Below are positions 1-64,000 of a DNA stretch of 64,000 nt, piece by piece. A program made the translations under genes and the position numbers. The notes under the pieces are model-generated. The model was not told where the DNA came from, made no database searches, and saw nothing but the letters and a program-made list of their open reading frames with translations. Source of the DNA: Phycisphaerae bacterium. GTDB taxonomy: Bacteria > Planctomycetota > Phycisphaerae > Sedimentisphaerales > Anaerobacaceae. The DNA lies in the NCBI GenBank assembly GCA_017993835.1, contig JAGOLX010000023.1, positions 1 through 64,000 of the forward strand, in the 5' to 3' direction. Numbering within the stretch: position 1 is the first letter of the stretch; each line of letters starts with the position of its first letter.

Positions 1-1978
1 GGTAGTTCTCCCCGTCGCCCCGCCCGGTGGTGGGCTGGTCCTTGTACTGGAACCAGTGGGTCCCCACGATACAGGGATTTCGCAGGGCGCTCTCCAGGTA
101 GCTTCGGTACTTGTCGGCGCGGTCCTGTTGGCTCTCGGTCCGGCGAAGGCCCGTGTGGAACAGGCCGCGGTCCAGGGCGCCGAAGTGAAACTCGCCGATG
201 AGGATCGGCATATCGACGTCATCGGGCAGCTTCAGACTCCCGACGCTGTACTCGTACCGGTTGTAGCTGACGACGTCGCAGAACTTCGTGGCGGCCCGGG
301 CGGCCAGATCGTTCACCGAGGAGAACCGGCATCCCAGGTAGAGCTGTTTGGGAGCGACTCTTCTCAACTCCCTGCGGATCGTGCCGAAGTAGGTTTCCGC
401 GGTTTTCGCGTAGAATTCGCGGAGGTCATCACCGGCTTTGGCTCGGTCCGGCGTCCTGCGGCTGCCCAACAGGGCCTCCCACGATTCATAGCTCGTTCCC
501 CAGACCTCGTTGAGATTCTCGATGATCTCATACTTGGCCTGGAGGTCGCCGACAAACGCGATCTTCGCCGGCTGGTCGGGCGGCGAGACCAGTGCGGCCA
601 CCGCCAGGGACGTGTCGTCGCCCCAGGACAGCTCGTTGTCCACGAAGTAGCCGATGCACCAGGGGTCGTCGGCGGTCTTGCCTCGCTCGGATTCGAGCCG
701 TTTGCGGAGGTTGTCCTGGAAGCTGGCGTCGAAAACATCGTAGAACTTGCCCCAGTAGCCTTCCGAACCTTCCAGTCTCCTGGACTCGAAGTGAATCGTG
801 CCGACATAAGGGGTCAATCGCAGCAGGTACACCCGCTCGTCGGACCAGTTGGCGATCGTATTGATGCCCCAGCTATCGAATCGCCGATGCGTGATGTCCG
901 CGAAGGCGGTCTCGAACTCCTCGCCGTACTTGCGAGAGAGGTTGGCCCGACCGAAGTCGTAGGTCGTGTAGGGGGTGTGCTCGCTGTAGTAGCCGTGGGG
1001 GGCCCTGGACCCCCGGCCGTAGAACTGCACGAAAGGCGAATCCTGCGCGGGCAGACCGCGGTAGTACGACTCGCGATTCGTGATCGGCGTGGCGTCGCCG
1101 CTGTGGACGCAGTCGATTCCGTGCGACCAGAACAGCCTGCCGAGCGGGTCGACAAGCCACCACTTGCCCTTGTGCTTCTGGACGCGGAAGAAGCCGGTGG
1201 CCTTGAGCCGGGGGCCGTCCGCCCACCCGCCGTACTTGTTCCACTGGGGCGGGCGGGGATGGGCTCGGAGGTTCGCCAGTTCATCCTGATTGTGCGAGAG
1301 CAGTCCCGCGACTGCGCGGACCTTGCCCGGCCAGTCCCTGTGAATGTACTGACCGTACTCATCGATGAATGGCAGGAACGTCTCGGCTTCCAGGACCTGG
1401 ATGCTGCCGCCGGCGCGGATATTGTCGATCTCGATGACACGGCTCTCCATCGGACGGGTCAGGAAGACCACCAACTGAGTGACGTTCGACGGGTCGATCT
1501 TGCCCGCGTGGACGGGATTGCCTCGCATGCCGATCAGTTCCAGCGGCTTGTCCAGTTTCCATGGGACCGGGAAGACCCGGACGGTCAGCGTCTGCGAGAT
1601 CCCCCGATCGACGGAGACCTGGTCCGTGACGCAATGGTCCGTGCCGTCGGCGCCGGGATTGTCCACGCGGCAATAGACGGTCAGGGGCCGATCGCTTCGG
1701 TTTGTGACATCGAGCGAGACGTACTCGCAGGCGGACAGGTCCCATTTGCCCTGCGGTGCCTTGAGAGTCACGCCCGGCCACGGACCTTGGTTTCCCAACT
1801 CGACCCGCAGCGTGCCCTCGGGCGTCACCGTCGCCTTGGCGTCGCTCACGGCAACGGTCCCGACGTCGAAGCCCGCTCCGAAGTCGAACAAGACCACGGG
1901 CTGCGTGCTGTTCCCGGCCGAGACCGGCCATGCCGCGGCGAGAATCACAAAACCGACTGCAATCAGATGGCATCTCAT
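1..1978 (-). CDS. Secreted GH50/agarase-like glycoside hydrolase (C-terminus outside window)
   Basis: The reading frame is open from an ATG at 1976-1978 to the window edge, giving 659 visible residues. GGTGGGG lies about 8 nt upstream of the start. A signal peptide ends near residue 22 (AAAWPVSA/GN). Residues about 25-190 look like a beta-sandwich carbohydrate-binding region. A TIM-barrel follows with the agarase-like phrases KWWLVDPLGRLFWSHGID, GYFVDNELSWG (probable acid/base Glu near 449) and ILIGEFHFGALDRG (probable nucleophile Glu near 596). These match GH50-type proteins commonly annotated as beta-agarase in Planctomycetota, from memory of the family. The substrate may be agarose or another galactan; this is inferred. 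It is the last visible gene of a three-hydrolase operon, 81 bp after the preceding gene. Confidence 0.8.
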   Translation of the reverse strand, partial: MRCHLIAVGFVILAAAWPVSAGNSTQPVVLFDFGAGFDVGTVAVSDAKATVTPEGTLRVELGNQGPWPGVTLKAPQGKWDLSACEYVSLDVTNRSDRPLTVYCRVDNPGADGTDHCVTDQVSVDRGISQTLTVRVFPVPWKLDKPLELIGMRGNPVHAGKIDPSNVTQLVVFLTRPMESRVIEIDNIRAGGSIQVLEAETFLPFIDEYGQYIHRDWPGKVRAVAGLLSHNQDELANLRAHPRPPQWNKYGGWADGPRLKATGFFRVQKHKGKWWLVDPLGRLFWSHGIDCVHSGDATPITNRESYYRGLPAQDSPFVQFYGRGSRAPHGYYSEHTPYTTYDFGRANLSRKYGEEFETAFADITHRRFDSWGINTIANWSDERVYLLRLTPYVGTIHFESRRLEGSEGYWGKFYDVFDASFQDNLRKRLESERGKTADDPWCIGYFVDNELSWGDDTSLAVAALVSPPDQPAKIAFVGDLQAKYEIIENLNEVWGTSYESWEALLGSRRTPDRAKAGDDLREFYAKTAETYFGTIRRELRRVAPKQLYLGCRFSSVNDLAARAATKFCDVVSYNRYEYSVGSLKLPDDVDMPILIGEFHFGALDRGLFHTGLRRTESQQDRADKYRSYLESALRNPCIVGTHWFQYKDQPTTGRGDGENY

Positions 1979-2059
1979 GGGCTTATCCCCACCAACGAGT
2001 TCATATGTGGATCACTACAGACGCGGAACTGCGCCATTATCTTCCCAGGTTCTTCACAA

Positions 2060-5000
2060 TCATTCGAATTCAATTCGATAGGCGAATTCACCGCGACGGG
2101 TCGTGAATCGGAGCAGGTCGTTCGTCTGCTCGAAATCGACGCGTCGGATTCCCTCTCCATCGGCGTTCACGCCATCGATCGATTGGGCCTTGGCTCCCGC
2201 CGGCCATCCGAGTCTCTCGGGTCGCAAAGCCACGGAGAACGGGCCCAACTGCGGCAGGGGGGTGACCACGAGCGCATCGGGCGTCCGCTCGCAGCGGAAC
2301 GCGCCCTCCGTCATTGCCGGACCGAAATCGACCGCAACACGCCCGGTGTTCCAGAGAGCGGTTGTCGGGGCCGGCATGTCGGCTGCGACCATGCGGATGG
2401 CGCCGATTGTGCCCGCGGTTCCCTCCACGACGAGTGTGCCGACGCGATATCGCGTGGTTCCATCGTCGTCTCCCATCAGGCCGTAGCGCCTTCCCGTCGT
2501 CGGGTCCCACAAGCCGACCAGAATTTCGTATTCGCCCGGGCCATACTGCGAGGGAACCTGCACGACCCAGTTGTCCCCCAGGCGAATCGTGCCCGCCCAC
2601 TGGCTCGTGGCAGGCGAAGGCGATCCGCCGCTCTGGAAGGCGATGCCGTCCGAACGGTTCGACTGGTCGCTGGTGAAGTGGATGAACACGTGCAGATCCT
2701 TCGGCGCAGGCTCCTGGGCCAGCCAGTTCGTGATGAGCTTGAATTGTCTGTCGCCGAGGTACTCGACGCTCGCTGCCTGGGGTCGAATCGCGAGTTGCCC
2801 TTCCGGCCCGAACCCTCGCGCGTTGAAATACCATCGGTCAGCACGACCCGATCTCTCGACCACGACGCCGTCGATTTCCTCGATGCTCGATTCAATCGGG
2901 CCGTTGATCGCATAGTACCCATACTGCGGCAGCGTCCTGCCGGCCACGCGCCAGTCGCCGGCGCCGCGATTCACGTAGACCGTCGCGCCGGATTCCCACG
3001 TGATGATCTGCCTGTGGATATCGCCGTCGACGAACTGGACGCCCGCGATCCGGTCCGTCGCGATGCTACGAATGAGATCCTGGGCCAGCCAGTATTTCCG
3101 CACGGCCCCTCGTCCGAAGGCCTCCGCGTCGATCATCATCGCATGGCCCTCCAGGACCTCGGCGCTGAGGTAGTCGTCGCTCTCGATCCCATGTTCCTGG
3201 CGGCTGCGCCCGCCTTGATACCGCCCGGAGTAGCCCACGCCGTGCAGGCTGAACTTGTCGTGCAGGACCGCGTCGTACCATGGGACGCGCTCCCAGTCCC
3301 GGCAGGCGAGCGTGATGCAAAACGACTTGGCTTCGGACGAGAGTTGGAGGTGCTGGCAATCGGCGCCGTCGAGGTAGCCGATCAACTGGTCGTCCCCGGC
3401 TTCCGACGTCATCGGCGCGTTGCCGCCGAGCGTGTCGCGAATGCAGGCGAAGGCCTGGCCCCAGCACTTACGGGTTTCGAGCATCGAGTGGTACTGTCCC
3501 GCCCGGTCGTAGTAGTCGAAACAGTCGATCGATGTGAAGACGTCGATGAAGTAGTGCGTGGGTTTGAGATTGGGCCCGATCAGGCCGAGGTTCCGTTCCA
3601 GCCACGGCTGGAAGCGATCCGGCCGCCAGCGGTAGCTCTGCGCGTCCCGACCTTCGTTCAGCCATGCCCGAATGGGCCTGCCGTCCTCGGTGAAGCAGAT
3701 GTCGTCGTAGCTGTAGTCCTGGGCGTCGGGATAGAAGTCGATATAGTTGTCGTGCAGGCCCCAGGGGATATCGTGCTCGGCGCAGACCCTGGCGATGCTC
3801 TGCATGTCCTCGACGGTCCCGAGCGAAGGCAGGGGCGGATAGATGTCCGGCAGGCGGTAATCGTATCCCCATCGCTGCCAGACGTGGACGGTCAGGAGCG
3901 AGTCGGTCAGGCCGTAGGCGATCATCTCCTGCATCGTCCTGGCGATGTCCGCGTAGCGACCGCCCCAGATATCGAAAACGAACCGACCCGCCTTGCGACC
4001 GAACCCGGGGGAGGCCTGTTTGTCATAGAGCGGCCGGTACTTCTTCGCACAGTCGAATGCGCCCACTGTGCTGGGCACCAGCGTCATCGTCGCGTCGAGA
4101 TGTGTGTGCAGCGCGTAGGTCCGGCTTTCCGGGGTGACCTCCAGGAAGTCCGGCGGATGATCGCACGCGACCAGGAGCGACAATCCCTCGTCGAAGTCGA
4201 ATCCGACGTGGCTGGTCGAGAGATTGTGCCCGCCGAAACCCGCCTGGAACGCCTCGGGCTCGACGATGCAGTAGCCGTGTCCGTAGTAGACGCGAGGGGC
4301 CTTCTGGTCCGCCGATCCGAGGGCGAAATCCGTGATCCTCTTCGGGGAATCGACCTTGATCCGCAGACCGCTTCCTTCCGCGCGGATTCGGACGGTCAGG
4401 TCGAATGTCTCGCCCGCCAGTTCAAGGGGCTGGGTGACATTCAGGCTGTGTCCATCGTCCGCCCAATCCGTCCTGCCCGCCATGCTGATGGCAGAAAGAC
4501 TCGATCCAACCGGATACCCGAGGATGGAGATCCGCAGGCCGTCGAAGACGACGCAGGTATCCTTGTTTCCGATGGCGACGGCCCCGTCGAGAAGCCCGGC
4601 ATCGCCCGGCAGGAGGGCGACGCGATAGCCGTCTTCGAGCGCCAAGAGCGTGCCTTCGCCCTCCCCGGTTCTTGCGAGGGACCGGGCCGCGTCTCGCCTC
4701 TGCTGCTTCTCAGGTTCGGGCGTCGGCTTGGGGAGTTCTCCCGCAATGAGGACCGGCTCGGCCCAGAAGGAAGAATCGCACGTCGTGTCGCGTTTTGGGC
4801 CCGGATGGCTCTCCAGACGCAGGAGCACCGTCTGGCCGCGATAGGCGGAGAGGTCCGCGGCGCCGTCGAGCCACGTCTTGCTGTCGGTGTGCCTCTCGAA
4901 GAGCTTCTGCTCGCCGATCCAGACGCGGAAGGTCACGCCGTCGCTGGGCGGTTCCGCCGCCGTGTTGTCCCGGATGGCGTTGGCGAAGGCCAGCGTCAAG

Positions 5001-5722
5001 GGCGTCGTGTCGGGCAGCTTCACGCGATACTCCGCGAAGATCGTGCCGCCTGCGGGCTTCCACGGCGGGTGCATGGTGATCGCCTGTCTCATCGTGCCTC
5101 GTGTGACGGAACCGATGCCCAGATAGGCCGAGGACTCCGACGACGACCCCTGCCAGCCCACCGGCATATAGGCGAGCGGCTTGTCGAAGAACTGCCATGC
5201 GACGCGATGGGTCCGCAGGGACCACAAGGGCAGCGCGCCGCGGGCGGAGAGGACGTTGACCGGCAGTTCCGGCGGCCTCGTGCTGGACGCGACGGGTTTC
5301 TCGAAGTTCGACTCGAAGATGCGGACCGCGTGGGCGGTCACGTCCTGCCCGCCGGACTGAAACGATGCGTAGATGTGGACCGGGTACAACGCGGACAGCA
5401 CACCGGGCGAGGCGGCGATCTGGAACGCCACCTGGATTTCACTGTGTGACTCGATCTGCACGTGCCGACTTGTCTCGCCGACCGCGTGCCACTCGTCCAC
5501 GAGATCGTCGATGCGAACATCCACCTCCAGCGGCGCGGCGCCGGTGTTCTCCAGCGTTACCGTGACATCGTACGGCTGGTTCACGCGTGTCACATCCGTC
5601 AGCTCGCCGATCGAGAGGATGAGCGGGCCTTCCGAGACCCGGTGACCGTCGAACGCCATCGCCGGAGCCGCTGCCCACGAGGCGACGAAGACCGACACTG
5701 CTGCTGCAACGAGGTTTCTCAT
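2060..5722 (-). CDS. Secreted multidomain GH101-like glycoside hydrolase
   Basis: The protein has 1220 residues and a signal peptide ending near residue 23 (AAAPAMA/FDG). Residues about 30-130 resemble an Ig/CARDB-like beta-sandwich (TVTLENTGAAPLEV), and about 160-310 a jelly-roll binding domain. A large beta-domain and a TIM-barrel (about 545-890) follow. Barrel strands carry HYFIDVFTSID (candidate nucleophile Asp near 727) and MTSEAGDD (candidate acid/base Glu near 772), an arrangement like GH101/GH129 endo-alpha-N-acetylgalactosaminidase-type enzymes. That family call is tentative and the substrate is not predictable. AAAGGA lies 12 nt before the ATG. It starts 16 bp after the upstream hydrolase gene, so the two are almost certainly co-transcribed. 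Confidence 0.6.
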   Translation of the reverse strand: MRNLVAAAVSVFVASWAAAPAMAFDGHRVSEGPLILSIGELTDVTRVNQPYDVTVTLENTGAAPLEVDVRIDDLVDEWHAVGETSRHVQIESHSEIQVAFQIAASPGVLSALYPVHIYASFQSGGQDVTAHAVRIFESNFEKPVASSTRPPELPVNVLSARGALPLWSLRTHRVAWQFFDKPLAYMPVGWQGSSSESSAYLGIGSVTRGTMRQAITMHPPWKPAGGTIFAEYRVKLPDTTPLTLAFANAIRDNTAAEPPSDGVTFRVWIGEQKLFERHTDSKTWLDGAADLSAYRGQTVLLRLESHPGPKRDTTCDSSFWAEPVLIAGELPKPTPEPEKQQRRDAARSLARTGEGEGTLLALEDGYRVALLPGDAGLLDGAVAIGNKDTCVVFDGLRISILGYPVGSSLSAISMAGRTDWADDGHSLNVTQPLELAGETFDLTVRIRAEGSGLRIKVDSPKRITDFALGSADQKAPRVYYGHGYCIVEPEAFQAGFGGHNLSTSHVGFDFDEGLSLLVACDHPPDFLEVTPESRTYALHTHLDATMTLVPSTVGAFDCAKKYRPLYDKQASPGFGRKAGRFVFDIWGGRYADIARTMQEMIAYGLTDSLLTVHVWQRWGYDYRLPDIYPPLPSLGTVEDMQSIARVCAEHDIPWGLHDNYIDFYPDAQDYSYDDICFTEDGRPIRAWLNEGRDAQSYRWRPDRFQPWLERNLGLIGPNLKPTHYFIDVFTSIDCFDYYDRAGQYHSMLETRKCWGQAFACIRDTLGGNAPMTSEAGDDQLIGYLDGADCQHLQLSSEAKSFCITLACRDWERVPWYDAVLHDKFSLHGVGYSGRYQGGRSRQEHGIESDDYLSAEVLEGHAMMIDAEAFGRGAVRKYWLAQDLIRSIATDRIAGVQFVDGDIHRQIITWESGATVYVNRGAGDWRVAGRTLPQYGYYAINGPIESSIEEIDGVVVERSGRADRWYFNARGFGPEGQLAIRPQAASVEYLGDRQFKLITNWLAQEPAPKDLHVFIHFTSDQSNRSDGIAFQSGGSPSPATSQWAGTIRLGDNWVVQVPSQYGPGEYEILVGLWDPTTGRRYGLMGDDDGTTRYRVGTLVVEGTAGTIGAIRMVAADMPAPTTALWNTGRVAVDFGPAMTEGAFRCERTPDALVVTPLPQLGPFSVALRPERLGWPAGAKAQSIDGVNADGEGIRRVDFEQTNDLLRFTTRRGEFAYRIEFE

Positions 5723-5738
5723 AAAAAACGCCAGTCCT

Positions 5739-8435
5739 TTATTTCGCTTGCCGTTCGAGCAGATACCACATCGTCGCGTACTCGGGCGACATGGCCAGAG
5801 TGCCTCGTCCGTCTTCGTAGGTGATGGTCACCCGCTGCTTCTTTGCACCATCCGGGGCCAGTGCATGACATGTCCATTGCCCCTCCGGCAGAACCACAGT
5901 CCCCTTGACGGTTTCGATCTGCGCGGGCGCCTCGCCCCAGTTGCGTCCGACCGTCCGGCGGTCTGCGGAGAACTGCATCCCGACATTCTCGCACCGTCCG
6001 CAGGCGGTCACGAAGATGCGATCTCGTGCGGCCAGGGGGATCCACTCCTTGCCGCCCAGGGCAGTCATCGTCAGTGTCGCCAGTTCGGGCCCTTCGATGC
6101 GGATCTTCCCTTCGGTTGCTTCCTGGAACCGCGCCGCGTGTCCCGTGTAGACGGACCCGCTCCAGCTCTGCACGGCGTAGAATCCCTTGCCTTCTTCGAC
6201 CGTCCAGTCGATCTGCGTGCGCGAACCTCGCGTGTCCAAGTTGGCGCGCCGGCCCGTCAACACCGCGATGTGCGGGCGGCCGAGCAGATCGTCCCGCGAG
6301 AAGCCGGTGGCTGCCAGCATGTTGCTGCCGTGCCGGATGTGCAGGGTCGCCAGCCCCGCGGCTACATCCTTGTTGTCCGTCAGAGTCAAGAACGCGGGAC
6401 CGTCCAGTGGTGTGATGCAGCGGTCGCGGAAGATCGCGGTTGCCGCTCGCATGAAGCCCCACTTGGCGGGGTTCGTGTCCATGTCGAAGAAGCCGCTCAT
6501 GGCTTGCCGGCCCCAATCGTCCGTCGCGTGTGAGTAGGTGAACAGCCAGATGCCGTCCCAGTCCTGTGCCGCCGCAAACGATGCCACCATCGGCACGCAC
6601 TCTGCCTGGGCGTCGAGCGGGGCAGGGTGGTTGTACTCGCTGAGCGTGAAGGGCTTGCCTGCGAGGCGCTCGGCCGCGATGCGAAACAGCGTCGCCTGCT
6701 CGGGGTAGTCGGTCATGGGCCTTTGCTGGATGAGCCAGTTGTTGCCATCCCACGCTCGGCCCGGGAAGCTCGGATGCTGCCAGTAGGAGTGACTGTCGAT
6801 GTAGTCCATGTCGCTCTGGGCGTACAGGCCCAGCGGGCCGAAGACGATCGTCCCGGTCACCAGGGCCCCGCAGCCCAGATCGTTCTTGATGTAGGATCGC
6901 ATGTCGTCGAAGTATGCCTTCTCGGTCGCGGCCAGGAAGATCATCCGGTCCACAACGCGAGCGGTGCTCTCGCAGTCCTTGAACAGCTCGACATTGTCGG
7001 TCCTCACTGATTCGCCTTGAGCGAGGCCCACCTGTCCGCCCGGATGCAACTCGACACGGGCAAGCTGGAAGGATGTCGGATCGCCGCTGAACGCGAAGCT
7101 GATTCTGGCGTTGTCGTCGGACCCGGTGGCGACGAAGCCGAACTTGAACGTCTGCCAGTCCGTGCCGAGCGACACGCTTCGAGACAGGCCGAGGTTGCCC
7201 CAGGGGTCGTGGGCCTGGCTCACGGTGCATCCGATCGCTCGTGCCTTGCTGCCGGCGGCTTCGAACGAGAGCGTGTAGTATCGACCGGCAGTTGTTTTGA
7301 ATCCTCCCTGGGTGAACTGAAGATGCCACTGCGTCTCATCGGCCTGTGCAATGCTGATCTGGATCGCGTTGTCGGACGAGCCCTCCCGATGCGACAGGGT
7401 GGCCCGACAGTTCTCGTGTTGTTCGAGATTCCAGTGTCTCGGCGTGCTCGCGCCGACATCCCATTCGAGCAGATTGCCGTTTCGCAGCATGTTCTCGCCC
7501 AGGGGTTCCGTTCCTTTGCCCCAGGCGGATGCCAACGCTTTGTCCGAGCCATACCGTTTGCTCAGCCAGGCGTTGAACTGGCTGCGGAGGATCGCGGCGT
7601 AATAGGCCGGCAGCGTCCGCAGGGTCTCGTCGGCGTCCCACATGAAGAAGCTGTCCTCGTTGGTGATCTCGACGAAGGCGACCGCCGGGTCGTCGGCGTA
7701 ACGCACCTTGCGATAAGGGTTTACGTGTGTGAGGATTTCCCTCGCGTACTTCTTCTGGGCGTCGATCAGCGCGGGGGTAAATATCCCGTAGATCTTGTCG
7801 AATTCGCGATTTGTCGTCGGTAACCCCAGTGGCTCGCTGTGTTTATAGCCGACGTGGAGGTTGACGTTGATGAAGATGCCCCGCTGAGCGAGTTCGCTGA
7901 TGAAGTAGTCCAGCCTGTCGAGGGCCTTGGGTTCGAGGGTCCGGCCGTCCTGGGCGTTCCAGATGCCCCTCGGCCAGCGGGCGCTGTCCATGTGATGGAG
8001 CCGAACGGAGTTGACTCCGGCGGCCGCCAGGCGGGTCGCGACCAAGGACGCGTCCTCGTGAGTGGGGAAGTTCGCGCCGAAGCACAGGTTGACGCCCCAG
8101 ATGCGAACCTGGCTATCTCGGTAGAAATGCCCGCCGCGGGCTTCGAGTCGATCCGAATCGACCGCGATGGGTTTGCAGTCGTCCAGCCAGATCGTCTGAT
8201 TCGGATCGATCCGCAGCGGGATGGCGAAGGGTGCGAACTCCTGGGCCAGGACCGGGCAGACTGCAAGGCACGCCAGGCAGATGGTCGGAAGCGCCAGCAG
8301 ATGTCCCACCCGGCGGATCGCACGGCCAGCGACGGGGTTCTCCTTGGGGGTATTCGTCGCCTGTGTTAAGCTGTAAGTCTTTGCTGTAGATAGGATTACA
8401 TCAAGGGTGCATGGTGATGGGTGGCAGCTTCTCAT
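5739..8435 (-). CDS. Secreted GH5-like (clan GH-A) glycoside hydrolase with inserted CBM
   Basis: The protein has 898 residues from an ATG at 8433-8435, chosen because GGAG sits 7 nt upstream; an ATG 33 bases further upstream lacks this. The hydrophobic signal segment (HLLALPTICLACLAVCPVLAQ) is preceded by an unusually long N-region, so the start could still be wrong. The catalytic barrel shows GVNLCFGANFP, VRLHHMDS, FVEITNEDSF (acid/base Glu near 260) and FTLSEYNHP (nucleophile Glu near 598), the clan GH-A pattern. Between the two halves of the barrel, about residues 315-455, sits a beta-sandwich resembling a CBM4/9-type module (GRYYTLSFEAAGSKA). It heads the three-hydrolase operon. Substrate unknown. 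Confidence 0.7.
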   Translation of the reverse strand: MRSCHPSPCTLDVILSTAKTYSLTQATNTPKENPVAGRAIRRVGHLLALPTICLACLAVCPVLAQEFAPFAIPLRIDPNQTIWLDDCKPIAVDSDRLEARGGHFYRDSQVRIWGVNLCFGANFPTHEDASLVATRLAAAGVNSVRLHHMDSARWPRGIWNAQDGRTLEPKALDRLDYFISELAQRGIFINVNLHVGYKHSEPLGLPTTNREFDKIYGIFTPALIDAQKKYAREILTHVNPYRKVRYADDPAVAFVEITNEDSFFMWDADETLRTLPAYYAAILRSQFNAWLSKRYGSDKALASAWGKGTEPLGENMLRNGNLLEWDVGASTPRHWNLEQHENCRATLSHREGSSDNAIQISIAQADETQWHLQFTQGGFKTTAGRYYTLSFEAAGSKARAIGCTVSQAHDPWGNLGLSRSVSLGTDWQTFKFGFVATGSDDNARISFAFSGDPTSFQLARVELHPGGQVGLAQGESVRTDNVELFKDCESTARVVDRMIFLAATEKAYFDDMRSYIKNDLGCGALVTGTIVFGPLGLYAQSDMDYIDSHSYWQHPSFPGRAWDGNNWLIQQRPMTDYPEQATLFRIAAERLAGKPFTLSEYNHPAPLDAQAECVPMVASFAAAQDWDGIWLFTYSHATDDWGRQAMSGFFDMDTNPAKWGFMRAATAIFRDRCITPLDGPAFLTLTDNKDVAAGLATLHIRHGSNMLAATGFSRDDLLGRPHIAVLTGRRANLDTRGSRTQIDWTVEEGKGFYAVQSWSGSVYTGHAARFQEATEGKIRIEGPELATLTMTALGGKEWIPLAARDRIFVTACGRCENVGMQFSADRRTVGRNWGEAPAQIETVKGTVVLPEGQWTCHALAPDGAKKQRVTITYEDGRGTLAMSPEYATMWYLLERQAK

Positions 8436-8467
8436 GATTGATCTCCGATTAGAAACAGTCCACGGCA

Positions 8468-8496
8468 TTCATATCAGATCACGCGCACGGCAGCAA
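8468..8496 (-). promoter_or_regulatory. Candidate promoter of the hydrolase operon
   Basis: On the minus strand TTGCTG (8491-8496) is separated by 17 bases from TATGAA (8468-8473). It sits about 30 bases upstream of the preferred start of the first hydrolase gene. Motif inspection only. Confidence 0.4.
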
Positions 8497-8690
8497 CACA
8501 AAAACCGACGTGGGAACCTGGACGCCGTCGCAGTGGGACCGGTCCTGTCAGGGCCCGAAAAAATCCGGCAGCAGTTGGCAGAATACGCTTGCCATCGGAC
8601 GGAATCCGCGCACAATGATGGATTGAGCGGAATCTTCGCAGTAAGGTCGGGCGCCTGTCTCATGGCCCTCGATGTAGTAGGAGAACATGG

Positions 8691-8909
8691 ATGAGTTCAG
8701 TGAGCGTGACGCAGAAGAGTATGACTGTTACGGAGATCAAGGCCAGAGCCAGAGTCCTGGGTATCGAGCCCGGGAAGAAGAAGAAGGCCGAGTTGATTCA
8801 CGCAATCCAGGTCGCGGAGGGGTGTACGCCTTGTTATGGCCGCTCGAACGGGAGTTGCCCCTGGACGCAGTGCTGCTGGAGAGCCGATTGCTTCAAGACC
8901 AAGGCATGA
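8691..8909 (+). CDS. Small SAP/Rho-N-like protein with conserved Cys tail
   Basis: The protein has 72 residues. TAGGAG lies 7 nt before the ATG, which decides this frame over an overlapping one starting 4 bases upstream. Residues about 11-42 (MTVTEIKARARVLGIEPGKK, KAELIHAIQ) form a helix-extended-helix like SAP or Rho N-terminal domains, which bind nucleic acid. The C-terminal part has a Cys/Trp pattern (TPCYG, CPWTQCCWRADC) that could bind metal. Short proteins of this architecture occur in many anaerobic proteobacteria and have no established function, as far as I recall. It is monocistronic and divergent from the hydrolase operon. Confidence 0.75.
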   Translation: MSSVSVTQKSMTVTEIKARARVLGIEPGKKKKAELIHAIQVAEGCTPCYGRSNGSCPWTQCCWRADCFKTKA

Positions 8910-9005
8910 TCCGCGAGGTTCGTGCCCAGGGAAGATCGGTGGTACTGTGTGCCCAAGACAGTGGTCTGGGGGCGTTGTCTTCGTCTTGAAGATGACGAAA
9001 TGGGA

Positions 9006-9034
9006 TTGACTTGGCCGTGACAAGAGGGTATCCT
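9006..9034 (+). promoter_or_regulatory. Strong sigma-70-like promoter of the cold-shock gene
   Basis: TTGACT (9006-9011), a 17-base spacer and TATCCT (9029-9034). Transcription would begin near 9041, leaving a leader of about 138 nt before the cold-shock start codon. Long structured leaders are typical of cold-shock mRNAs. Confidence 0.6.
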
Positions 9035-9178
9035 CTGAACCTGTGTTAAGGCGTATACTTCCCTCCCTCGGAGCATACCCTGATAATCACTTGAGGGAAA
9101 GGGTGTCCGCGCAACTCGTTTGGCCGTGGACCCCTGGCTTGCTGTGCGGACCCGGCGACGGTCCAAGGAGAAGACAAC

Positions 9179-9382
9179 GTGGCAAGAGGTACGGTAAAGT
9201 GGTTCAACGAGAAAAAGGGATTCGGTTTCATCACGCCCGATGACGGCGGTGAGGATCTGTTCGTCCATCATTCGCAGATCTCAGGGGAAGGTTTCAAGAC
9301 TCTTCAGGACGGCCAGGCGGTGGAGTACACTCCCGCTCCCGGACGCAAGGGGCAAGAGGCGACGAACGTGCAACCCTGCTGA
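9179..9382 (+). CDS. csp: CspA-family cold-shock protein
   Basis: The protein has 67 residues and begins with GTG. AAGGAG lies 8 nt upstream. It is a single OB-fold domain with the two RNA-binding motifs KGFGFI (RNP1) and LFVHH (RNP2), plus the N-terminal [11 protein letters not shown] signature. The family binds single-stranded RNA and DNA and melts mRNA secondary structure as a chaperone, in the cytoplasm. Its length is typical. The last residues (EATNVQPC) carry an unusual C-terminal Cys. It is flanked by its own promoter and a strong intrinsic terminator, so it is a single-gene unit. Confidence 0.95.
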
Positions 9383-9409
9383 TCGGCAGCATCGGAAGTC
9401 CCAAACGAA

Positions 9410-9443
9410 AAAGGCCCCGTCGGTTCTCTCGACGGGGCCTTTC
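9410..9443 (+). terminator. Intrinsic terminator of the cold-shock gene
   Basis: Perfect 10-bp stem GGCCCCGTCG (9413-9422) and CGACGGGGCC (9430-9439) with a 7-base loop. It is preceded by AAAA and followed by TTTCTATTT. It lies 27 bases after the stop codon. Confidence 0.92.
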
Positions 9444-9577
9444 TATTTGATGCATTCATCATCACGAGGACATCCGCTCTCGCTGGCACGGAACTTCGCG
9501 CCGAGGATCCTGCTCCCGGCCGGTGGCGCCGACGGGAGCATCAAACGAGCGCCACACAGGACGTCAGAGGCGATTCA

Positions 9578-9871
9578 TTACCAATCCTTGCCCTCATCCT
9601 CGTCGAAATCCTCGTCCTCGTCTTCGTACTCCTCTTCCTCCTCGTCGTCCTCGTCTTCGTCCTCATCCTCATCGATGTCGTCGTCGTCGAAATCGTCGTC
9701 CTCTTCCTCGTCTTCGTCCTCGAGCTCCTCCTCTTCTTCTTCATAGTCGAGCACTTCTTCGATCGGCTCGCACGTGCAGTTGCTGGGTTTCTCGCCGCAG
9801 CTCGAGCAGACACCGTCCTCTACGGGCGCGCCGCACGTGTTACAAGGGCTGCATCCACATGAATCACACAT
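9578..9871 (-). CDS. Small protein: N-terminal CxxC cluster plus polyacidic tail
   Basis: The protein has 97 residues. Its ATG at 9869-9871 follows GAGGTG with an 8-nt spacer; the frame runs further upstream without ribosome-site support. The first 37 residues contain eight cysteines in CxxC-type pairs (MCDSCGCSPCNTCG, CSSCG, CTC), suggesting zinc ribbons. From about residue 44 to the end the sequence is nearly all Asp and Glu with a few Tyr and Phe. No transmembrane or signal segment is present. A metal-binding or nucleic-acid-mimicking role is possible, but no function can be assigned. Confidence 0.7.
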   Translation of the reverse strand: MCDSCGCSPCNTCGAPVEDGVCSSCGEKPSNCTCEPIEEVLDYEEEEEELEDEDEEEDDDFDDDDIDEDEDEDEDDEEEEEYEDEDEDFDEDEGKDW

Positions 9872-9964
9872 TCGCTTACCACCTCGTTTTTCCGAATGGA
9901 TTCTCCGAATCACACGGGCCCACGCCGAGCCCGCCCATAAAATGTCGGAATTATCGTATGCTCG

Positions 9965-9994
9965 ACTGTACGAAAAGCAATACCCTTTGTGCAA
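9965..9994 (-). promoter_or_regulatory. Candidate promoter for the acidic Cys-rich protein
   Basis: Minus strand: TTGCAC (9989-9994), an 18-base spacer and TACAGT (9965-9970). This is about 95 bases upstream of the start codon. Confidence 0.4.
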
Positions 9995-10126
9995 ATTTTT
10001 TCGCGTGGTTTTTCGGGGTTCCGGCGTGCCTCCGTCACCCTCCGTTTCTCGCAGATCGCCCGCCTGGATCGGGTCGCCGGCGGGTCGCCGATTCTGATCC
10101 CGTCAGCCCGGTGGATGCCGTCCAAC

Positions 10127-10753
10127 TCAGTCGAGCAGGTCGCCTAGAACCAGGACCGCCTCCTGGCGCACAGTCATCAGTTGGCGGAGGTCTTGGCGCG
10201 CCTTGGCGAGGTCCTGACGGGCTTTCTCCTTCGCGGTCCGCAACGCGGTCAATGCCCCCTTGATCTGTTCGGGCAGGGCATCCTGATTGGCCAGGAGCTG
10301 CCGGAGTTCGCTCTTCTTCTGTTCGACAGGCGCCATCGGCCGGGCATCCCCTCGCCCAAACTGCTGCGCAGGGTGCACCAGGTCGTAGACCGCCTCCAAT
10401 CGCGGCCTGATGACCGCCCACTCCGGGTCAGAAACGCCCAATTGCCCCTGGAAGTCCGCGATGGCCCGGCTGCGTTCCCAGGCACTGCGTTCCTCCATGA
10501 TCTTCGTCCGCTCCTCCGGGCTGCCTGCGTTTCGCAGCCGCTCGAAGAACGCCCGTGACTGGTCCATCCGCTCCTGCATGTCCTGGGGCATCCCTGCACG
10601 TCCGGCGTCCCTCCCTTCCTCCCGCCCGCAAACCGAGCCGGACAATAACCCCAGGATCGCCAAGCTGGAAGAACTCATCGCGACCCGCCGGGAGATCACA
10701 GGGTCAGGTTGTCTCGTGGGCCTGTCAGTTGTCTTGCAGGTCTGTGTCCTCAT
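10127..10753 (-). CDS. Exported helical protein of unknown function
   Basis: The protein has 208 residues if started at the ATG at 10751-10753 (GGGAG 8 nt upstream). That start overlaps the end of the upstream gene. A later ATG at 10676-10678 would give MSSSSLAILGLLSGSVCG, a short export signal, as the N-terminus. With the longer start, an Arg-Arg pair (ISRRVAMSS) precedes the hydrophobic stretch, reminiscent of a Tat signal. The mature part is charged and helical (RTAKEKARQDLAKARQDLR), recalling periplasmic Spy/CpxP-like metal-stress proteins, but no LTxxQ signature is visible. Probably co-transcribed with the preceding gene. Function unknown. Confidence 0.6.
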   Translation of the reverse strand: MRTQTCKTTDRPTRQPDPVISRRVAMSSSSLAILGLLSGSVCGREEGRDAGRAGMPQDMQERMDQSRAFFERLRNAGSPEERTKIMEERSAWERSRAIADFQGQLGVSDPEWAVIRPRLEAVYDLVHPAQQFGRGDARPMAPVEQKKSELRQLLANQDALPEQIKGALTALRTAKEKARQDLAKARQDLRQLMTVRQEAVLVLGDLLD

Positions 10754-12500
10754 TCTCTTGACTCCCATTTGCCCCAATGGCCTGCTCTATTGCATCCAAT
10801 CGTTTCTTGAGAGACCGATGCTCTCGCGACGGCTTGCCTACCGTCGCGTATGCCTGCTGAGCCGCAGCCAGACTCGCTTTCGCATGGGCCAGGAGCCGCT
10901 TCTCGTCGGCGTCGATCAATGCCCATCGGACCTGTGCGATGTCCAACTCGCGATCGATCATATGATCGGGGTCGGCCGCCATCTGGTAGATGCCTGACAG
11001 CGCGATGGCGTGATATGCCTGCGCGTCGAATCGCCGGTCCGCGGGCATCGCAGGACTTGCCAGGACCTTCTCCATGAGCTTCAGTGTGGTCCAGAATCGT
11101 TTGGTCGCGAGATTCGCGGAGGCAAAGTCCAGCAGGGAGTTGGGATCGTTCTCTGAAAAAGCCGCGTCCAACCACAGCGGCAGGAGTCTGTCCGCGGCAC
11201 GGAACTGGGCCCATCGTATGGTTGTCTCAATCACGTTCTGCCCGCCAAAGAGGATCATTCGGTCGAGACTACTCGCTGACAACAGGCAGATGTATTCGCG
11301 GAAATCCTTCTCCAGTGACGGCGTATCGTCCAGCATCCAGTGCAGTTGCATCAGCAGATTGACCCGCTTCAGTCGTTCGCCCAGTGTGGCGTCCGCGCCG
11401 AGCGATTCCGCGAAATGCTCGCACAGTCCTTGCATCGCGTTTGCATCCGCAGACGAGAGGTCGCTTGGAGGTCTCATCCAGTACTTCAGGAAAAAACCAC
11501 GGCAGACTGTATCGTACGAGTCGAAGCCACCGAATCGCAGTGCAGTGGTTCTGATCTGCTCTGCAGTCCCTGGGCAGTCCCTGTAGTTGTACAGTCGAGC
11601 CGAGCGCAGAACCTGTTTGTCAGCTCCCGAGAGCACCGTGATCTGTTCAGGGAGCGATATGATGTGTGAAACAACTTTGACGGGTGCGTAATCAACAATC
11701 CACTGACGCCCGCCTTTATCTTGCACTGTCTTGAGTTCAGAGTAGCGACGTGTTTCGCCCCCGATGGTGATTGCGGGACCTCCGTTACTGAAGGCAACCG
11801 TGATCGGCCGTTCAGGCAGGACCACACGCTGTCTCCACAGCAGTCTTGCATTCGCGCTGTCTGCGTATTCAGATTCTACGTTTTTGAACAGGTCGAGGGT
11901 TTCTTGTTCGGCAAAACGAAGGTCGGACAAGGCGTAGCTGTTGAACCGGTGCATGAAAGGACCGCGAGCCCCGACGGGCTTGGCAAATACACCATTATAT
12001 ATCTGTTGAATCTGATGACTGATCTCAAACTGGTTTGGATCGCTGACAATGAACAACGTTGAGGGATAGACGGGATAGTTGAAGCTACCTGCATGGGGTT
12101 CCGCCCACACGACACTCAAACGGTAGTAGTCCGCTGATACCCAGTATCGCGCGAAGAGTACCACATGCGTCCGACAAAGGGGGGCGTTCAACTCGATGGA
12201 AGCGTCTGAGCACTCCTTGACGCCCTTGTCATCCAGCAGTGCCTTCTGCATGAACTGCGCCGGGACAAGCAGGAAATCCACATTCTCTTTCATTTCCAGA
12301 GAAGGTGCAAACATCTCTGTGACCGCGCCGGTTGCCATTCTGAGGGCTGCGTCGTAGGTTTGAGCCTTTACGTTGCTACCTGGGCTCATTGTCGGCATGG
12401 TTGCCCTGATCTCCTGACCGCAGAGCGGCTTCAGAGTCATGGTACAGATTAACAACAGAATCGTGATCAGGATAGGATGGCGCAACCCGTTCATCTGCAT
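10725..12500 (-). CDS. Secreted protein of unknown function
   Basis: The protein has 591 residues. The N-terminus (residues about 7-28, ILITILLLICTMTLKPLCG) is a signal peptide. No family was recognised. The middle has mixed beta structure (PITVAFSNGGPAITIGGETR) and the C-terminal third is helical, TPR-like in texture (residues about 440-560, with ALSGIYQMAADPDHMIDREL). Several scattered cysteines are consistent with a periplasmic or extracellular location. The ribosome-binding site is weak and a second ATG two codons downstream is equally possible. The downstream exported-protein gene overlaps it or follows closely. Confidence 0.65.
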   Translation of the reverse strand: MQMNGLRHPILITILLLICTMTLKPLCGQEIRATMPTMSPGSNVKAQTYDAALRMATGAVTEMFAPSLEMKENVDFLLVPAQFMQKALLDDKGVKECSDASIELNAPLCRTHVVLFARYWVSADYYRLSVVWAEPHAGSFNYPVYPSTLFIVSDPNQFEISHQIQQIYNGVFAKPVGARGPFMHRFNSYALSDLRFAEQETLDLFKNVESEYADSANARLLWRQRVVLPERPITVAFSNGGPAITIGGETRRYSELKTVQDKGGRQWIVDYAPVKVVSHIISLPEQITVLSGADKQVLRSARLYNYRDCPGTAEQIRTTALRFGGFDSYDTVCRGFFLKYWMRPPSDLSSADANAMQGLCEHFAESLGADATLGERLKRVNLLMQLHWMLDDTPSLEKDFREYICLLSASSLDRMILFGGQNVIETTIRWAQFRAADRLLPLWLDAAFSENDPNSLLDFASANLATKRFWTTLKLMEKVLASPAMPADRRFDAQAYHAIALSGIYQMAADPDHMIDRELDIAQVRWALIDADEKRLLAHAKASLAAAQQAYATVGKPSREHRSLKKRLDAIEQAIGANGSQENEDTDLQDN

Positions 12501-12553
12501 TCTCGCGTCGAGCAGCTCAACACCTGCCTACACTCCTAATGTGGAACAAACTT

Positions 12554-12585
12554 GGAACACCCGGCACCACAGTGCCGGGTGTTCC
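12554..12585 (-). terminator. Perfect 14-bp hairpin, probable terminator
   Basis: GGAACACCCGGCAC (12554-12567) and its exact complement (12572-12585) enclose a 4-base loop. It lies 122 bases downstream of the secreted low-complexity gene. The minus-strand sequence beyond it (AAGTTTGTT) is only a weak U-tract. Confidence 0.55.
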
Positions 12586-12707
12586 GTGCTGACGTCCTGG
12601 TATCGCACTGTCATCCGTTCGCTCATACATGCCATTCCATTGCTCTTCGACGTGTCCGCCGACTACGCGGCTATGTGCTGTGCTGCTTTGGACAAGTGCC
12701 TCCATCA

Positions 12708-13520
12708 TCAGTAGAGGACAGCGAAGAGGTAGATTTGCGCTTGTGCTGAAGTGTGCGCGTTTGCAAATGCCTCTGATTCACAGGGTCCTGCACCCGCGCC
12801 GGAGTAGTCACTGCACACGACCCCACCATTATAGTAAACATAGGATGTACCACTGGGGATATTGGCAGTACTGCCGAAATTGGCCTGCCACTCAGCGGAG
12901 CAGTCGTAGTAACCACTTCCGCCCCATGGTTCCTCTTCATAGATGGCATAGCCTGTCTGCCCATTATCGTCCGGCGTGCCGTATGCTTCTGCATCCGCGC
13001 TGGCCCAATCCCAATCTTCGACATATCCAAATACACTGCCATATCCATACGCACCAGCCTCTTGCGAACCGGTTCCAGCCCCGTAGCAGTCGGCACTGGC
13101 CACGCTCAGGGCTCCGCCGTCGGTCGATGGGTCTGAATGTCCATAGCAACTGGCGAAGCCTACCCCGTCGGAGACCCATTCCAGCGTAGCACCCGGTGCT
13201 GTGCCGGGAGGGCCATCCCACTCCCACGATTTCTGCCAGCCAGCCACAGCCGATGACGAAGCAACTGCGCTGTCGGCGTGGATAGCGGCCGTGTATGTGC
13301 TCACTGATGCTGCACAGTAGCCACAACTTTGGGCTACAGCGGATGCGTCTGCCTCCGAGATGTGCGTAGATGTGTGGCTGGTTGCAGTCTTGTCGGTGTC
13401 GTCGGGGGTATATGGGCCGCTCACAGCATATTGATAGGCACTTACATTCTTGATAGCCCCCACCGCCAGCAGGAGCGAGCCTGCGAAGACGGGGGCAAAC
13501 CACATAGATTTGGAGTGCAT
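12708..13520 (-). CDS. Secreted Ala/Ser/Gly/Tyr-rich protein of unknown function
   Basis: The protein has 270 residues. A run of purine-rich Shine-Dalgarno-like sequence (AAGGAAGGAAG) precedes the ATG. The signal peptide covers residues 1-28 (FAGSLLLAVGAIKNVSA/YQ). The mature protein is low in Lys and Arg, rich in Ala, Ser, Gly, Tyr and Asp, and contains about nine cysteines, suggesting a disulfide-stabilised extracellular protein. No domain was recognised. It is followed by a perfect hairpin and appears to be monocistronic. Confidence 0.65.
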   Translation of the reverse strand: MHSKSMWFAPVFAGSLLLAVGAIKNVSAYQYAVSGPYTPDDTDKTATSHTSTHISEADASAVAQSCGYCAASVSTYTAAIHADSAVASSSAVAGWQKSWEWDGPPGTAPGATLEWVSDGVGFASCYGHSDPSTDGGALSVASADCYGAGTGSQEAGAYGYGSVFGYVEDWDWASADAEAYGTPDDNGQTGYAIYEEEPWGGSGYYDCSAEWQANFGSTANIPSGTSYVYYNGGVVCSDYSGAGAGPCESEAFANAHTSAQAQIYLFAVLY

Positions 13521-13591
13521 ACTATCTTCCTTCCTTGTCCTTGAGTCCTGTTGTCTGAAGATCTTGTCTCGTCGCCAAACACACGCGGCGC

Positions 13592-13612
13592 TCAGGGTCC
13601 CATGGCCATCAT
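13592..13612 (-). other. Six-codon mini-ORF behind a near-perfect Shine-Dalgarno
   Basis: Minus strand: AAGGAGGTGAC ends one base before ATG ATG GCC ATG GGA CCC TGA. The mini-ORF lies about 70 bases upstream of the secreted Ala/Ser-rich gene. It could be a leader peptide, the remnant of a lost gene start, or chance. Confidence 0.35.
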
Positions 13613-13745
13613 TGTCACCTCCTTTCTACCACATAATGAGCATGCCTGCTGCACATACGCCGATGCCGTATTGTCTGAGACGATGAATCAGGGGCACTGC
13701 AGTAACAATGTGATCCGTCCACGGAGACCGTCTCGCCCCTCTGCG

Positions 13746-14300
13746 TCAGAGACCGCGTCCACCAGAGCCCACGTTCTGCCAATCCACTCTCTCTATCCCA
13801 TTGTGGACAATCGTCAGTTCCTCTGTCGCGCCATTGACGATCAGGCGGGAGACCCAGCCGTCTCGAAAATCCCACTGTGCTACTGGCTCGGACGTATCCG
13901 CGCGATACATGATGATGGTGCCATCCCGAACTGCCTGCTCCATGTTTCCGTCTTCCATCGCCTTTCGCCACGACCACATCTCCTTGCCACTTGGCCCGGT
14001 CCGCCTAAGCGTGATCGTGTGCCATTCTAAGGCGCCCGGGACACCACGCTTGACGGTGATCGCATCCGTCTGATCGGTGGTTTCCTCCACCTCGTTGCTC
14101 GACCCCAATCCGAGACACTCATTGTAGTCGGCCACCTTGTCGCCATAAAGCTCAAGGACAAAGGTGAATTCGGAGGACTCAGACGAACCCAATGTGACGT
14201 TGTCTTGCTGCCCCCAAAGGCGGGTATCACGGACCAGGCACATCGAAAGCAAGACCACACACAGAAGGATTGTAGAAGGCCAGGAATATGCGCGTTTCAT
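13746..14300 (-). CDS. Signal-peptide-bearing phage tail-tube-like (gp19/TIGR02241-like) protein
   Basis: The protein has 184 residues from the ATG at 14298-14300 (GGGAG 8 nt upstream). The N-terminus MKRAYSWPSTILLCVVLLSM is a signal peptide or membrane anchor. The rest follows the pattern of T4 gp19-like tail-tube proteins (the conserved phage tail region family): FTFVLELYGDKVADYNECLG, an ITVKRGVPGALEWHTITLRR block, GKEMWSWRKA, EPVAQWDFRDGWVSR, ELTIVHNGIERV. These proteins normally assemble the inner tube of contractile tails, but no sheath, baseplate or other phage gene is nearby. A tail-tube fold with an export signal is unusual. Function unknown. Confidence 0.7.
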   Translation of the reverse strand: MKRAYSWPSTILLCVVLLSMCLVRDTRLWGQQDNVTLGSSESSEFTFVLELYGDKVADYNECLGLGSSNEVEETTDQTDAITVKRGVPGALEWHTITLRRTGPSGKEMWSWRKAMEDGNMEQAVRDGTIIMYRADTSEPVAQWDFRDGWVSRLIVNGATEELTIVHNGIERVDWQNVGSGGRGL

Positions 14301-14380
14301 TCTCGAATCTCCCATTCAAAGGTATCCTTTTCTACCGCATCTCACCCCAATCACGAATCGGGAGGGTTGTGTCACAATGC

Positions 14381-15328
14381 TCAGTAGTCCTTGAATCCCT
14401 GCATCCACTTGGGCCAGTCCTCGGGCTGGACGTTGCCGGCTTTGGTCCAGGGTCCGGCCGTATTCCAGTACAGGCGCCATTTCAACGTCCAGAGCTCTTT
14501 GAGCCCGATGGAGCGAACGGACCAATCGAAGAACAGACCGTTCATGCAGCCCTGATGGCGATTGATAATGAGCCCTCCGGAGGCCCCCGAAGGCTCTTCC
14601 TTCGGAGGAGGTGATCTCTCGCTTCCCAGTGACGAGCTCGGCGCGACGCAGTCGAAGAGCAACGGGATCGTGTCACGCGCCCTGAGAGAGAACACGTGCA
14701 GATCCGATGCGTAGATCTCGCTGGGATGCGGACTCTCGAAAAAGGGGCTGAAGACCTTGTCATTCAAACCATAGCTCATGCGGAACATTGGCTGAGGCTC
14801 GGTGATCTCCCAAGGGGAGAAGTTCAAGCCATATACTCCCTTCAACCAGACCCTGCCAGTCGATCCTGAAGTACCGCCGAAAGTGCCCGGTCCACTTCCC
14901 CTGGTTGCCATTGGACAGAGGGCAATGCCCTCAGTCCGCACGCTGTGATATCGCCCGGACGTATTGGGGTCCACATCGTTCCCGATGTGGATGCCCCTGA
15001 GAAGGGATAGAGCGCAATCGAGCCCATTGTCGCCATTTCGTTGAAAACAGCCTTCGTGTTCCTCCGTGTACAGGGCAAAGACCCTCCCCCACTGCTTGAG
15101 GTGAGCGCGACAGACCACCGACTTGGCTTGCTTGCGGACCCGGCCCAGCACCGGAAGCAGGATCGCCATCAGCACCGCGATCACCGCGATCACCACGAGC
15201 AGTTCGACAAGGGTGAAGCCCTTGTGATTGATGAAGGATGATGGACAATGGATGATCGACACGGCGTGCCGCCTTGGCGGATACCTGCTCGCCCTCCGAA
15301 TCCCTCTTTGCCTCTCGTCGCAGCCCAC
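14381..15328 (-). CDS. H-X9-DG-type prepilin-like protein (type II secretion/pseudopilin family)
   Basis: The protein has 315 residues from a GTG at 15326-15328, chosen because AAAGGAG lies 8 nt upstream. A later GTG at 15262 would shorten the leader. The prepilin signature HKG/FTLVELLVVIAVIAVLMAILLP gives a peptidase cleavage site after Gly and a single N-terminal helix. Near the C-terminus RHQGCMNGLFFDW matches the spacing of the H-X9-DG motif of planctomycete prepilin-like proteins, with DG replaced by DW. Its leader is long (about 44 residues) and repeat-like. It lies downstream of the secretion operon, in the same direction, with a 318-bp gap and its own candidate promoter. Confidence 0.75.
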   Translation of the reverse strand: MGCDERQRGIRRASRYPPRRHAVSIIHCPSSFINHKGFTLVELLVVIAVIAVLMAILLPVLGRVRKQAKSVVCRAHLKQWGRVFALYTEEHEGCFQRNGDNGLDCALSLLRGIHIGNDVDPNTSGRYHSVRTEGIALCPMATRGSGPGTFGGTSGSTGRVWLKGVYGLNFSPWEITEPQPMFRMSYGLNDKVFSPFFESPHPSEIYASDLHVFSLRARDTIPLLFDCVAPSSSLGSERSPPPKEEPSGASGGLIINRHQGCMNGLFFDWSVRSIGLKELWTLKWRLYWNTAGPWTKAGNVQPEDWPKWMQGFKDY

Positions 15329-15441
15329 CGCGTTCGCTCCTTTCTCCCGAAAGAGCGCCACTGCACTCGCCCGAACGACCCCTTGCTCGCCACTGTAACG
15401 TCGAAATCGCTTCAATTAACCAAAGGCGCCAGTCTCGGCTC

Positions 15442-15467
15442 GCCCACACATCTGCTATTGTGTGGGC
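15442..15467. promoter_or_regulatory. 9-bp perfect inverted repeat, possible operator
   Basis: GCCCACACA (15442-15450) and TGTGTGGGC (15459-15467) with an 8-base spacer. It covers the predicted -10 region and start site of the candidate promoter for the prepilin-like gene. This position suits a repressor operator or an initially transcribed hairpin. Confidence 0.4.
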
Positions 15468-15486
15468 CCCACCTCGTATATGTCAA
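15457..15486 (-). promoter_or_regulatory. Candidate promoter upstream of the prepilin-like gene
   Basis: Minus strand: consensus -35 TTGACA (15481-15486), an 18-base spacer, then CACAAT (15457-15462). The -35 is perfect and the -10 weak. It overlaps the palindrome at 15442-15467. Confidence 0.4.
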
Positions 15487-15646
15487 CATGATTCTGCGGA
15501 GCATTCCACAGTGCTCTGCGGTGTGGGAATGCCGGCGGGTCCGTGTGATAGGACGGGCTACATTTGCGTCCGGCGGGCGGATGTTTCGCTTCGTTCGGCG
15601 TGATGACTCGGGTGCGGTTGGCGGAGACTCGGGTCGCCCGCGAGCG

Positions 15647-16198
15647 TCAGGGTGCTTGCGCGACCTGCGCGGAGGGACTGGCCATACGGGGATTGTGGAT
15701 GGCGATGGTGCAATCGAGCAGGGCATCGTTCGTGGCGTCCTTGCGAATGTGCAGGCTGCCGACCCAGATCGCCGCATCGGCGGTCTCGACCGCGGTCAAG
15801 AAGGCAATGAGCTGCTTGGGTGTGATGTCCTGCATTTCGAGGGTGACGACGGTTTCCGCGTAGTCCGGCTGGGGCTGCAAGACGTCCTGCCGCTTCGTCG
15901 TGTGGCCCGCCAGCTTGTGACGCGCGATCATCGACTCCAGAAAGGACAACAACTGGAAGCCCGGGTCCTGCGACGCCATCTTGGCCCGCAGGTCCTTGAA
16001 CTGGTTCTCCAGGGCGACGTACTCGATCACCTTTGCCTGAATATCTCGCACCTGCGTCTGTTTCTCGGGCAGGATGCGTTCCAGCGTTCGAATGCGTTCC
16101 TGCGTCGGCTGGATGGCGAAGGCCCAGGTGCCCCACACTCCGACCGTCACGGCCAAACCAACGGCGAGCTGTCTCTCTCTGCGGTTCATTCGGATCAT
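15647..16198 (-). CDS. gspM: Type II secretion GspM/PilO-like inner-membrane protein
   Basis: The protein has 183 residues. Its ATG overlaps the stop of the preceding gene as ATGA, implying translational coupling. A short cytoplasmic N-terminus (MIRMNRRERQ) is followed by one transmembrane helix (residues about 11-30), a coiled coil (about 32-75, ERIRTLERILPEKQTQVRDI) and a periplasmic ferredoxin-like domain. That is the PilO/GspM layout. It would pair with the GspL-like protein to form the assembly platform under the pseudopilus. It is the last gene of the operon. Confidence 0.8.
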   Translation of the reverse strand: MIRMNRRERQLAVGLAVTVGVWGTWAFAIQPTQERIRTLERILPEKQTQVRDIQAKVIEYVALENQFKDLRAKMASQDPGFQLLSFLESMIARHKLAGHTTKRQDVLQPQPDYAETVVTLEMQDITPKQLIAFLTAVETADAAIWVGSLHIRKDATNDALLDCTIAIHNPRMASPSAQVAQAP

Positions 16199-17901
16199 GA
16201 TGCCTTCCTCTGGGCGGTGGACAGCGAGACGGTGAACCGCACCTTCTTGGATTGCGGGTCTTCCTCGGGTTTGGGGGCGCCCGACAGGCGCAGTCCCGGC
16301 GTCTTCTCCAGCAACTGCTGCCACGCGAAGAACGTCGCGAACGAATCGCACGTGCCCCTGATTCGGACGGAGTCCCCCGTGATCAGCGTGTCTTCGAGTT
16401 TGAGAGTGCCCTTGGTGGGCATCTGCTGACTCAGCAGGGACAGGACCTCCAGCGGCGCGGGCCGGCCCGGATTGAAACTGGCGAACATCTCGCCGTCCTG
16501 GCGGAGGGCGTCCAATCGCTGCTGGAGCTGGGCGGCGGGGTTCACGATGGTCTTCTCGTCGGGCGCCACACGCTGGAAGATCGCCACCTCCTGCTCCTTC
16601 AGGTTGGAGAGCCGTGATTCGAGAGACGAAAGCTGCACGAACAGGCCGACCGCCCAGAGGACGACGGCTGCCACCGCCAGGCCGCCGCAGATGGCCAGTT
16701 CTCTCCTGGGTTGCAGGGCCGGACGGGTCCGGGTCTGATAGGCCGCAAGGAAATCTGTGCTGTCTGAGGTCCGCGACTGGAGCGCTCGTCGTGCCAGTCC
16801 TTCCGCGACGCACAGGGAGAAGTCCGCCTCGATGGCCTGGGCCTTCTTGACGCCGGCGTACGGATCGATGGGGATCACCTGACTGTCGATCTTCTCCGGG
16901 ATCGCGCTAGCCAGCGACTCGGCCATCCGGTGCGAGGCGATCAGGAAGATCCGAAGGCCGGGCTCGGGGGCTTTGCCGGACAGACGTTGCCATGTGATCT
17001 CGATCTCCTGCGCGACGATGTCGGCCGTCTGGCGGGCCAGGGTGAGCAGGTCCTGGTTGTCGTCGGACAACATGGGAAGACTACGGACCAGCAGAATGCT
17101 CCCGTCCCGCATCACGGCCAGGCTGAGCGTGGATTCGTCCACGTACAACATGACCGCCAGGCCCTTGCTGGCCTGGGGGTGATTCGCCAGGATGGCGGCG
17201 CGCGCCGCCGTCGTCGGCGTGTCGATGCACGTCGGCCGGATGCCCGCCTCCGCGAGCACCGACAACTGCTCTCGGAGCGACTCGCAGGAGACCGCGGCTA
17301 CCAGCAGCACGTTCTTGCCCGCTTTGCCCGGCAGTACAGAACATACCCGAGAGAGGATGTCCTCTGCGGCAATCGGGAAGCAGTCCTTCAGGTGCGTGGT
17401 GTCGCCGGCTCGGATAGCCTCCACCTGCGACGGATCGGTCTCGACGTCCGCGAAGAAGAAGGTCTGGTGAGGCAGCGCGACCGCGACGTCTGCGTGCGGA
17501 TCGAATCCGTGCTCGTGGGTCAGCGAGTGGAGGACCTTCGCCTGCGAATCCGTGCTGCGCCGGGCCTGGATTCCAATTCCTTTCTCGACCTGGATTCCGT
17601 CCGGGGTGCGGGCGATTTGCACCGCATGCACGTGGAGACGTCCGATATCGATGCCGATGCACCTCCTGGGCGTTCTCTTGCTCCGGCCGATGTTCCAGCC
17701 GAGCTTCTGTGCGAGGGCCGTCAAACTCAGGTTCCTTATGGGCACAGGCCGCAGGTTCTTCAACGGAATCATCTCCTTGATCTTCCCCAGCCAGCCGGCG
17801 GTCCGCGTCCGCGCAGGCCGGCAGCCCGGTACGCGGGAGAAATCGCGAAGCAGCTTCTGCTTGTTCAATGCGGATCGAATGCCCATCTTGTCCAAGTCCA
17901 T
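16195..17901 (-). CDS. gspL: GspL-like protein: PilM-type ATPase fold fused to PilN-type membrane domain
   Basis: The protein has 568 residues from the ATG at 17899-17901, preceded by AGGAT. Residues about 75-400 form an actin/FtsA-like PilM domain (CIGIDIGRLHVHAVQIART; LAVMLYVDESTLSLAVMRDG). A transmembrane segment follows (about 430-455, LAICGGLAVAAVVLWAVGLFV), then a coiled coil (LSSLESRLSNLKEQEV) and a periplasmic ferredoxin-like PilN domain. In type IV pilus systems these are separate genes; their fusion is the hallmark of GspL. It links the secretion ATPase GspE to the membrane platform. The start lies 25 bp after gspK and the end overlaps gspM. Confidence 0.85.
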   Translation of the reverse strand: MDLDKMGIRSALNKQKLLRDFSRVPGCRPARTRTAGWLGKIKEMIPLKNLRPVPIRNLSLTALAQKLGWNIGRSKRTPRRCIGIDIGRLHVHAVQIARTPDGIQVEKGIGIQARRSTDSQAKVLHSLTHEHGFDPHADVAVALPHQTFFFADVETDPSQVEAIRAGDTTHLKDCFPIAAEDILSRVCSVLPGKAGKNVLLVAAVSCESLREQLSVLAEAGIRPTCIDTPTTAARAAILANHPQASKGLAVMLYVDESTLSLAVMRDGSILLVRSLPMLSDDNQDLLTLARQTADIVAQEIEITWQRLSGKAPEPGLRIFLIASHRMAESLASAIPEKIDSQVIPIDPYAGVKKAQAIEADFSLCVAEGLARRALQSRTSDSTDFLAAYQTRTRPALQPRRELAICGGLAVAAVVLWAVGLFVQLSSLESRLSNLKEQEVAIFQRVAPDEKTIVNPAAQLQQRLDALRQDGEMFASFNPGRPAPLEVLSLLSQQMPTKGTLKLEDTLITGDSVRIRGTCDSFATFFAWQQLLEKTPGLRLSGAPKPEEDPQSKKVRFTVSLSTAQRKAS

Positions 17902-17926
17902 TCCCGAGATCCTGTCGGCCAGGAGA

Positions 17927-18919
17927 TCACATCTCCCGATACAGGACAATATCGACCGTTCCGGCCTGTGTGTTTCTCTGCAAAAGCGCCTCGACCAAAC
18001 ACTGGCGGTCGGCCGTACTTGTCTGCGACCGGACGCGGTAGAATCGCTCCGTCGGTCGGACGGCGATTTGACCCTGGATGGCCCGGTACACGTTATCGGT
18101 CATTCCCGGCATGCTGCGGATCTGTGGGAGGCTCTCGAAGGGCCGGAGCTTGCGCTGATTGAGGATTATCTGAGCCATCGCGCCGTCTATTTGTTCCGAC
18201 AGGGACTGGATGACGAGATCGGGCGCCGTGTTGATGTTGATCTTCCCGTCGCCCGCGCACGTCAGATAGGGGCGCAGGCGGTTCAGGACTTCCGGCGTGA
18301 CGCCATTGACCCCGAACAGGTCGTCCACCGAGTCGAGCGGCTGGTTCCGGCACCGACCGGGGGGCGACAGCGACTCGTAATAGCCGTCCTCGGCCCCGGT
18401 GTTCTCCCGCTGGACAAAGGGCAGGCACGTCACTTCGTCGTCCGAGTCGATCCAGTCGATGATGCACGGGACGATGCCATAGCCGATCCTCTTGGACGGG
18501 TCCTTCCGTTGCGCATTCAACAGGTCGATGAGGCGCAGCAGCCGATCTATGCTTCGGCGGTCGATCTGTCCGTCCGCGCTCTTGAGGCGGTTGACGTTGA
18601 GCAGGCCGCTCTCGTCGATGACGGTGAGGGAGCACTGCGCGTCCTCGACGGGGAACGTGCTCTCGCCTGCGAGCAGCCCGGCGAATCGCGAGTCTGTCCC
18701 GAGGTCGTCCGTGTCCCGAATGGCCGCCAGCGCGATCTGGAGGCCTGTCCGGGCTCCATTGGCAACCTGCTCCATCGTCTGGAAGCCATCCGCGGTGTTC
18801 AGGCGGGTCCGTGCCGTCTGGTTGAAGCCGAACAGCAGAGCGGAGAGGATGAGGACCGCCCCGAGCACGACGATGAGAATGAACCCGTCTCGTCTGTGGC
18901 CTGAAGGTATTCTGGTCAT
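17927..18919 (-). CDS. gspK: Type II secretion minor pseudopilin GspK
   Basis: The protein has 330 residues. The ATG overlaps the end of gspJ by 4 bases (ATGA). The N-terminal helix (RRDGFILIVVLGAVLILSALLFGF) lacks Glu at position 5, as is normal for GspK. The large globular domain with helix-hairpin-helix-like repeats (DLFGVNGVTPEVLNRLRPYL; ININTAPDLVIQSL; IRSMPGMTDNVYRAIQGQ) is characteristic of the family. GspK caps the pseudopilus tip with GspI and GspJ. A longer upstream frame exists but overlaps gspJ and has no start support. Confidence 0.9.
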   Translation of the reverse strand: MTRIPSGHRRDGFILIVVLGAVLILSALLFGFNQTARTRLNTADGFQTMEQVANGARTGLQIALAAIRDTDDLGTDSRFAGLLAGESTFPVEDAQCSLTVIDESGLLNVNRLKSADGQIDRRSIDRLLRLIDLLNAQRKDPSKRIGYGIVPCIIDWIDSDDEVTCLPFVQRENTGAEDGYYESLSPPGRCRNQPLDSVDDLFGVNGVTPEVLNRLRPYLTCAGDGKININTAPDLVIQSLSEQIDGAMAQIILNQRKLRPFESLPQIRSMPGMTDNVYRAIQGQIAVRPTERFYRVRSQTSTADRQCLVEALLQRNTQAGTVDIVLYREM

Positions 18920-19575
18920 GATGGCCCGCCCGCTTTCTTGACCTGTTGCGTCCGTGGTGTCCCTCGGCAGATGATCGGGACCGTCGTTCCGTAGTGATGC
19001 TCGCGACCCAGTTCGTCCGTGACGGACAGAGCGATCTTGACGGCTTGCGGCATGGGACCGCTTCGCTTCGAGTCCCATTGCGATTGCCAGTTCCGCCCGT
19101 CGTAGAAGCCCAGTTCCACGTTGGTGACGCCGGCGAGCATGGGACGCCAGGTATCGGTGCGTTGCGGGTCGTCCGAGCGGCCCGTCCGTGGCTCGCACGA
19201 GATCGAGAGGGTCCTGCTCGACGGATCATAGCGATAGGCGACCCGGGAGATGCCCGTGGGGCCGTCGTGTTGCTGGCCGAATCCAGCGGTGGTGGCAAAC
19301 GAGAGGATGTCCCCTCGCAGGTTCCGCGGTTCTGCCTGGAACGTTGCGGTCGAGGCCGGAGTCGTCGGCGCGTAGATGCAGCGAATCTGTCGGGCCATGA
19401 TGCGCAGCGCGAGATGAGCCCGCTCGGAGCAGGCCATCCGGCGGCCGTAGACGTCCAGGGATCGGGACGTGGCCGCGTAGCTGCCGTACACCATCGTGAC
19501 GATGGTGCCCACGATGGCCAGCGAGACCAGCATCTCGATCAGGGTGAACGCTCTATGTGCGGTCCTGCGTCTCAC
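18916..19575 (-). CDS. gspJ: Type II secretion minor pseudopilin GspJ
   Basis: The protein has 219 residues. Prepilin motif HRA/FTLIEMLVSLAIVGTIVTMVYG with Glu5 and an Ala instead of Gly before the cleavage site. The body (GRRMACSERAHLALRIMARQ; LSFATTAGF; VTNVELGFYDG) matches the GspJ beta-rich domain. It acts in the pseudopilus tip complex with GspI and GspK. It overlaps gspI by 23 bp and gspK by 4 bp. Confidence 0.9.
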   Translation of the reverse strand: MRRRTAHRAFTLIEMLVSLAIVGTIVTMVYGSYAATSRSLDVYGRRMACSERAHLALRIMARQIRCIYAPTTPASTATFQAEPRNLRGDILSFATTAGFGQQHDGPTGISRVAYRYDPSSRTLSISCEPRTGRSDDPQRTDTWRPMLAGVTNVELGFYDGRNWQSQWDSKRSGPMPQAVKIALSVTDELGREHHYGTTVPIICRGTPRTQQVKKAGGPS

Positions 19576-19978
19576 GAATCTTGTTCTCCGCCACGCACGT
19601 GGTCAACTGGATCTGTCGTTCGCGAGGGCCGTCTCCGCAGGTAACCTCGACTGAGACTCTCCGCAAGCGGTCGAGCCGGACGCCCAGCAACTGGCGCTGC
19701 GAAGCGGGTGCATCCGTGACCTCGGTGCGCCAGCCGAACTGGACGCCGTCGCTTTCTTCGACGCCGGAATGCGTCCCCAACGAGGGATATCCCGACGCGA
19801 GGACCTCCGCCATCTTGGCCTGCGCGAGAAAGACCGCCTGAGTCGTCATCTGCGACTTGTCGGCTACCCGGATGCTGACCAGGTGGAGCTGCAGCAGTCC
19901 GAGCAGGGCGATCGACACGATCGCCAGGGCGGCGACGGTCTCGATGAGCGTGAAGGCGTTGGTTCTCGCGAATCTCAT
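19553..19978 (-). CDS. gspI: Type II secretion minor pseudopilin GspI
   Basis: The protein has 141 residues. Prepilin motif RTNA/FTLIETVAALAIVSIALLGLL, with Ala before the cleavage point and Glu5. The C-terminal domain (VQFGWRTEVTDAP; RLDRLRRVSVEVTCGDG) fits GspI. It is encoded between gspG and gspJ. A 184-bp gap containing degenerate repeats separates it from gspG, the only sizeable gap inside the operon, so it may be transcribed less efficiently than gspG. Confidence 0.88.
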   Translation of the reverse strand: MRFARTNAFTLIETVAALAIVSIALLGLLQLHLVSIRVADKSQMTTQAVFLAQAKMAEVLASGYPSLGTHSGVEESDGVQFGWRTEVTDAPASQRQLLGVRLDRLRRVSVEVTCGDGPRERQIQLTTCVAENKIRETQDRT

Positions 19979-20004
19979 CTCACACCTGCGGACTTCTCTG
20001 TCAT

Positions 20005-20147
20005 GTCATGCCGAACGAAGCGAGGCATCCGGCCCGCGAACGCGTCTGCTCATGGGTACCGTTCCTCCGTTGGCCAAGTCCTTCGCTCTCGCTCAGGATG
20101 ACAGAAGGCTACACCCACGACACCAGATGCTCGCACTCAGGATGACG
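20005..20147. repeat. Degenerate REP-like inverted repeats between gspG and gspI
   Basis: Three related units: GTCATGCCGAACGAAGCGAG at 20005-20024, the reverse-oriented CTTCGCTCTCGCTCAGGATG at 20081-20100, and GCTCGCACTCAGGATGACG at 20129-20147. They resemble the dispersed GTCAT-CCTGAGCGAAGCGAAGG-type intergenic repeats seen in many bacterial genomes (from memory). In RNA the first two could form an imperfect stem-loop. Confidence 0.6.
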
Positions 20148-20162
20148 GGCGTCGCCGTCCGC

Positions 20163-20612
20163 TCAGCCTTCCAGGTTCCAGCTCTCGATGTCCGCGTCCT
20201 TGTCGTTGCCGCCGTCGTTGCCGTCCTTGCCGAGGGACTCGAGGTCGTAGTCCTTGCTGTGAAGGCCGGGACTGAGGTAGATGTACGGATTACCCCAGGG
20301 GTCCCTCGGCACCTTCTCCAGATAGCCGTCGGTGTCGAATCCCTTGAGTCCCGGGTTGGCGACGAGCGCCTGCAGGCCTTCGGCGGTGGTGGGGAAGCGC
20401 CCCGTGTCGGTCTTGAACATCGCCAGGGCTGACTGAATTGCACGGATATCAACCATCGCCTTGGTCCGGCGTGCCTGGTCCGGCTTGCTCAGGATCTTCG
20501 GCATCACCGTGGTTGCCAGCAGACCCAGAATCACGACGACGATCATCAGTTCGATGAGCGTGAAGCCCCTAGCAATTGATGATTTACGATTGATGATTGA
20601 TGATTGACTCAT
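20163..20612 (-). CDS. gspG: Type II secretion major pseudopilin GspG
   Basis: The protein has 149 residues. Leader MSQSSIINRKSSIARG, then FTLIELMIVVVILGLLATTVMP with Glu5. The GspG signature follows: KAMVDIRAIQSALAMFKTDTGRFPTTAEGLQALVANP, then the PRDPWGNPYIYLSPGLHSKDYDLESLGKDG calcium-binding end. It forms the shaft of the secretion pseudopilus after prepilin-peptidase processing; no peptidase gene is in the window. AAGGA lies 9 nt before the ATG. The leader is encoded by repeated ATCATCAATC-type DNA. Confidence 0.95.
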   Translation of the reverse strand: MSQSSIINRKSSIARGFTLIELMIVVVILGLLATTVMPKILSKPDQARRTKAMVDIRAIQSALAMFKTDTGRFPTTAEGLQALVANPGLKGFDTDGYLEKVPRDPWGNPYIYLSPGLHSKDYDLESLGKDGNDGGNDKDADIESWNLEG

Positions 20613-20635
20613 ATCTTGTGGTCCTTACTCGATTC

Positions 20636-21820
20636 TCAGAGCGATTGGTTGATTTCAAAAATCGGCAATAGGATTGCCAACACGATGAACGTGACGATGC
20701 CGCCCATGACGAGCAGGATGACCGGCTCCAGGAGCGAGGTCAGCGTCCGCACGGAAGCCTCCACCTCCGTGTCGTACATCTGGGCGATGTCGATCAGGCC
20801 GTCCTCGATGTTGCCGGACATCTGGCCCGTCGCGATCAGGTGATACACGACCGGGGGGAACATGCCGGTGGCCTTCATCGCGCCGGCGATGTTGTCGCCC
20901 GTGTGTACCGATTCCCGGATTGCCTTCATCGCATCGGCAATCACGCTGTTCTGGATGATTCGCTGGGTGATCTCCATGGCGCTGATGACAGGCAGGCCGC
21001 TCTTCATCAGCGAGCCCAGTGTTCGCGTCAGCCTCGCCAGTTCCAGTCGCAGCAGCAGGGGGCCGAACACCGGAAGCTTCAGGACGACACGGTCCACCCA
21101 GGCTTTGCCCTCGGCGTTCTTGTACATCGCGACGACGGCGACCGCGCCGCCGCAGAGCAGGCCGAGGAGGATCGCGACATACGCCCGCGTGAAGCTGCTG
21201 ATCGAGATTAGCAGGCGGGTCGGCCAGGGCAGCTCCTGCTTCATCTCGGTGAACAGGCGCGTGATGCCCGGGACGACGTAGGCGATCAGGAAGATCACCA
21301 CGCCCGTAGCCACCAGGGCCATCACCGTCGGATAAGTCATCGCGGCCTTGACCTTGGCGACGAGCTGAACGCGCTTCTCCAGGATGTCCGCGACGCGCCC
21401 CAGGACCTCTTCGAGGGCGCCGCTGCTCTCGCCCGCGGAGACCATGCTGACGAACAGCGGCGAGAACACGCCGGGGTGCTTGCCCAGCGCTTCCGCCAGG
21501 CTGATGCCTTCGTTCACGTCGTCGCGCACCTGGCGGATCGCCTCGGCCAGCGGCTTCCTGCGGGCGATCAACGATCCGCCTTTGGCCTCGGCTGGACACT
21601 CCAGTTGCTCCACGAGCGCCGACATCGCGGGCACCAGGGGCATTCCCGCGTGCAGCAGGGCGGCCAGTTGTCGCGCGATGCGGCACAACTCCTTCGTGCC
21701 GGCCCTGTGCAGGATCTCGATGCCCGCCTTCTTCTTTGCAGCAGGGCGATGGACCTCCTGCTCGGCCGCAACCGCGTGGCTTTGAACCTCGTTCATGAAG
21801 TCTGCATCGAGCAGTGGCAT
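20636..21820 (-). CDS. gspF: Type II secretion inner-membrane platform protein GspF
   Basis: The protein has 394 residues. GGGAG lies 7 nt before the ATG, which is immediately after the gspE stop. Two repeated GspF domains are visible: ELCRIARQLAALLHAGMPLVPAM at about 44-66 and LARLTRTLGSLMKSGLPVISAM at about 260-282. Transmembrane helices lie near residues 165-190, 210-230 and 365-390. The usual family length is about 400. GspF sits at the centre of the inner-membrane platform, above the ATPase GspE. Confidence 0.93.
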   Translation of the reverse strand: MPLLDADFMNEVQSHAVAAEQEVHRPAAKKKAGIEILHRAGTKELCRIARQLAALLHAGMPLVPAMSALVEQLECPAEAKGGSLIARRKPLAEAIRQVRDDVNEGISLAEALGKHPGVFSPLFVSMVSAGESSGALEEVLGRVADILEKRVQLVAKVKAAMTYPTVMALVATGVVIFLIAYVVPGITRLFTEMKQELPWPTRLLISISSFTRAYVAILLGLLCGGAVAVVAMYKNAEGKAWVDRVVLKLPVFGPLLLRLELARLTRTLGSLMKSGLPVISAMEITQRIIQNSVIADAMKAIRESVHTGDNIAGAMKATGMFPPVVYHLIATGQMSGNIEDGLIDIAQMYDTEVEASVRTLTSLLEPVILLVMGGIVTFIVLAILLPIFEINQSL

Positions 21821-21821
21821 C

Positions 21822-23420
21822 TCAACTCTCCCGTCCTGCGATTGGCACGCTGTCCTGGGTCACGCGGACGACCTCCTCCAGCGTGGTGGTGCCCGCCAGC
21901 GCCCTCCGCAGCCCGTCCTGTCTCAATGTCGCCATCCCGTGTTCGATGGCTGTTTGTTTGATGATGTGCGAGCCCTGTCGTCGGACGATCAGGTCCCGGA
22001 TCTGGTCGTCGACGAGCAGCAGCTCGAAGATGCCCGTCCGACCCAGGTATCCGCTCTCCAGGCACTTCTCGCAGCCGGCGCCCTTGTAGAGCTTGACGAA
22101 TCCCTTGGCTGCCTGTTGCAGTTCGCTCCAGGAGACGATCCCGCTCTGGGGATCGTAGGGTTTCTTGCAGCTCGGACAAATCACGCGGACCAGTCGCTGG
22201 GCCATCACCGCGACGACGGTCGAGGAGATCAGGTACGGCTCGATCCCCATGTCGATCAGGCGGGTGAAGGCGGAGGCCGCGTCGTTCGTGTGCAGCGTGC
22301 TGAGCACGAGGTGCCCGGTGAGCGACGCCTGAATCGCGATCTCCGCGGTCTCGCGGTCGCGAATCTCGCCGATCATGATGACGTCCGGATCCTGGCGGAG
22401 GATGTGTCGCAGACAGTTCGCGAACGTCAGGTCGATCTTCGGATGGACCTGCATCTGGCCGATCCCGGGCAACTGGTATTCGACCGGGTCCTCCACGGTC
22501 AGAATGTTCCGCTCCTGGCAGTTCAGCTCGTTGAGCCCGCCGTACAGGGTGGTTGTCTTGCCGCTGCCGGTGGGACCGGTGATCAAGATGATCCCGTGCG
22601 GGATCGCGATGAGACTTCGGAAGGTCTTCAAGAGGTCCGGCCCGAAGCCAATGTCCTCGAGTTTCAGCTCGCCTCGGCCCTTGTCGAGCAGGCGCAGCAC
22701 GACCCGCTCGCCGCCGGCGGTGGGGATCACGGAAACGCGGATATCGACGACCTCGTCGCCGATGCTGACGCGGCTCTGCCCGTCCTGGGGCAGGCGGTGT
22801 TCCGCGATGTTCAGGTTCGCCATGATCTTCAGTCGCGACAGGACGGGACTGACCTGGATCTTGGGCAGGGTCAGGATGTTCCGCAGGACGCCGTCGATGC
22901 GGAAGCGGATCTTCACCTCCTGCTCGTATGGCTCGATGTGGATGTCGCTGGCCCGGCTGTGCACCGCGTGGAACAGGATCTTGTTGACCAGCTTGATCGC
23001 GGGGGCTTTGTCGTCGATGTTGAGCAGGTCTTCCGCCTGCGTTTGAACCGTGCTCGCGAGATCCGCAGTCGCGGCGTTCTCCTGTCCGTCGGCTTCCGGC
23101 GGATCGGGCGAGAAATAGTTCTCTTCCTCGCCGGGACTGAGGTAGTAGCATCGGCTGATTGCCTGGTCGATCTGCGAGGCCTCGCACACGATCCGCCGGC
23201 AGGGCCGGCCCAGGATGCCCACGATCGCGTCGTAGGCTTCGAGGTTCAGGGGATCGGCCAGCGCGACCGCGGGCTCGCCCTTCTCCAGGAGGATGGGGAT
23301 CGCCCGTTGCCTCTTGAGGAACTCAAGGGGCAGCCGTCGCATCAGCTCGGAGCTCAGTTGCTCCGGCCGGATCTGATGCAGCGGTCGGTTCTCCGTTCGC
23401 TCGATCAATCCCTGGGTCAC
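21822..23420 (-). CDS. gspE: Type II secretion ATPase GspE
   Basis: The protein has 532 residues from a GTG at 23418-23420, chosen because CGGAGG lies 7 nt upstream; an ATG at 23462 would overlap gspD. An N-terminal GspE/MshE domain precedes the ATPase core: Walker A GPTGSGKTTT (about 280), Asp box, Walker B (DVIMIGEIRDRETAEIA) and His box (TGHLVLSTLHTND). A zinc-binding tetracysteine (CPSC at about 413, CEKC at about 448) identifies the secretion/PilB-type branch. It hydrolyses ATP on the cytoplasmic face to drive pseudopilus growth. Confidence 0.95.
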   Translation of the reverse strand: MTQGLIERTENRPLHQIRPEQLSSELMRRLPLEFLKRQRAIPILLEKGEPAVALADPLNLEAYDAIVGILGRPCRRIVCEASQIDQAISRCYYLSPGEEENYFSPDPPEADGQENAATADLASTVQTQAEDLLNIDDKAPAIKLVNKILFHAVHSRASDIHIEPYEQEVKIRFRIDGVLRNILTLPKIQVSPVLSRLKIMANLNIAEHRLPQDGQSRVSIGDEVVDIRVSVIPTAGGERVVLRLLDKGRGELKLEDIGFGPDLLKTFRSLIAIPHGIILITGPTGSGKTTTLYGGLNELNCQERNILTVEDPVEYQLPGIGQMQVHPKIDLTFANCLRHILRQDPDVIMIGEIRDRETAEIAIQASLTGHLVLSTLHTNDAASAFTRLIDMGIEPYLISSTVVAVMAQRLVRVICPSCKKPYDPQSGIVSWSELQQAAKGFVKLYKGAGCEKCLESGYLGRTGIFELLLVDDQIRDLIVRRQGSHIIKQTAIEHGMATLRQDGLRRALAGTTTLEEVVRVTQDSVPIAGRES

Positions 23421-23442
23421 CTTTCGGCCTCCGCACTCGGTC

Positions 23443-25671
23443 TCACTTGCTCTTCTTCTCAAGCGCCGGGGCCATTTCGTCCTTCTTGCGGTCCGTCATG
23501 TTCGTCAGGTCTTCCTGCGAGGACATGATGTGCGGCGTGATGAACAGCAGGAGATTCGTCTTCTGCACGAGGTCTCGCTGGTTTTGGAACAGGCCTCCGA
23601 TCAGCGGCAGGTCGCCCAGCAGCGGGACCTTGGTGACCGCCTTCGTCGTGTCGTCGCGGATCATGCCGCCGATGACGATCGTGGCGCCGCTGCCCATCGT
23701 CACCACCGTCTGGGCGGAGCGCTTGGCCGTGATGGGCGTGTCCTCCGACAGGGTGGTGACATCCTCGGTCAGCTTCGTGAACTCGCTGTTGACTTCGAGC
23801 CGGATCAGTCCGCTCTGACTGACGTGGGGCGTGATCTCCAGCGTGATGCCCACGTCCTTATATTCATAGCTCTTGATGACCGTGGCGTCGGTGGCCTCGG
23901 TGCTTTCCGTGATCCTTGCGTCCGTCACAAAGGGCCGGTTCTCGCCGACGACGATCTTGGCCTTGCGATGGTTCGACGTCAGAATCGATGGCGTCGAGAG
24001 GATGTTCACGCCCGACTCGTTCTGCAGAGCGTGGAGGATGGCTCCGATTTGGATGCCGCTGTCGGTCCGCTTCCAGGCGCCGACGTTCAGGCCTTCCGAC
24101 GTGCCCGCCAGGTAATCGACGCGAGGACCGAGGTTCGTCACGCCGAACCCGCGGATGCTGTCGGACACCACCGTGTCCATCGTGGCCCAGTCGATGCCGA
24201 TCTCTCGGAGCGACTCTTCCGTGACCTCCATGATGAGCATCTCGACCAGGACCTGCTCCCGGACGATGTCGAGCTTCTCGACGATCTGGGAAACCACCTC
24301 GAAATCCTGCGGTGAAGCGACGATCACCAGGGCGTTCGTGCTCGGATCGGGCGTGACCTGGATCTGCTGGGAGATGCTGTTGCTGCCGGTCAGTCTCATG
24401 CTCGACAGGGCCTGTTCGAGCGACCGGCTCACCTCGTTGGCGTCGGCGTTCTTGAGGTAGGTCACATGGACGTTGTTCATGCCGGTCGGCCGCTCGATGT
24501 CGAGCTGCGCGATGAGGTCGCTGATGGTTTGTGTTTCCTGCTCGCCGGCGATGACGAGGATCGAGTTCGTTCGTTCGTCGGGCAGGAGGCGGGGACCGCT
24601 GCTCGATGCGCCGGCTGTCTGGGCCCGTCCTGCCTGGGCCGTCGGGCCCTTGCCCCGTTCGAGAATCCGCGTGATCTGCTCGCTGAGCACCTGCGCCGAA
24701 GCGTGCGTCAGCGGGAACAATCGGGCCTTCTCCTTGGAGCCCGCGACGTCGAGCTGCTGGATGATCTGGGCGACGTGATGGAGGTTCGCCGACGTGTCGG
24801 TGATCATCAGGGAGTTGGTCCTTGTGTAGGTCGCCATCTGGGCGCCTGTGGACAGGACGGGCTCGATGATCTGGCTGACTTCCGATACGTCCGCATACTT
24901 CAGTGCGATGATCTGCGTCACGATCCCGTCATTCTTGGGGATGTCGGCCGGGTCGGCGCCGATCCGCACCTGTACGTGATTCTTGGCCGCCTCCGCCTTG
25001 GGGACCACCTTCACGGCGTTCTCCGTCTCGATCGTGGCGTAGCCGTGCACGTCGAGAATCGATTGCAGAAAGGCATAGAGGTCGCCCAGGCGGATCGGGG
25101 TCGGAGACATGACGGTAACCGTGCCGGTCACTCGTTCGGCGGGAATGAAGTTGATCCCGGTGATGTCGCCGATTGTTTTGAGCACGGTCCGGATCTCCAC
25201 GTTGTCGAAATTCACGGAGACCATTTCGTCGGCCATGCCAGGCCGAAGAGAGGGCATCACCTGGGGCACGAGCGTGACCCCGGGTGGTTGCTCGGCCACA
25301 GGTTCCTGCGCCGGGCTGGGAACCGGCGGGGCCAGTTCGACCGGAGTGATGACCTCCTTCTCCGCGAGCCATCGGTTGGCCGGGATGTCCCGGGCCGGAT
25401 CCGCACTGTTTGCCCTTGCCGCGACGGGCGGCTGCGTGATTCGCTGCGGCACGGGCGGCGAGACCTGCGGCGCATTCTCCACCGGCTTTGCCGGCTCGGG
25501 CTGTGTTTGTACGACCGGGGTCGGGGCGGCGGGAGTCTCTGCCGCTTTCTGATTCTGGGTCTGGCAGCCCGACACGGTCGCCAGGGTCCATAATGCCAGG
25601 GCCGACAGTGCCCCGTGTCGGGCGGCACGACCGCCGCCCACGTGTATTCGGATGTGATGTCGCGTACTCAA
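23443..25671 (-). CDS. gspD: Type II secretion secretin GspD
   Basis: The protein has 742 residues. The N-terminus has a signal with a lipobox-like LATVSGC (Cys near 36), so the secretin itself may be lipidated. A Pro-rich linker (about 40-130) precedes the N0 domain (VSVNFDNVEIRTVLKTIGDITGINF), repeated N1-N3 KH-like domains (ALKYADVSEVSQIIEPVLS; VTYLKNADANEVSRSLEQAL) and the C-terminal secretin barrel (about 470-715, ending PLLGDLPLIGGLFQNQ and LLLFITPHIM). It forms the outer-membrane channel. It is 54 bp downstream of gspC and 22 bp before gspE. Confidence 0.95.
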   Translation of the reverse strand: MSTRHHIRIHVGGGRAARHGALSALALWTLATVSGCQTQNQKAAETPAAPTPVVQTQPEPAKPVENAPQVSPPVPQRITQPPVAARANSADPARDIPANRWLAEKEVITPVELAPPVPSPAQEPVAEQPPGVTLVPQVMPSLRPGMADEMVSVNFDNVEIRTVLKTIGDITGINFIPAERVTGTVTVMSPTPIRLGDLYAFLQSILDVHGYATIETENAVKVVPKAEAAKNHVQVRIGADPADIPKNDGIVTQIIALKYADVSEVSQIIEPVLSTGAQMATYTRTNSLMITDTSANLHHVAQIIQQLDVAGSKEKARLFPLTHASAQVLSEQITRILERGKGPTAQAGRAQTAGASSSGPRLLPDERTNSILVIAGEQETQTISDLIAQLDIERPTGMNNVHVTYLKNADANEVSRSLEQALSSMRLTGSNSISQQIQVTPDPSTNALVIVASPQDFEVVSQIVEKLDIVREQVLVEMLIMEVTEESLREIGIDWATMDTVVSDSIRGFGVTNLGPRVDYLAGTSEGLNVGAWKRTDSGIQIGAILHALQNESGVNILSTPSILTSNHRKAKIVVGENRPFVTDARITESTEATDATVIKSYEYKDVGITLEITPHVSQSGLIRLEVNSEFTKLTEDVTTLSEDTPITAKRSAQTVVTMGSGATIVIGGMIRDDTTKAVTKVPLLGDLPLIGGLFQNQRDLVQKTNLLLFITPHIMSSQEDLTNMTDRKKDEMAPALEKKSK

Positions 25672-25725
25672 GTTGTCCTCCGTCGGGGCCTCTGCGACGC
25701 TGCGTCGCGTCGGGGCGCCCTGTTG

Positions 25726-26592
25726 TCATCGATCGAATGACAGTGCTTTGCTCTTGCCATTGCGCAACAGTTGAATATCCACCTTCGATTGAGTCTTGGC
25801 CTTCATAAGGACCTGGAAAGCCTTCTGCTTGTTGGTCAGTTGTTGTCCGTTGACGCTCTGAATGATGTCGCCATTCTTGAAGCCGAACAGCTCGGCCATC
25901 GGGATCTTGTCGAGCCCGCTGATTTGCAGACCCTGCGTCTGGTTGTTCTTCACATAGGGTTCGATGGTCGCCTTGTGGAAGACCTCCGAGATGTAGTCCG
26001 CCTTGATCGGGGGGCGAGCGGTCTTCACGCCTGCCGGCGCGGGTGGCGGCTCGGCCGGCTGCCCTTCGCTGCTCGCGGGGGCCTTATCGCCGCCGGCGGC
26101 GCTGAGCCGGAGGATCAACTGCCGACCCTCGTGACACAGGACCACGGCGTCCCGCTGGATCGCTTCCACTTTGGCCGACGCGACGGTATCTCCGATTCGA
26201 TAAACGCCCGTCGTCTTGGTCTTGATGTCCTGGATGTTCGCTCGGGAGATCGCGGGCCCGCCGACGATGGCGCCGACCAGGCGGAGTCCCAGTTGCTCGG
26301 CGGAAGGCATCGCGTCGAGTTGGGAAGACCCCGAATCCAGCGCAAGCTGATCTGCCTCGTCCGGGCCGGCAAACAGGCTGTTCTCGATGATCGCCCCATA
26401 ATCGCAGGACGATGGTCTCCTCGGGGTCGGGGGAGGCACATCGGCCGGACGCTCGTCGCCGGAGACGACCGCGGGATCGAGCGCACCGATGTGCAGGTGC
26501 CCGGTTATCGCTCTGAATCCGGCGTAGGCCAGTATCACGATGAGCGAAGCCTTGGCCAGCCAGAAGACCTTGATGAACTGTTTCTCATTCAT
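25726..26592 (-). CDS. gspC: Type II secretion GspC-like protein with C-terminal PDZ domain
   Basis: The protein has 288 residues. GAGGG lies 5 nt before the ATG. A short cytoplasmic N-terminus is followed by one transmembrane helix (about 10-28, WLAKASLIVILAYAGF), a Pro-rich linker, an HR domain (about 85-160, LGLRLVGAIVGGP and YRIGDTVASAKVEAIQRDAVVL) and a PDZ-like domain (about 215-285, GLQISGLDKIPMAELFGFKNGDIIQSVNGQ). GspC connects the inner platform to the secretin and contributes to substrate choice. It heads the operon. Confidence 0.9.
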   Translation of the reverse strand: MNEKQFIKVFWLAKASLIVILAYAGFRAITGHLHIGALDPAVVSGDERPADVPPPTPRRPSSCDYGAIIENSLFAGPDEADQLALDSGSSQLDAMPSAEQLGLRLVGAIVGGPAISRANIQDIKTKTTGVYRIGDTVASAKVEAIQRDAVVLCHEGRQLILRLSAAGGDKAPASSEGQPAEPPPAPAGVKTARPPIKADYISEVFHKATIEPYVKNNQTQGLQISGLDKIPMAELFGFKNGDIIQSVNGQQLTNKQKAFQVLMKAKTQSKVDIQLLRNGKSKALSFDR

Positions 26593-26781
26593 GAGAACCC
26601 TCGTCCGAACGTACTTATGCCACAGCGTTCATCGTCCTGCGCCGGTTTGCACTTGATTCGAATGACGCCGGGGTGAACGGTTGTGCGACTCGCACCGGGG
26701 AGACGGTCAGACGCACGGTCTTATCGGTCAGTGTGCGTCCATAGCGTCAGGAAGCTCCGATAAGCACGTCTGTGCCACGGG

Positions 26782-27537
26782 TCATGCGCAGGTCGCGGCC
26801 ACAATCCCGTAGGAGACGTTGGCGAGGCCGTGAAAGAGGATGGGCGCCAGGAGGGAGCGGGTCCGCACGAACAGCCAGGCCAGGAGCAGGCCGGGCAGGA
26901 ACGTCAGGGCCGATACTATCTGACCCTGGACGGCGACGTGGGCCAGTGCGAAACACGCTGCGGAGACCAGGATGGCGATCCGCTGCCGGGCCTGTGGAGA
27001 CAGGCGCCGCTCGCCCAGCCACCTCATGGCGTTGGCCTGGACATACCCACGGAAGAATACTTCTTCGGCTGTTGCCACATAGAGGAACTGATAGAGCACC
27101 CAGGTCGGCAGGCTTTGTCCTTCCGCCAGGACCGGCTGCAAAGGAATCGGTACGCCCGACAGAGCCAGCCGCCATACGACGAAGCAGACCGCGGGCAGAG
27201 TGCACAAGCACGGCAGCACGACCGTTCTGAGGGCGAGCCCCCGATGCTCGCGGGTCAGTCCGATCGGTGGGAAGTCCCGCCTGGCGATCCACGTCGGCGC
27301 CAGGGCGGCGGCGACCAGCACACAGGGGATCAGGAACCACTGAAGGTCCGCGGCGTCGCCGACGTGGAGCAGGCGGACCACTGCGATGGCGCCCAGGGCC
27401 ACTACGGCTGTTTCCGCGGCCAGTCGCCCGGGCGACTGCGCCCGGGCGGTCGGCGTCGCCAGAGATCCGGGCTCAGGGAGAGTGCAGACGCCTACGGCGC
27501 CGTGTGGACCTCCAGACTGATCCTGCGGCTCGTTCAT
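26782..27537 (-). CDS. CPBP-family glutamic intramembrane protease, candidate C-terminal sorting enzyme
   Basis: The protein has 251 residues from the ATG at 27535-27537, which overlaps the stop of the giant secreted protein as ATGA. Several transmembrane helices are present. The three Rce1/CAAX-protease motifs are intact: AEEVFFRG (EExxxR, near 158), FALAH (FxxxH, near 199) and HGLANVSYG (HxxxN-type, near 237). In Haft's work on myxosortases, proteases of this family process Cys-containing C-terminal signals such as MYXO-CTERM and Synerg-CTERM. The translational coupling to a protein with exactly such a tail makes it the likely cognate sorting enzyme. That role is inferred. Confidence 0.8.
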   Translation of the reverse strand: MNEPQDQSGGPHGAVGVCTLPEPGSLATPTARAQSPGRLAAETAVVALGAIAVVRLLHVGDAADLQWFLIPCVLVAAALAPTWIARRDFPPIGLTREHRGLALRTVVLPCLCTLPAVCFVVWRLALSGVPIPLQPVLAEGQSLPTWVLYQFLYVATAEEVFFRGYVQANAMRWLGERRLSPQARQRIAILVSAACFALAHVAVQGQIVSALTFLPGLLLAWLFVRTRSLLAPILFHGLANVSYGIVAATCA

Positions 27538-30500
27538 GACTCGATGCATTTTACCGCTCGTCTCTTGTCTCTGCGCCGAAGGATGATCATGGCGACGACC
27601 ACGAGGCCGTACGGGACCAGCAGGTGCCTGGGCGAGCCGTTGGCGTGCGGGGAAAGGGAGCAGCCGCCGCCACCGCCGCCGTCGTTGCTGCTGGACGCGA
27701 TCACCGGAGAGTCGTCGGCGACGACATAGTACGGCGTGAAGTGCGTCGTCTTGAATCGCAGCGCGCACAACTCATCGCTGATCGTGATATGCTCGATGTC
27801 GGTGATGCCTTGCTGGCTCAGTCCGCCGGTGAGGGAGTCGTACCAGTAGGCACTGGCTCGACCGCTCGCGTCCGAGACCGCATACGGGATCGTCACCGTC
27901 ACTGCCTTGTCGAAGTCGACGCCGCTGGGCCCGAAGTCGTAGCTGCCCAGGCAATCGCTCGACGAGACGAGCGGATTGAGGATCTTCGAGATGGTGATTC
28001 GCAGGTCCGTCGGGCAGGCGCCTGCCGGCACGACGATGGAGACGTCGTCGGTATCGGTGATTGCCGCAGGACTTGTGCCGACGGTGGCTCCTGTTGCCGC
28101 GGCGACCAGGGTCGAGTGCAGCGGAGTGGAATCGACGTACGTCGTCGCTGCACAGTAGATTTCCGTCGCGGTGGTGCGGTCGTCCGTCCAGATGACGTAG
28201 GGTTGGCCGGCAGCCGTCACCGCGATGACCGGTTCGCTCTGGTTGGCCTCGCTGCCGCCGTCGCCGATGAGGATGTTCGTCTTGCCGGCGCCGGAACCGA
28301 TTTCCGCGAAATACACGTCTGTGTCGGCGCCGTAGGCGCCGATGTTCCTCGCGTCCTGCCAGCAGACGAAGACCTTGCCGTCGGCCGAGCAGGCGATGGC
28401 CGGATCGCTCTGGGCGGCGCCGGAGGTGTCATCGATCAGGCTGGCGCCGGTCACCGGGGCGCCGGGCAGGCCGCTGGACGAAGCACAGCAGATATCCGTG
28501 TCGCCCGACGCGCTATCCACCCACACCCAGTGCAGGAACGAGCCGCCCGGCGCGATCGCCAGGGCCGGATCGGTCTGAGAGCCGGCGCTGGTGACCAGGG
28601 GGTGATTGGCCCAGGAACTCGCGGACGAGGCTCCGTAGATGTCCGCCAGGCCGTTTCGCTTGTCCGTCCAGACGAGATACGCCGTGTTGCCTGCGTCCAC
28701 GGCCATGTCCGGCGCAAGCTGATCCGAAGCATCCGTCGTGACCGCCGACGTGGTGACGCTCGCGAAGGCATTCGTCGAACTCGCGACGTAGATGTCCTGA
28801 TTGCCGCTGCGGTCGTCCTGCCACGCGACGTACGCCCGCGCGGGCGATCCGCTGTCGATCGCCACGACCGGCGTGATTTCGTTGTCGTTGGAGTCGGTGA
28901 CGAGGGTCGCCCGTGTGAAGGTCTTGCCGTCGGAGGCGAGGGAGACGAAGACGTCCCAGTTGCCTCGACGATTGTCCTGCCAGACGACGTACAGAGTGCC
29001 GTTGCTGCCCAGTGCAACGTCCGGATTGCACTGGTCGGCGGCGTCCGTCGTGACCTGCACGGGCGTCTCAAAGGCCTCTTTTCCCGCCGGCAACTGAGCG
29101 ATGTAGATGTCCCTCGCCCCCTCCGGGCCGGCGTGCCAGGCCGCCCAGATGTTGCCGTCGGAATCCGCCACTGTCGCGGGGCTTGCGGTAGTGGCCTCGT
29201 TGGCTTCGCTGACCTGGATGTTGGTGCCGAAGGCTCGCATCTCCGTCGTGAACGAGTACGAAACCTCGGACATCGTGTTGCCCATGAGGTCGGTGGCGTT
29301 CACCGTCACGGTCACCGTGTGATCGAAGTCGAACAGTCCGTCGCGCTGGTAGATGAACTCGTAGTCGTTCTTGGCGCCGGACCGGCTGCATCGTCCGGAT
29401 GTGCCGGTATACAGGGTTGTGTCGCCCTCATAGATGAGTTCGCCGTCGACGGTGATTCGGACGGAACCGGCGTCCACGCCTCTTCCGGCGTCCGTCACGT
29501 GGAGCGTGACCACGTTGTTCAGCGGGACCTGGATGGTCCCCGCGGCGGGGGACTGCCGGGCCACCGTCGGGGGACTCTGGTCCGCCGAAGTGCTCACGAC
29601 CGTGACTGTGACGGTCTCGGAATCGGTGCTCTCGCCATCGTCGGCGACGAAGGTGATTTCGTAGGAGCCGACTTGATCGGCCGCGGGAGTCCAGGTGAAG
29701 CTCTGGCCCGAGAAACTCGCGCCGGAGGGGAGCCCGGTGGCGGAGTACGTCGGCGTGCCGCCGTCCGCGTCGACCGCGGAAACGGTGAACGACAGCGTGT
29801 CGTCCTGATCGACCGAACGATCTCCGATCTCGGCCAGCGCGGGAGCGCGGTTGACGTTGACGACCGAGATCGTGATAGTCTTGGAGTCCTGGGCCAGGCC
29901 GTCGCTGGCCACGAACGTCACGCTGTAGTCGCCCGCCTGATCGTAGCCGGGCGTCCAGGCGAAAGTCCGCCCGGTGAACGTGGCTCCGGTCGGGAGGCCG
30001 GATGCGGAGTAGGTGATGGCATCGCCGTCGGCGTCGGCGGCGCTGATCGAGAAGCCGACCGCCTGATTCTCATTGGCGGTCTTGTTCCCGATGGCGCCGA
30101 GAACCGGTGCGTCGTTCGACCGGGTCACCGTGATCGTAAGGGTCTCGGAGTCCTGGTTCGAGCCATCGCTGACGGTGAAGGTCACCTGATGGGTCCCGAT
30201 GTCGCTGGCGGACGGCGTCCACGTGAAGGTCCGGTTCGAGAACGTGGCTCCCGTGGGAAGTCCGGCGGCGGTGTAGGTCAACGCATCGCCATTGGCGTCG
30301 GTGGCGCTGACCGTGAACGTCAGGGTTTCGCCCTGAGCCACCTGTCTGCTTCCGATGTGCGACAGGACGGGGGCGTTGGCATCGCCGGTTACAGGCCAGA
30401 TGGGGCCGTACTGTGCCCTGTACGTGTCCCACATGTTGCGCGTGAAGGACCCGAGTCCCGACCACCAGCCGGAGTATTCGCCGTCAGCCGCGGTGAAAGC

Positions 30501-32021
30501 CATATACCGATCCGTGTAGTCAAAGTACGCGTTGTGGTTCCACAGTTCCTTGGCGCCCTCGGTCAACAGAGCCGCCAAGGCGGTCGTGTGAAACGGCGGG
30601 CCGGCAACCACCCGATAATTGGCCTGCAATGCCTTGTTGCTCGTCTCCGGTTGAGAGGAATGCCTGATACCCCACTCCGGCAACCCGATGTCCGCCGCGC
30701 TGTACGGGACCTGCTCTGCGATGCGGGGGTCCGGCGCCCACTTGGAACTGTTGGTGATGTCCACGTCCAACTGGGCGACATAGAACGTCTGATCATCCTC
30801 GCCGAAATGGATGTAATCGGGGGGGATATTCCCCGGCCCGTATCCATTTGTGTATAGGTAATCGCCTGATTTCTGACCAATGGCCTTCATCTCGCTGTCG
30901 TTCAGCATCAATCCGGCGAAGAGAATGGGCCACTTGCGTCCGCCGGCCACTCCGCCGTCGTTGAACCAGTTGATTATGCCTCCGGCGGCAACGATCCCAT
31001 AGAAGTCGATCCCCACCTGAACGAAACGGCACAGAAGCGTCTCCTTCGCCTCGGGTGCGAAGTCCAGATGCAGCATCAGAGCACCGATGCCGATCTGTTC
31101 GTGCATCTCTCGTCCGTAATTCGGCATGTTCAGGCTGGGGTGGGTGTAGTCATTCCTCCAACTCGGGAAATGATCCAGCCAGGGGGCAGCGAAGTAGTCC
31201 GCGACGGTCTCCAGGGCGGGCGTCTTACTGACCGGAGGCAGCCTCTTGAGCAACGAGTAGTTCAGCATGCTCTTGTTGAACTTGATGGTCTTGTCGGAGC
31301 CGCAGTACGGAGGTCGGAAGCTGCCTGCCGCGGCGGGGGACGGCAGCACCGTCAGGACCGCCGCTCGCACTAGTTGCGGCCTTTGGTGTGGCGCATCCGC
31401 ACTGATGGACGACACAAGAGACGAGTGCGCCGCGAGAGTGAGTGGCTTTGCAGCGGAGAGGCCCCACGCAACGTTCAGGGCCTCGTCATAGGGGATCGTG
31501 ACTCCGCTGATGGTATTGTCATACCCTATGGAACTACTGAGCGGATCGGGGTTCACCATCGAACCGTTCTTCACGTGGTCATCGACGGACGTCGACGCGG
31601 GGTCGATCCCGATGATCTTTACCGGACCCACGACCCAGAAATCGCCGTTGACGAAGTGGCCGACGGAATGGTAGCCATCGAACTTCCATGTGATCTCGAA
31701 CTGCTGGAGCGCCTTGGCCTTGTAAGAGACGTGCTGGGGCCACGCTGCGGCGTAGGTGGCCAAATCCGCCTGCTGGATGAAGACCGTATCGCCGCTGGCC
31801 GCTCCGGACTGCACGCGGCTCAGAGTCTTCCATGGTGCAGCGGCGGTGCCCGCGTTACCGTCGTTTCCATTGGCGGTGTCCAGGTAATACTCCGCCGCCT
31901 GGACGGGGGATATCGCCGCGATCAGGATGGCGAAAGAAGCCAAGCATATCCGGAGCGTGCGCTCTCCCGAGAAACGAATCTCGCCCTCACCTCGCTGCGT
32001 CGCCGATCTGCACAATGCCAT
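27534..32021 (-). CDS. Giant secreted Ig-repeat protein with Gly6-Cys C-terminal sorting signal
   Basis: The protein has 1495 residues from the ATG at 32019-32021 (GGGGG just upstream). The signal peptide ends near residue 43 (ISPVQA/AEYY). The first 540 residues form a lyase/hydrolase-like helical region (DYFAAPWLDHFPSWRNDYTH) that I do not recognise. Three putative-Ig (He_PIG) repeats follow (about 553-805, each with LPTGATF or LPSGASF and FTWTP), then a beta domain and six or more BNR/TolB-like blades (WAAWHAGPEGARDIYIAQ; YVAWQDDRSGNQDIYVAS). The tail has GGGGGGCSLSP (Cys near 1455), one hydrophobic helix and RRRDKRR: the tripartite layout of Cys-type sorting signals. Probably exported and surface-anchored. 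Confidence 0.8.
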   Translation of the reverse strand: MALCRSATQRGEGEIRFSGERTLRICLASFAILIAAISPVQAAEYYLDTANGNDGNAGTAAAPWKTLSRVQSGAASGDTVFIQQADLATYAAAWPQHVSYKAKALQQFEITWKFDGYHSVGHFVNGDFWVVGPVKIIGIDPASTSVDDHVKNGSMVNPDPLSSSIGYDNTISGVTIPYDEALNVAWGLSAAKPLTLAAHSSLVSSISADAPHQRPQLVRAAVLTVLPSPAAAGSFRPPYCGSDKTIKFNKSMLNYSLLKRLPPVSKTPALETVADYFAAPWLDHFPSWRNDYTHPSLNMPNYGREMHEQIGIGALMLHLDFAPEAKETLLCRFVQVGIDFYGIVAAGGIINWFNDGGVAGGRKWPILFAGLMLNDSEMKAIGQKSGDYLYTNGYGPGNIPPDYIHFGEDDQTFYVAQLDVDITNSSKWAPDPRIAEQVPYSAADIGLPEWGIRHSSQPETSNKALQANYRVVAGPPFHTTALAALLTEGAKELWNHNAYFDYTDRYMAFTAADGEYSGWWSGLGSFTRNMWDTYRAQYGPIWPVTGDANAPVLSHIGSRQVAQGETLTFTVSATDANGDALTYTAAGLPTGATFSNRTFTWTPSASDIGTHQVTFTVSDGSNQDSETLTITVTRSNDAPVLGAIGNKTANENQAVGFSISAADADGDAITYSASGLPTGATFTGRTFAWTPGYDQAGDYSVTFVASDGLAQDSKTITISVVNVNRAPALAEIGDRSVDQDDTLSFTVSAVDADGGTPTYSATGLPSGASFSGQSFTWTPAADQVGSYEITFVADDGESTDSETVTVTVVSTSADQSPPTVARQSPAAGTIQVPLNNVVTLHVTDAGRGVDAGSVRITVDGELIYEGDTTLYTGTSGRCSRSGAKNDYEFIYQRDGLFDFDHTVTVTVNATDLMGNTMSEVSYSFTTEMRAFGTNIQVSEANEATTASPATVADSDGNIWAAWHAGPEGARDIYIAQLPAGKEAFETPVQVTTDAADQCNPDVALGSNGTLYVVWQDNRRGNWDVFVSLASDGKTFTRATLVTDSNDNEITPVVAIDSGSPARAYVAWQDDRSGNQDIYVASSTNAFASVTTSAVTTDASDQLAPDMAVDAGNTAYLVWTDKRNGLADIYGASSASSWANHPLVTSAGSQTDPALAIAPGGSFLHWVWVDSASGDTDICCASSSGLPGAPVTGASLIDDTSGAAQSDPAIACSADGKVFVCWQDARNIGAYGADTDVYFAEIGSGAGKTNILIGDGGSEANQSEPVIAVTAAGQPYVIWTDDRTTATEIYCAATTYVDSTPLHSTLVAAATGATVGTSPAAITDTDDVSIVVPAGACPTDLRITISKILNPLVSSSDCLGSYDFGPSGVDFDKAVTVTIPYAVSDASGRASAYWYDSLTGGLSQQGITDIEHITISDELCALRFKTTHFTPYYVVADDSPVIASSSNDGGGGGGCSLSPHANGSPRHLLVPYGLVVVAMIILRRRDKRRAVKCIES

Positions 32022-32101
32022 AGAATCCCCCGAGACCCTCTTTGCCATTCCGTGCCAGGCTGCGCGGCGCATCGAGGGCCAGAATAAGTACCTTTGAGCA
32101 A

Positions 32102-32131
32102 ATTGTAGCAAACAACCGGTTATCTGAACAA
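32102..32131 (-). promoter_or_regulatory. Candidate promoter of the giant protein / protease operon
   Basis: Minus strand: TTGTTC (32126-32131), an 18-base spacer and TACAAT (32102-32107). About 80 bases upstream of the preferred start codon. Confidence 0.5.
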
Positions 32132-32365
32132 ATCTATTGGCGGATTCTCCCGGCCGGATCCCCTGCGGCGCGGGGGATGGGCCTTCATGAGTCGGCTCTG
32201 GGCGTCGGTGATTGCACGCACGAGGCGGTGGTCGAAGCCGCCATCGCGGACGTGGCAGAGCGGATCAGACGTTCGGCACGCCGCTTTCTCGGACGCGGGC
32301 TGCTTTGGGGTCCAGCGCCGCCAGCGGAGGCCCGCCGGCGGCCGAACCCGATTCGCGTTTTTGGC

Positions 32366-32394
32366 TTGAGTTGCCCGGATAGCACACCGATAAT
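32366..32394 (+). promoter_or_regulatory. Candidate promoter of the exopolysaccharide locus
   Basis: TTGAGT (32366-32371), a 17-base spacer and GATAAT (32389-32394), about 170 bases upstream of the epsI-like start. Confidence 0.5.
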
Positions 32395-32570
32395 AGGCCT
32401 GAAGTGTCGCGAAGTGCTGCTTTCAGATCGCCGGACTGCCATGGCTTGGCACTCCCGGCGTTGGGGCGGGCCACCTTCGGGGTTCGGTCTGGTTATGGGT
32501 GATATGGGCAAACAGCATACTACTCCAGGGGTATCCATATTGGCGTATTCCTTCGGCGGGGGTATCGATC

Positions 32571-33356
32571 ATGTGCTTGCGAGGAAGTGATTCACTGAAG
32601 TTCCGCGTGAAGGGGGTCGTCTCCGTTCCTGTGGCGGCCCTCGTCAGCATGGTGTTGCTGCTCGCGGCCGGCGTGGCCTATCGAGTCGCTGCTTCGGCTT
32701 GGGGCAAACGGTCCGATATGAACATCCGTCTGCCGGTCCCTCTGAACACCATCCCTCGTCAGATCGGCGGTTGGATCGGCGAGGATCTGAGGATCGAGGC
32801 GGCCACCGAGGAGTACATGAAGACCAACTTCGCGGATGACTACGTGAGCCGCAGGTACGTCAACAGGACCGAGCGGCTTCTCGCGGATGCCTACGTGGTC
32901 TACTGCTCGACGCGCCCGTCCGGCATACTCGGGCACAGGCCGCAGATCTGCTATCCCGGAAGCGGGTACGAATGGGACGGCACAATACAGTCGGACTTCA
33001 CCACCCAATCCGGCAGGAAGATCGAATGCCTGATTCACAGCTTTCACAGGAAGCCCCCCGACTTCCTGCAGGTGTATGTGCTGAATTTCTACGTTCTCAA
33101 CGGGCGGATTACGCTGAGCGAGAACGACTTCTCCAGTCTGTTTGACCGCAGGCCGAATCTGGATGGGGATCTCGCCAGATATGTGGCCCAGGTTCAGATC
33201 AGTTCGTTCAACACGGAGTCTCCGGCTCGCGCCTTGGCGTCACAGATGGCGGACATCATCCTCCGGTTCCTCCCGGATCCGGAAGGGCGTGTCGCCGTAG
33301 CCGACGTCCTGGCGGATGCCAATCAGACGGCGGGAACGTCCCAGGGCGGACGCTAA
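32571..33356 (+). CDS. epsI: EpsI-type exosortase-associated protein (DUF3485 family)
   Basis: The protein has 261 residues from the ATG at 32571 (GGCGGGGGT upstream); the frame extends 24 codons further without support. One N-terminal transmembrane helix (about 15-38, VPVAALVSMVLLLAAGVAY) anchors a periplasmic domain with the EpsI signature: PLNTIPRQIGGWIGEDLRI, VVYCSTRPSGILGHRPQICYPGSGYEW, then VYVLNFYVLNGRI. EpsI proteins accompany exosortases in polysaccharide loci. Here the exosortase gene is 22 kb away at the other end of the locus. First gene of the plus-strand cluster. Confidence 0.85.
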   Translation: MCLRGSDSLKFRVKGVVSVPVAALVSMVLLLAAGVAYRVAASAWGKRSDMNIRLPVPLNTIPRQIGGWIGEDLRIEAATEEYMKTNFADDYVSRRYVNRTERLLADAYVVYCSTRPSGILGHRPQICYPGSGYEWDGTIQSDFTTQSGRKIECLIHSFHRKPPDFLQVYVLNFYVLNGRITLSENDFSSLFDRRPNLDGDLARYVAQVQISSFNTESPARALASQMADIILRFLPDPEGRVAVADVLADANQTAGTSQGGR

Positions 33357-33421
33357 TTGCCCTCTCGAATATCGAAGTGACGTAACTGTAGTGCTGACAA
33401 AGGATTGTATCTGTCTGTCCC

Positions 33422-33574
33422 ATGTCGCCGACGGGGACGGAGTCTGCCCTGTTCGACCGCTGCGAGACGAGGATTATCCATCGCGGTCGCGACGACCAGC
33501 AACATGTGTTCACCTCGCGACACGTGGGCATGCTCCACGCGACAACTTCCAGAGAGCTGATGAAAGGACAGTGA
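33422..33574 (+). CDS. Possible 50-residue ORF of unknown function
   Basis: An ATG-to-TGA frame of 50 codons (MSPTGTESALFDRCETRIIH...) fills most of the 222-bp gap between epsI and the aminotransferase gene and ends 4 bases before it. No ribosome site precedes the ATG. It may be a remnant rather than a gene. Confidence 0.2.
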   Translation: MSPTGTESALFDRCETRIIHRGRDDQQHVFTSRHVGMLHATTSRELMKGQ

Positions 33575-33578
33575 GCAC

Positions 33579-34730
33579 GTGATTGAGCGCTTTGAGAAAC
33601 CCATCTATGTGACGCAACCGGTTCTGCCTCGGCTCGATGTATTCTGTGAGCGGCTGAAGGAGATCTGGAACAACCGGTGGCTCACCAACAACGGTCCGAT
33701 TGTCCAGCGGTATGCGAAGAGGCTCTGTGAGTACATGGAGCTGGACAGCGTGTGCCTCTTCAGCAACGGCACATTGGCGCTTCAGATCGGGTTGCAGGGC
33801 ATGCGAGTGTCCGGGGAAGTCATCACGACTCCGTTCACCTTTGTTGCCACGGCCCATGCGATGTCCTGGAACAGAGTGCGTCCGGTGTTCGTCGACATCG
33901 AGCCCGACTACTACACGTTGGATCCGGAGAAGGTGGAGGCGGCGATCACCCCCTGGACGACGGCGATCCTCCCCGTGCACGTCTACGGTCATCCGTGCAA
34001 GCTCGATGCCCTGGCCGATATTGCCCGTCGGCACGGCCTGCTCCTGATCTACGACGCTGCCCATGCGTTCGGGGTCCGTGTCGCCGGCAAGCCGATCGCC
34101 CACTACGGCGACCTGAGCATGTTCAGCTTCCATGCGACGAAGTTGTACCACTCGATTGAAGGCGGCCTGCTGGCCTTCCAGAACCCGAGACTCACGAAGA
34201 CCTTCGACTACCTGAAGAACTTCGGCTTCGAGAACGAGGTGGAGGTCGTGACGCCTGGGACCAACGCCAAGATGAACGAGTTCCAGGCCCTGATGGGCGA
34301 GCTGATCCTGGACGAGATGCCGACGATCATCGAGAAACGCAGACAGTTGTACGAGCGATACCACCAACTGTTGGCGGATGTGCCCGGCATTCAACTCGTC
34401 CCGCCGTTGGGGGCGGACGTGACCTACAACTATGCCTACATGCCGGTCGAGGTGGACGTGGAGCGGTTCGGCTTGTCCCGGGACGGTCTCTACGAGGAGT
34501 TGAAGAAGTACAACGTCTTCTCACGTTGTTACTTCTACCCCCTGGTCTGCGATTTCGCCTGTTATCGCTCCGTTCCGGTGAGCGATCCGCTGACGGTTGC
34601 CCGGTCGGCGGCCGCCAGAATCCTGACGCTGCCCATCTACTCGGATCTGGCCCTGGGTGACGTGGAACGAATCTGTGAGATCATTCGCCACGTGGGGGGG
34701 ACCGCCCACCGGACTGGCGGTTCACGATGA
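33579..34730 (+). CDS. DegT/DnrJ/EryC1-family sugar aminotransferase
   Basis: The protein has 383 residues and a GTG start with AAAGGA 10 nt upstream. It is a fold-type I PLP enzyme: WLTNNGPIVQRYAKRL, LFSNGTLALQIGLQGM, ITTPFTFVATAHAM, IYDAAHAFGV, and the Schiff-base Lys in FHATKLYHSIEGG (near 188). The family transfers an amino group, usually from glutamate, to a keto group of an NDP-sugar, making amino-deoxy sugars for polysaccharides. The closest type seems to be the VioA/FdtB/RfbE branch, but the sugar cannot be deduced. Its end overlaps the flippase start by 4 bases. Confidence 0.9.
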   Translation: MIERFEKPIYVTQPVLPRLDVFCERLKEIWNNRWLTNNGPIVQRYAKRLCEYMELDSVCLFSNGTLALQIGLQGMRVSGEVITTPFTFVATAHAMSWNRVRPVFVDIEPDYYTLDPEKVEAAITPWTTAILPVHVYGHPCKLDALADIARRHGLLLIYDAAHAFGVRVAGKPIAHYGDLSMFSFHATKLYHSIEGGLLAFQNPRLTKTFDYLKNFGFENEVEVVTPGTNAKMNEFQALMGELILDEMPTIIEKRRQLYERYHQLLADVPGIQLVPPLGADVTYNYAYMPVEVDVERFGLSRDGLYEELKKYNVFSRCYFYPLVCDFACYRSVPVSDPLTVARSAAARILTLPIYSDLALGDVERICEIIRHVGGTAHRTGGSR

Positions 34731-36190
34731 CCGAGTCTCTGCGGAAAAAAGCCGAACGAGGGGCGCTGTGGAGCTTTGTCAATGCGGCCGGCAGCCGAAT
34801 GGTGCAGGTCGTGATCGGCATTATCCTGGCCCGCGTGCTCTTGCCCGCCGAATTCGGGCTGATCGGGATGCTGACGATCTTCATGGCCGTGGCGCAGATC
34901 TTTCTGCAGAGCGGCTTCGGCGTGGCCCTCATCCAGAAGAAGGAGGTCACTCAGGCGGACACTAGCTCCGTCTTCTACTTCAACGTGATCATCGGCCTGG
35001 CGCTGGCGGGGCTGTTGTGTCTAGCGGCCCCATGGATCGCCGCATTCTACGGTGAGCCGGTCCTATTGCCTCTGACGAGGGCGATGTCGCTCTTGCTCGT
35101 GATCGGCTCCTTCGGCGTCGTCCAGACCGCCATGCTGATCCGCGCGATTGCCTTCAAGATACAGGCCAAGGTCAGCCTGGTCTCGGTGCTGTGTTCCGGC
35201 GTGCTGGGCGTAATCATGGCCTACACCGGGTTCGGCGTGTGGAGTCTCGTCGGGCAGCAGATCTCCATGACGCTGCTGAACGTCGTGCTGCTGTGGGTGT
35301 TCAACCGCTGGCGACCCAGTCTGGTCTTCAGTTTCCACGCCCTGCGGCAGATGTTCACCTTCGGATCCCGGATGCTCGCGTCGAATCTGCTGAATGGAGT
35401 GTTCGAGAACATCTACTACCCTGTGATCGGCAAGCTCTTTCGTCCTGCCGACCTGGGTTTCTACACTCGCGCCCAGCATCTGGTGGACCTCCCCTCCCGG
35501 ACGGTGGTCGCGATGGCTACGCAGGTGAGTCTGCCGGTGTTTTCGGCGATTCAGGACGACACCGCCCGGCTCAAGAGCGGATTGCAGAGGGTTCTCTGTC
35601 TGCTGGTCTTCGTCAATACGCCGCTCATGGTCATCCTGGCCGCAGCGGCCTCGTCCACCGTGGAGGTGTTGCTCACCGAGAAGTGGCTTCCCTGCGTGGG
35701 GTATCTGCAATTGTTGTGCGTTCAGGGCGTGTTTCTTCCGCTGCACGCGTTGAATCTGAACGTCCTGATGGCCAAGGGCCGATCGGATCTGTTCCTGCGT
35801 CTGGAGATCCTCAAGAAGGGGCTCACCGCCGCCAACGTGGTGGTGAGCTGGCGATGGGGCATCACGGCAATCATTATTGGGCAGCTCATCGTCTCTGTCA
35901 TCTCATACTTCCTGAACAGCTACTACAGCGGGAAGTTGCTCGACTACTCCGCCCGGAGTCAGTTGCGAGATATTGCGGGGTACCTTCTCACCGCCACCGT
36001 GGCGGGCCTGGGCGCATATGCCCTGCAGTATGTCGGCCTTCCGAACCAGATGCTGTTGCTGGCAGCTCAGGTTGTCTTCGGACTGGCCGCGTACCTGTTG
36101 CTGTGCCGCCTGTTCCGCCTGCCCGCCTTGGGCGACGGCTGGCGTATGGTGGCTGAGAGGCTGCCCGGCCTCGCACGATTGGGTGTGTGA
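34727..36190 (+). CDS. Wzx/WzxC-type polysaccharide flippase
   Basis: The protein has 487 residues and about 12-14 hydrophobic helices. It starts MTESLRKKAERGALWSFVNAAGSRMVQVVIGIILARVL, the typical N-terminus of the MOP-superfamily polysaccharide exporters (LLPAEFGLIGM; FGSRMLASNLLNGVFENIYY; LGFYTRAQHLVDLPS). It would flip lipid-linked repeat units across the inner membrane. The ATGA overlap with the preceding aminotransferase gene indicates coupling. Confidence 0.92.
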   Translation: MTESLRKKAERGALWSFVNAAGSRMVQVVIGIILARVLLPAEFGLIGMLTIFMAVAQIFLQSGFGVALIQKKEVTQADTSSVFYFNVIIGLALAGLLCLAAPWIAAFYGEPVLLPLTRAMSLLLVIGSFGVVQTAMLIRAIAFKIQAKVSLVSVLCSGVLGVIMAYTGFGVWSLVGQQISMTLLNVVLLWVFNRWRPSLVFSFHALRQMFTFGSRMLASNLLNGVFENIYYPVIGKLFRPADLGFYTRAQHLVDLPSRTVVAMATQVSLPVFSAIQDDTARLKSGLQRVLCLLVFVNTPLMVILAAAASSTVEVLLTEKWLPCVGYLQLLCVQGVFLPLHALNLNVLMAKGRSDLFLRLEILKKGLTAANVVVSWRWGITAIIIGQLIVSVISYFLNSYYSGKLLDYSARSQLRDIAGYLLTATVAGLGAYALQYVGLPNQMLLLAAQVVFGLAAYLLLCRLFRLPALGDGWRMVAERLPGLARLGV

Positions 36191-36359
36191 TGCAGCAGGG
36201 CACAGTGCAGAGTGTCCGCCGTGTCGTGCGAATCGGGGGCTGTGGAAGGCGACTCAGACGACGGTTCGCGATCTGTGTTTGGCTGGAGCCTGATGGTGAA
36301 AGCTGACGGAGTCTATCACGAGGGAGCCAAAGGCTGTATGGGCCTTGACGGAGTGTTCC

Positions 36360-37478
36360 GTGACTAATCCGCTTGTCAGTGTCCACATGATTACCTTCAA
36401 CCACGCGTCATGTATCGCCGAGGCGATTGACGGCGTGTTGATGCAGAAGTGCGGCTTTCCTTTTGAACTCGTGATCGGAGAGGACTGTTCAAGCGATGGG
36501 ACTCGAGACATTGTCCTGGCCTATGAGAAGCGATATCCGGACATTGTCCGTGTAGTCAGATCCGATAGGAATATCGGTGGAGTCATGAACTGGGACCGCA
36601 TCATGCATGCGTGTTGCGGGAAGTACATAGCCTACTGCGAGGGCGATGACTACTGGATCGACCCGCTGAAGCTGCAGAAGCAGGTTGAATTGCTGGAAGG
36701 CCACGCGGAGTACGGATTTGTGTTCGGCGATGTCCAGTTGCTCTATGAGGCCACCGGCGTGATCACGCCACATGCATTCCGCCGGTTCAGGTTATGGGAA
36801 AAGACGCCAGACGATCTGGGGTTGGCCATTCTGCTCAATGAGTATCCGATGGTCTCGGGTGTGACGTGCACGATGTGTGTGCGGCGGGATCTCGCTCTGC
36901 ACGTGATCGAGAACAACCCTCTCGAATTTCGGACAAACCGGTTTTTGTTTCTTGACAGAACGTTTTGGCTGGAGTTGGCCCGCCTAACTCGCTTCAAGTA
37001 CGTGGATGAGGAATGGGGAACCTACAGAATTCAGTATGAATCCGCGTCAAAATCGCAGTCGCCGGGCAAGATGCTGCGATTCTGTACATCCGTCAAGGAC
37101 GTCAACCTTCACTACTGCCACAAATACGCCTATCCACCGGCGGTTCACAGGCAGCTTGTCAGGGACTCCAACCAGGTCCTGCTGTGGTTCTCGTTTCTCG
37201 CAGGCGATTTTCGCCGTGCCAGAGATATCCTGCGAGAGAATCGTGAACACGGCATTCCAAGAACGACGAGAGATCTTTGCCTGCGCATTGGTGCTGAGTG
37301 CAGGTACCTGGGTCCTGTCGTGAACTCCACGATGTGTCTCATCAGGAGAACGTTGAATCATGGCAAGCGGTGGGCATCAACTCGGCCCTGGTGCCTGCGG
37401 ATCTACCGGTACTGTACCGGGAAGGCCCCCATCCTGAGAACGCGCACGGACCCTCAAACGGCGAACTCGATACCGTGA
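36360..37478 (+). CDS. Family 2 glycosyltransferase
   Basis: The protein has 372 residues from a GTG at 36360 (GGAG 6 nt upstream). GT-A fold: LVSVHMITFNHASCIAEAIDGVL, FELVIGEDCSSDGT, and the metal-binding EGDDYW (DxD-like). The conserved GKYIAYCEGDDYWIDPLKLQKQ block matches a subgroup found in planctomycete and cyanobacterial polysaccharide loci. No membrane helix. It would add a sugar to the lipid-linked repeat unit; donor unknown. Its closest relative in the window is the gene at 39080. Confidence 0.88.
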   Translation: MTNPLVSVHMITFNHASCIAEAIDGVLMQKCGFPFELVIGEDCSSDGTRDIVLAYEKRYPDIVRVVRSDRNIGGVMNWDRIMHACCGKYIAYCEGDDYWIDPLKLQKQVELLEGHAEYGFVFGDVQLLYEATGVITPHAFRRFRLWEKTPDDLGLAILLNEYPMVSGVTCTMCVRRDLALHVIENNPLEFRTNRFLFLDRTFWLELARLTRFKYVDEEWGTYRIQYESASKSQSPGKMLRFCTSVKDVNLHYCHKYAYPPAVHRQLVRDSNQVLLWFSFLAGDFRRARDILRENREHGIPRTTRDLCLRIGAECRYLGPVVNSTMCLIRRTLNHGKRWASTRPWCLRIYRYCTGKAPILRTRTDPQTANSIP

Positions 37479-37599
37479 GATCGCCCATCCGCGTGACTCG
37501 CTACGTCTGATAATGCTCCCTGCCGGTTGACGCCGGCGTATTCTGATTGCCCTTCTCCCGCAGGTTCATGTGCAGTGTCTCGCGACGAGAAGGGAGACG

Positions 37600-38823
37600 G
37601 TGATTGAGATGCCTGACGTGAAGAGACCTTCTCTGGTCTTCGCCAGTCAGTACATTGGTTTGCCGTCCGAAGTGTGGATGTGGCGACAGGCCGTACGCTT
37701 CCGGCGGCTTTCGCTGAGGATGCTGACCTGGGGGTATGTGAACCGTGAGACGTTTCCACTCGAGAAGATCGAGGTGTATGAACTGCCATTCGAGTTCGAC
37801 CGGAAGACTCGTTCGGGACGGGGCTATGCCCGCATTCGCGGTGCGCTTGTGGGGAACACCTGGGCTTCGTTCGGTGCCGAACGACGTGTGCTGCGGTCCT
37901 ACTTCGCCAGGGTGAATCCGTCGGTGCTGCTCTGTCAGTTCGGTTTTGTGGCCCTCCGGCTCGTGGATGTTGCGAAGGAATCGGGCGTTCCTGTCGTCGC
38001 CCATTTTCACGGACGGGATGTCGCGTCCATGCTGCGATTTCGACCATACCGTCGGAGTCTCATGAAGAACCTCCATCGATTCGACGCAATTGTTGTGGTT
38101 GGGACGCATCAGGAACGATGGATGCTCGAGCACGGCTGTGAGGCGGAGAGGGTGCACCTGATTCCATGTGGGGCGACGGTTGATCCCTCGCCGCCGGAGG
38201 TCAGAACGCAGGGCGACACGGTCCGGTTTCTCGCAGTCGGCCGATTGGCGGAAATGAAGGGGCCGCAGTATACCCTTCAGGCATTTGCGTTGGTGAAACG
38301 GCGCGTGCCGCGATCGTCTCTGAAGATGGTAGGGGACGGACCGTTGAGGCAGGATCTGGAGAGGATGGCCGGGGAACTGGGGATTGCCGACAGCGTGTGT
38401 TTCACTGGGCCTCTGAGCCCCGAGGCGGTTCGGCATGAGTTGATCGGCTGCGACGTCTTCGTCCAGCATTCCCTCGTGGTCCCGAGCACTGGGGACTGCG
38501 AAGGATCGCCGGTGGCGCTGGCGGAAGCAGCAGGCGCCGGCCTTCCGGTGGTGAGCACCCTATGTCCGGGTATCACGGATCAGGTCCTGGAAGGGATCAC
38601 CGGTTTCCTCGTTCCACAGCGCGATGTCGAGGGGATGGCCGCTCGGATGGTCCGGCTTGCCGAGGATTCCGGCCTTCGCGCCTCCTTGGGGGCTGCGGGG
38701 CGACAGCGAGTCGTCACGTGTTTCGATGTCAATGAGCAAGTCCGCAAGCTAGAGGACGTTCTGATCCACACGGCCACGGGACAACGGACATCGGCTGTAT
38801 CTATGCCGACCGCGCGACGCTGA
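37600..38823 (+). CDS. Family 4 (GT-B) glycosyltransferase
   Basis: The protein has 407 residues. Start is uncertain between a GTG at 37600 and an ATG at 37609; AGAAGGGAG lies just upstream. Two Rossmann domains: an N-terminal acceptor domain (VVAHFHGRDVASMLRFRPYR; CEAERVHLIPCG) and a donor domain (FLAVGRLAEMKGPQYTLQAF; SLKMVGDGPLRQDLE; VFVQHSLVVP; EGSPVALAEAAGAGLPVVST) with the EGSPVALAEA E-x7-E-type motif. Retaining transferase, probably acting at the cytoplasmic membrane face. The C-terminus overlaps an out-of-frame coding-like remnant. Confidence 0.88.
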   Translation: MIEMPDVKRPSLVFASQYIGLPSEVWMWRQAVRFRRLSLRMLTWGYVNRETFPLEKIEVYELPFEFDRKTRSGRGYARIRGALVGNTWASFGAERRVLRSYFARVNPSVLLCQFGFVALRLVDVAKESGVPVVAHFHGRDVASMLRFRPYRRSLMKNLHRFDAIVVVGTHQERWMLEHGCEAERVHLIPCGATVDPSPPEVRTQGDTVRFLAVGRLAEMKGPQYTLQAFALVKRRVPRSSLKMVGDGPLRQDLERMAGELGIADSVCFTGPLSPEAVRHELIGCDVFVQHSLVVPSTGDCEGSPVALAEAAGAGLPVVSTLCPGITDQVLEGITGFLVPQRDVEGMAARMVRLAEDSGLRASLGAAGRQRVVTCFDVNEQVRKLEDVLIHTATGQRTSAVSMPTARR

Positions 38824-38933
38824 AGCGTCGATTCGCCGACGACCGTCGCCAATGGCTCTGGTACCACGGGACGAAGAACGTGGCGATGAGGCCGCTCGTG
38901 ACCTTTCTTGTGCGGCTCCTTCGTCGCCTGTGA
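38787..38933 (+). pseudogene. Possible C-terminal remnant of a lost protein
   Basis: Overlapping and following the end of the GT4 gene in another frame is a stretch lacking a start codon but protein-like in composition (YADRATLKRRFADDRRQWLW, then NVAMRPLVTFLVRLLRRL, stop at 38931-38933). It could be the tail of an inactivated gene or an alternative frame-shifted end of the glycosyltransferase. Confidence 0.3.
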
Positions 38934-39079
38934 TGTGTTCGACGACAATCGTGTCCGTCGTATGGCCTGCCCTCGGACGGGGCGCATTGGCTTGTTGAGT
39001 GGGTCTGCTTCGCGGGATCGTCTCGCGTGCCCATGGGGTTCTCGGTGAGATGATGCGCGACGGAAGGATGTACTCCCGT

Positions 39080-40114
39080 ATGGATATGCCGTTCGTTAGC
39101 GTGATGATGATTACCTACAACCATGCTCCCTATATCAGGCGGGCTATCGAAGGCGTTCTCTCTCAAGAGACCCGGTTCTGTTTCGAACTGGTTGTGGGAG
39201 AGGATCGCTCCACTGATGGCACCGGCGAGATTGTCCGTGACTACGAGAAAAAGCACCCGGGAGTTATCCGTGTAGTGACGTCGGATGCCAACGTGGGGAT
39301 GAGAAGGAACTACTACCGTACCGCGGGAATGTGCCGAGGCAAGTACATCGCCTTCTGCGAAGGGGACGACTACTGGCAGCGAAGGGACAAGTTGCAGCGG
39401 CAAGTCGATTATCTGGAAGAGCACCCCGAGTGTGGTCTGGTGCACTCGGAACATGACAGATACTACGCCCACCTGGATCAAACGATACGAAGCTACTTCC
39501 GAACGTCGGGCAATGTCCCGCCTCGCGAATTCAACGTCTTCACGGGATGGGGCGCCCACATACAGACATGTACCGTAATGGCGCGCCACGATCTCGTGCG
39601 GGAGATACACTCGGACCCCGCAATCTACGGCCACGCAGACGCCATTGGCGGAGTCGACATCCCCCTCTTCATCGAGGTGGGAATGAGATCGAAGATCGGC
39701 TACATCGACGAGTCTCTCGCCACCTACACAGTGCACAACGAGTCCGCCTCGCACACGCCCAATCGCATACGCAAGGCGCGATTCTGCAAGTGCAATATCG
39801 AGTCGTATCTGTATCTGGCCAAGAAGTACCATCGGGAGGAGGAGCGACTTCGCCTGGAACAGGCATGGCGACGAGCCGCACTGTGGTTGGCGTTTCTGGA
39901 GAGGGACAGGACGTTGGCCGAGACAGCCATCGCCGGCCAGGATCGACGTCCGTGGAAGGCGAAGATGCTCTACTGGGGTGCGCGAAGCCCGGTCGGTCAT
40001 CGGGTGTTGAAGGTTCTGGATGGTGGATACCGCCGTATCCGAGACTGCATGGATGAACGTCGCCTGGCCCGATGGGTGGAGAGGGGAGGGTCGAACCCAT
40101 GCCGAGAAGGCTGA
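39080..40114 (+). CDS. Family 2 glycosyltransferase (paralogue of the 36360 gene)
   Basis: The protein has 344 residues from the ATG at 39080 (AAGGA 11 nt upstream; earlier in-frame ATGs exist). GT-A domain: FVSVMMITYNHAPYIRRAIEGVLSQ, FELVVGEDRSTDGTGEIV, GKYIAFCEGDDYWQRRDKLQRQ. It is clearly homologous to the product of the 36360 gene over this region, so the pair probably arose by duplication. It ends inside the start region of the acetyltransferase gene (16-bp overlap). Donor and acceptor unknown. Confidence 0.88.
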   Translation: MDMPFVSVMMITYNHAPYIRRAIEGVLSQETRFCFELVVGEDRSTDGTGEIVRDYEKKHPGVIRVVTSDANVGMRRNYYRTAGMCRGKYIAFCEGDDYWQRRDKLQRQVDYLEEHPECGLVHSEHDRYYAHLDQTIRSYFRTSGNVPPREFNVFTGWGAHIQTCTVMARHDLVREIHSDPAIYGHADAIGGVDIPLFIEVGMRSKIGYIDESLATYTVHNESASHTPNRIRKARFCKCNIESYLYLAKKYHREEERLRLEQAWRRAALWLAFLERDRTLAETAIAGQDRRPWKAKMLYWGARSPVGHRVLKVLDGGYRRIRDCMDERRLARWVERGGSNPCREG

Positions 40115-40674
40115 TACGATTGATGAAGCGCATTCGAGGATGCCTGTGTTACCGTTGGCGATTCGGGCATTTCGGACGCAGAACCGTCCTCGACAGGCCG
40201 GACTTGCTCACGAATCCTCGGGCCATTCACATCGGTCGCTGCGTGGAGATTCGCAAAGGCAGTCGCTTGGAGGCCGTCGGTCCCTGGGATGGCAAGACGC
40301 CGAAGCTCGTCATCGGCGACGGCACGGTCATTCATCTGTATTTTCACTGTGGCGCCGCCCAGTCTGTGACAATCGGCAGGGATGTGTTGATTGCAGGACG
40401 CGTCTACATCAGCGATCACGATCACGTGTTCGACGATCCCGTACTGCCGGCGCGGCGGGCGAGCGGGCTTCGGTCGGCGCCGGTGGTGATTGAGGATGGG
40501 GTCTGGCTCGGCGAGGGATGCGTAATCCTCAAGGGCGTCCGCGTCGGCCAGCGGGCCGTCGTAGGCGCCAATGCTGTGGTGACGAAGGACGTGCCGCCCT
40601 TCACGATTGTGGGAGGGGTGCCCGCTCGCGTCATCCGGAAGATCGACGTGGAGGTCCCAGAGCCGGTGCGATGA
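40099..40674 (+). CDS. Left-handed beta-helix (hexapeptide) acyltransferase
   Basis: The protein has 191 residues from the ATG at 40099 (GGAGGG 8 nt upstream). Isoleucine-rich hexapeptide repeats run through it (VTIGRDVLIAGRVYISDHDH; IEDGVWLGEGCVILKGVRVGQRAVVGANAVVTKDVP), ending in the WbbJ/maltose-acetyltransferase GVPARVI phrase. The catalytic His is probably in SDHDHVF. It would O- or N-acetylate a sugar of the repeat unit using acetyl-CoA. Its stop overlaps the next start as ATGA. Confidence 0.88.
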   Translation: MPRRLIRLMKRIRGCLCYRWRFGHFGRRTVLDRPDLLTNPRAIHIGRCVEIRKGSRLEAVGPWDGKTPKLVIGDGTVIHLYFHCGAAQSVTIGRDVLIAGRVYISDHDHVFDDPVLPARRASGLRSAPVVIEDGVWLGEGCVILKGVRVGQRAVVGANAVVTKDVPPFTIVGGVPARVIRKIDVEVPEPVR

Positions 40675-42065
40675 AGAAGGTCCTGATGCTGTCCTATTGT
40701 TATCCTCCATCGGGGGGGGCCGGGGTGCAGCGGACCACCAAGTTCGTCAAGTACCTTCCGGCCTGCGGCTACGCGCCTCGGGTGGTCGGAGGGACAGGAT
40801 CGCCCGCCGGCGGTCGGATCCCGGAAGACCCGAAGCTGATGGACGATGTCCGCGACGCGCCGCTCGATGCGGTGCGATTGTCCGCGTGGGAACGGCGGCT
40901 CAAGCGGGCAGAGGCGAAGATGGGCCGTTATCTTCCTGCGATGTCGTTCTGCTGGTGGGTGCGTGCGGCTGAACGCGCCGGACACGATCTGATCCTGCGG
41001 GACAGGCCGGACCTCCTGTATGTCACGGTGAGCCCGTATCCTGCGGCGAAAGCCGCCGCGTCGCTGGCGGGAAGACACCGGTTGCCCTGGGTCCTCGACA
41101 TGCGAGATCCCTGGGCGCTGGATCCGATCAACTACTATGTGAGTCGGCTCCACCACGCATGGGACCTCCGGGCCATGCGGGTTGCGTGCGAGCAGGCGAC
41201 GGCAGTCATCATGAACACGCCGGAATCCCTGCGAGCGCTCCAGGATGCGTTTGGGCACCTGCCCGTCGAGAAGCTTTTCTGCATTCCGAATGGGTGGGAC
41301 CGTGGCGACTTCCAACCGTCGGTGGATTCTACGCCGCGTCAAGACGCCGGGGGCAGATTCACCATCGTCCACACAGGCCAGTTCCACACGGCGGGCGCCC
41401 GCAGGGTGGATCCGGGCAGCCGCGCGGTTCTGGGCGGACCGGTCCGGCTCAGGTGGCGCGACAGACTCCGGTACTCCGTGGGACGCCCGCACCTGCTCGC
41501 GAGAACTCCCTACTACCTGTTCAAGGCGGTTCGAAAACTGCTCGACGAAGGCAACGCGAATGCCCGGGCGCTCCGTTTGGTCTTCGTCGGATCGGCGACA
41601 CCTGAAGACCGGTCTCTGGCAAGCCGGTTCGGGTTGAACGACATCACCGAGTTTCCCGGCTACGCCATGCACGCCCGGTCCGTTCAGATGCTCGAATCGG
41701 CCGACGCGCTGTTCCTGCCGCTTCACGAGCCGGCAGACCGCCGAGGCGCGTTGATCGTTCCCGGCAAGACCTATGAGTACCTTGCCGCACGCAAGCCTAT
41801 CCTGGCCTGTGTACCGCCGGGCGACACGAGGGAGTTTGTCCGAAGGGCGGGCGTCGGGTTTGTCTGTGATCCGACGGATGTGGCCGGAATCGCCGCCGTC
41901 CTGTCGGATCTGCTGGCCCGCCATCGTGAGGGGGGCTTGCGATGTCAACCCAACGACGAATTCATCGAGCGGTTCGAACGATCCCGCCTTGCGGGCGATC
42001 TGGCGAGGGTGTTCGATTTCGCATTGGGCGGGGCACGCTCCCGCCTGACCTGCGATTGTCTCTGA
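40671..42065 (+). CDS. GT-B glycosyltransferase (family 4-like)
   Basis: The protein has 464 residues, starting at the ATGA overlap. N-terminus KKVLMLSYCYPPSGGAGVQRTTKFVKYL is the nucleotide-sugar transferase type with a glycine-rich loop. The domain LPWVLDMRDPWALDP and the donor site (FLPLHEPADRRGALIVPGKTYEYLAARKPILACVPPG) follow family 4-like enzymes. A linker of about 60 residues between the domains (around 245-290) is longer than usual. Soluble or peripheral; sugar unknown. Confidence 0.85.
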   Translation: MKKVLMLSYCYPPSGGAGVQRTTKFVKYLPACGYAPRVVGGTGSPAGGRIPEDPKLMDDVRDAPLDAVRLSAWERRLKRAEAKMGRYLPAMSFCWWVRAAERAGHDLILRDRPDLLYVTVSPYPAAKAAASLAGRHRLPWVLDMRDPWALDPINYYVSRLHHAWDLRAMRVACEQATAVIMNTPESLRALQDAFGHLPVEKLFCIPNGWDRGDFQPSVDSTPRQDAGGRFTIVHTGQFHTAGARRVDPGSRAVLGGPVRLRWRDRLRYSVGRPHLLARTPYYLFKAVRKLLDEGNANARALRLVFVGSATPEDRSLASRFGLNDITEFPGYAMHARSVQMLESADALFLPLHEPADRRGALIVPGKTYEYLAARKPILACVPPGDTREFVRRAGVGFVCDPTDVAGIAAVLSDLLARHREGGLRCQPNDEFIERFERSRLAGDLARVFDFALGGARSRLTCDCL

Positions 42066-42102
42066 ATCGCAGGTGTTCTCCGGAAAGGCGTGGGTCTCAA
42101 CC

Positions 42103-43404
42103 ATGGAACAACCTGTCACCATAACCGGTCTGACTCTCTTCATCACGGTGGTCCTGTCCATTCTGACTCTGGCGGTGCCTCGCCGATATGCCTTGTTGCC
42201 CTATGTAATCGGGGCATGCTGGGTGCCCGCGGACCAGAGGATCATGGTGGGAGAACTGGACTTCCAGGTGATCCGCGTTCTTGTCGTCATGGGCATTCTG
42301 CGGCTCTGGCTGCGTTCGGAGACGGTTCGGATACGATGGAACCGATTCGACAAGCTGTTCCTGGCCTGGGTGCTGGTGGGCGACCTGATCTACGTCCTGC
42401 AATGGATGAGCATGGGGGCTCTCATCTTCAAGTGCGGCCAGACGTTTACCGCACTGGGACTGTATTGGGTGTTCCGGCAGATCACGCGATCCTGGGCGGA
42501 TCAGCGAATGGCGTGCGTCGCCTTGGGGGTATGTGCCGTGGCGATGGCGCCGTTTGTCGCACTGGAATGGGTGACCGGATCGAATCCTTTTGGGGCGCTG
42601 GGGCGCGTGACCACGCTGCTGCGAGAGGGCAACTTCCGTGCGCAAGCGACGTTTCCCCACGCCATCATGATGGGGCTGTTCTGGGCCACCCTCGTGCCGT
42701 TGTTTGTCGGCTTCTCCAAACAGGGTCACAAGACGCTGTTCTGGCTGGCGATCGGGGCGTGTGCATTCATGATTTTCGGGAGCAACTCCAGCACGCCGAT
42801 TCTGACTCTGGCTGCCGTGGTTGGTCTGCTGCTGTGTTACCGGTGGCGGCGGAATGCGGGCAAGGCGGCCTGGGCGGCGTTGATCCTGGCTTTTGCCCTC
42901 CACCTCGTGATGAAGGCCCCGGTATGGCATCTGTTGGCGCGGGTGAGCGTCGTATCCGGCTCCACGGGATGGCATCGTTACTACCTGGTCGACAGTGCCA
43001 TCCGTCATTTCTCTGAGTGGATGCTTCTGGGCACTCGCGACACGGCCCACTGGGGCATGGGATTGCAGGACGTAACCAACCAGTACGTCCTGGAAGGTGT
43101 GCGTGGCGGGCTCATCACGCTCGTCCTGTTCTGCGCCATCCTGATTGTGGCCGGCAGGGCGCTCGTTCGCCTGTCTCTGCATCCCCGCGACAAGAGAGAA
43201 TCGTATCTCGCCTGGTGTTGCTTCGTCTGCTTGATCGGCCATTGCGTGTCGTTCCTCGGGGTTTCGTATTTCGGGCAGATCATGCTGATCTGGTATTTCC
43301 TCTTGGCTCTGGTCGGCTACTGCTACGACAGGGCGTACGCGAAGACGGCCTCCGTCGCGAGGAAGTCGCCCCCCGTCGCAAGCACGGCGTGTGCCTGTCC
43401 GTGA
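42103..43404 (+). CDS. O-antigen ligase/polymerase-like membrane protein
   Basis: The protein has 433 residues and about 10-12 hydrophobic helices, from the ATG at 42103 (an earlier GTG at 42073 is possible). A large periplasmic loop lies near the C-terminal third (HLLARVSVVSGSTGWHRYYLVDSAIRH...), where the WaaL/Wzy family carries its catalytic loop, with an Arg/His pair. It would polymerise repeat units (Wzy-like) or ligate chains. It is followed by the 202-bp gap containing the tRNA-like element. Confidence 0.75.
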   Translation: MEQPVTITGLTLFITVVLSILTLAVPRRYALLPYVIGACWVPADQRIMVGELDFQVIRVLVVMGILRLWLRSETVRIRWNRFDKLFLAWVLVGDLIYVLQWMSMGALIFKCGQTFTALGLYWVFRQITRSWADQRMACVALGVCAVAMAPFVALEWVTGSNPFGALGRVTTLLREGNFRAQATFPHAIMMGLFWATLVPLFVGFSKQGHKTLFWLAIGACAFMIFGSNSSTPILTLAAVVGLLLCYRWRRNAGKAAWAALILAFALHLVMKAPVWHLLARVSVVSGSTGWHRYYLVDSAIRHFSEWMLLGTRDTAHWGMGLQDVTNQYVLEGVRGGLITLVLFCAILIVAGRALVRLSLHPRDKRESYLAWCCFVCLIGHCVSFLGVSYFGQIMLIWYFLLALVGYCYDRAYAKTASVARKSPPVASTACACP

Positions 43405-43475
43405 TTCCCCGGCACGGAGAGAATCATTCAAGCCGGTGCATGTCCCGGCCGATGATAAGGGGTGTCGTCAGACAA

Positions 43476-43545
43476 GGGGACGTAGCTCAAGGAGAGCGTT
43501 GGTCCGCAAGGTCCGAAGATGTTGGTGCGAATCCAACCGTCTCCA
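43476..43545 (+). ncRNA. tRNA-like RNA with alanine-type acceptor and GNRA hairpin instead of anticodon loop
   Basis: Acceptor stem GGGGACG (43476-43482) pairs 7/7 with CGTCTCC (43538-43544), with a G3-U70 wobble; A73 is 43545. U8 and A9 follow. The D-arm is GCTC-AAGGA-GAGC, a 5-base loop that keeps A14, A15, G18, G19 and A21. The T-arm is GTTGG-TGCGAAT-CCAAC. U48 (43520) could make the Levitt pair with A15. The anticodon region (43499-43516) instead folds as TTGG/CCGA, a T-T mismatch, then CC-GCAA-GG: a GNRA tetraloop with no 7-base loop and no U33. CCA is not encoded. It lies between the O-antigen-ligase-like and a glycosyltransferase gene, upstream of FemAB-like genes. Structure seen by eye; function inferred. 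Confidence 0.7.
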
Positions 43546-43606
43546 TTTCGGGTCTCCCCTGCGGTTTTCCGGGGTCGGTTCGTGGTTGTGACGTGAGCCT
43601 TCGAGG

Positions 43607-44635
43607 ATGGGAACAGAGACGAGCAGAATACAGTCCGGAGATCTGAACGCCCCGGTTCAGGCCCGTGTCCTGAGCGATGCGGTTGACGTTTCGGTTGTCA
43701 TCGTCAACTGGAACACACGGGACATGCTGCGGGATTGCCTCCGATCCGTCTACGAGCAAACGCGGGATGTTTCCTTCGAAGTGATCGTGGTGGACAATGC
43801 GTCCTCGGACGATTCCGTCTCCATGGTGCGCGGTGAGTTCCCTCACGTATTGCTGATCGCGAACGAGAAGAACCTGGGCTTTGCCGCGGCGAACAACCAG
43901 GGGTTCGAGAGAGCCCGCGGTCGCTACATCCTGATGCTCAACCCCGACACCGTCGTGTTGGACCAGGCGATCGGCAAGTCCGTGCACTATGCGGAGAACG
44001 CTCCGGAGGCGGGCGTGGTCGGATGTCGCGTGCTCTGGCCGGACGGGAGACGCCAGAATTCCTGCTTTCGTTTCTCTTCCGTCGGACAGATCGCTCTGAG
44101 TTCCCTGGCCTTCTTTCGGATGCATCGTCTCTTTCGCTGGCGGATTCTCCATCCCGACAGGTATCTGAATCGTGACTTCTCGCAGGAGCAGGATGTCGAC
44201 GTTGTCGCCGGCTGCTTCCTTCTGATTCGTCGCAACGTGTTGTCGCAGGTCGGAACACTCGACGAGGATTTCTTCATGTACGGGGAAGAGGCGGAGTTCT
44301 GTCATCGGGTGCATCGGGCTGGCTGGCGGGTCCGCTATTTCCCCGGCGCCCAGATCATCCATTTGTACGGCGGCAGCTCGAATCAGGTCTTTCACGAGAT
44401 GTCGCTCGCCAAACGACTGGCTGCTCTCCTTTTGGTCGAGAAGACCCGAGGTTTCATGCATGCCTGGGCATGCAACCTGTTCATGCTTCTCGGGGTTCTG
44501 CTGCGCTTGCCGCTGTGGCTGGCCCACGGCGTATTTCGCCGGGGCAAACAGGGACAGCAAGTGTTCCAAGGCAAGTGGCCGATCTGCAAAGCGCATGCGG
44601 CGGGTGTGTTCCGCCCGATCTGGAGGCGAAGATAG
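43607..44635 (+). CDS. Family 2 glycosyltransferase, rhamnosyltransferase-like
   Basis: The protein has 342 residues. VDVSVVIVNWNTRDMLRDCL and VIVVDNASSDDSVSMV are the donor-binding start of rhamnosyltransferase-type GT2 enzymes. Later NLGFAAANNQGFERARGRYILMLNPDT contains the DxD-like NPDT, and DEDFFMYGEEAEFCHRVHRAGW is the catalytic ED region. A C-terminal hydrophobic stretch (about 290-315, ACNLFMLLGVLLRLPLWL) may anchor it to the membrane. It is the first gene after the tRNA-like element and lies 3 bases before a FemAB-like gene. Confidence 0.88.
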   Translation: MGTETSRIQSGDLNAPVQARVLSDAVDVSVVIVNWNTRDMLRDCLRSVYEQTRDVSFEVIVVDNASSDDSVSMVRGEFPHVLLIANEKNLGFAAANNQGFERARGRYILMLNPDTVVLDQAIGKSVHYAENAPEAGVVGCRVLWPDGRRQNSCFRFSSVGQIALSSLAFFRMHRLFRWRILHPDRYLNRDFSQEQDVDVVAGCFLLIRRNVLSQVGTLDEDFFMYGEEAEFCHRVHRAGWRVRYFPGAQIIHLYGGSSNQVFHEMSLAKRLAALLLVEKTRGFMHAWACNLFMLLGVLLRLPLWLAHGVFRRGKQGQQVFQGKWPICKAHAAGVFRPIWRRR

Positions 44636-44638
44636 AGC

Positions 44639-45700
44639 ATGACGACGGGGTTGGAAGTGCTGCACGGCAGTTTTGAGACGGACCAGTGGAGTTCCTCGCA
44701 GTGGGACTCGCTGACTTCCCGTTTTGCCGCCACGAGCATCTACCAGTTGGGTTTGTACGCGGAGTTGCACAGCGCCGGCCGTTTTCGCGAGTACTCTCGG
44801 GCCGCTCTCTTCGACCAGGAACACAAGGTCGCCGCGTCGCTTCAGATGCGCATCAAACGGTTGCCTTTCCAGCAGGGAGGAGTGGCGGACGGCGAGTGGG
44901 GGCCGTTGTGGGAGAACCTCGATCAGTTGGCCGCGTTCCTGCGGTGCCTGCACCAGGAGTATGTCGAGAAGAGGAAGATGGAGCTGCGTCTGACTCCTGC
45001 CAGCACCTACTCAGACTCGTTGGACAAGGAGCTTGTTCAATGCCTCGAGGAGCAGGGGTTTCGGAGGAATGCAGAGGCCCGGCCCTATCACACGGTAGTT
45101 GTGGACCTGAGCCAGTCGCTGGAGGATATTCGCGCCGGTTTCCACCAGAAATGGAGAAACCAGCTCAACGTTGCGGAGAAGGCCGGGCTTCAGCACGAAT
45201 GCGGAACGAGCGACGAGTTCTTCGACCGCTTCCTGCGGATCTATGAGCAGATGTGGCAGAACAAGAAATTCCCGACGGGTGTGCGGGTGCCCATCATCCA
45301 TCGCATGCATCGCAGTCTGCCGGAGCGGCAGAAGCTCCTGGTCACTATCGTCAAAGATGGGAACACCGACTTGGGCGCGACGGTCTGTGCGGCCTATGGC
45401 CATCGCCTGTTGTACTTCCTGGGGGCCACCATGCCGGGGTTGCGAAGTGAGGCTCGTCCCGGTTATCTTCTGCAGTGGCTCCACATGAGCAAGGCCAAAG
45501 AACTCGGTCTGCGCTGGTACGACGCGGGTGGTTACGACGACGCGAACCAGGATATCGCGCGATTCAAGAAACGCATGAATGGGAATCTGGTTATCTACCC
45601 GGGCCAATACGTGTGCGGCTCGCAGAGAACCTCGGCCAAGGCCGTCGCATGGGCGGAAGTGGTCTATCGGAAGATGCGCAGGATTACCACGGGGTGCTGA
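44639..45700 (+). CDS. FemAB/FemX-type aminoacyl-transferase-like protein
   Basis: The protein has 353 residues with two GNAT-like lobes. RPYHTVVVDLSQSLEDIRAG and FHQKWRNQLNVAEKAGL are the FemAB hallmark (the family has K-x2-R-x2-I/L-x-K/A). TPGLRSEARPGYLLQWLHMSKAKELGLRWYDAGGYDD is the C-terminal lobe. FemAB proteins add amino acids from aminoacyl-tRNA to peptidoglycan precursors. Relatives in exosortase loci (TIGR03019-type) are common but of unproven function. It lacks the coiled-coil arm used for tRNA binding in some Fem enzymes. It begins 1.1 kb after the tRNA-like element. Confidence 0.85.
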   Translation: MTTGLEVLHGSFETDQWSSSQWDSLTSRFAATSIYQLGLYAELHSAGRFREYSRAALFDQEHKVAASLQMRIKRLPFQQGGVADGEWGPLWENLDQLAAFLRCLHQEYVEKRKMELRLTPASTYSDSLDKELVQCLEEQGFRRNAEARPYHTVVVDLSQSLEDIRAGFHQKWRNQLNVAEKAGLQHECGTSDEFFDRFLRIYEQMWQNKKFPTGVRVPIIHRMHRSLPERQKLLVTIVKDGNTDLGATVCAAYGHRLLYFLGATMPGLRSEARPGYLLQWLHMSKAKELGLRWYDAGGYDDANQDIARFKKRMNGNLVIYPGQYVCGSQRTSAKAVAWAEVVYRKMRRITTGC

Positions 45701-45753
45701 CGTTCGCGATTCCCAGAAGTCGTTACTGTGTGGAAATTCCCCAAGGGTAGCAG

Positions 45754-47010
45754 ATGGTAGAACTGAGAACTCCTGTGTCCGATCGCACGAGGACAGAGGG
45801 CTCGGACTGCGCGGCAGTGGACGTGACCGTGCACGACGACTTCGACCGGATGGAGTCCCTCCGCGAGGAATGGGATCGTTTTGTTGAAACCACCTGTGGC
45901 GATATCTTCCAGACCTTTGACTGGTGCCGGATCTGGTGGAAACACTATGGCGGCAGACGCAGGCTCCGGGTCCTGATATTCCGGGAGAAGGCGAAGATCA
46001 TCGCCGTGATCCCGCTCTTCCTCGACGCGATCTGGGTGGGACCATTCCGCGTCGTGACCGCCAAGCTCGTTGGTTCGGACTTCGGACTGGTTCAGTACTC
46101 TCCTGCCATAGAAAAGGAACGCATGGGGGAGGTGGCCCGTCGACTTAGCGAGCAGCTCTCGCTCCTGCATGTCGATTTGGCGCATATCGGGCCGATAGCC
46201 GGTCTGTACGGCGGTTTCCAGGAGTGGCGCGATGCCCTGGGAAGCGGAGTCCGACACTATCGTGTGAAGACCCGTGACGGCGGCGTTCAGACCTATTTTG
46301 AATTCGATGGCGATTTTGACGCCTACCTTTCCTCGCTGAGCAAGGACGAAAGAAAGCACATCCGCCAGAGCTACAAGTCAGTGGCTTCCATTCCGGATGT
46401 GGGGCCATCCCCGGTCGTGTGCCAGGTCGTCCCGGAGGAAGACCTGCATGAGAGCTTCTCCGCGTTTGTGGACATGCACCAGGCACACTGGCAGGACGCC
46501 GGACGGAGCGGGCATTTCGGGGACTGGCCCGCTTCCGCGGAGTTCCACCGCGAAGTGGCTGAAGTGCAGCAGGGGGTGGGCAGACTCAGGTTGATGAGAA
46601 TCGCAGCCGAGAACGCGACGCTTGGATACGAATACGTGTACCGATGCGGCTGCACGTATTTCGCTCTGCTGGTGGCCCGTCGGGATTCCCCGAAGTCCGG
46701 GGGCAACAGCCTGGGACGGGTGATCTTCTGTGAGCAGGTGAAGCAGGCGCTGGGCGAGGGAGTTCGTCATATCGACAGCATGCGAGGACGATACGAGCAC
46801 AAGCTCAAGCTTGGCGGCAGACTGTACCCGATCCGGAGCATCGTCCTGGTCTCAACTGCTCGATACGCTTCGTTCAAGGCTCATCTCTATCTGGCGATGT
46901 CCAAATGGATCAACCTGCTATACTATAAACTATGGTATTGCAGGATTCTGCCTCGGTTGAAGGTGAAGAATCGATCCCTGTGGCGCACATGGATTCGCAC
47001 GCGATTGTGA
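45754..47010 (+). CDS. CelD/BcsL-like GNAT-fold acyltransferase
   Basis: The protein has 418 residues; AAGGG lies 6 nt before the ATG. It has the double-GNAT CelD/BcsL layout: EEWDRFVETTCGDIFQTFDWCRIWWKHYGG, RVLIFREKAKIIAVIPLFLD, and the GNAT_6 block (SSLSKDERKHIRQSYKSV; IDSMRGRYEHKLKLGGRLYPI). Related to FemAB structurally but usually assigned to acetyl- or aminoacyl-transfer onto polysaccharide. It overlaps the next gene start. Confidence 0.8.
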   Translation: MVELRTPVSDRTRTEGSDCAAVDVTVHDDFDRMESLREEWDRFVETTCGDIFQTFDWCRIWWKHYGGRRRLRVLIFREKAKIIAVIPLFLDAIWVGPFRVVTAKLVGSDFGLVQYSPAIEKERMGEVARRLSEQLSLLHVDLAHIGPIAGLYGGFQEWRDALGSGVRHYRVKTRDGGVQTYFEFDGDFDAYLSSLSKDERKHIRQSYKSVASIPDVGPSPVVCQVVPEEDLHESFSAFVDMHQAHWQDAGRSGHFGDWPASAEFHREVAEVQQGVGRLRLMRIAAENATLGYEYVYRCGCTYFALLVARRDSPKSGGNSLGRVIFCEQVKQALGEGVRHIDSMRGRYEHKLKLGGRLYPIRSIVLVSTARYASFKAHLYLAMSKWINLLYYKLWYCRILPRLKVKNRSLWRTWIRTRL

Positions 47011-48230
47011 AGACTCCCCTGTACTGTCCGACACGTACGTTCCGCTGGCGTGCTGTTCTTGGCGATTCCCTTGTCAACAAGGGGTTGCCGAAGTGGCCGC
47101 AACTGGATGGTGCGGAAGCGATTGCCTTCTACCAGGGGAAGGTGGCTCTGTGGTTTCTTTGCGAGTTGTGGCAGTTGCAGCCGGGTGATGAAGTCCTCAT
47201 GCCGGCGTACAACTGCGGCTCAGAGGTGGATCCATTTCACGCGTATGGGACTCGCGTGGTGTTCTATCGGGTCGATGAGAGAGCCCGAATCGACGGCGAG
47301 GACCTCAAGAGCCGCTGCACATCCAGGACCCGGATTGTGTACATCACCCATTACTTCGGCTGGCCGCAATCCGTGGCATCCGTCTGTCGCTGGTGCCGGG
47401 AGAAGGGGATTCGGGTCGTCGAGGACTGTGCTCTGTCTCTGTTCTCGGTGGGCGGAGAAGGTCCTCTCGGGACTCTTGCCGACGCGTCTCTGTTCAGTTT
47501 TCGAAAGACACTCCCGGTGCCCGATGGGGCCGCCCTGGTGTTGCGCGACGGCTCAGGACCGTCCTCGCGGCATGACCTCCGCAAGCCGCCGCTGCGAGTC
47601 ACCCTGCGGAACCTCAGACCCTTTGTGAAATCGAGCCTGCTCGATGTGGTGTCCAGAGTGGGAGCGTATTCGTACTTGCGCAGACGCCGGATGGACTCAT
47701 TCGATCCTCCAGCGGCCGACAAATCAGACCGGCCGGAACGGCCGGACATGCCGCCCAATTACTACTTCGACAGACGGATGCGGAACTGGACAATGTCTTC
47801 GCAGGCGGCCGGCGTCTTGAGCCGGACGGAGCCTGCCAGCGTGGTCGAACGCAGGAGGCGGAACTACCATTGCCTGCTCCAGAGGATTCGTGGAATGGGG
47901 CTGCAGATGAATCCGCTGTTCGATACCCTGCCGGAGGGGGTGTGTCCCCTGGGCGTGGTCCTTCTGACGTCGCATCGATCCACCATCGTTCGGACGCTCC
48001 ATGCCTGTGGCATCGCGGCGTTCGCATGGTGGCAGGGATACCACCGGGATTTCGACTGGAGCCGTTTCCCCGAGGCCGGGAACTTGAAGGACAACGCCCT
48101 GTTCCTGCCCATTTCGCAGACCATGGATGAGCGCCATATGGCTTATATAGGCGATTGCCTGAGGATGGCTGGCAGCGTCATGGAGGCGGATCAAGAGCAC
48201 ACCGTTTGTCGGACGACTGAGCATGGATAG
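46989..48230 (+). CDS. DegT-like PLP-dependent aminotransferase family protein
   Basis: The protein has 413 residues from an ATG at 46989 that overlaps the previous gene by 22 bases; an ATG at 46932 is a weaker alternative. Fold-type I features are present: GKVALWFLCELWQLQPGDEVLMPAYNCGSEV, YITHYFGWPQ, VVEDCALSLFSVGGEGPLG, and the Lys in SLFSFRKTLPVPDGAAL (near 173). It is more divergent than the first aminotransferase, and its role might be in sugar amination or a related chemistry. An 8-bp overlap links it to the following GNAT gene. Confidence 0.75.
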   Translation: MDSHAIVKTPLYCPTRTFRWRAVLGDSLVNKGLPKWPQLDGAEAIAFYQGKVALWFLCELWQLQPGDEVLMPAYNCGSEVDPFHAYGTRVVFYRVDERARIDGEDLKSRCTSRTRIVYITHYFGWPQSVASVCRWCREKGIRVVEDCALSLFSVGGEGPLGTLADASLFSFRKTLPVPDGAALVLRDGSGPSSRHDLRKPPLRVTLRNLRPFVKSSLLDVVSRVGAYSYLRRRRMDSFDPPAADKSDRPERPDMPPNYYFDRRMRNWTMSSQAAGVLSRTEPASVVERRRRNYHCLLQRIRGMGLQMNPLFDTLPEGVCPLGVVLLTSHRSTIVRTLHACGIAAFAWWQGYHRDFDWSRFPEAGNLKDNALFLPISQTMDERHMAYIGDCLRMAGSVMEADQEHTVCRTTEHG

Positions 48231-48867
48231 ACACAAAACAGAACTGCTGCATCGTACCTTCAGTGCGGGGCTGCGCCCCTTCGTTCGCGAGATGGGAATG
48301 CTCGTGAAGAGCAAACTGTGCGGCGCGACACATCTGGTCTTTGAGATAAAGAAGCAGGAATACACCCCCTTGTGCGGGGGGCCGAACGATTCGCTCTCCC
48401 TGCGTGCATACGACACCTGGGACGCGATTCCCGAGGAGATGAAAGGGACGATCGCCCGCGACCTTCATGGCGAGTACTGGGGGAAACAGGAGTGGATACA
48501 GATCGGCTGGCGGTTCTGGGTTGGAACGATCGAGCAGGAGTTGGCCATCGTTGGCTGGACCCGGGGACCGGGCCGGTGCGAGGATTTCTTCTTTCCCCTG
48601 TCGTCTGACTGCGGTCTGCTCTGGCAGACTGTCACGGTCCCGAAATTCCGGGGCCGGGGACTGTGCTCGCTGGTCTTGAGCCGAATGTCGGGCGCACTGT
48701 TCGAGAATGGCGTGGATCGCGTATACGGCTCTTGCCGGGACTACAACCTCTCCTCGAAAAGGGCCATTGAGAAGGCGGGTTTCAAGTATATCGGGCGGGG
48801 TTTCGTCCAGAAGAGGACCGGCAAGGGGATCTGGTATCCGGTCGCCCGTCCTTTCACAGAGGGGTAG
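48223..48867 (+). CDS. GNAT-family N-acetyltransferase-like protein
   Basis: The protein has 214 residues. The acetyl-CoA-binding pattern is visible as LLWQTVTVPKFRGRGLCSLVLSRM (V-x3-F-R-G-R-G, motif A) with a C-terminal SSKRAIEKAGFKYIGRGFV. The Lys- and Arg-rich N-terminal part lacks a known domain. The substrate is unknown; an acyl group for an amino sugar made by the neighbouring aminotransferases would fit. It lies between the PLP enzyme and a deacetylase. Confidence 0.8.
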   Translation: MDRHKTELLHRTFSAGLRPFVREMGMLVKSKLCGATHLVFEIKKQEYTPLCGGPNDSLSLRAYDTWDAIPEEMKGTIARDLHGEYWGKQEWIQIGWRFWVGTIEQELAIVGWTRGPGRCEDFFFPLSSDCGLLWQTVTVPKFRGRGLCSLVLSRMSGALFENGVDRVYGSCRDYNLSSKRAIEKAGFKYIGRGFVQKRTGKGIWYPVARPFTEG

Positions 48868-48875
48868 AAGACGCG

Positions 48876-49700
48876 ATGGTGTATCGACGGCACGGCCTCG
48901 GTGTCCGGATTGTCTACCTGTTGATCGCGTGTGTCGCACACGTGTTCAGCGGATTGGGCAGGCGGTTCGCCGGCCGGTGGCTCGTGTTGTGTTATCACGG
49001 CGTCTGCGATACGCACGCCAGCCGATTCCGAGAGCAAATGAGGCACTTGAGCCGCTCTGCCTCGCGCGACGCGGGTGGCAACGAACACTGTGTGAGCCGA
49101 CGCAGCCTGCCTGATGTCCACATTACCTTCGATGACGCTTTCGAGAACCTCATGCGGAACGCGTTGCCCGCTCTCCACGAGTTCGGCATCCCGGCGGTGG
49201 TCTTTGCCGTTTCCGGGAACCTCGGGAAGACTCCGCAGTGGCGCATCTCTCCCGACCACCCCGAGTATGGCGAGCGACTCATGACAGCCGGGCAACTCCG
49301 GGAGATCGCCAACGGCTGCGTTGTCATCGGCTCGCATACGCAGACTCACCCGTCGTTGACGGAACTGTCCCGTGAACAGGTCCGAACGGAACTGGCCGAG
49401 TCCCGGAAGTGCCTGGAGGAGACGCTCGGCCGGCCGGTTGTGGATCTCGCCTTGCCGCATGGCGCGTACAACGACGCCGTTCTGGAGGTGGCTCGCGAGG
49501 TCGGCTACAAGAGAATCTACACGCTTCAGCCGCGGGTGCATGGGGCCCAGGAGAATGGCGATGTCGTCGGACGGTTCTCCATGTCGCCGGATGTCTGGCC
49601 GATCGAGTTCCGCTTGACGTGCGCCGGCGCGTACGCCTGGCTGGGACCATGGCGCCGATGCGCGAGGGCGATTCGCAGGTGGGCCTTTGGAAACCGTTGA
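48876..49700 (+). CDS. Polysaccharide deacetylase (NodB-like, CE4)
   Basis: The protein has 274 residues. An N-terminal hydrophobic helix (about 10-26, VRIVYLLIACVAHVFSG) suggests membrane anchoring or a signal. NodB homology motifs: LVLCYHGVCD, the catalytic/metal ITFDDAFEN (near 83-90) and the metal-binding SHTQTHPSL (near 153-160), with ALPHGAYND further on. It would remove N-acetyl groups from the growing or finished polysaccharide; deacetylases of this kind are common in exosortase-associated loci. Confidence 0.88.
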   Translation: MVYRRHGLGVRIVYLLIACVAHVFSGLGRRFAGRWLVLCYHGVCDTHASRFREQMRHLSRSASRDAGGNEHCVSRRSLPDVHITFDDAFENLMRNALPALHEFGIPAVVFAVSGNLGKTPQWRISPDHPEYGERLMTAGQLREIANGCVVIGSHTQTHPSLTELSREQVRTELAESRKCLEETLGRPVVDLALPHGAYNDAVLEVAREVGYKRIYTLQPRVHGAQENGDVVGRFSMSPDVWPIEFRLTCAGAYAWLGPWRRCARAIRRWAFGNR

Positions 49701-49716
49701 ACTTCAGGAGAGATCG

Positions 49717-50769
49717 GTGAGTGGCGTGCTGAAACCGGTGGACCAGACGGCGTGGGGGGCGTTGGCGCCTGGGTTCCTGGACTACAACTACCGCCAGATG
49801 TGGGATTTCGGCGTCGCCTGCGCGGACCGGGTCGGCGCGGTCAGTGAGCATGTGGCCGTCGAGTTGGAGGGCGAGATCATAGGGTTGGCTGACGTTCGGG
49901 TCAAGCGCATCCCGGCCCTGGGAACGGGGATCGCCTATATCAACGGCGGGCCTCTCGTGCGCCGCAACGACGACTCCAACGCGGATCGGCTGGCTCTGTG
50001 CCTCAAGAGCCTGATCCAGGAGTATGCCGAGCGACGCGGCATGGTGTTGCGGGTCATGTCGCCTGTGGGCGAGGCGAAATGGGACCAGACGCAGGCGGCG
50101 GTTCTGTCCAACGTGGGATTCTCGCCGTGCGAGGCGGTGCGGCCCTACCGGACCTTTCTCCTGGATATCGCCAGGCCACCCGAGGAGATCCGCCGGAACA
50201 TGGCGCAGAAGTGGCGAAACGGTCTCAATCAGTCGGAGAAACGCGGCCTGTCCATCCGGACCGGCACGGATCCCGCCTTGCTCCGCGAGTTCTGCGATCT
50301 GTTTTCTCGCTTCATCGACCGAAAAGGGTTCACCGTCGATCTGACGCCGCCCTTCTATCTGGCCGTCCAGGAGAAGGCGCCCGAGGCCGATCGATTCGAA
50401 ATCAACCTTGCCGAAGTGGATGGCACGGTCGTCGCGGGACACGTCGCCAGTCTCCTGGGCGATACGAGCGTCTATCTGCTGGGGGCTTCGAGCGACGAGG
50501 GCCTCAAGGCGAAAGCCTCGTATCTGCTCCAGTGGCGAGCCATCCAGTCCGCCCGGGAGAGGGGACTGCGATGGTACGATCTGGGGGGAATCGATCCAGA
50601 GGGCAATCCCGGCGTCTACCATTTCAAGAGCGGCCTGGGGGGGCAGGATATCACGGCTCCGGGTCCCGTGGAGTACGCGGCCTCGGGGTTCGAACGGGCC
50701 GCAGTGCGCGGATGCGAGCGAGCCTATCGTCTGCTGCGGCGAGTCCGACGGATCGTCGCTCGACCATGA
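49717..50769 (+). CDS. FemAB-type aminoacyl-transferase-like protein (second copy)
   Basis: The protein has 350 residues from a GTG at 49717 with AGGAG 6 nt upstream. The FemAB pattern recurs: VRPYRTFLLDIARPPEEIRR, NMAQKWRNGLNQSEKRGL, and the C-terminal lobe ERGLRWYDLGGIDPEGNPGVYHFKSGLGG. It is homologous to the 44639 product (same QKWRN and RWYD blocks). FemX/FemAB enzymes take aminoacyl-tRNA as donor, which ties this gene to the tRNA-like element upstream in the operon. Confidence 0.87.
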   Translation: MSGVLKPVDQTAWGALAPGFLDYNYRQMWDFGVACADRVGAVSEHVAVELEGEIIGLADVRVKRIPALGTGIAYINGGPLVRRNDDSNADRLALCLKSLIQEYAERRGMVLRVMSPVGEAKWDQTQAAVLSNVGFSPCEAVRPYRTFLLDIARPPEEIRRNMAQKWRNGLNQSEKRGLSIRTGTDPALLREFCDLFSRFIDRKGFTVDLTPPFYLAVQEKAPEADRFEINLAEVDGTVVAGHVASLLGDTSVYLLGASSDEGLKAKASYLLQWRAIQSARERGLRWYDLGGIDPEGNPGVYHFKSGLGGQDITAPGPVEYAASGFERAAVRGCERAYRLLRRVRRIVARP

Positions 50770-50888
50770 TCTTCTGGAATTCAGAACCGACGTGCGTGCC
50801 CGTATGACCAGCCGCACGGTTGTCGACTTGCCGCACTGCCTGTGTAGAACCGGCGCGGAGTCGGCGGCCGTCATTCTGGAGGAGCTCC

Positions 50889-51797
50889 ATGAAACGATGC
50901 TATGTAATCGTGACCCCGGCGTACAATGAAGCGAAAGACATCGCCGGCACGATTGAGACGCTGGTCCGACAGACCGTTCTTCCGTCGCGTTGGGTGATCG
51001 TCGACGACGGTTCCACCGACGATACGGCGGCCATCGTGCAGTCGTACGCTGCAAAACACGGGTTCATCCAGTACTATCGCCGATACCGGGACCAGACCCA
51101 GACGTACTTCGCCAGCAACGTGTACGCGATTATGGAAGGTGTCGGGCAGGTAGCGTCGGAACCCTGGGATTTCCTGGCGGTGCTGGATGCGGACATCACG
51201 TTGCCGGCCGACTACTACGAACAGATCTTCGCCCGGTTCGACGCGGATCCCAAGTTGGGCGTGGCTTCGGGTGTCTATGAGAACCTCATGAACGGCAAGC
51301 TGCAGAAAGTCCTGAACGACCGTCGTTCCACCCCGAAGGCGATCCAGGTGTTTCGCAGAGCATGCTTCGAAGCCATCGGCGGGTACGTCCCGCTCAAGCA
51401 CGGGGGGGAAGACACTTGCGCCTGCATCATGGCGCGGATGAACGGCTGGAAGTGCTGGTCGTTTCCGGAGGTGAAAGTCATTCATCGCCGGCCGACCGGG
51501 ATGGGGGGCGCCGCGAGCATCTATCGCGCGCGATTCCGCCATGGATTATGCGAGTATGGTCTGGCGACGCACCCGTTGTTCATGCTGATCAAGTCGTTTC
51601 GGAGGTCTTTCTGCGAGTCTCCCCTGTTGCTGGGGGGGATGCTGCGTCTCGGGGGCTACCTGTATGGGTATCTGAAGCGCGAGCCCCGTCAGATGCCTCC
51701 CGAAGCGATCCGTTTTATCCGGCGTGATCAAGTCGGGCGAATCGTCGGCCTGAATCGCGTGGCAAAGGAAAACCAAGTGACTGTGGGGAGCTTATGA
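50889..51797 (+). CDS. Family 2 glycosyltransferase
   Basis: The protein has 302 residues from the ATG at 50889 (GGAGG 6 nt upstream). CYVIVTPAYNEAKDIAGTIETLV, RWVIVDDGSTDDT and FLAVLDADITLP (DxD) define the GT-A fold. GGYVPLKHGGEDTCACIMARM has the acid-base Glu-Asp. A C-terminal helix near 260-280 may be membrane-associated. Separated from the previous gene by a 119-bp gap, it overlaps the WecG-like gene by 4 bases. Confidence 0.88.
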   Translation: MKRCYVIVTPAYNEAKDIAGTIETLVRQTVLPSRWVIVDDGSTDDTAAIVQSYAAKHGFIQYYRRYRDQTQTYFASNVYAIMEGVGQVASEPWDFLAVLDADITLPADYYEQIFARFDADPKLGVASGVYENLMNGKLQKVLNDRRSTPKAIQVFRRACFEAIGGYVPLKHGGEDTCACIMARMNGWKCWSFPEVKVIHRRPTGMGGAASIYRARFRHGLCEYGLATHPLFMLIKSFRRSFCESPLLLGGMLRLGGYLYGYLKREPRQMPPEAIRFIRRDQVGRIVGLNRVAKENQVTVGSL

Positions 51798-52624
51798 GCC
51801 AATACGAAGCCATCAACCTGTTGGGGACCATGATTCATGAAATGAGCATGGCCGATGTCATCGCAACGTGCGATTCGTCCATACGGACACGGAGTCCCAT
51901 TCTGATCGGGGTGGTCAACGCGGCCAAACTGGTCAAGGCGCGTCACGACGCCCAGTTGCGGCAGAGTCTGGCGGAAACCAGCTTCACCGTTGCCGATGGG
52001 GTGCCCGTCGTGTGGCTGTCCGGCGCGTGCGGGTGCCGATTGCCGGGGCGTGTAGCGGGAATCGACATTATGAGCGAACTGCTTGCCCTTGCGGATCGTC
52101 AGGGGTATGGCGTCTTCTTTCTGGGAGCCACGCAGGAGGTCGTGGAGCGGGTCGTCGAGCATGTGCGGCACAAGTATCCCGGCGCGCGGATTGCCGGGTA
52201 TCGCGACGGCTACTTCAAGAGCGAACAAGAGCAGGCTCTCGCCGACACGATCCGCACCAGTCGTGCGGACATCCTCCTGGTCGCTGTGCCAACTCCCAAG
52301 AAGGAAGTGTTCCTGAGCAAATGGCGGCAGCACATGGAGGTCCCGGTCTGTCATGGAGTGGGGGGCAGTTTCGACGTCGTGGCTGGCATCACGAAGCGAG
52401 CTCCCCAGTGGATGCAGAACTGCGGTTTGGAGTGGCTCTACCGGGTGATGCAGGAACCCGGTCGTATGTGGAAACGTTATCTGGTGACCAACGCCGTTTT
52501 CGTGTGGCTCAGCATTGGGGAGATCGTCCGCCACAGGTTGGGACGAGTGTCTTCCGTGGCCGCCGAGCCGATGTCCACGACACGCAGGGTCCCTGTCGAA
52601 ACACGACAGAGTTCCAAAGTATAA
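51794..52624 (+). CDS. wecG: WecG/TagA/CpsF-family glycosyltransferase
   Basis: The protein has 276 residues. Family GT26 signature: INLLGTMIHEMSMADVIATC, SPILIGVVNAAKLVKARHD, the catalytic TSFTVADGVPVVWLSG (Asp), GIDIMSELLALADRQGYGVFFLGA, and ILLVAVPTPKKEVFLSKW, VCHGVGGSFDVVAG. The family transfers ManNAc or ManNAcA to undecaprenyl-PP-GlcNAc. The adjacent wecB and dehydrogenase genes supply plausible precursors, so the three may act as a module. The N-terminus overlaps the previous gene as ATGA. Confidence 0.9.
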   Translation: MSQYEAINLLGTMIHEMSMADVIATCDSSIRTRSPILIGVVNAAKLVKARHDAQLRQSLAETSFTVADGVPVVWLSGACGCRLPGRVAGIDIMSELLALADRQGYGVFFLGATQEVVERVVEHVRHKYPGARIAGYRDGYFKSEQEQALADTIRTSRADILLVAVPTPKKEVFLSKWRQHMEVPVCHGVGGSFDVVAGITKRAPQWMQNCGLEWLYRVMQEPGRMWKRYLVTNAVFVWLSIGEIVRHRLGRVSSVAAEPMSTTRRVPVETRQSSKV

Positions 52625-52645
52625 GGTATAGAGGAGGAGTGTCCC

Positions 52646-53761
52646 ATGCCAAAGGTCTTTCTGATCGTCGGTGCCCGACCCAATTTCATGAAGATGGCGC
52701 CCCTGTTCTTCGCCCTGAGCGAAGAGCGAATGGTGGAGCCTCTGATCGTCCACACTGGCCAACATTACGACTATGCGATGTCCCAGGCGTTCTTCGAGGA
52801 TCTGGAGTTGCCTCAGCCGCACCATTTCCTGGGCACCGGGTCCGGCTCGCACGCCGAGCAGACAGCCAGGATCATGGTCGAGTTCGAGAAAGTGCTCCAA
52901 GCGGAGAAACCCGACCTCGTGGTCGTGTTCGGCGACGTGAACTCGACGGTGGCGTGCAGTCTGACGGCCAAGAAGCTCCTCATCCCTGTGGCCCACGTGG
53001 AGGCGGGCCTGCGGAGTTTTGATGAGACGATGCCGGAGGAGATCAACCGTCGCGTCACGGACGCCATTTCCGATCTGCTGTTCACTCCCTCCTCCGACGG
53101 CGATGAGAACCTGCTCCGAGAGGGTGTGGCGCCCGACAAGATCCACCAGGTCGGCAACATCATGATCGACTCCGTAGTCAGCATTCTGGCCAAGATCGAT
53201 GACGGCTGTCAGGAGGAGATCCTGAGTCGCTTCGGTGTCGAGAAGGGCCGGTACGTGCTGGTGACGCTCCACAGGCCCTCGAACGTCGATACGAAAGAGA
53301 CGCTGGATGAGATTCTGAAATGCCTGAACCGGCTGTCCCGGGAGATCGCGGTGGTCTTCCCGATGCACCCGAGAACCAGGAAGAACCTGGAGGCATTTGG
53401 GATCAATACATCGTTCCATCCGTCGCTCAAGATCGTTGATCCGGCGCGGTATCGCGAATTCATCGTGCTCCAGCGGAATGCCCGGTTCGTGCTGACGGAC
53501 TCCGGAGGGATGCAGGAAGAGACGACCTACCTGGGTGTCCCCTGTCTGACGCTGCGCCCGAACACGGAACGGCCGATCACGATCACCGAAGGGACGAATG
53601 AGCTGGTGAATCCGGCAGACATCGACTCGCAGTCCGCGAAGATCCTCGCAGGGCAATGGAAGCGAGGGAGCATCCCCTGGGGATGGGACGGCAAGGCCGC
53701 GGAGCGAATCTCCCAGGTGATTGCCGCTCGTTTGTGCGGCAGCCTGGAGTGCATCTCCTGA
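52646..53761 (+). CDS. wecB: UDP-N-acetylglucosamine 2-epimerase
   Basis: The protein has 371 residues. GGAGGAG lies before the ATG. N-terminus PKVFLIVGARPNFMKMAPLFFAL, VVVFGDVNSTVACSLTAKK, HVEAGLRSFDETMPEEINR and LTDSGGMQEETTYLGVPCLTLRPNTERPITI are the family hallmarks, with an active-site His and Glu/Asp in these blocks. It converts UDP-GlcNAc to UDP-ManNAc in the cytoplasm, the precursor for ManNAc or ManNAcA units. Genes on either side support a role in precursor supply. Confidence 0.95.
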   Translation: MPKVFLIVGARPNFMKMAPLFFALSEERMVEPLIVHTGQHYDYAMSQAFFEDLELPQPHHFLGTGSGSHAEQTARIMVEFEKVLQAEKPDLVVVFGDVNSTVACSLTAKKLLIPVAHVEAGLRSFDETMPEEINRRVTDAISDLLFTPSSDGDENLLREGVAPDKIHQVGNIMIDSVVSILAKIDDGCQEEILSRFGVEKGRYVLVTLHRPSNVDTKETLDEILKCLNRLSREIAVVFPMHPRTRKNLEAFGINTSFHPSLKIVDPARYREFIVLQRNARFVLTDSGGMQEETTYLGVPCLTLRPNTERPITITEGTNELVNPADIDSQSAKILAGQWKRGSIPWGWDGKAAERISQVIAARLCGSLECIS

Positions 53762-53786
53762 TTTGTCCGGGCATAGAGAGGACAGC

Positions 53787-55100
53787 ATGAGGGTGTGTGT
53801 CGTCGGCGTCGGGTACGTCGGCCTTGTGAGCGCTGCGTGTCTGGCCCGCGAAGGCCATACCGTGGTCGGCGTCGATTCCAGCAAGGCGAAGGTGGATCTG
53901 ATCAACGGGGGGATGTCGCCCATCGTGGAGAAGGAGACGCCGGAACTGATCCGGGATGCCGTGGCGAGGGGGGCGCTGCGGGCCACCGTGAGCGCCGAGG
54001 AGGCGGTGCTGGCTTCCGAGCTGACGCTGATCTGCGTGGGGACGCCGAGCCAGGCCAACGGGAACCTGGATCTGAGATACGTGCGCCGGGTCTGCGAGGA
54101 AATCGGCCGGACCCTGCGTGACAAGAAGGAGTTCCACGTCGTGGTCTGTCGGAGCACGGTGTTGCCCGGGACGATGCGCCAGGTTGTGATTCCGCTCCTG
54201 GAGGAGCACTCGGGCAAGAAGGCGGGCAGGGATTTCGGCGTGTGCAACAACCCCGAGTTCCTGCGGGAGGGGACGGCAGTTCACGATTTCTACCATCCGC
54301 CGAAGACCGTCATCGGCGAAACCGATCCCGCGAGCGGAAGCCGGGTCGCCTCGCTGTACGCCATGCTGGATGCACCGCTGTTTCGCACGCAGATCGAGAT
54401 CGGCGAAATGGTCAAGTACGTGGACAACACCTGGCATGCCCTGAAGGTGAGCTTCGCCAACGAGATCGGGGACGTGTGCCGGGCCTTGAAGATAGACAGT
54501 CATGCGGTCATGGACATCTTCTGCCGGGATACGAAGCTCAACCTGTCCTCCTATTACATGAAGCCGGGCTTCGCGTTCGGAGGCTCCTGTCTGCCCAAGG
54601 ACGTCCGGGCCATGACCTACAAGGGCCGAACGCTGGATCTGGATCTGCCCGTTCTCAACGCGATCCTGGACAGCAATCAGATGCAGATCGAGACCGGCCT
54701 GCGCATGATCACGGAACTTGGCAGGAAGAAGATCGGCATCCTGGGCTTCAGCTTCAAGGCCGGCACGGACGATCTTCGAGAGAGTCCGCTGGTCACGGTG
54801 ATCGAGTGCCTGCTGGGCAAGGGATACGACATTCGCGTGTACGACCGGAACGTCAGCATGGCGAAGCTGGTGGGCGCCAACCGGGACTACCTGCTGAACC
54901 ACATCCCTCACATATCGAGACTCATGGTGGAGACCGTCGACGAGGTTCTCGATCATGCGGAGGTGATCGTAGTCGGCAACAAGGCGGAGGAATTCGACCG
55001 CGTTGTGGACCGAGTGAAGGGCGGCCAGGTCGTGGTGGACCTCGTGCGGGTCACCCCGCGAACAACTCAAGAAGGGGTGTACTACGGCATCTGTTGGTGA
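53787..55100 (+). CDS. AlgD-like nucleotide-sugar 6-dehydrogenase (UDP-/GDP-sugar)
   Basis: The protein has 437 residues from the ATG at 53787 (AGAGAGGAC upstream). NAD-binding N-terminus MRVCVVGVGYVGLVSAACLA; the active-site Cys is in KPGFAFGGSCLPKDVRAMTYK (near 268). LNLSSYYMKPGFAFGG and NHIPHISRLMVETVDEV are closest to the GDP-mannose dehydrogenase (AlgD) branch, so it may make GDP-mannuronate rather than UDP-ManNAcA. That assignment needs alignment. It provides uronic acid for the polymer. Confidence 0.85.
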   Translation: MRVCVVGVGYVGLVSAACLAREGHTVVGVDSSKAKVDLINGGMSPIVEKETPELIRDAVARGALRATVSAEEAVLASELTLICVGTPSQANGNLDLRYVRRVCEEIGRTLRDKKEFHVVVCRSTVLPGTMRQVVIPLLEEHSGKKAGRDFGVCNNPEFLREGTAVHDFYHPPKTVIGETDPASGSRVASLYAMLDAPLFRTQIEIGEMVKYVDNTWHALKVSFANEIGDVCRALKIDSHAVMDIFCRDTKLNLSSYYMKPGFAFGGSCLPKDVRAMTYKGRTLDLDLPVLNAILDSNQMQIETGLRMITELGRKKIGILGFSFKAGTDDLRESPLVTVIECLLGKGYDIRVYDRNVSMAKLVGANRDYLLNHIPHISRLMVETVDEVLDHAEVIVVGNKAEEFDRVVDRVKGGQVVVDLVRVTPRTTQEGVYYGICW

Positions 55101-55632
55101 GCCGCATCGGGCCTCCGTTGTCGTGGATGAGAGTCTGCCGGCGTTCGTCGAGGATTTCACAAGGCCGGATCCGATCATTATCGGAACCAGGAGCCTGCGG
55201 GCGGGGATCGAGTGCTTCGCCGCAGGCCGGCCGGCTTCGCCCCTGCGGCAGACGGTTTGCCCCCTGGACGCAGACCGGTCCGAGGCCGGCTGAAACCGAA
55301 ATGCTGATTATGTCCCTCGTCGAGGCGGCCGATGATACGGGCGCGCCCTCGTTGGGCCTGTGTTTATCCGGACCCTGCTGCGAAGCCGTCGGACTGTCGA
55401 TGCCAACGGCGGGGCCGAGACGGAATTGAATTGACTGGAATCGGTTGGAGTGTCGTGGTAGGATAGCCTCTCCACATGCGCCGACGTTGCTCGTGCACGA
55501 AACGGCGTGGGTGCCTCGGGGGTAGACGGCCACAGAGATTCGTTCACGCGACGGAAATGAGCTGTCCCCTTGTCATCAAGGTGGGGATGGCAGGAACGGC
55601 CCCGTGGGGGTCAGTGGGATTGACGGCAACGG
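55101..55632 (+). other. Long intergenic region before the exosortase fusion gene
   Basis: This 532-bp gap separates the dehydrogenase and exosortase genes. A possible extended -10 (TGGTAGGAT) lies at 55457-55464 without a good -35. A small hairpin (CCTTG at 55568-55572, CAAGG at 55577-55581) is near the downstream start. No supported gene was seen. The break suggests that the export and assembly genes have their own promoter. Confidence 0.5.
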
Positions 55633-57639
55633 ATGACCGGTAGAAGCACACTGTCGCAGCTTGATCTCCGCACGATTGTGCTCGTCGGCGGACGGGACTT
55701 CGGGCGATGCCCGCTGGCTTCGCGTCTGCCTGCGGCGCTGTGGCCGATCGGGGACCGGCCCGCGCTGGCGCGCCTGCTGGATCATCTTGCGAGGGAAGGG
55801 GTTCCGCGTGCGTCCGTCTGTTGCGATGCCTCCATGGCACAGGACGTGGCGTCCTTCTGTCGGGGCAGCCGACTGGCGACGACTGTCGTGCCGGAGGAAC
55901 TGATGGGGGGAACCGGAGGGTGCCTGCGGGATGCGGCGTCCGCCGACCCCGGGGAACTGATTCTAGTGCTTTCCGCCAGTATGGCTGTGCCGCCGCCCCT
56001 GGCCGATCTGATCGAAGCGCACCGGTCCAGCGGCGCGGAGATGACCGTGGTTTTCAACCCCGGACGGGCGGACGACGGATCGCTCGGCCCGTCGGCGGAG
56101 ATATTCGTGTGTCGGCCGCAGGTGCTCGAACGTATTCCCGCAGGGGGGTACTCGGACATCAAGGAAGGCGTGATTCCGTCGGTCGTGCGGGCTGGCGGGG
56201 TGGTTCGCCCGTACGTGCTGGAGCGGCCGGTGGGGAACTTCAGAGAACGCCAGGGATATCTGGACGCGGTCGAGGTCTTCCTTTCCGTGGGAGAGCCTGA
56301 CGGCGCCAGTTCAGTCGTTTGCGGCGACTCGCAGGGCGGGCCGATACGCGTGGGCTTGGGCGCTTTGGTGCATCCGCAAGCCCGGATATGCGGACCTGTC
56401 TTGATCGGGGAGCACGCCCAGGTCCGGGAGGATGCTGTTGTGATCGGCCCTGCTATTCTCGGGCCGGGTGTTGTCGTGGGCGAGAAGAGCGTCGTAGTTC
56501 GAAGTGCTTTGTGGACGGGGGTTTCTGTGGGCAGGAGTTGCGAGATTCGCGAATCGATCCTGGGTTTCCGCGTGAAGGTGCTGGATGGTGCGGGCGTGAT
56601 CGGTCGTGCTGTGTCCTCGGCATTCTCGGGGCGCGATGCGGAGGACGGGAGGCCGTCCCCGTGTGGCTCCGCGGGCGGGCCTGGCCGTTTCATGAGGTCG
56701 TTGCCGGGTCGTTGGCTTGGGGGATCGAGCGAGGGATCGGGGCTTCCGCGGGCAGGAGTGACTGTGATTCTGGCCGCGGCGGCTGTCGTGATCTCGCTGC
56801 TGTGGTCGTACTGGCCTACGATGCGGGACCTGATCCGAGAGTGGCGCACGAGCCAGGAGTACTCCTCCGGGATGCTCGTTCCCTTCCTGGCCATCTACGT
56901 AGTCTGGTCGCGTCGCCAGGAGATGGGTTCGGCGACGCTTCGTCCGGCCCTGCTCTGGGGCGCCGGGGCTCTGCTTCTCGCCCAGGTGTGCCGGGGGCTC
57001 GGATTGTACTATATGTATCGGTCCGGCGAGCGGTTGTCTCTGGTCTTGTCCGTCGCAGCCTTGGTGCTGCTGATGATGGGCTGGGGATACCTGAAGAAGC
57101 TGTGGCCCGTCCTGGTCTTCCTGTGCCTGATGCTGCCCTGGCCGAATCGGATTCAGGCGGCGGTTTCGCTGCCTTTGCAGCGGTGGGCGACCAGTTCTGC
57201 CGTCTTCTGTCTGGAACTGGGCGGCTGGGACATCGTGCGCAGCGGTAACACCATCGACATCGAGGGGACCAAGGTGGCCGTGGCGGAGGCGTGCAACGGG
57301 CTCAGGATGATCACCGCGTTCTTCGTGATCAGTGCACTGGTCGTGCTGCTGACACGGCGGTCGTGGTGGGAAAAATTGATCGTTCTGTTGTCGAGCGTCC
57401 CGATCGCACTGCTGTGCAATACCGTCCGATTGGTGGTGACGGCCTTGCTCTATACTGTGGTGGAGAGCACGGTATGGAGAGACCGGATTCACGATGGCGA
57501 CGGATACGCCATGATGCCTCTGGCGCTGGCGATGGTGGTGGGGGAGTTGTGGCTGCTGTCTCGGCTGACCACGCCTCCCATGGAAATTGAACCGGCGATC
57601 GTCTCGCGACGACAACCTCAGCATGTACCCGACCCTTGA
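55633..57639 (+). CDS. Exosortase fused to an N-terminal sugar-nucleotidyltransferase-like domain
   Basis: The protein has 668 residues. Residues 1-330 resemble NDP-sugar pyrophosphorylases (LPAALWPIGDRPALARLLDHL; ELMGGTGGCLRDA; ILVLSASMAV) and then a left-handed beta-helix (GPVLIGEHAQVREDAVVIGPAI). The usual GxGTRL P-loop is degenerate. Residues about 380-650 are a multi-pass EpsH-type exosortase with all three catalytic elements: AEACNGLR (Cys near 554), NTVRLV (Arg near 598) and RIHDGDGYAMMP (His near 621). Exosortases cleave PEP-CTERM-type signals on secreted proteins. No PEP-CTERM substrate is in the window. The fusion is unusual. Confidence 0.85.
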   Translation: MTGRSTLSQLDLRTIVLVGGRDFGRCPLASRLPAALWPIGDRPALARLLDHLAREGVPRASVCCDASMAQDVASFCRGSRLATTVVPEELMGGTGGCLRDAASADPGELILVLSASMAVPPPLADLIEAHRSSGAEMTVVFNPGRADDGSLGPSAEIFVCRPQVLERIPAGGYSDIKEGVIPSVVRAGGVVRPYVLERPVGNFRERQGYLDAVEVFLSVGEPDGASSVVCGDSQGGPIRVGLGALVHPQARICGPVLIGEHAQVREDAVVIGPAILGPGVVVGEKSVVVRSALWTGVSVGRSCEIRESILGFRVKVLDGAGVIGRAVSSAFSGRDAEDGRPSPCGSAGGPGRFMRSLPGRWLGGSSEGSGLPRAGVTVILAAAAVVISLLWSYWPTMRDLIREWRTSQEYSSGMLVPFLAIYVVWSRRQEMGSATLRPALLWGAGALLLAQVCRGLGLYYMYRSGERLSLVLSVAALVLLMMGWGYLKKLWPVLVFLCLMLPWPNRIQAAVSLPLQRWATSSAVFCLELGGWDIVRSGNTIDIEGTKVAVAEACNGLRMITAFFVISALVVLLTRRSWWEKLIVLLSSVPIALLCNTVRLVVTALLYTVVESTVWRDRIHDGDGYAMMPLALAMVVGELWLLSRLTTPPMEIEPAIVSRRQPQHVPDP

Positions 57640-57658
57640 GTACTGGGAGAACTGATTT

Positions 57659-59971
57659 ATGAACAACCTGGAGAAATATCTGGATCAGGTGATCGAGCAG
57701 AAGCCGGTGGTCAGCGAGCCGCCAGCCGAGGTCCAGGAGCCGCCGACCACGAATGTGCTGGACAGCCTGCGGAAGCGATGGCCGATCATCCTGGTCACCG
57801 CGATTGTGATTTGCGCCGTGGGATTGCCTGCGATCTGGTTCCTGGTGGAGCCGATGTACGTCGTGCAGGGCTCGGTGAAGATCAAACAGGCGGTCCCGAG
57901 CGTGTTGACGGGCAAGCTGGAGACCGGTGAAGCCACCAACTACGCGTTGTTCGTCAATACGCAGGTCCAACTGATGATGACGGATCCGACCAGTCTCCAG
58001 GGTGTCCTCGACGAGCTGGTGCCGAGGAACCTGGCTTTCTTCAGTGGCCAGCCCCGCAACCGGATCGAGAGGCTTATCGCCCGGGTCCTCCCGAGCCACC
58101 CGGTCCCGCCGGAGGAGATCCTTAGACGGGCCATCGCCAGCAGGGAGATCGCCGCAGTCCAGCTCAAGAACACCGAACTCGTGGCTGTCACGATGACGGG
58201 CTACGATCTCAATGAGGCCAAGACTATCGTCAACACGTTCCTTCGCATCTATGTGAATCGGTCTACGTTGGCGTCCAAGACGGGCGATGCGCAGAGCATC
58301 GCCATGCTCGAGAACCAGTTGAGGGAACTCAACAAGGAGATCGAGCAAGGACGCAATCGGATGAGAGCGGCGGCGGAGCAGAACGCTGCGACGGTGCTCG
58401 ATCCGAACGACCGACTGGATCAGGAACTGGTGCTCAACCGTCTGAGTCTGCTGCAGAAGGAGCTGCTCCGTCTCGAGGCCCAGAGGGTCCAGCTCGAGGG
58501 AGACATCCTCACCTTCGATCCCAATATGCGCCCCCAGATGACGCCGGAACAGACGGTTGCTGCTCGCATGGCCTACGTCAGCGCCGATCCCCGAGTCAAG
58601 GAACTGACCACCAATGTGGTTGCGATGGAGCGGGATTTGATCGTGGCCCGCCAGACGCAATTGCCGGCCTACCCGGCCCTCCAACAGAAAGAGGCCACGC
58701 TGGAAGCACTGAAGGAGAAGCTCAAGGAACGCGAGGACGCACTGGCACAGGAGTTCGACAACAGTTGGCAGAAGCAGCGGGATGAGGTCGTGGCGCAAAG
58801 GAAGAGACTGGCGCCGGAGGAACTCCGACAGATTGAAGCCCGCATCGCCCAGGTCAAGCAGATGTTGGAGGAGCAGAATCTGAAGCTGACGGATGTCGCG
58901 AAGAGCAAGCTGGGCATCCAGGGCCTCACCGTCGATCTGGCACTGAAGGAGGAGATGCGCGACCAGGTGGTCAGGCGGATTGACCTGATCAAGATGGAAC
59001 AGCAGCGAGCGCCTCAGGTGATCGGTCCATACGACGCCACGCTGGTGGCGGAACAGGACAAACGGCCCAAGATGGCAGGTGTGGTCGTGTTCGCGGCCCT
59101 GGGGTGCGGCGTCGGCCTGGCGTTCCTGCGGGACAAGATGGACAAGACGCTCCAGACCCCGTCGGACATCACCCGTCAGACCGAGCTGGCGATTCTGGGG
59201 ACCACGACGAGTTCCCGGACCATCAAGCCGGCCTTGTTCGCCGAGCAGATCGCGGGGGATTACCAGACCATTCGGACCAACCTTGGGTTGTTGTACAATG
59301 GGGGGATGCCCAAGCGTCTGGTCATCAGCAGCGCCGGGATGCGCGAAGGCAAGACGACGTTTGCGGTCAACCTGGCGACGAGCCTGGCCAAGTCGGGCAA
59401 GAAGGTCCTTTTGATCGACGGGGACCTGCGCAAGCCCGACATCGGGCACATGCTCAACATCCTGAACTGCGAGGGCGGGCTCCAGAACGTCCTCCTGGGC
59501 GAGGACCCCGCGGGGATCGTATGCGTGATGCCGACGAGCGGTCTTCATGTGCTGGCTGCCAATCCCCGCTACTTGGGGGACGCCTACGAGTTGCTGACTT
59601 CGTCGACGGCCGCCGATCAGATGGAGCGATTGACGCGCGAGTACGATCACATCATCGTGGACAGCCCGCCGACGCTGGCCTTCCCGGACGCCCTCGTCTG
59701 GGCCAAACTCACCGACGCGGTCATCCTGGTGAGCTTTGCCGGCCAGACGACGGGCCCCGATCTCAAGGAGACCAAGGAGCGATTCGCTCGCATCCGCGCG
59801 CGAGTCCTGGGAGCGGTCCTGAGCAACGTTCCGGCGGATCAGGGTCTCTACAATTACACCTGCAACTACCGATCCCGTGCGGCGCAGGCCGGTCGCCCGG
59901 CGGGCAAACCGAAGAAGATGCTGTTGACATCCACGGCCCAGGGCGGTGGGGAACACCCGCCTGAGGCGTGA
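57659..59971 (+). CDS. Wzc-like polysaccharide co-polymerase with tyrosine-kinase domain
   Basis: The protein has 770 residues. N-terminal TM (about 40-62, WPIILVTAIVICAVGLPAIWF), periplasmic Wzz domain, long coiled coils (about 220-250 and 330-440), a second TM (about 460-480, GVVVFAALGCGVGLAFL), then a cytoplasmic BY-kinase: Walker A AGMREGKTTFAVNLA (near 560), A' VLLIDGDLRKPDI, B HIIVDSPPTLAFPDA. A Tyr-rich tail is short (LYNYTCNYRSR), so kinase regulation may be modest. It controls chain length and export of the polymer. GGGAG lies 9 nt before the ATG. Confidence 0.9.
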   Translation: MNNLEKYLDQVIEQKPVVSEPPAEVQEPPTTNVLDSLRKRWPIILVTAIVICAVGLPAIWFLVEPMYVVQGSVKIKQAVPSVLTGKLETGEATNYALFVNTQVQLMMTDPTSLQGVLDELVPRNLAFFSGQPRNRIERLIARVLPSHPVPPEEILRRAIASREIAAVQLKNTELVAVTMTGYDLNEAKTIVNTFLRIYVNRSTLASKTGDAQSIAMLENQLRELNKEIEQGRNRMRAAAEQNAATVLDPNDRLDQELVLNRLSLLQKELLRLEAQRVQLEGDILTFDPNMRPQMTPEQTVAARMAYVSADPRVKELTTNVVAMERDLIVARQTQLPAYPALQQKEATLEALKEKLKEREDALAQEFDNSWQKQRDEVVAQRKRLAPEELRQIEARIAQVKQMLEEQNLKLTDVAKSKLGIQGLTVDLALKEEMRDQVVRRIDLIKMEQQRAPQVIGPYDATLVAEQDKRPKMAGVVVFAALGCGVGLAFLRDKMDKTLQTPSDITRQTELAILGTTTSSRTIKPALFAEQIAGDYQTIRTNLGLLYNGGMPKRLVISSAGMREGKTTFAVNLATSLAKSGKKVLLIDGDLRKPDIGHMLNILNCEGGLQNVLLGEDPAGIVCVMPTSGLHVLAANPRYLGDAYELLTSSTAADQMERLTREYDHIIVDSPPTLAFPDALVWAKLTDAVILVSFAGQTTGPDLKETKERFARIRARVLGAVLSNVPADQGLYNYTCNYRSRAAQAGRPAGKPKKMLLTSTAQGGGEHPPEA

Positions 59972-60016
59972 GTTGTGCCTGCCAGATGCCCGACGGGAGC
60001 GTAGTCTGATCTGACC

Positions 60017-61669
60017 ATGCGATTGATTGTCGTTCGAGAATCCGCAGAAAGCAGCGCCGGCGGCAGGATGAACCCGCTCCGGTATGCTCTGTCCACGAAT
60101 CCTCTGGATCGCGCGGTTCGGGAGGGAGTCGATCACCTCTGGCGCTGCGGGCGAAACCTCAGCGGTCTCGGGACACCCGGCGGGGCGGACTCGACCGAGT
60201 CGCAGTGGATTCTTCCCGGCGCATGGTGTGCCGATCTGCCTGCGGGGCATCAGCCGAGCGCGTCTTACGAGCACTTCCAAGCGGGGGGTGTGCGTGGATA
60301 CGACGCCCGGGGCAACGACCCGTGGGTCGTCGTTACGGAAGGACGTTTCGCGACGTGCCTGGACCTGGAGGTTCTGACGCGCCTGACGGCGGCGACAGAC
60401 GCCGACGTGATGGCCGTGAATGCGACCTCGGATCTGCTCGCATATCGCGAGCGAGTTCGTCTCACGCCGGACAACGAAGTAGCCGGCTTCCGACGTCTGT
60501 TCGCCGATGGCGTCTCGCGGACCCCCGTGCCGGCGAGCTGGCCTCATCATCTGCTCGTTCGGCCGCGGGTGTTTGAGTCCTTGGTCAAGCCGAGTCTGCT
60601 GGGCAGTTTCAGCGCCCTGGTTGACCAGTGTCGCGCGCAGGGCATCAGAATGCAGGCGGTGGACGTTGCCGGAACGGCCTTTGATCTGGAATCCGAGGAG
60701 GGAATTCTGGCTGTGTGTGAGGTGGCCCTGGACCACGTGCAGACGCCCCGGGAGGTCGGTGCTGCCGGCGACTCGCGCCGGTTCATTGGTCCCGTGCTCG
60801 TCGGAGAACGGGTGATCGTCGAGCCCGGCGCCGTGGTGGCGGGCCCGGCCATCCTGTGCGATGACAGTGTCGTCGGGCGGGGCGCCGTGGTGGACGCTTC
60901 GATTGTCGGGTCGAGCGTTCGCGTCGATCCGGGCCGGGTCGTCCGAAACCGCCTGGCTACGACGTCGGAACCGCCGGGGAGCGACGGGAAAACGCGATGC
61001 ACACCTGCGCGGGCTTGCGTCCCGCAGGAAAGCGCGTTTCGGCCTTGGTCGAGATTCTCTTACGTGCGGTGCTTCAAACGGGCGATGGATGTGCTGGCGG
61101 CGACGTTCGTGCTGGTTCTGTTTGCGCCCGTGTTCCCCGTGATCGCCTTGGCGGTGCGGATGAGTTCGCCGGGGCCGGTCTTCTTCAGAGACAAGCGTCA
61201 GGGGTTCCACGGGCGCATGTTCGGCTGCATCAAGTTCCGCACGATGCGGCAGGGCGCCGACAAGATCCAGGAGAAGCTGCGATTTGTCTGCGAGGTGGAC
61301 GGTCCTCAGTTCAAGATGGCCGACGACCCCCGCATCACGACGGTCGGCCGGTTCCTCCGGGAGACTTACCTGGACGAGATCCCGCAGTTCTTCAATGTGT
61401 TGTGCGGGCAGATGAGCATGGTGGGTCCCCGTCCCTCGCCGGAATCGGAGAACACGCTGTGTCCCATGTGGCGGGATGCGAGGCTTTCGGTCCGCCCAGG
61501 CATCACCGGTCTGTGGCAGGTCCGTCGAACCCGCGCGGAACACAAGGATTTCCAGGAGTGGATTCACTACGATACGCAGTACGTTCGGGACCTCTCGCCG
61601 GGACTGGATCTGTGGATCTGCTGGCGGACGTTCCGACGGATGGTGGAAAATTTCGTGAATCAGTTCTGA
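60017..61669 (+). CDS. WcaJ-like priming sugar transferase with N-terminal pyrophosphorylase-like/hexapeptide fusion
   Basis: The protein has 550 residues. Residues about 1-230 are a degenerate nucleotidyltransferase-like region (MRLIVVRESAES; TRLTAATDADVMAVNATSDL), followed by hexapeptide repeats (GPVLVGERVIVEPGAVVAGPAILCDDSVVG), then the bacterial sugar transferase domain from about 350: FKRAMDVLAATFVLVLFAPVFPVIALAVR, GPVFFRDKRQGFHGRMFGCIKFRTM, DEIPQFFNVLCGQMSMVGPRPSP, RPGITGLWQV. It would start repeat-unit synthesis by transferring a sugar phosphate to undecaprenyl phosphate. The N-terminal arrangement echoes the exosortase fusion. Confidence 0.85.
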   Translation: MRLIVVRESAESSAGGRMNPLRYALSTNPLDRAVREGVDHLWRCGRNLSGLGTPGGADSTESQWILPGAWCADLPAGHQPSASYEHFQAGGVRGYDARGNDPWVVVTEGRFATCLDLEVLTRLTAATDADVMAVNATSDLLAYRERVRLTPDNEVAGFRRLFADGVSRTPVPASWPHHLLVRPRVFESLVKPSLLGSFSALVDQCRAQGIRMQAVDVAGTAFDLESEEGILAVCEVALDHVQTPREVGAAGDSRRFIGPVLVGERVIVEPGAVVAGPAILCDDSVVGRGAVVDASIVGSSVRVDPGRVVRNRLATTSEPPGSDGKTRCTPARACVPQESAFRPWSRFSYVRCFKRAMDVLAATFVLVLFAPVFPVIALAVRMSSPGPVFFRDKRQGFHGRMFGCIKFRTMRQGADKIQEKLRFVCEVDGPQFKMADDPRITTVGRFLRETYLDEIPQFFNVLCGQMSMVGPRPSPESENTLCPMWRDARLSVRPGITGLWQVRRTRAEHKDFQEWIHYDTQYVRDLSPGLDLWICWRTFRRMVENFVNQF

Positions 61670-61782
61670 GAGGAAGACGCGGGCATCCTGCCGGACCCGA
61701 GTTCGGGTCTGTCGGGTCCTGAACGCGGACCCTCTCGGCAGATGTGCGAATGCCTCGCAGGGAAGTTGGAAAGGGCGGGTCA

Positions 61783-64000
61783 ATGGCAAAGAGATACTTC
61801 AACTGGAAACTGGCGATTGTCCTGGTCGTGGCGGCGGTGGTCTTCGCTGCGGCGGCCGTTGTGCTGCATCGCTGGCAGAAGAACGCCCGGGCTGGTCAGT
61901 CGCTTCCGCAAGCCCAGAAGGCCTACGAGGAAAGGAGATGGGACCAGGCGGCGGAGCTGTTCGGTCGCTATCTCGGAGTCGATGGTCAGAACAGGGAGGT
62001 TCTGGTCAAGTACGCCGAGGCCCAGATCAACCGACGACCCATCACCCAGGGCAACGTGCAGCAGGCCGACGGCGCCTATCGACGGGTGCTCCGCCTGAAC
62101 CCGGATGACACCGAGATGGCAAGACGACTTGCGGAGTTGTATCTGCGGCGAGACGTGTTTGCGCCCACAGAGGCGGAACTGATCGCGCGGCGCCATCTCG
62201 AACGACAAGAGGACCCCGCCCTGCAACGACAAGAGGACCCCGCCCTGCGTCGCATGCTGGCGCAATCGCTGTACTACCAGAGCAAGTTCGGCCCTGCGGC
62301 GGAGGAACTGAAGAAAGTGATCGCGGCGAATCCGACCGACGTTCTGGCCTATGAGTTGCTGGCTGCCGTGGCGGAAGCCGCGCCGGGCGCGGCGGGGGAA
62401 CCGCAGGCCTGGATCGACGAGGCGGTGTCTAAGAACCCCGATCTGGCAATGGCTTACGCCGTGAGGGCAAGCTACCACACCCGGCACAACAACAAGGAGC
62501 AGGCTGCGGCCGATCTGAATCGCGCGCTGACGTGCGATCTGTCGGATTCGTCGGCCCGCCTTCGTGTGATCTCCGGGCTCATCGGTCACGACCTCCTGGA
62601 CAAGGCTCGCGAGCAGCTTCAAGCCTTGCAGGCGAGCCATCCGACCGAACTCGGCCTCTGGGGCGCCTGGGCGGACGTCGCCTTCAAGGCCAGATCGAAG
62701 GAAGAGATGCGCCGGGTGGCCGCAGAGGGTATGAAAGCTCTGGGCTTGGAGGCCTGGGATTTCATGCCGGTGGCTGCACACCTGCTGATTGTCTCGAGCG
62801 ATGTGACCACGAACAGCTCAGGGGGGTACGAACTCACCGATCAGGCCGTGATCGACGACTACCTCTCTCGCCTGCGAAACAGGGAGATCGAACCGCCGAC
62901 CGTCGCCTATCTGGAAGGACTTAAGGCGGAGAAGCTGGGTCGTCTCTGGGATGCGGTCACCCACTGGCAACGAGCCGTCTCGTTGTCGAAGAACTGGACC
63001 CAGGCGGCCGAGATGGCCCACCGGGCGATGGTTGGGGCCTTCTCCCGTCTGGGCGACAACCAGTCGGCCGTCACGCAGCTTCAGATCCTCCTTTCCAGGT
63101 ATCCGCGGGATGCTGTCAGTCGGATGCGTCTGGCGCAGTTGTACGCGATGATGAGGGACTGGCCCAGGGTGCAGGAGACGACCAGCCAGATCCGCGAGAT
63201 TGCCCGGGACGATCCCGGCATGGTGTCGGATGCCATGCTGCTGGCTTTGCGGGCCCAGGCCTACATCCTGGCCGCCAGCGGCGCGCCCCAGACGAGAGAG
63301 GAGGCTTGGACCGATCTCGAAGCCCAGGCGGTGGAACTTGACAAGGCCAGGAACGGAGACCTCGATGTCCGGCTCCTGCGGATTCAGATCGCCATGATGC
63401 ACGGGAAGCTGAGCGAAGCGGACAGCCTTCTGGCCGGACTCGAGGCCGGGAACTCGTCCGATGCCAGACTTCCGCTGCTTCGTGCGGAACTGTGTGTGGC
63501 CCAGGGCAAGGACGCTGAGGCCCGAACCGCGTTCGAGACCGCGATCTCCCAGTCTCCACAGAGTCTCGATGCGGTTCGAGGGTTTGCCCTCTTCTTGGAC
63601 CGACAGAATCGCAGGCAGGAATGCGAATCCGTGCTCAAGGACGCCCTGGCGCGGATCCCGGAGTCGCTGGCCCGTCGCGACCTCAGCCTGCTGCTCGCCG
63701 AGTTCTATCTCCGATGGCAGGAGAGCGAGAAGTACTGCCAGCAACTGACGGAACTGGCGGCGCAGTACCCGAGTGACATCCAGCCCAGACGTCTGCTGCT
63801 GAGCTGCGAATCGGTGAAGCAGGATCCGAAGAGGTCTCAGCAGCTCATCGACGAGATCAAGAAGCTCGAAGGCGAGAAAGGCTCGGCCTGGCGATTCGAG
63901 CAGGCCAGTCTGCTGGTGCGCAGTCAGGATCGGGACTGGCAGGAGGCCCTCAAGGAGGCCACTGCTGGCAATCCGGTCAGGCTTCGCGCTCTGCCTGCCT
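61783..64000 (+). CDS. TPR-repeat protein, exosortase/EPS-associated (C-terminus outside window)
   Basis: The frame is open from the ATG at 61783 to the edge, giving 739 residues. An N-terminal anchor (about 8-28, LAIVLVVAAVVFAAAAVVLH) is followed by many TPR helices (AYEERRWDQAAELFGRYLG; AYRRVLRLNPDDTEMARRLAELYLRR; and others), consistent with the large TPR scaffold proteins (PrsT-like) of exosortase-associated polysaccharide loci. Probably periplasmic-facing and involved in assembly. A perfect 24-bp tandem duplication gives RQEDPALQ/RQEDPALR near residue 145-160. Confidence 0.8.
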   Translation, partial: MAKRYFNWKLAIVLVVAAVVFAAAAVVLHRWQKNARAGQSLPQAQKAYEERRWDQAAELFGRYLGVDGQNREVLVKYAEAQINRRPITQGNVQQADGAYRRVLRLNPDDTEMARRLAELYLRRDVFAPTEAELIARRHLERQEDPALQRQEDPALRRMLAQSLYYQSKFGPAAEELKKVIAANPTDVLAYELLAAVAEAAPGAAGEPQAWIDEAVSKNPDLAMAYAVRASYHTRHNNKEQAAADLNRALTCDLSDSSARLRVISGLIGHDLLDKAREQLQALQASHPTELGLWGAWADVAFKARSKEEMRRVAAEGMKALGLEAWDFMPVAAHLLIVSSDVTTNSSGGYELTDQAVIDDYLSRLRNREIEPPTVAYLEGLKAEKLGRLWDAVTHWQRAVSLSKNWTQAAEMAHRAMVGAFSRLGDNQSAVTQLQILLSRYPRDAVSRMRLAQLYAMMRDWPRVQETTSQIREIARDDPGMVSDAMLLALRAQAYILAASGAPQTREEAWTDLEAQAVELDKARNGDLDVRLLRIQIAMMHGKLSEADSLLAGLEAGNSSDARLPLLRAELCVAQGKDAEARTAFETAISQSPQSLDAVRGFALFLDRQNRRQECESVLKDALARIPESLARRDLSLLLAEFYLRWQESEKYCQQLTELAAQYPSDIQPRRLLLSCESVKQDPKRSQQLIDEIKKLEGEKGSAWRFEQASLLVRSQDRDWQEALKEATAGNPVRLRALPA

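What the first reader, a model, noticed from the sequence alone, without database searches (positions are those of the whole stretch)
43476..43545. Anticodon-less, alanine-type tRNA-like RNA embedded in an exopolysaccharide operon
The 70-nt element keeps acceptor, D- and T-arms and the tertiary bases (U8, A14, A15-U48, G18, G19, C56) but has a hairpin with a GCAA tetraloop where the anticodon loop should be, so it should not decode. Its acceptor has G1-C72, G2-C71, G3-U70, G4-C69 and A73, the classic set read by alanyl-tRNA synthetase, which does not use the anticodon. It is on the same strand as a polysaccharide operon with two FemAB-type genes; FemAB enzymes take amino acids from aminoacyl-tRNA. 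Hypothesis: a dedicated non-translational RNA donor of alanine for modification of the polysaccharide or its lipid-linked precursor.
Basis: partly seen in the sequence, partly recalled or inferred. Interest (0 to 1): 0.95.

Follow-up and report, generated by a model that had tools for sequence, protein, structure and literature searches.

The report
Non-decoding alanine tRNA in polysaccharide operon
Two related uncultured bacteria keep, inside a surface-polysaccharide operon, a strongly conserved relative of the alanine tRNA whose anticodon loop has been replaced by a closed hairpin, so it probably cannot help make proteins and may instead supply alanine to decorate the polysaccharide; no charging or transcript has been shown.

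Summary
Window 43476-43545 matches the Rfam tRNA model over its whole length (51.2 bits). It has an intact alanine-type acceptor stem (G3-U70, G2-C71, A73), but a stem closed by GCAA where the anticodon loop should be. It has an orthologue in a second species of the genus, at the same spot between the same two genes. The copies are 64/70 identical, although silent sites in neighbouring genes are only 37-54% identical, so it is under strong selection and not a decaying pseudogene. I found a second conserved part, a 34-nt hairpin 19 nt upstream whose inner stem shows three double, pair-keeping changes. Compared with 32 ordinary tRNA-Ala genes, the element has lost features of translational tRNAs: G49-U65, position 55 and a full D-loop. 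It was found only in these two genomes among hundreds searched. In the genus these are also the only two with a close FemX-like ligase (FemAB2). Against an obligate partnership, more distant loci with the same gene pair lack the RNA. Best explanation: a tRNA-Ala descendant that gives alanine to the FemX-like ligase. This is inferred; charging and transfer are untested. The main rival is a cis-acting RNA processing or regulatory element.

The parts
43476..43545 (+). tRNA-Ala-like RNA, 70 nt: acceptor 43476-43482/43538-43544 with A73 at 43545 (G3-U70 = 43478/43542), D arm 43485-43497, T arm 43521-43537
   Evidence: Rfam tRNA 51.2 bits; orthologue 64/70 identical; own covariance model scores 101.7 bits, best ordinary tRNA 56.6
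43499..43516 (+). stem-loop that replaces the anticodon arm: 7-position stem (one U-U mismatch here) closed by GCAA (43506-43509)
   Evidence: folds in both species; changes at three stem positions keep or improve pairing
43423..43456 (+). conserved 34-nt hairpin, 19 nt upstream of the tRNA-like part
   Evidence: 11/11 pairs kept in both species, three inner pairs changed on both sides; one exact-pattern match per genome, both beside the element
42073..43404 (+). Wzy / O-antigen-ligase-like membrane protein, upstream neighbour
   Evidence: PF04932 weak, below cut-off; 69% identical in the second species
43607..44635 (+). GT2 glycosyltransferase (GT2c), downstream neighbour
   Evidence: PF00535; 44% identical in the second species
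44639..45700 (+). FemAB1, FemAB-type transferase; no counterpart in the second species' locus
   Evidence: PF13480 and PF02388; not found in L087
45754..47010 (+). Acetyltransf_6 (GNAT-type) protein
   Evidence: PF13480; 33-35% in the second species
46932..48230 (+). DegT-family sugar aminotransferase
   Evidence: PF01041
48223..48867 (+). GNAT acetyltransferase
   Evidence: PF00583
48876..49700 (+). polysaccharide deacetylase, overlapping FemAB2
   Evidence: PF01522; paired with FemAB2 homologues in many loci
49687..50769 (+). FemAB2, FemX-like transferase; K314 aligns with FemX Lys305
   Evidence: PF02388; best solved relatives are FemX enzymes; model pLDDT 89.1, top fold match Weissella FemX; 74% identical in the second species

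Best explanation
The element is a former tRNA-Ala recruited as an amino-acid carrier for surface-polysaccharide synthesis. The operon transcript carries a protective or processing hairpin and then the tRNA-like unit. RNase P and a 3' nuclease cut the unit out, the CCA-adding enzyme completes it, and the cell's single full-length AlaRS charges it with alanine by reading G3-U70, without needing an anticodon. Because it cannot read codons and has lost signals for tight EF-Tu binding, it stays out of translation and gives alanine to the FemX-like enzyme FemAB2, which puts it on an amino group freed by the neighbouring deacetylase. Shown: conservation, predicted fold, lost anticodon loop, kept alanine and FemX identity bases, gene linkage. 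Inferred: transcription, processing, charging, EF-Tu escape, transfer and acceptor.
For: Purifying selection: 64/70 identical while four-fold sites in ten neighbouring genes are 37-54% identical; chance of this at 54% is about 1e-11. The acceptor, D and T stems are invariant. G3-U70 and A73 are kept, and G2-C71, essential for FemX use of Ala-tRNA (PMC4052509), is kept. All 32 ordinary tRNA-Ala sequences examined have G49-U65, U or C at 55 and a 7-8 nt D-loop; the element in both species has G49-C65, G55 and a 5-nt D-loop. Replacement of the strong EF-Tu pairs G49-U65 and G51-C63 is what marks the S. aureus cell-wall tRNA-Gly as weak EF-Tu binders (PMC4052509). None of 46 host tRNAs encodes CCA and 27 have a trailer starting with T, as here. 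The host has three normal tRNA-Ala and a full set, so the element is not needed for decoding, and one full-length AlaRS. Both species carry FemAB2 (74% identical); in the genus no other genome has a close FemAB2 or the RNA, although 8 of 9 have the Wzy gene. FemAB2 has the FemX fold and aligns a Lys with FemX Lys305 (role of Lys305 in PMC12945691).
Against: No transcript, charging or transfer data. About 20 other loci with homologous FemAB2 (28-48% identical), mostly paired with the deacetylase, have no tRNA-like RNA nearby. Only two species carry it, so linkage rests on what may be one evolutionary event. Alanine identity bases could be left over from ancestry, though they have been kept. The conserved upstream hairpin is not explained by a donor role. 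FemAB-like proteins in polysaccharide loci may use another donor (Caulobacter HfsK is described as an acyltransferase, PMC5362036).
Confidence: 0.42

Rival explanations
1. A cis-acting element of the operon mRNA. The tRNA-like fold is cut by RNase P and a 3' nuclease, separating the upstream and downstream mRNAs, with the hairpin protecting the upstream 3' end; or the fold binds AlaRS or another factor and controls expression of the downstream genes.
For: It lies inside an operon, in the same gap in both species, with a linked hairpin 16-19 nt upstream that shows pair-keeping double changes. No promoter-like or terminator-like site in the gap in either species.
Against: Processing alone would not need an unchanged G3-U70, G2-C71 and D/T tertiary bases, nor a replaced anticodon loop; an ordinary tRNA would do. 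In related loci the same two genes are neighbours without such an element.
Confidence: 0.3
2. A trans-acting regulatory RNA or part of one, in the manner of Bacillus cereus tRNA-Other, not used as an amino-acid donor.
For: Precedent: a pseudo-tRNA within a larger regulatory RNA that affects the cell wall and biofilm (PMC3399842). Here too a second structured part is linked.
Against: No conserved single-stranded target-pairing region stands out; conservation is concentrated in the tRNA fold and the hairpin.
Confidence: 0.12
3. A functioning tRNA with an unusual loop, for example an 8-nt loop reading a four-base codon with GCAA.
For: ARAGORN reads the second species' copy this way; GCAA is invariant.
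Against: In the window the loop would have C at position 33 in place of the near-universal U, and the bases pair into a longer stem in both species. No frameshifted gene needing it is known.
Confidence: 0.05
4. A decaying tRNA pseudogene or integration scar.
For: Lost anticodon loop; one copy; found in two species only.
Against: 64/70 identity against near-saturated silent sites, with stem changes that keep pairing; two separate genomes, same place.
Confidence: 0.03

Closest known systems
Staphylococcus aureus cell-wall tRNA-Gly isoacceptors (non-translational)
   Same: tRNA relatives diverted from translation to FemX-type ligases, with altered T-stem pairs consistent with weak EF-Tu binding (PMC4052509)
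   Different: They are tRNA-Gly isoacceptors for peptidoglycan with changed G18-G19; here the anticodon loop is closed, G18-G19 are kept, the amino acid would be alanine, and the gene sits in a polysaccharide operon
Bacillus cereus tRNA-Other (pseudo-tRNA)
   Same: tRNA-like RNA outside translation, linked to cell surface traits, inside a larger transcript (PMC3399842)
   Different: It keeps a Trp anticodon, is poorly charged (with lysine) and flanks a genomic island; this one has an alanine acceptor and no anticodon loop
tmRNA
   Same: Alanine-charged RNA with the upper half of a tRNA and no anticodon (PMC3985003 abstract; its G3-U70 is from general knowledge)
   Different: tmRNA carries a tag-coding part and acts on the ribosome; this is a 70-nt cloverleaf with a D stem and no mRNA part; Rfam matches tRNA only
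Weissella viridescens FemX with Ala-tRNA-Ala
   Same: Closest solved relative of FemAB2 by fold; needs G2-C71, which the element has (PMC4052509)
   Different: FemX acts on a peptidoglycan precursor with an ordinary tRNA; the acceptor here is unknown
Caulobacter holdfast HfsH/HfsK
   Same: Deacetylase plus FemX-like protein that modify an adhesive polysaccharide (PMC5362036)
   Different: No tRNA-like RNA is mentioned there ('tRNA' does not occur in that text); HfsK is treated as an acyltransferase

Membership tests
tRNA (Rfam RF00005) | Cloverleaf with 7-bp acceptor, D, anticodon and T arms scoring above gathering cut-off | tested here: met
   51.2 bits vs 29; 55.6 in the orthologue
tRNA (Rfam RF00005) | 7-nt anticodon loop with U33 and a triplet anticodon | tested here: not met
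   18-nt arm folds as a 7-position stem with GCAA loop; C at the U33 place in the window copy
tRNA-Ala identity set | G3-U70 with A73 in the acceptor stem | tested here: met
   Both species; invariant
tRNA-Ala identity set | Is charged with alanine by AlaRS | not testable with these tools
   Needs in vitro charging
Non-translational amino-acid donor tRNA | Weakened EF-Tu determinants relative to translational isoacceptors | tested here: inconclusive
   G49-U65 lost, 51-63 is U-A, G55 (sequences); binding not measured
Non-translational amino-acid donor tRNA | Used by a ligase of the FemXAB family | not testable with these tools
   FemX-like gene in the same operon in both species; transfer untested
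FemXAB aminoacyl-tRNA ligases (FemAB2) | Double-GNAT FemX fold and catalytic Lys | tested here: met
   Top fold matches are FemX; K314 aligned to Lys305
tmRNA | Tag-coding part and tmRNA model match | tested here: not met
   No tmRNA found

The most novel reading that the evidence does not exclude
A naturally occurring tRNA-Ala descendant that has discarded its anticodon and serves only to carry alanine to a FemX-like ligase for modification of an exported polysaccharide, encoded in the operon it serves.
Probability: 0.4. Interest if true: 0.92.

Novelty: new variant of a known kind. Interest (0 to 1): 0.8.

Why it matters
It would show a tRNA that has wholly left the genetic code yet kept its amino acid, and would tell what the FemAB-like proteins found in many exosortase and polysaccharide loci use as donor. 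It makes that question directly testable with one RNA, one synthetase and one ligase.

Tried and rejected
Pseudogene: rejected by conservation. Wider family: the covariance model was searched in the family (89 genomes), order (161), class sample (397) and phylum sample (392); only the two genomes passed the cut-off; divergent members scoring like ordinary tRNA-Ala (below about 57 bits) would be missed. No exact-pattern match in viral contigs, no plasmid match; the phage match is an ordinary tRNA. Neighbourhoods of 43 Wzy relatives and of the FemAB2 relatives were scanned; the only copy was the second species' own. Extra AlaRS: none, one full-length gene plus partial matches to its C-terminal half. 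The first alignment of the orthologue used the wrong strand and was redone. Literature searches found no report of such an element, but the library holds open-licence papers only. The metagenome collection could not be scanned.

Full report
The element. The 70 nt at 43476-43545 lie in the 202-nt gap between a Wzy-like gene and a GT2 gene on the operon's strand. Its acceptor stem is identical to that of the host's own tRNA-Ala(UGC), so it most likely descends from tRNA-Ala. The rest of the host set is complete, with three other tRNA-Ala genes, all with normal anticodons.

Conservation. One other genome has it: G001 (contig JAAYVJ010000123.1), at the same place and strand relative to the genes. 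The copies are 64/70 identical without gaps. The flanking proteins are 69% and 44% identical, and four-fold sites in ten genes of the locus are 37-54% identical. At 54% neutral identity, 64 or more of 70 has probability about 1e-11. Four of six differences fall in the arm that replaces the anticodon arm: UCC/GGU here, CUU/GGG there. A U-U mismatch becomes C-G and two C-G become U-G, so seven positions pair in G001 and six here, around an invariant GCAA. With two sequences this is suggestive, not a covariation proof.

A second part. A 34-nt hairpin at 43423-43456 is conserved 19 nt upstream (16 in G001). Its outer stem is invariant; the inner stem has three pairs changed on both sides with pairing kept. 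The shuffle control has little power with two sequences (69 of 500 reach it); sliding the partners gives 0 or 1 such pairs instead of 3. Folded alone, both copies adopt it; within the whole G001 gap the minimum-energy fold prefers another pairing. The exact pattern occurs once in each genome.

What it lost. I compared 32 tRNA-Ala sequences, from the host and related genomes of its family and order. All have G49-U65, T-loops TTCGA or TCCGA, and a D-loop of 7-8 nt. The element has G49-C65, U50-A64, U51-A63, T-loop UGC, and a D-loop of 5 nt, in both species (element sequences). In S. aureus, change of the strong EF-Tu pairs 49-65 and 51-63 marks the cell-wall tRNA-Gly species (PMC4052509). I did not compute EF-Tu affinity. 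It kept G3-U70, A73 and G2-C71, the last being essential for FemX (same paper).

The locus. Downstream come FemAB1, an Acetyltransf_6 protein, a DegT aminotransferase, a GNAT, a polysaccharide deacetylase, FemAB2, glycosyltransferases, WecG, WecB, a UDP-sugar dehydrogenase, an exosortase and a Wzc-like protein. G001 has the same order without FemAB1. FemAB2 is nearest to FemX enzymes by sequence and fold; next come recent aminoacyl-tRNA-dependent peptide synthases solved with streptothrisamine. Lys314 aligns with FemX Lys305 (PMC12945691).

Presence and absence. Eight of nine genus genomes have the Wzy gene at 62-70% or better. Only G000 and G001 have FemAB2 at E below 1e-40, and only they have the RNA. 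In G005, G006 and G003 the Wzy, GT2c and GT2d genes follow in that order without FemAB2, deacetylase or RNA (in G005 with a gap of about 2.8 kb after Wzy); G002, G008 and G004 give shorter or partial views, also without it. So in this genus the RNA came or went with the module, perhaps once. Farther away, FemAB2 relatives (28-48%), mostly beside a deacetylase, have no tRNA-like RNA within the fetched stretch. The ligase type therefore does not need the RNA.

Judgement. That this is a conserved, non-decoding tRNA-Ala relative I hold at about 0.93; that it is charged with alanine, about 0.65; that it feeds FemAB2, about 0.42. These are my estimates, not computed values. A cis-acting role is the main rival at 0.3, chiefly because of the hairpin. 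It is a new variant of a known kind: non-translational tRNAs that feed cell-surface synthesis.

Noticed in passing
48876-50769; L168, L190, L191, L199, L200, L201, L115, L117: A polysaccharide deacetylase gene beside a FemX-like gene is a recurring pair in polysaccharide loci of Planctomycetota, and at 35-39% FemAB2 identity also in Methylococcales and Acidobacteria-type MAGs. It suggests amide-linked aminoacylation of deacetylated amino sugars.
   Followed up: partly
55633-57639: The exosortase (PF09721, residues 388-642) has a long N-terminal part with a left-handed-helix hexapeptide region and a weak nucleotidyltransferase-like match, as if fused to a sugar-nucleotide enzyme; relatives align over most of the length.
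   Followed up: no
G000 C17:1-75 and C81:5180-5254: Two identical tRNA-Glu(UUC) genes at contig ends, probably one repeat that broke the assembly.
   Followed up: no
43487-44953 (-), 57329-61789 (-), 27534-32111 (-): Long open frames on the minus strand overlapping likely genes, probably an effect of base composition; the first overlaps the element.
   Followed up: no
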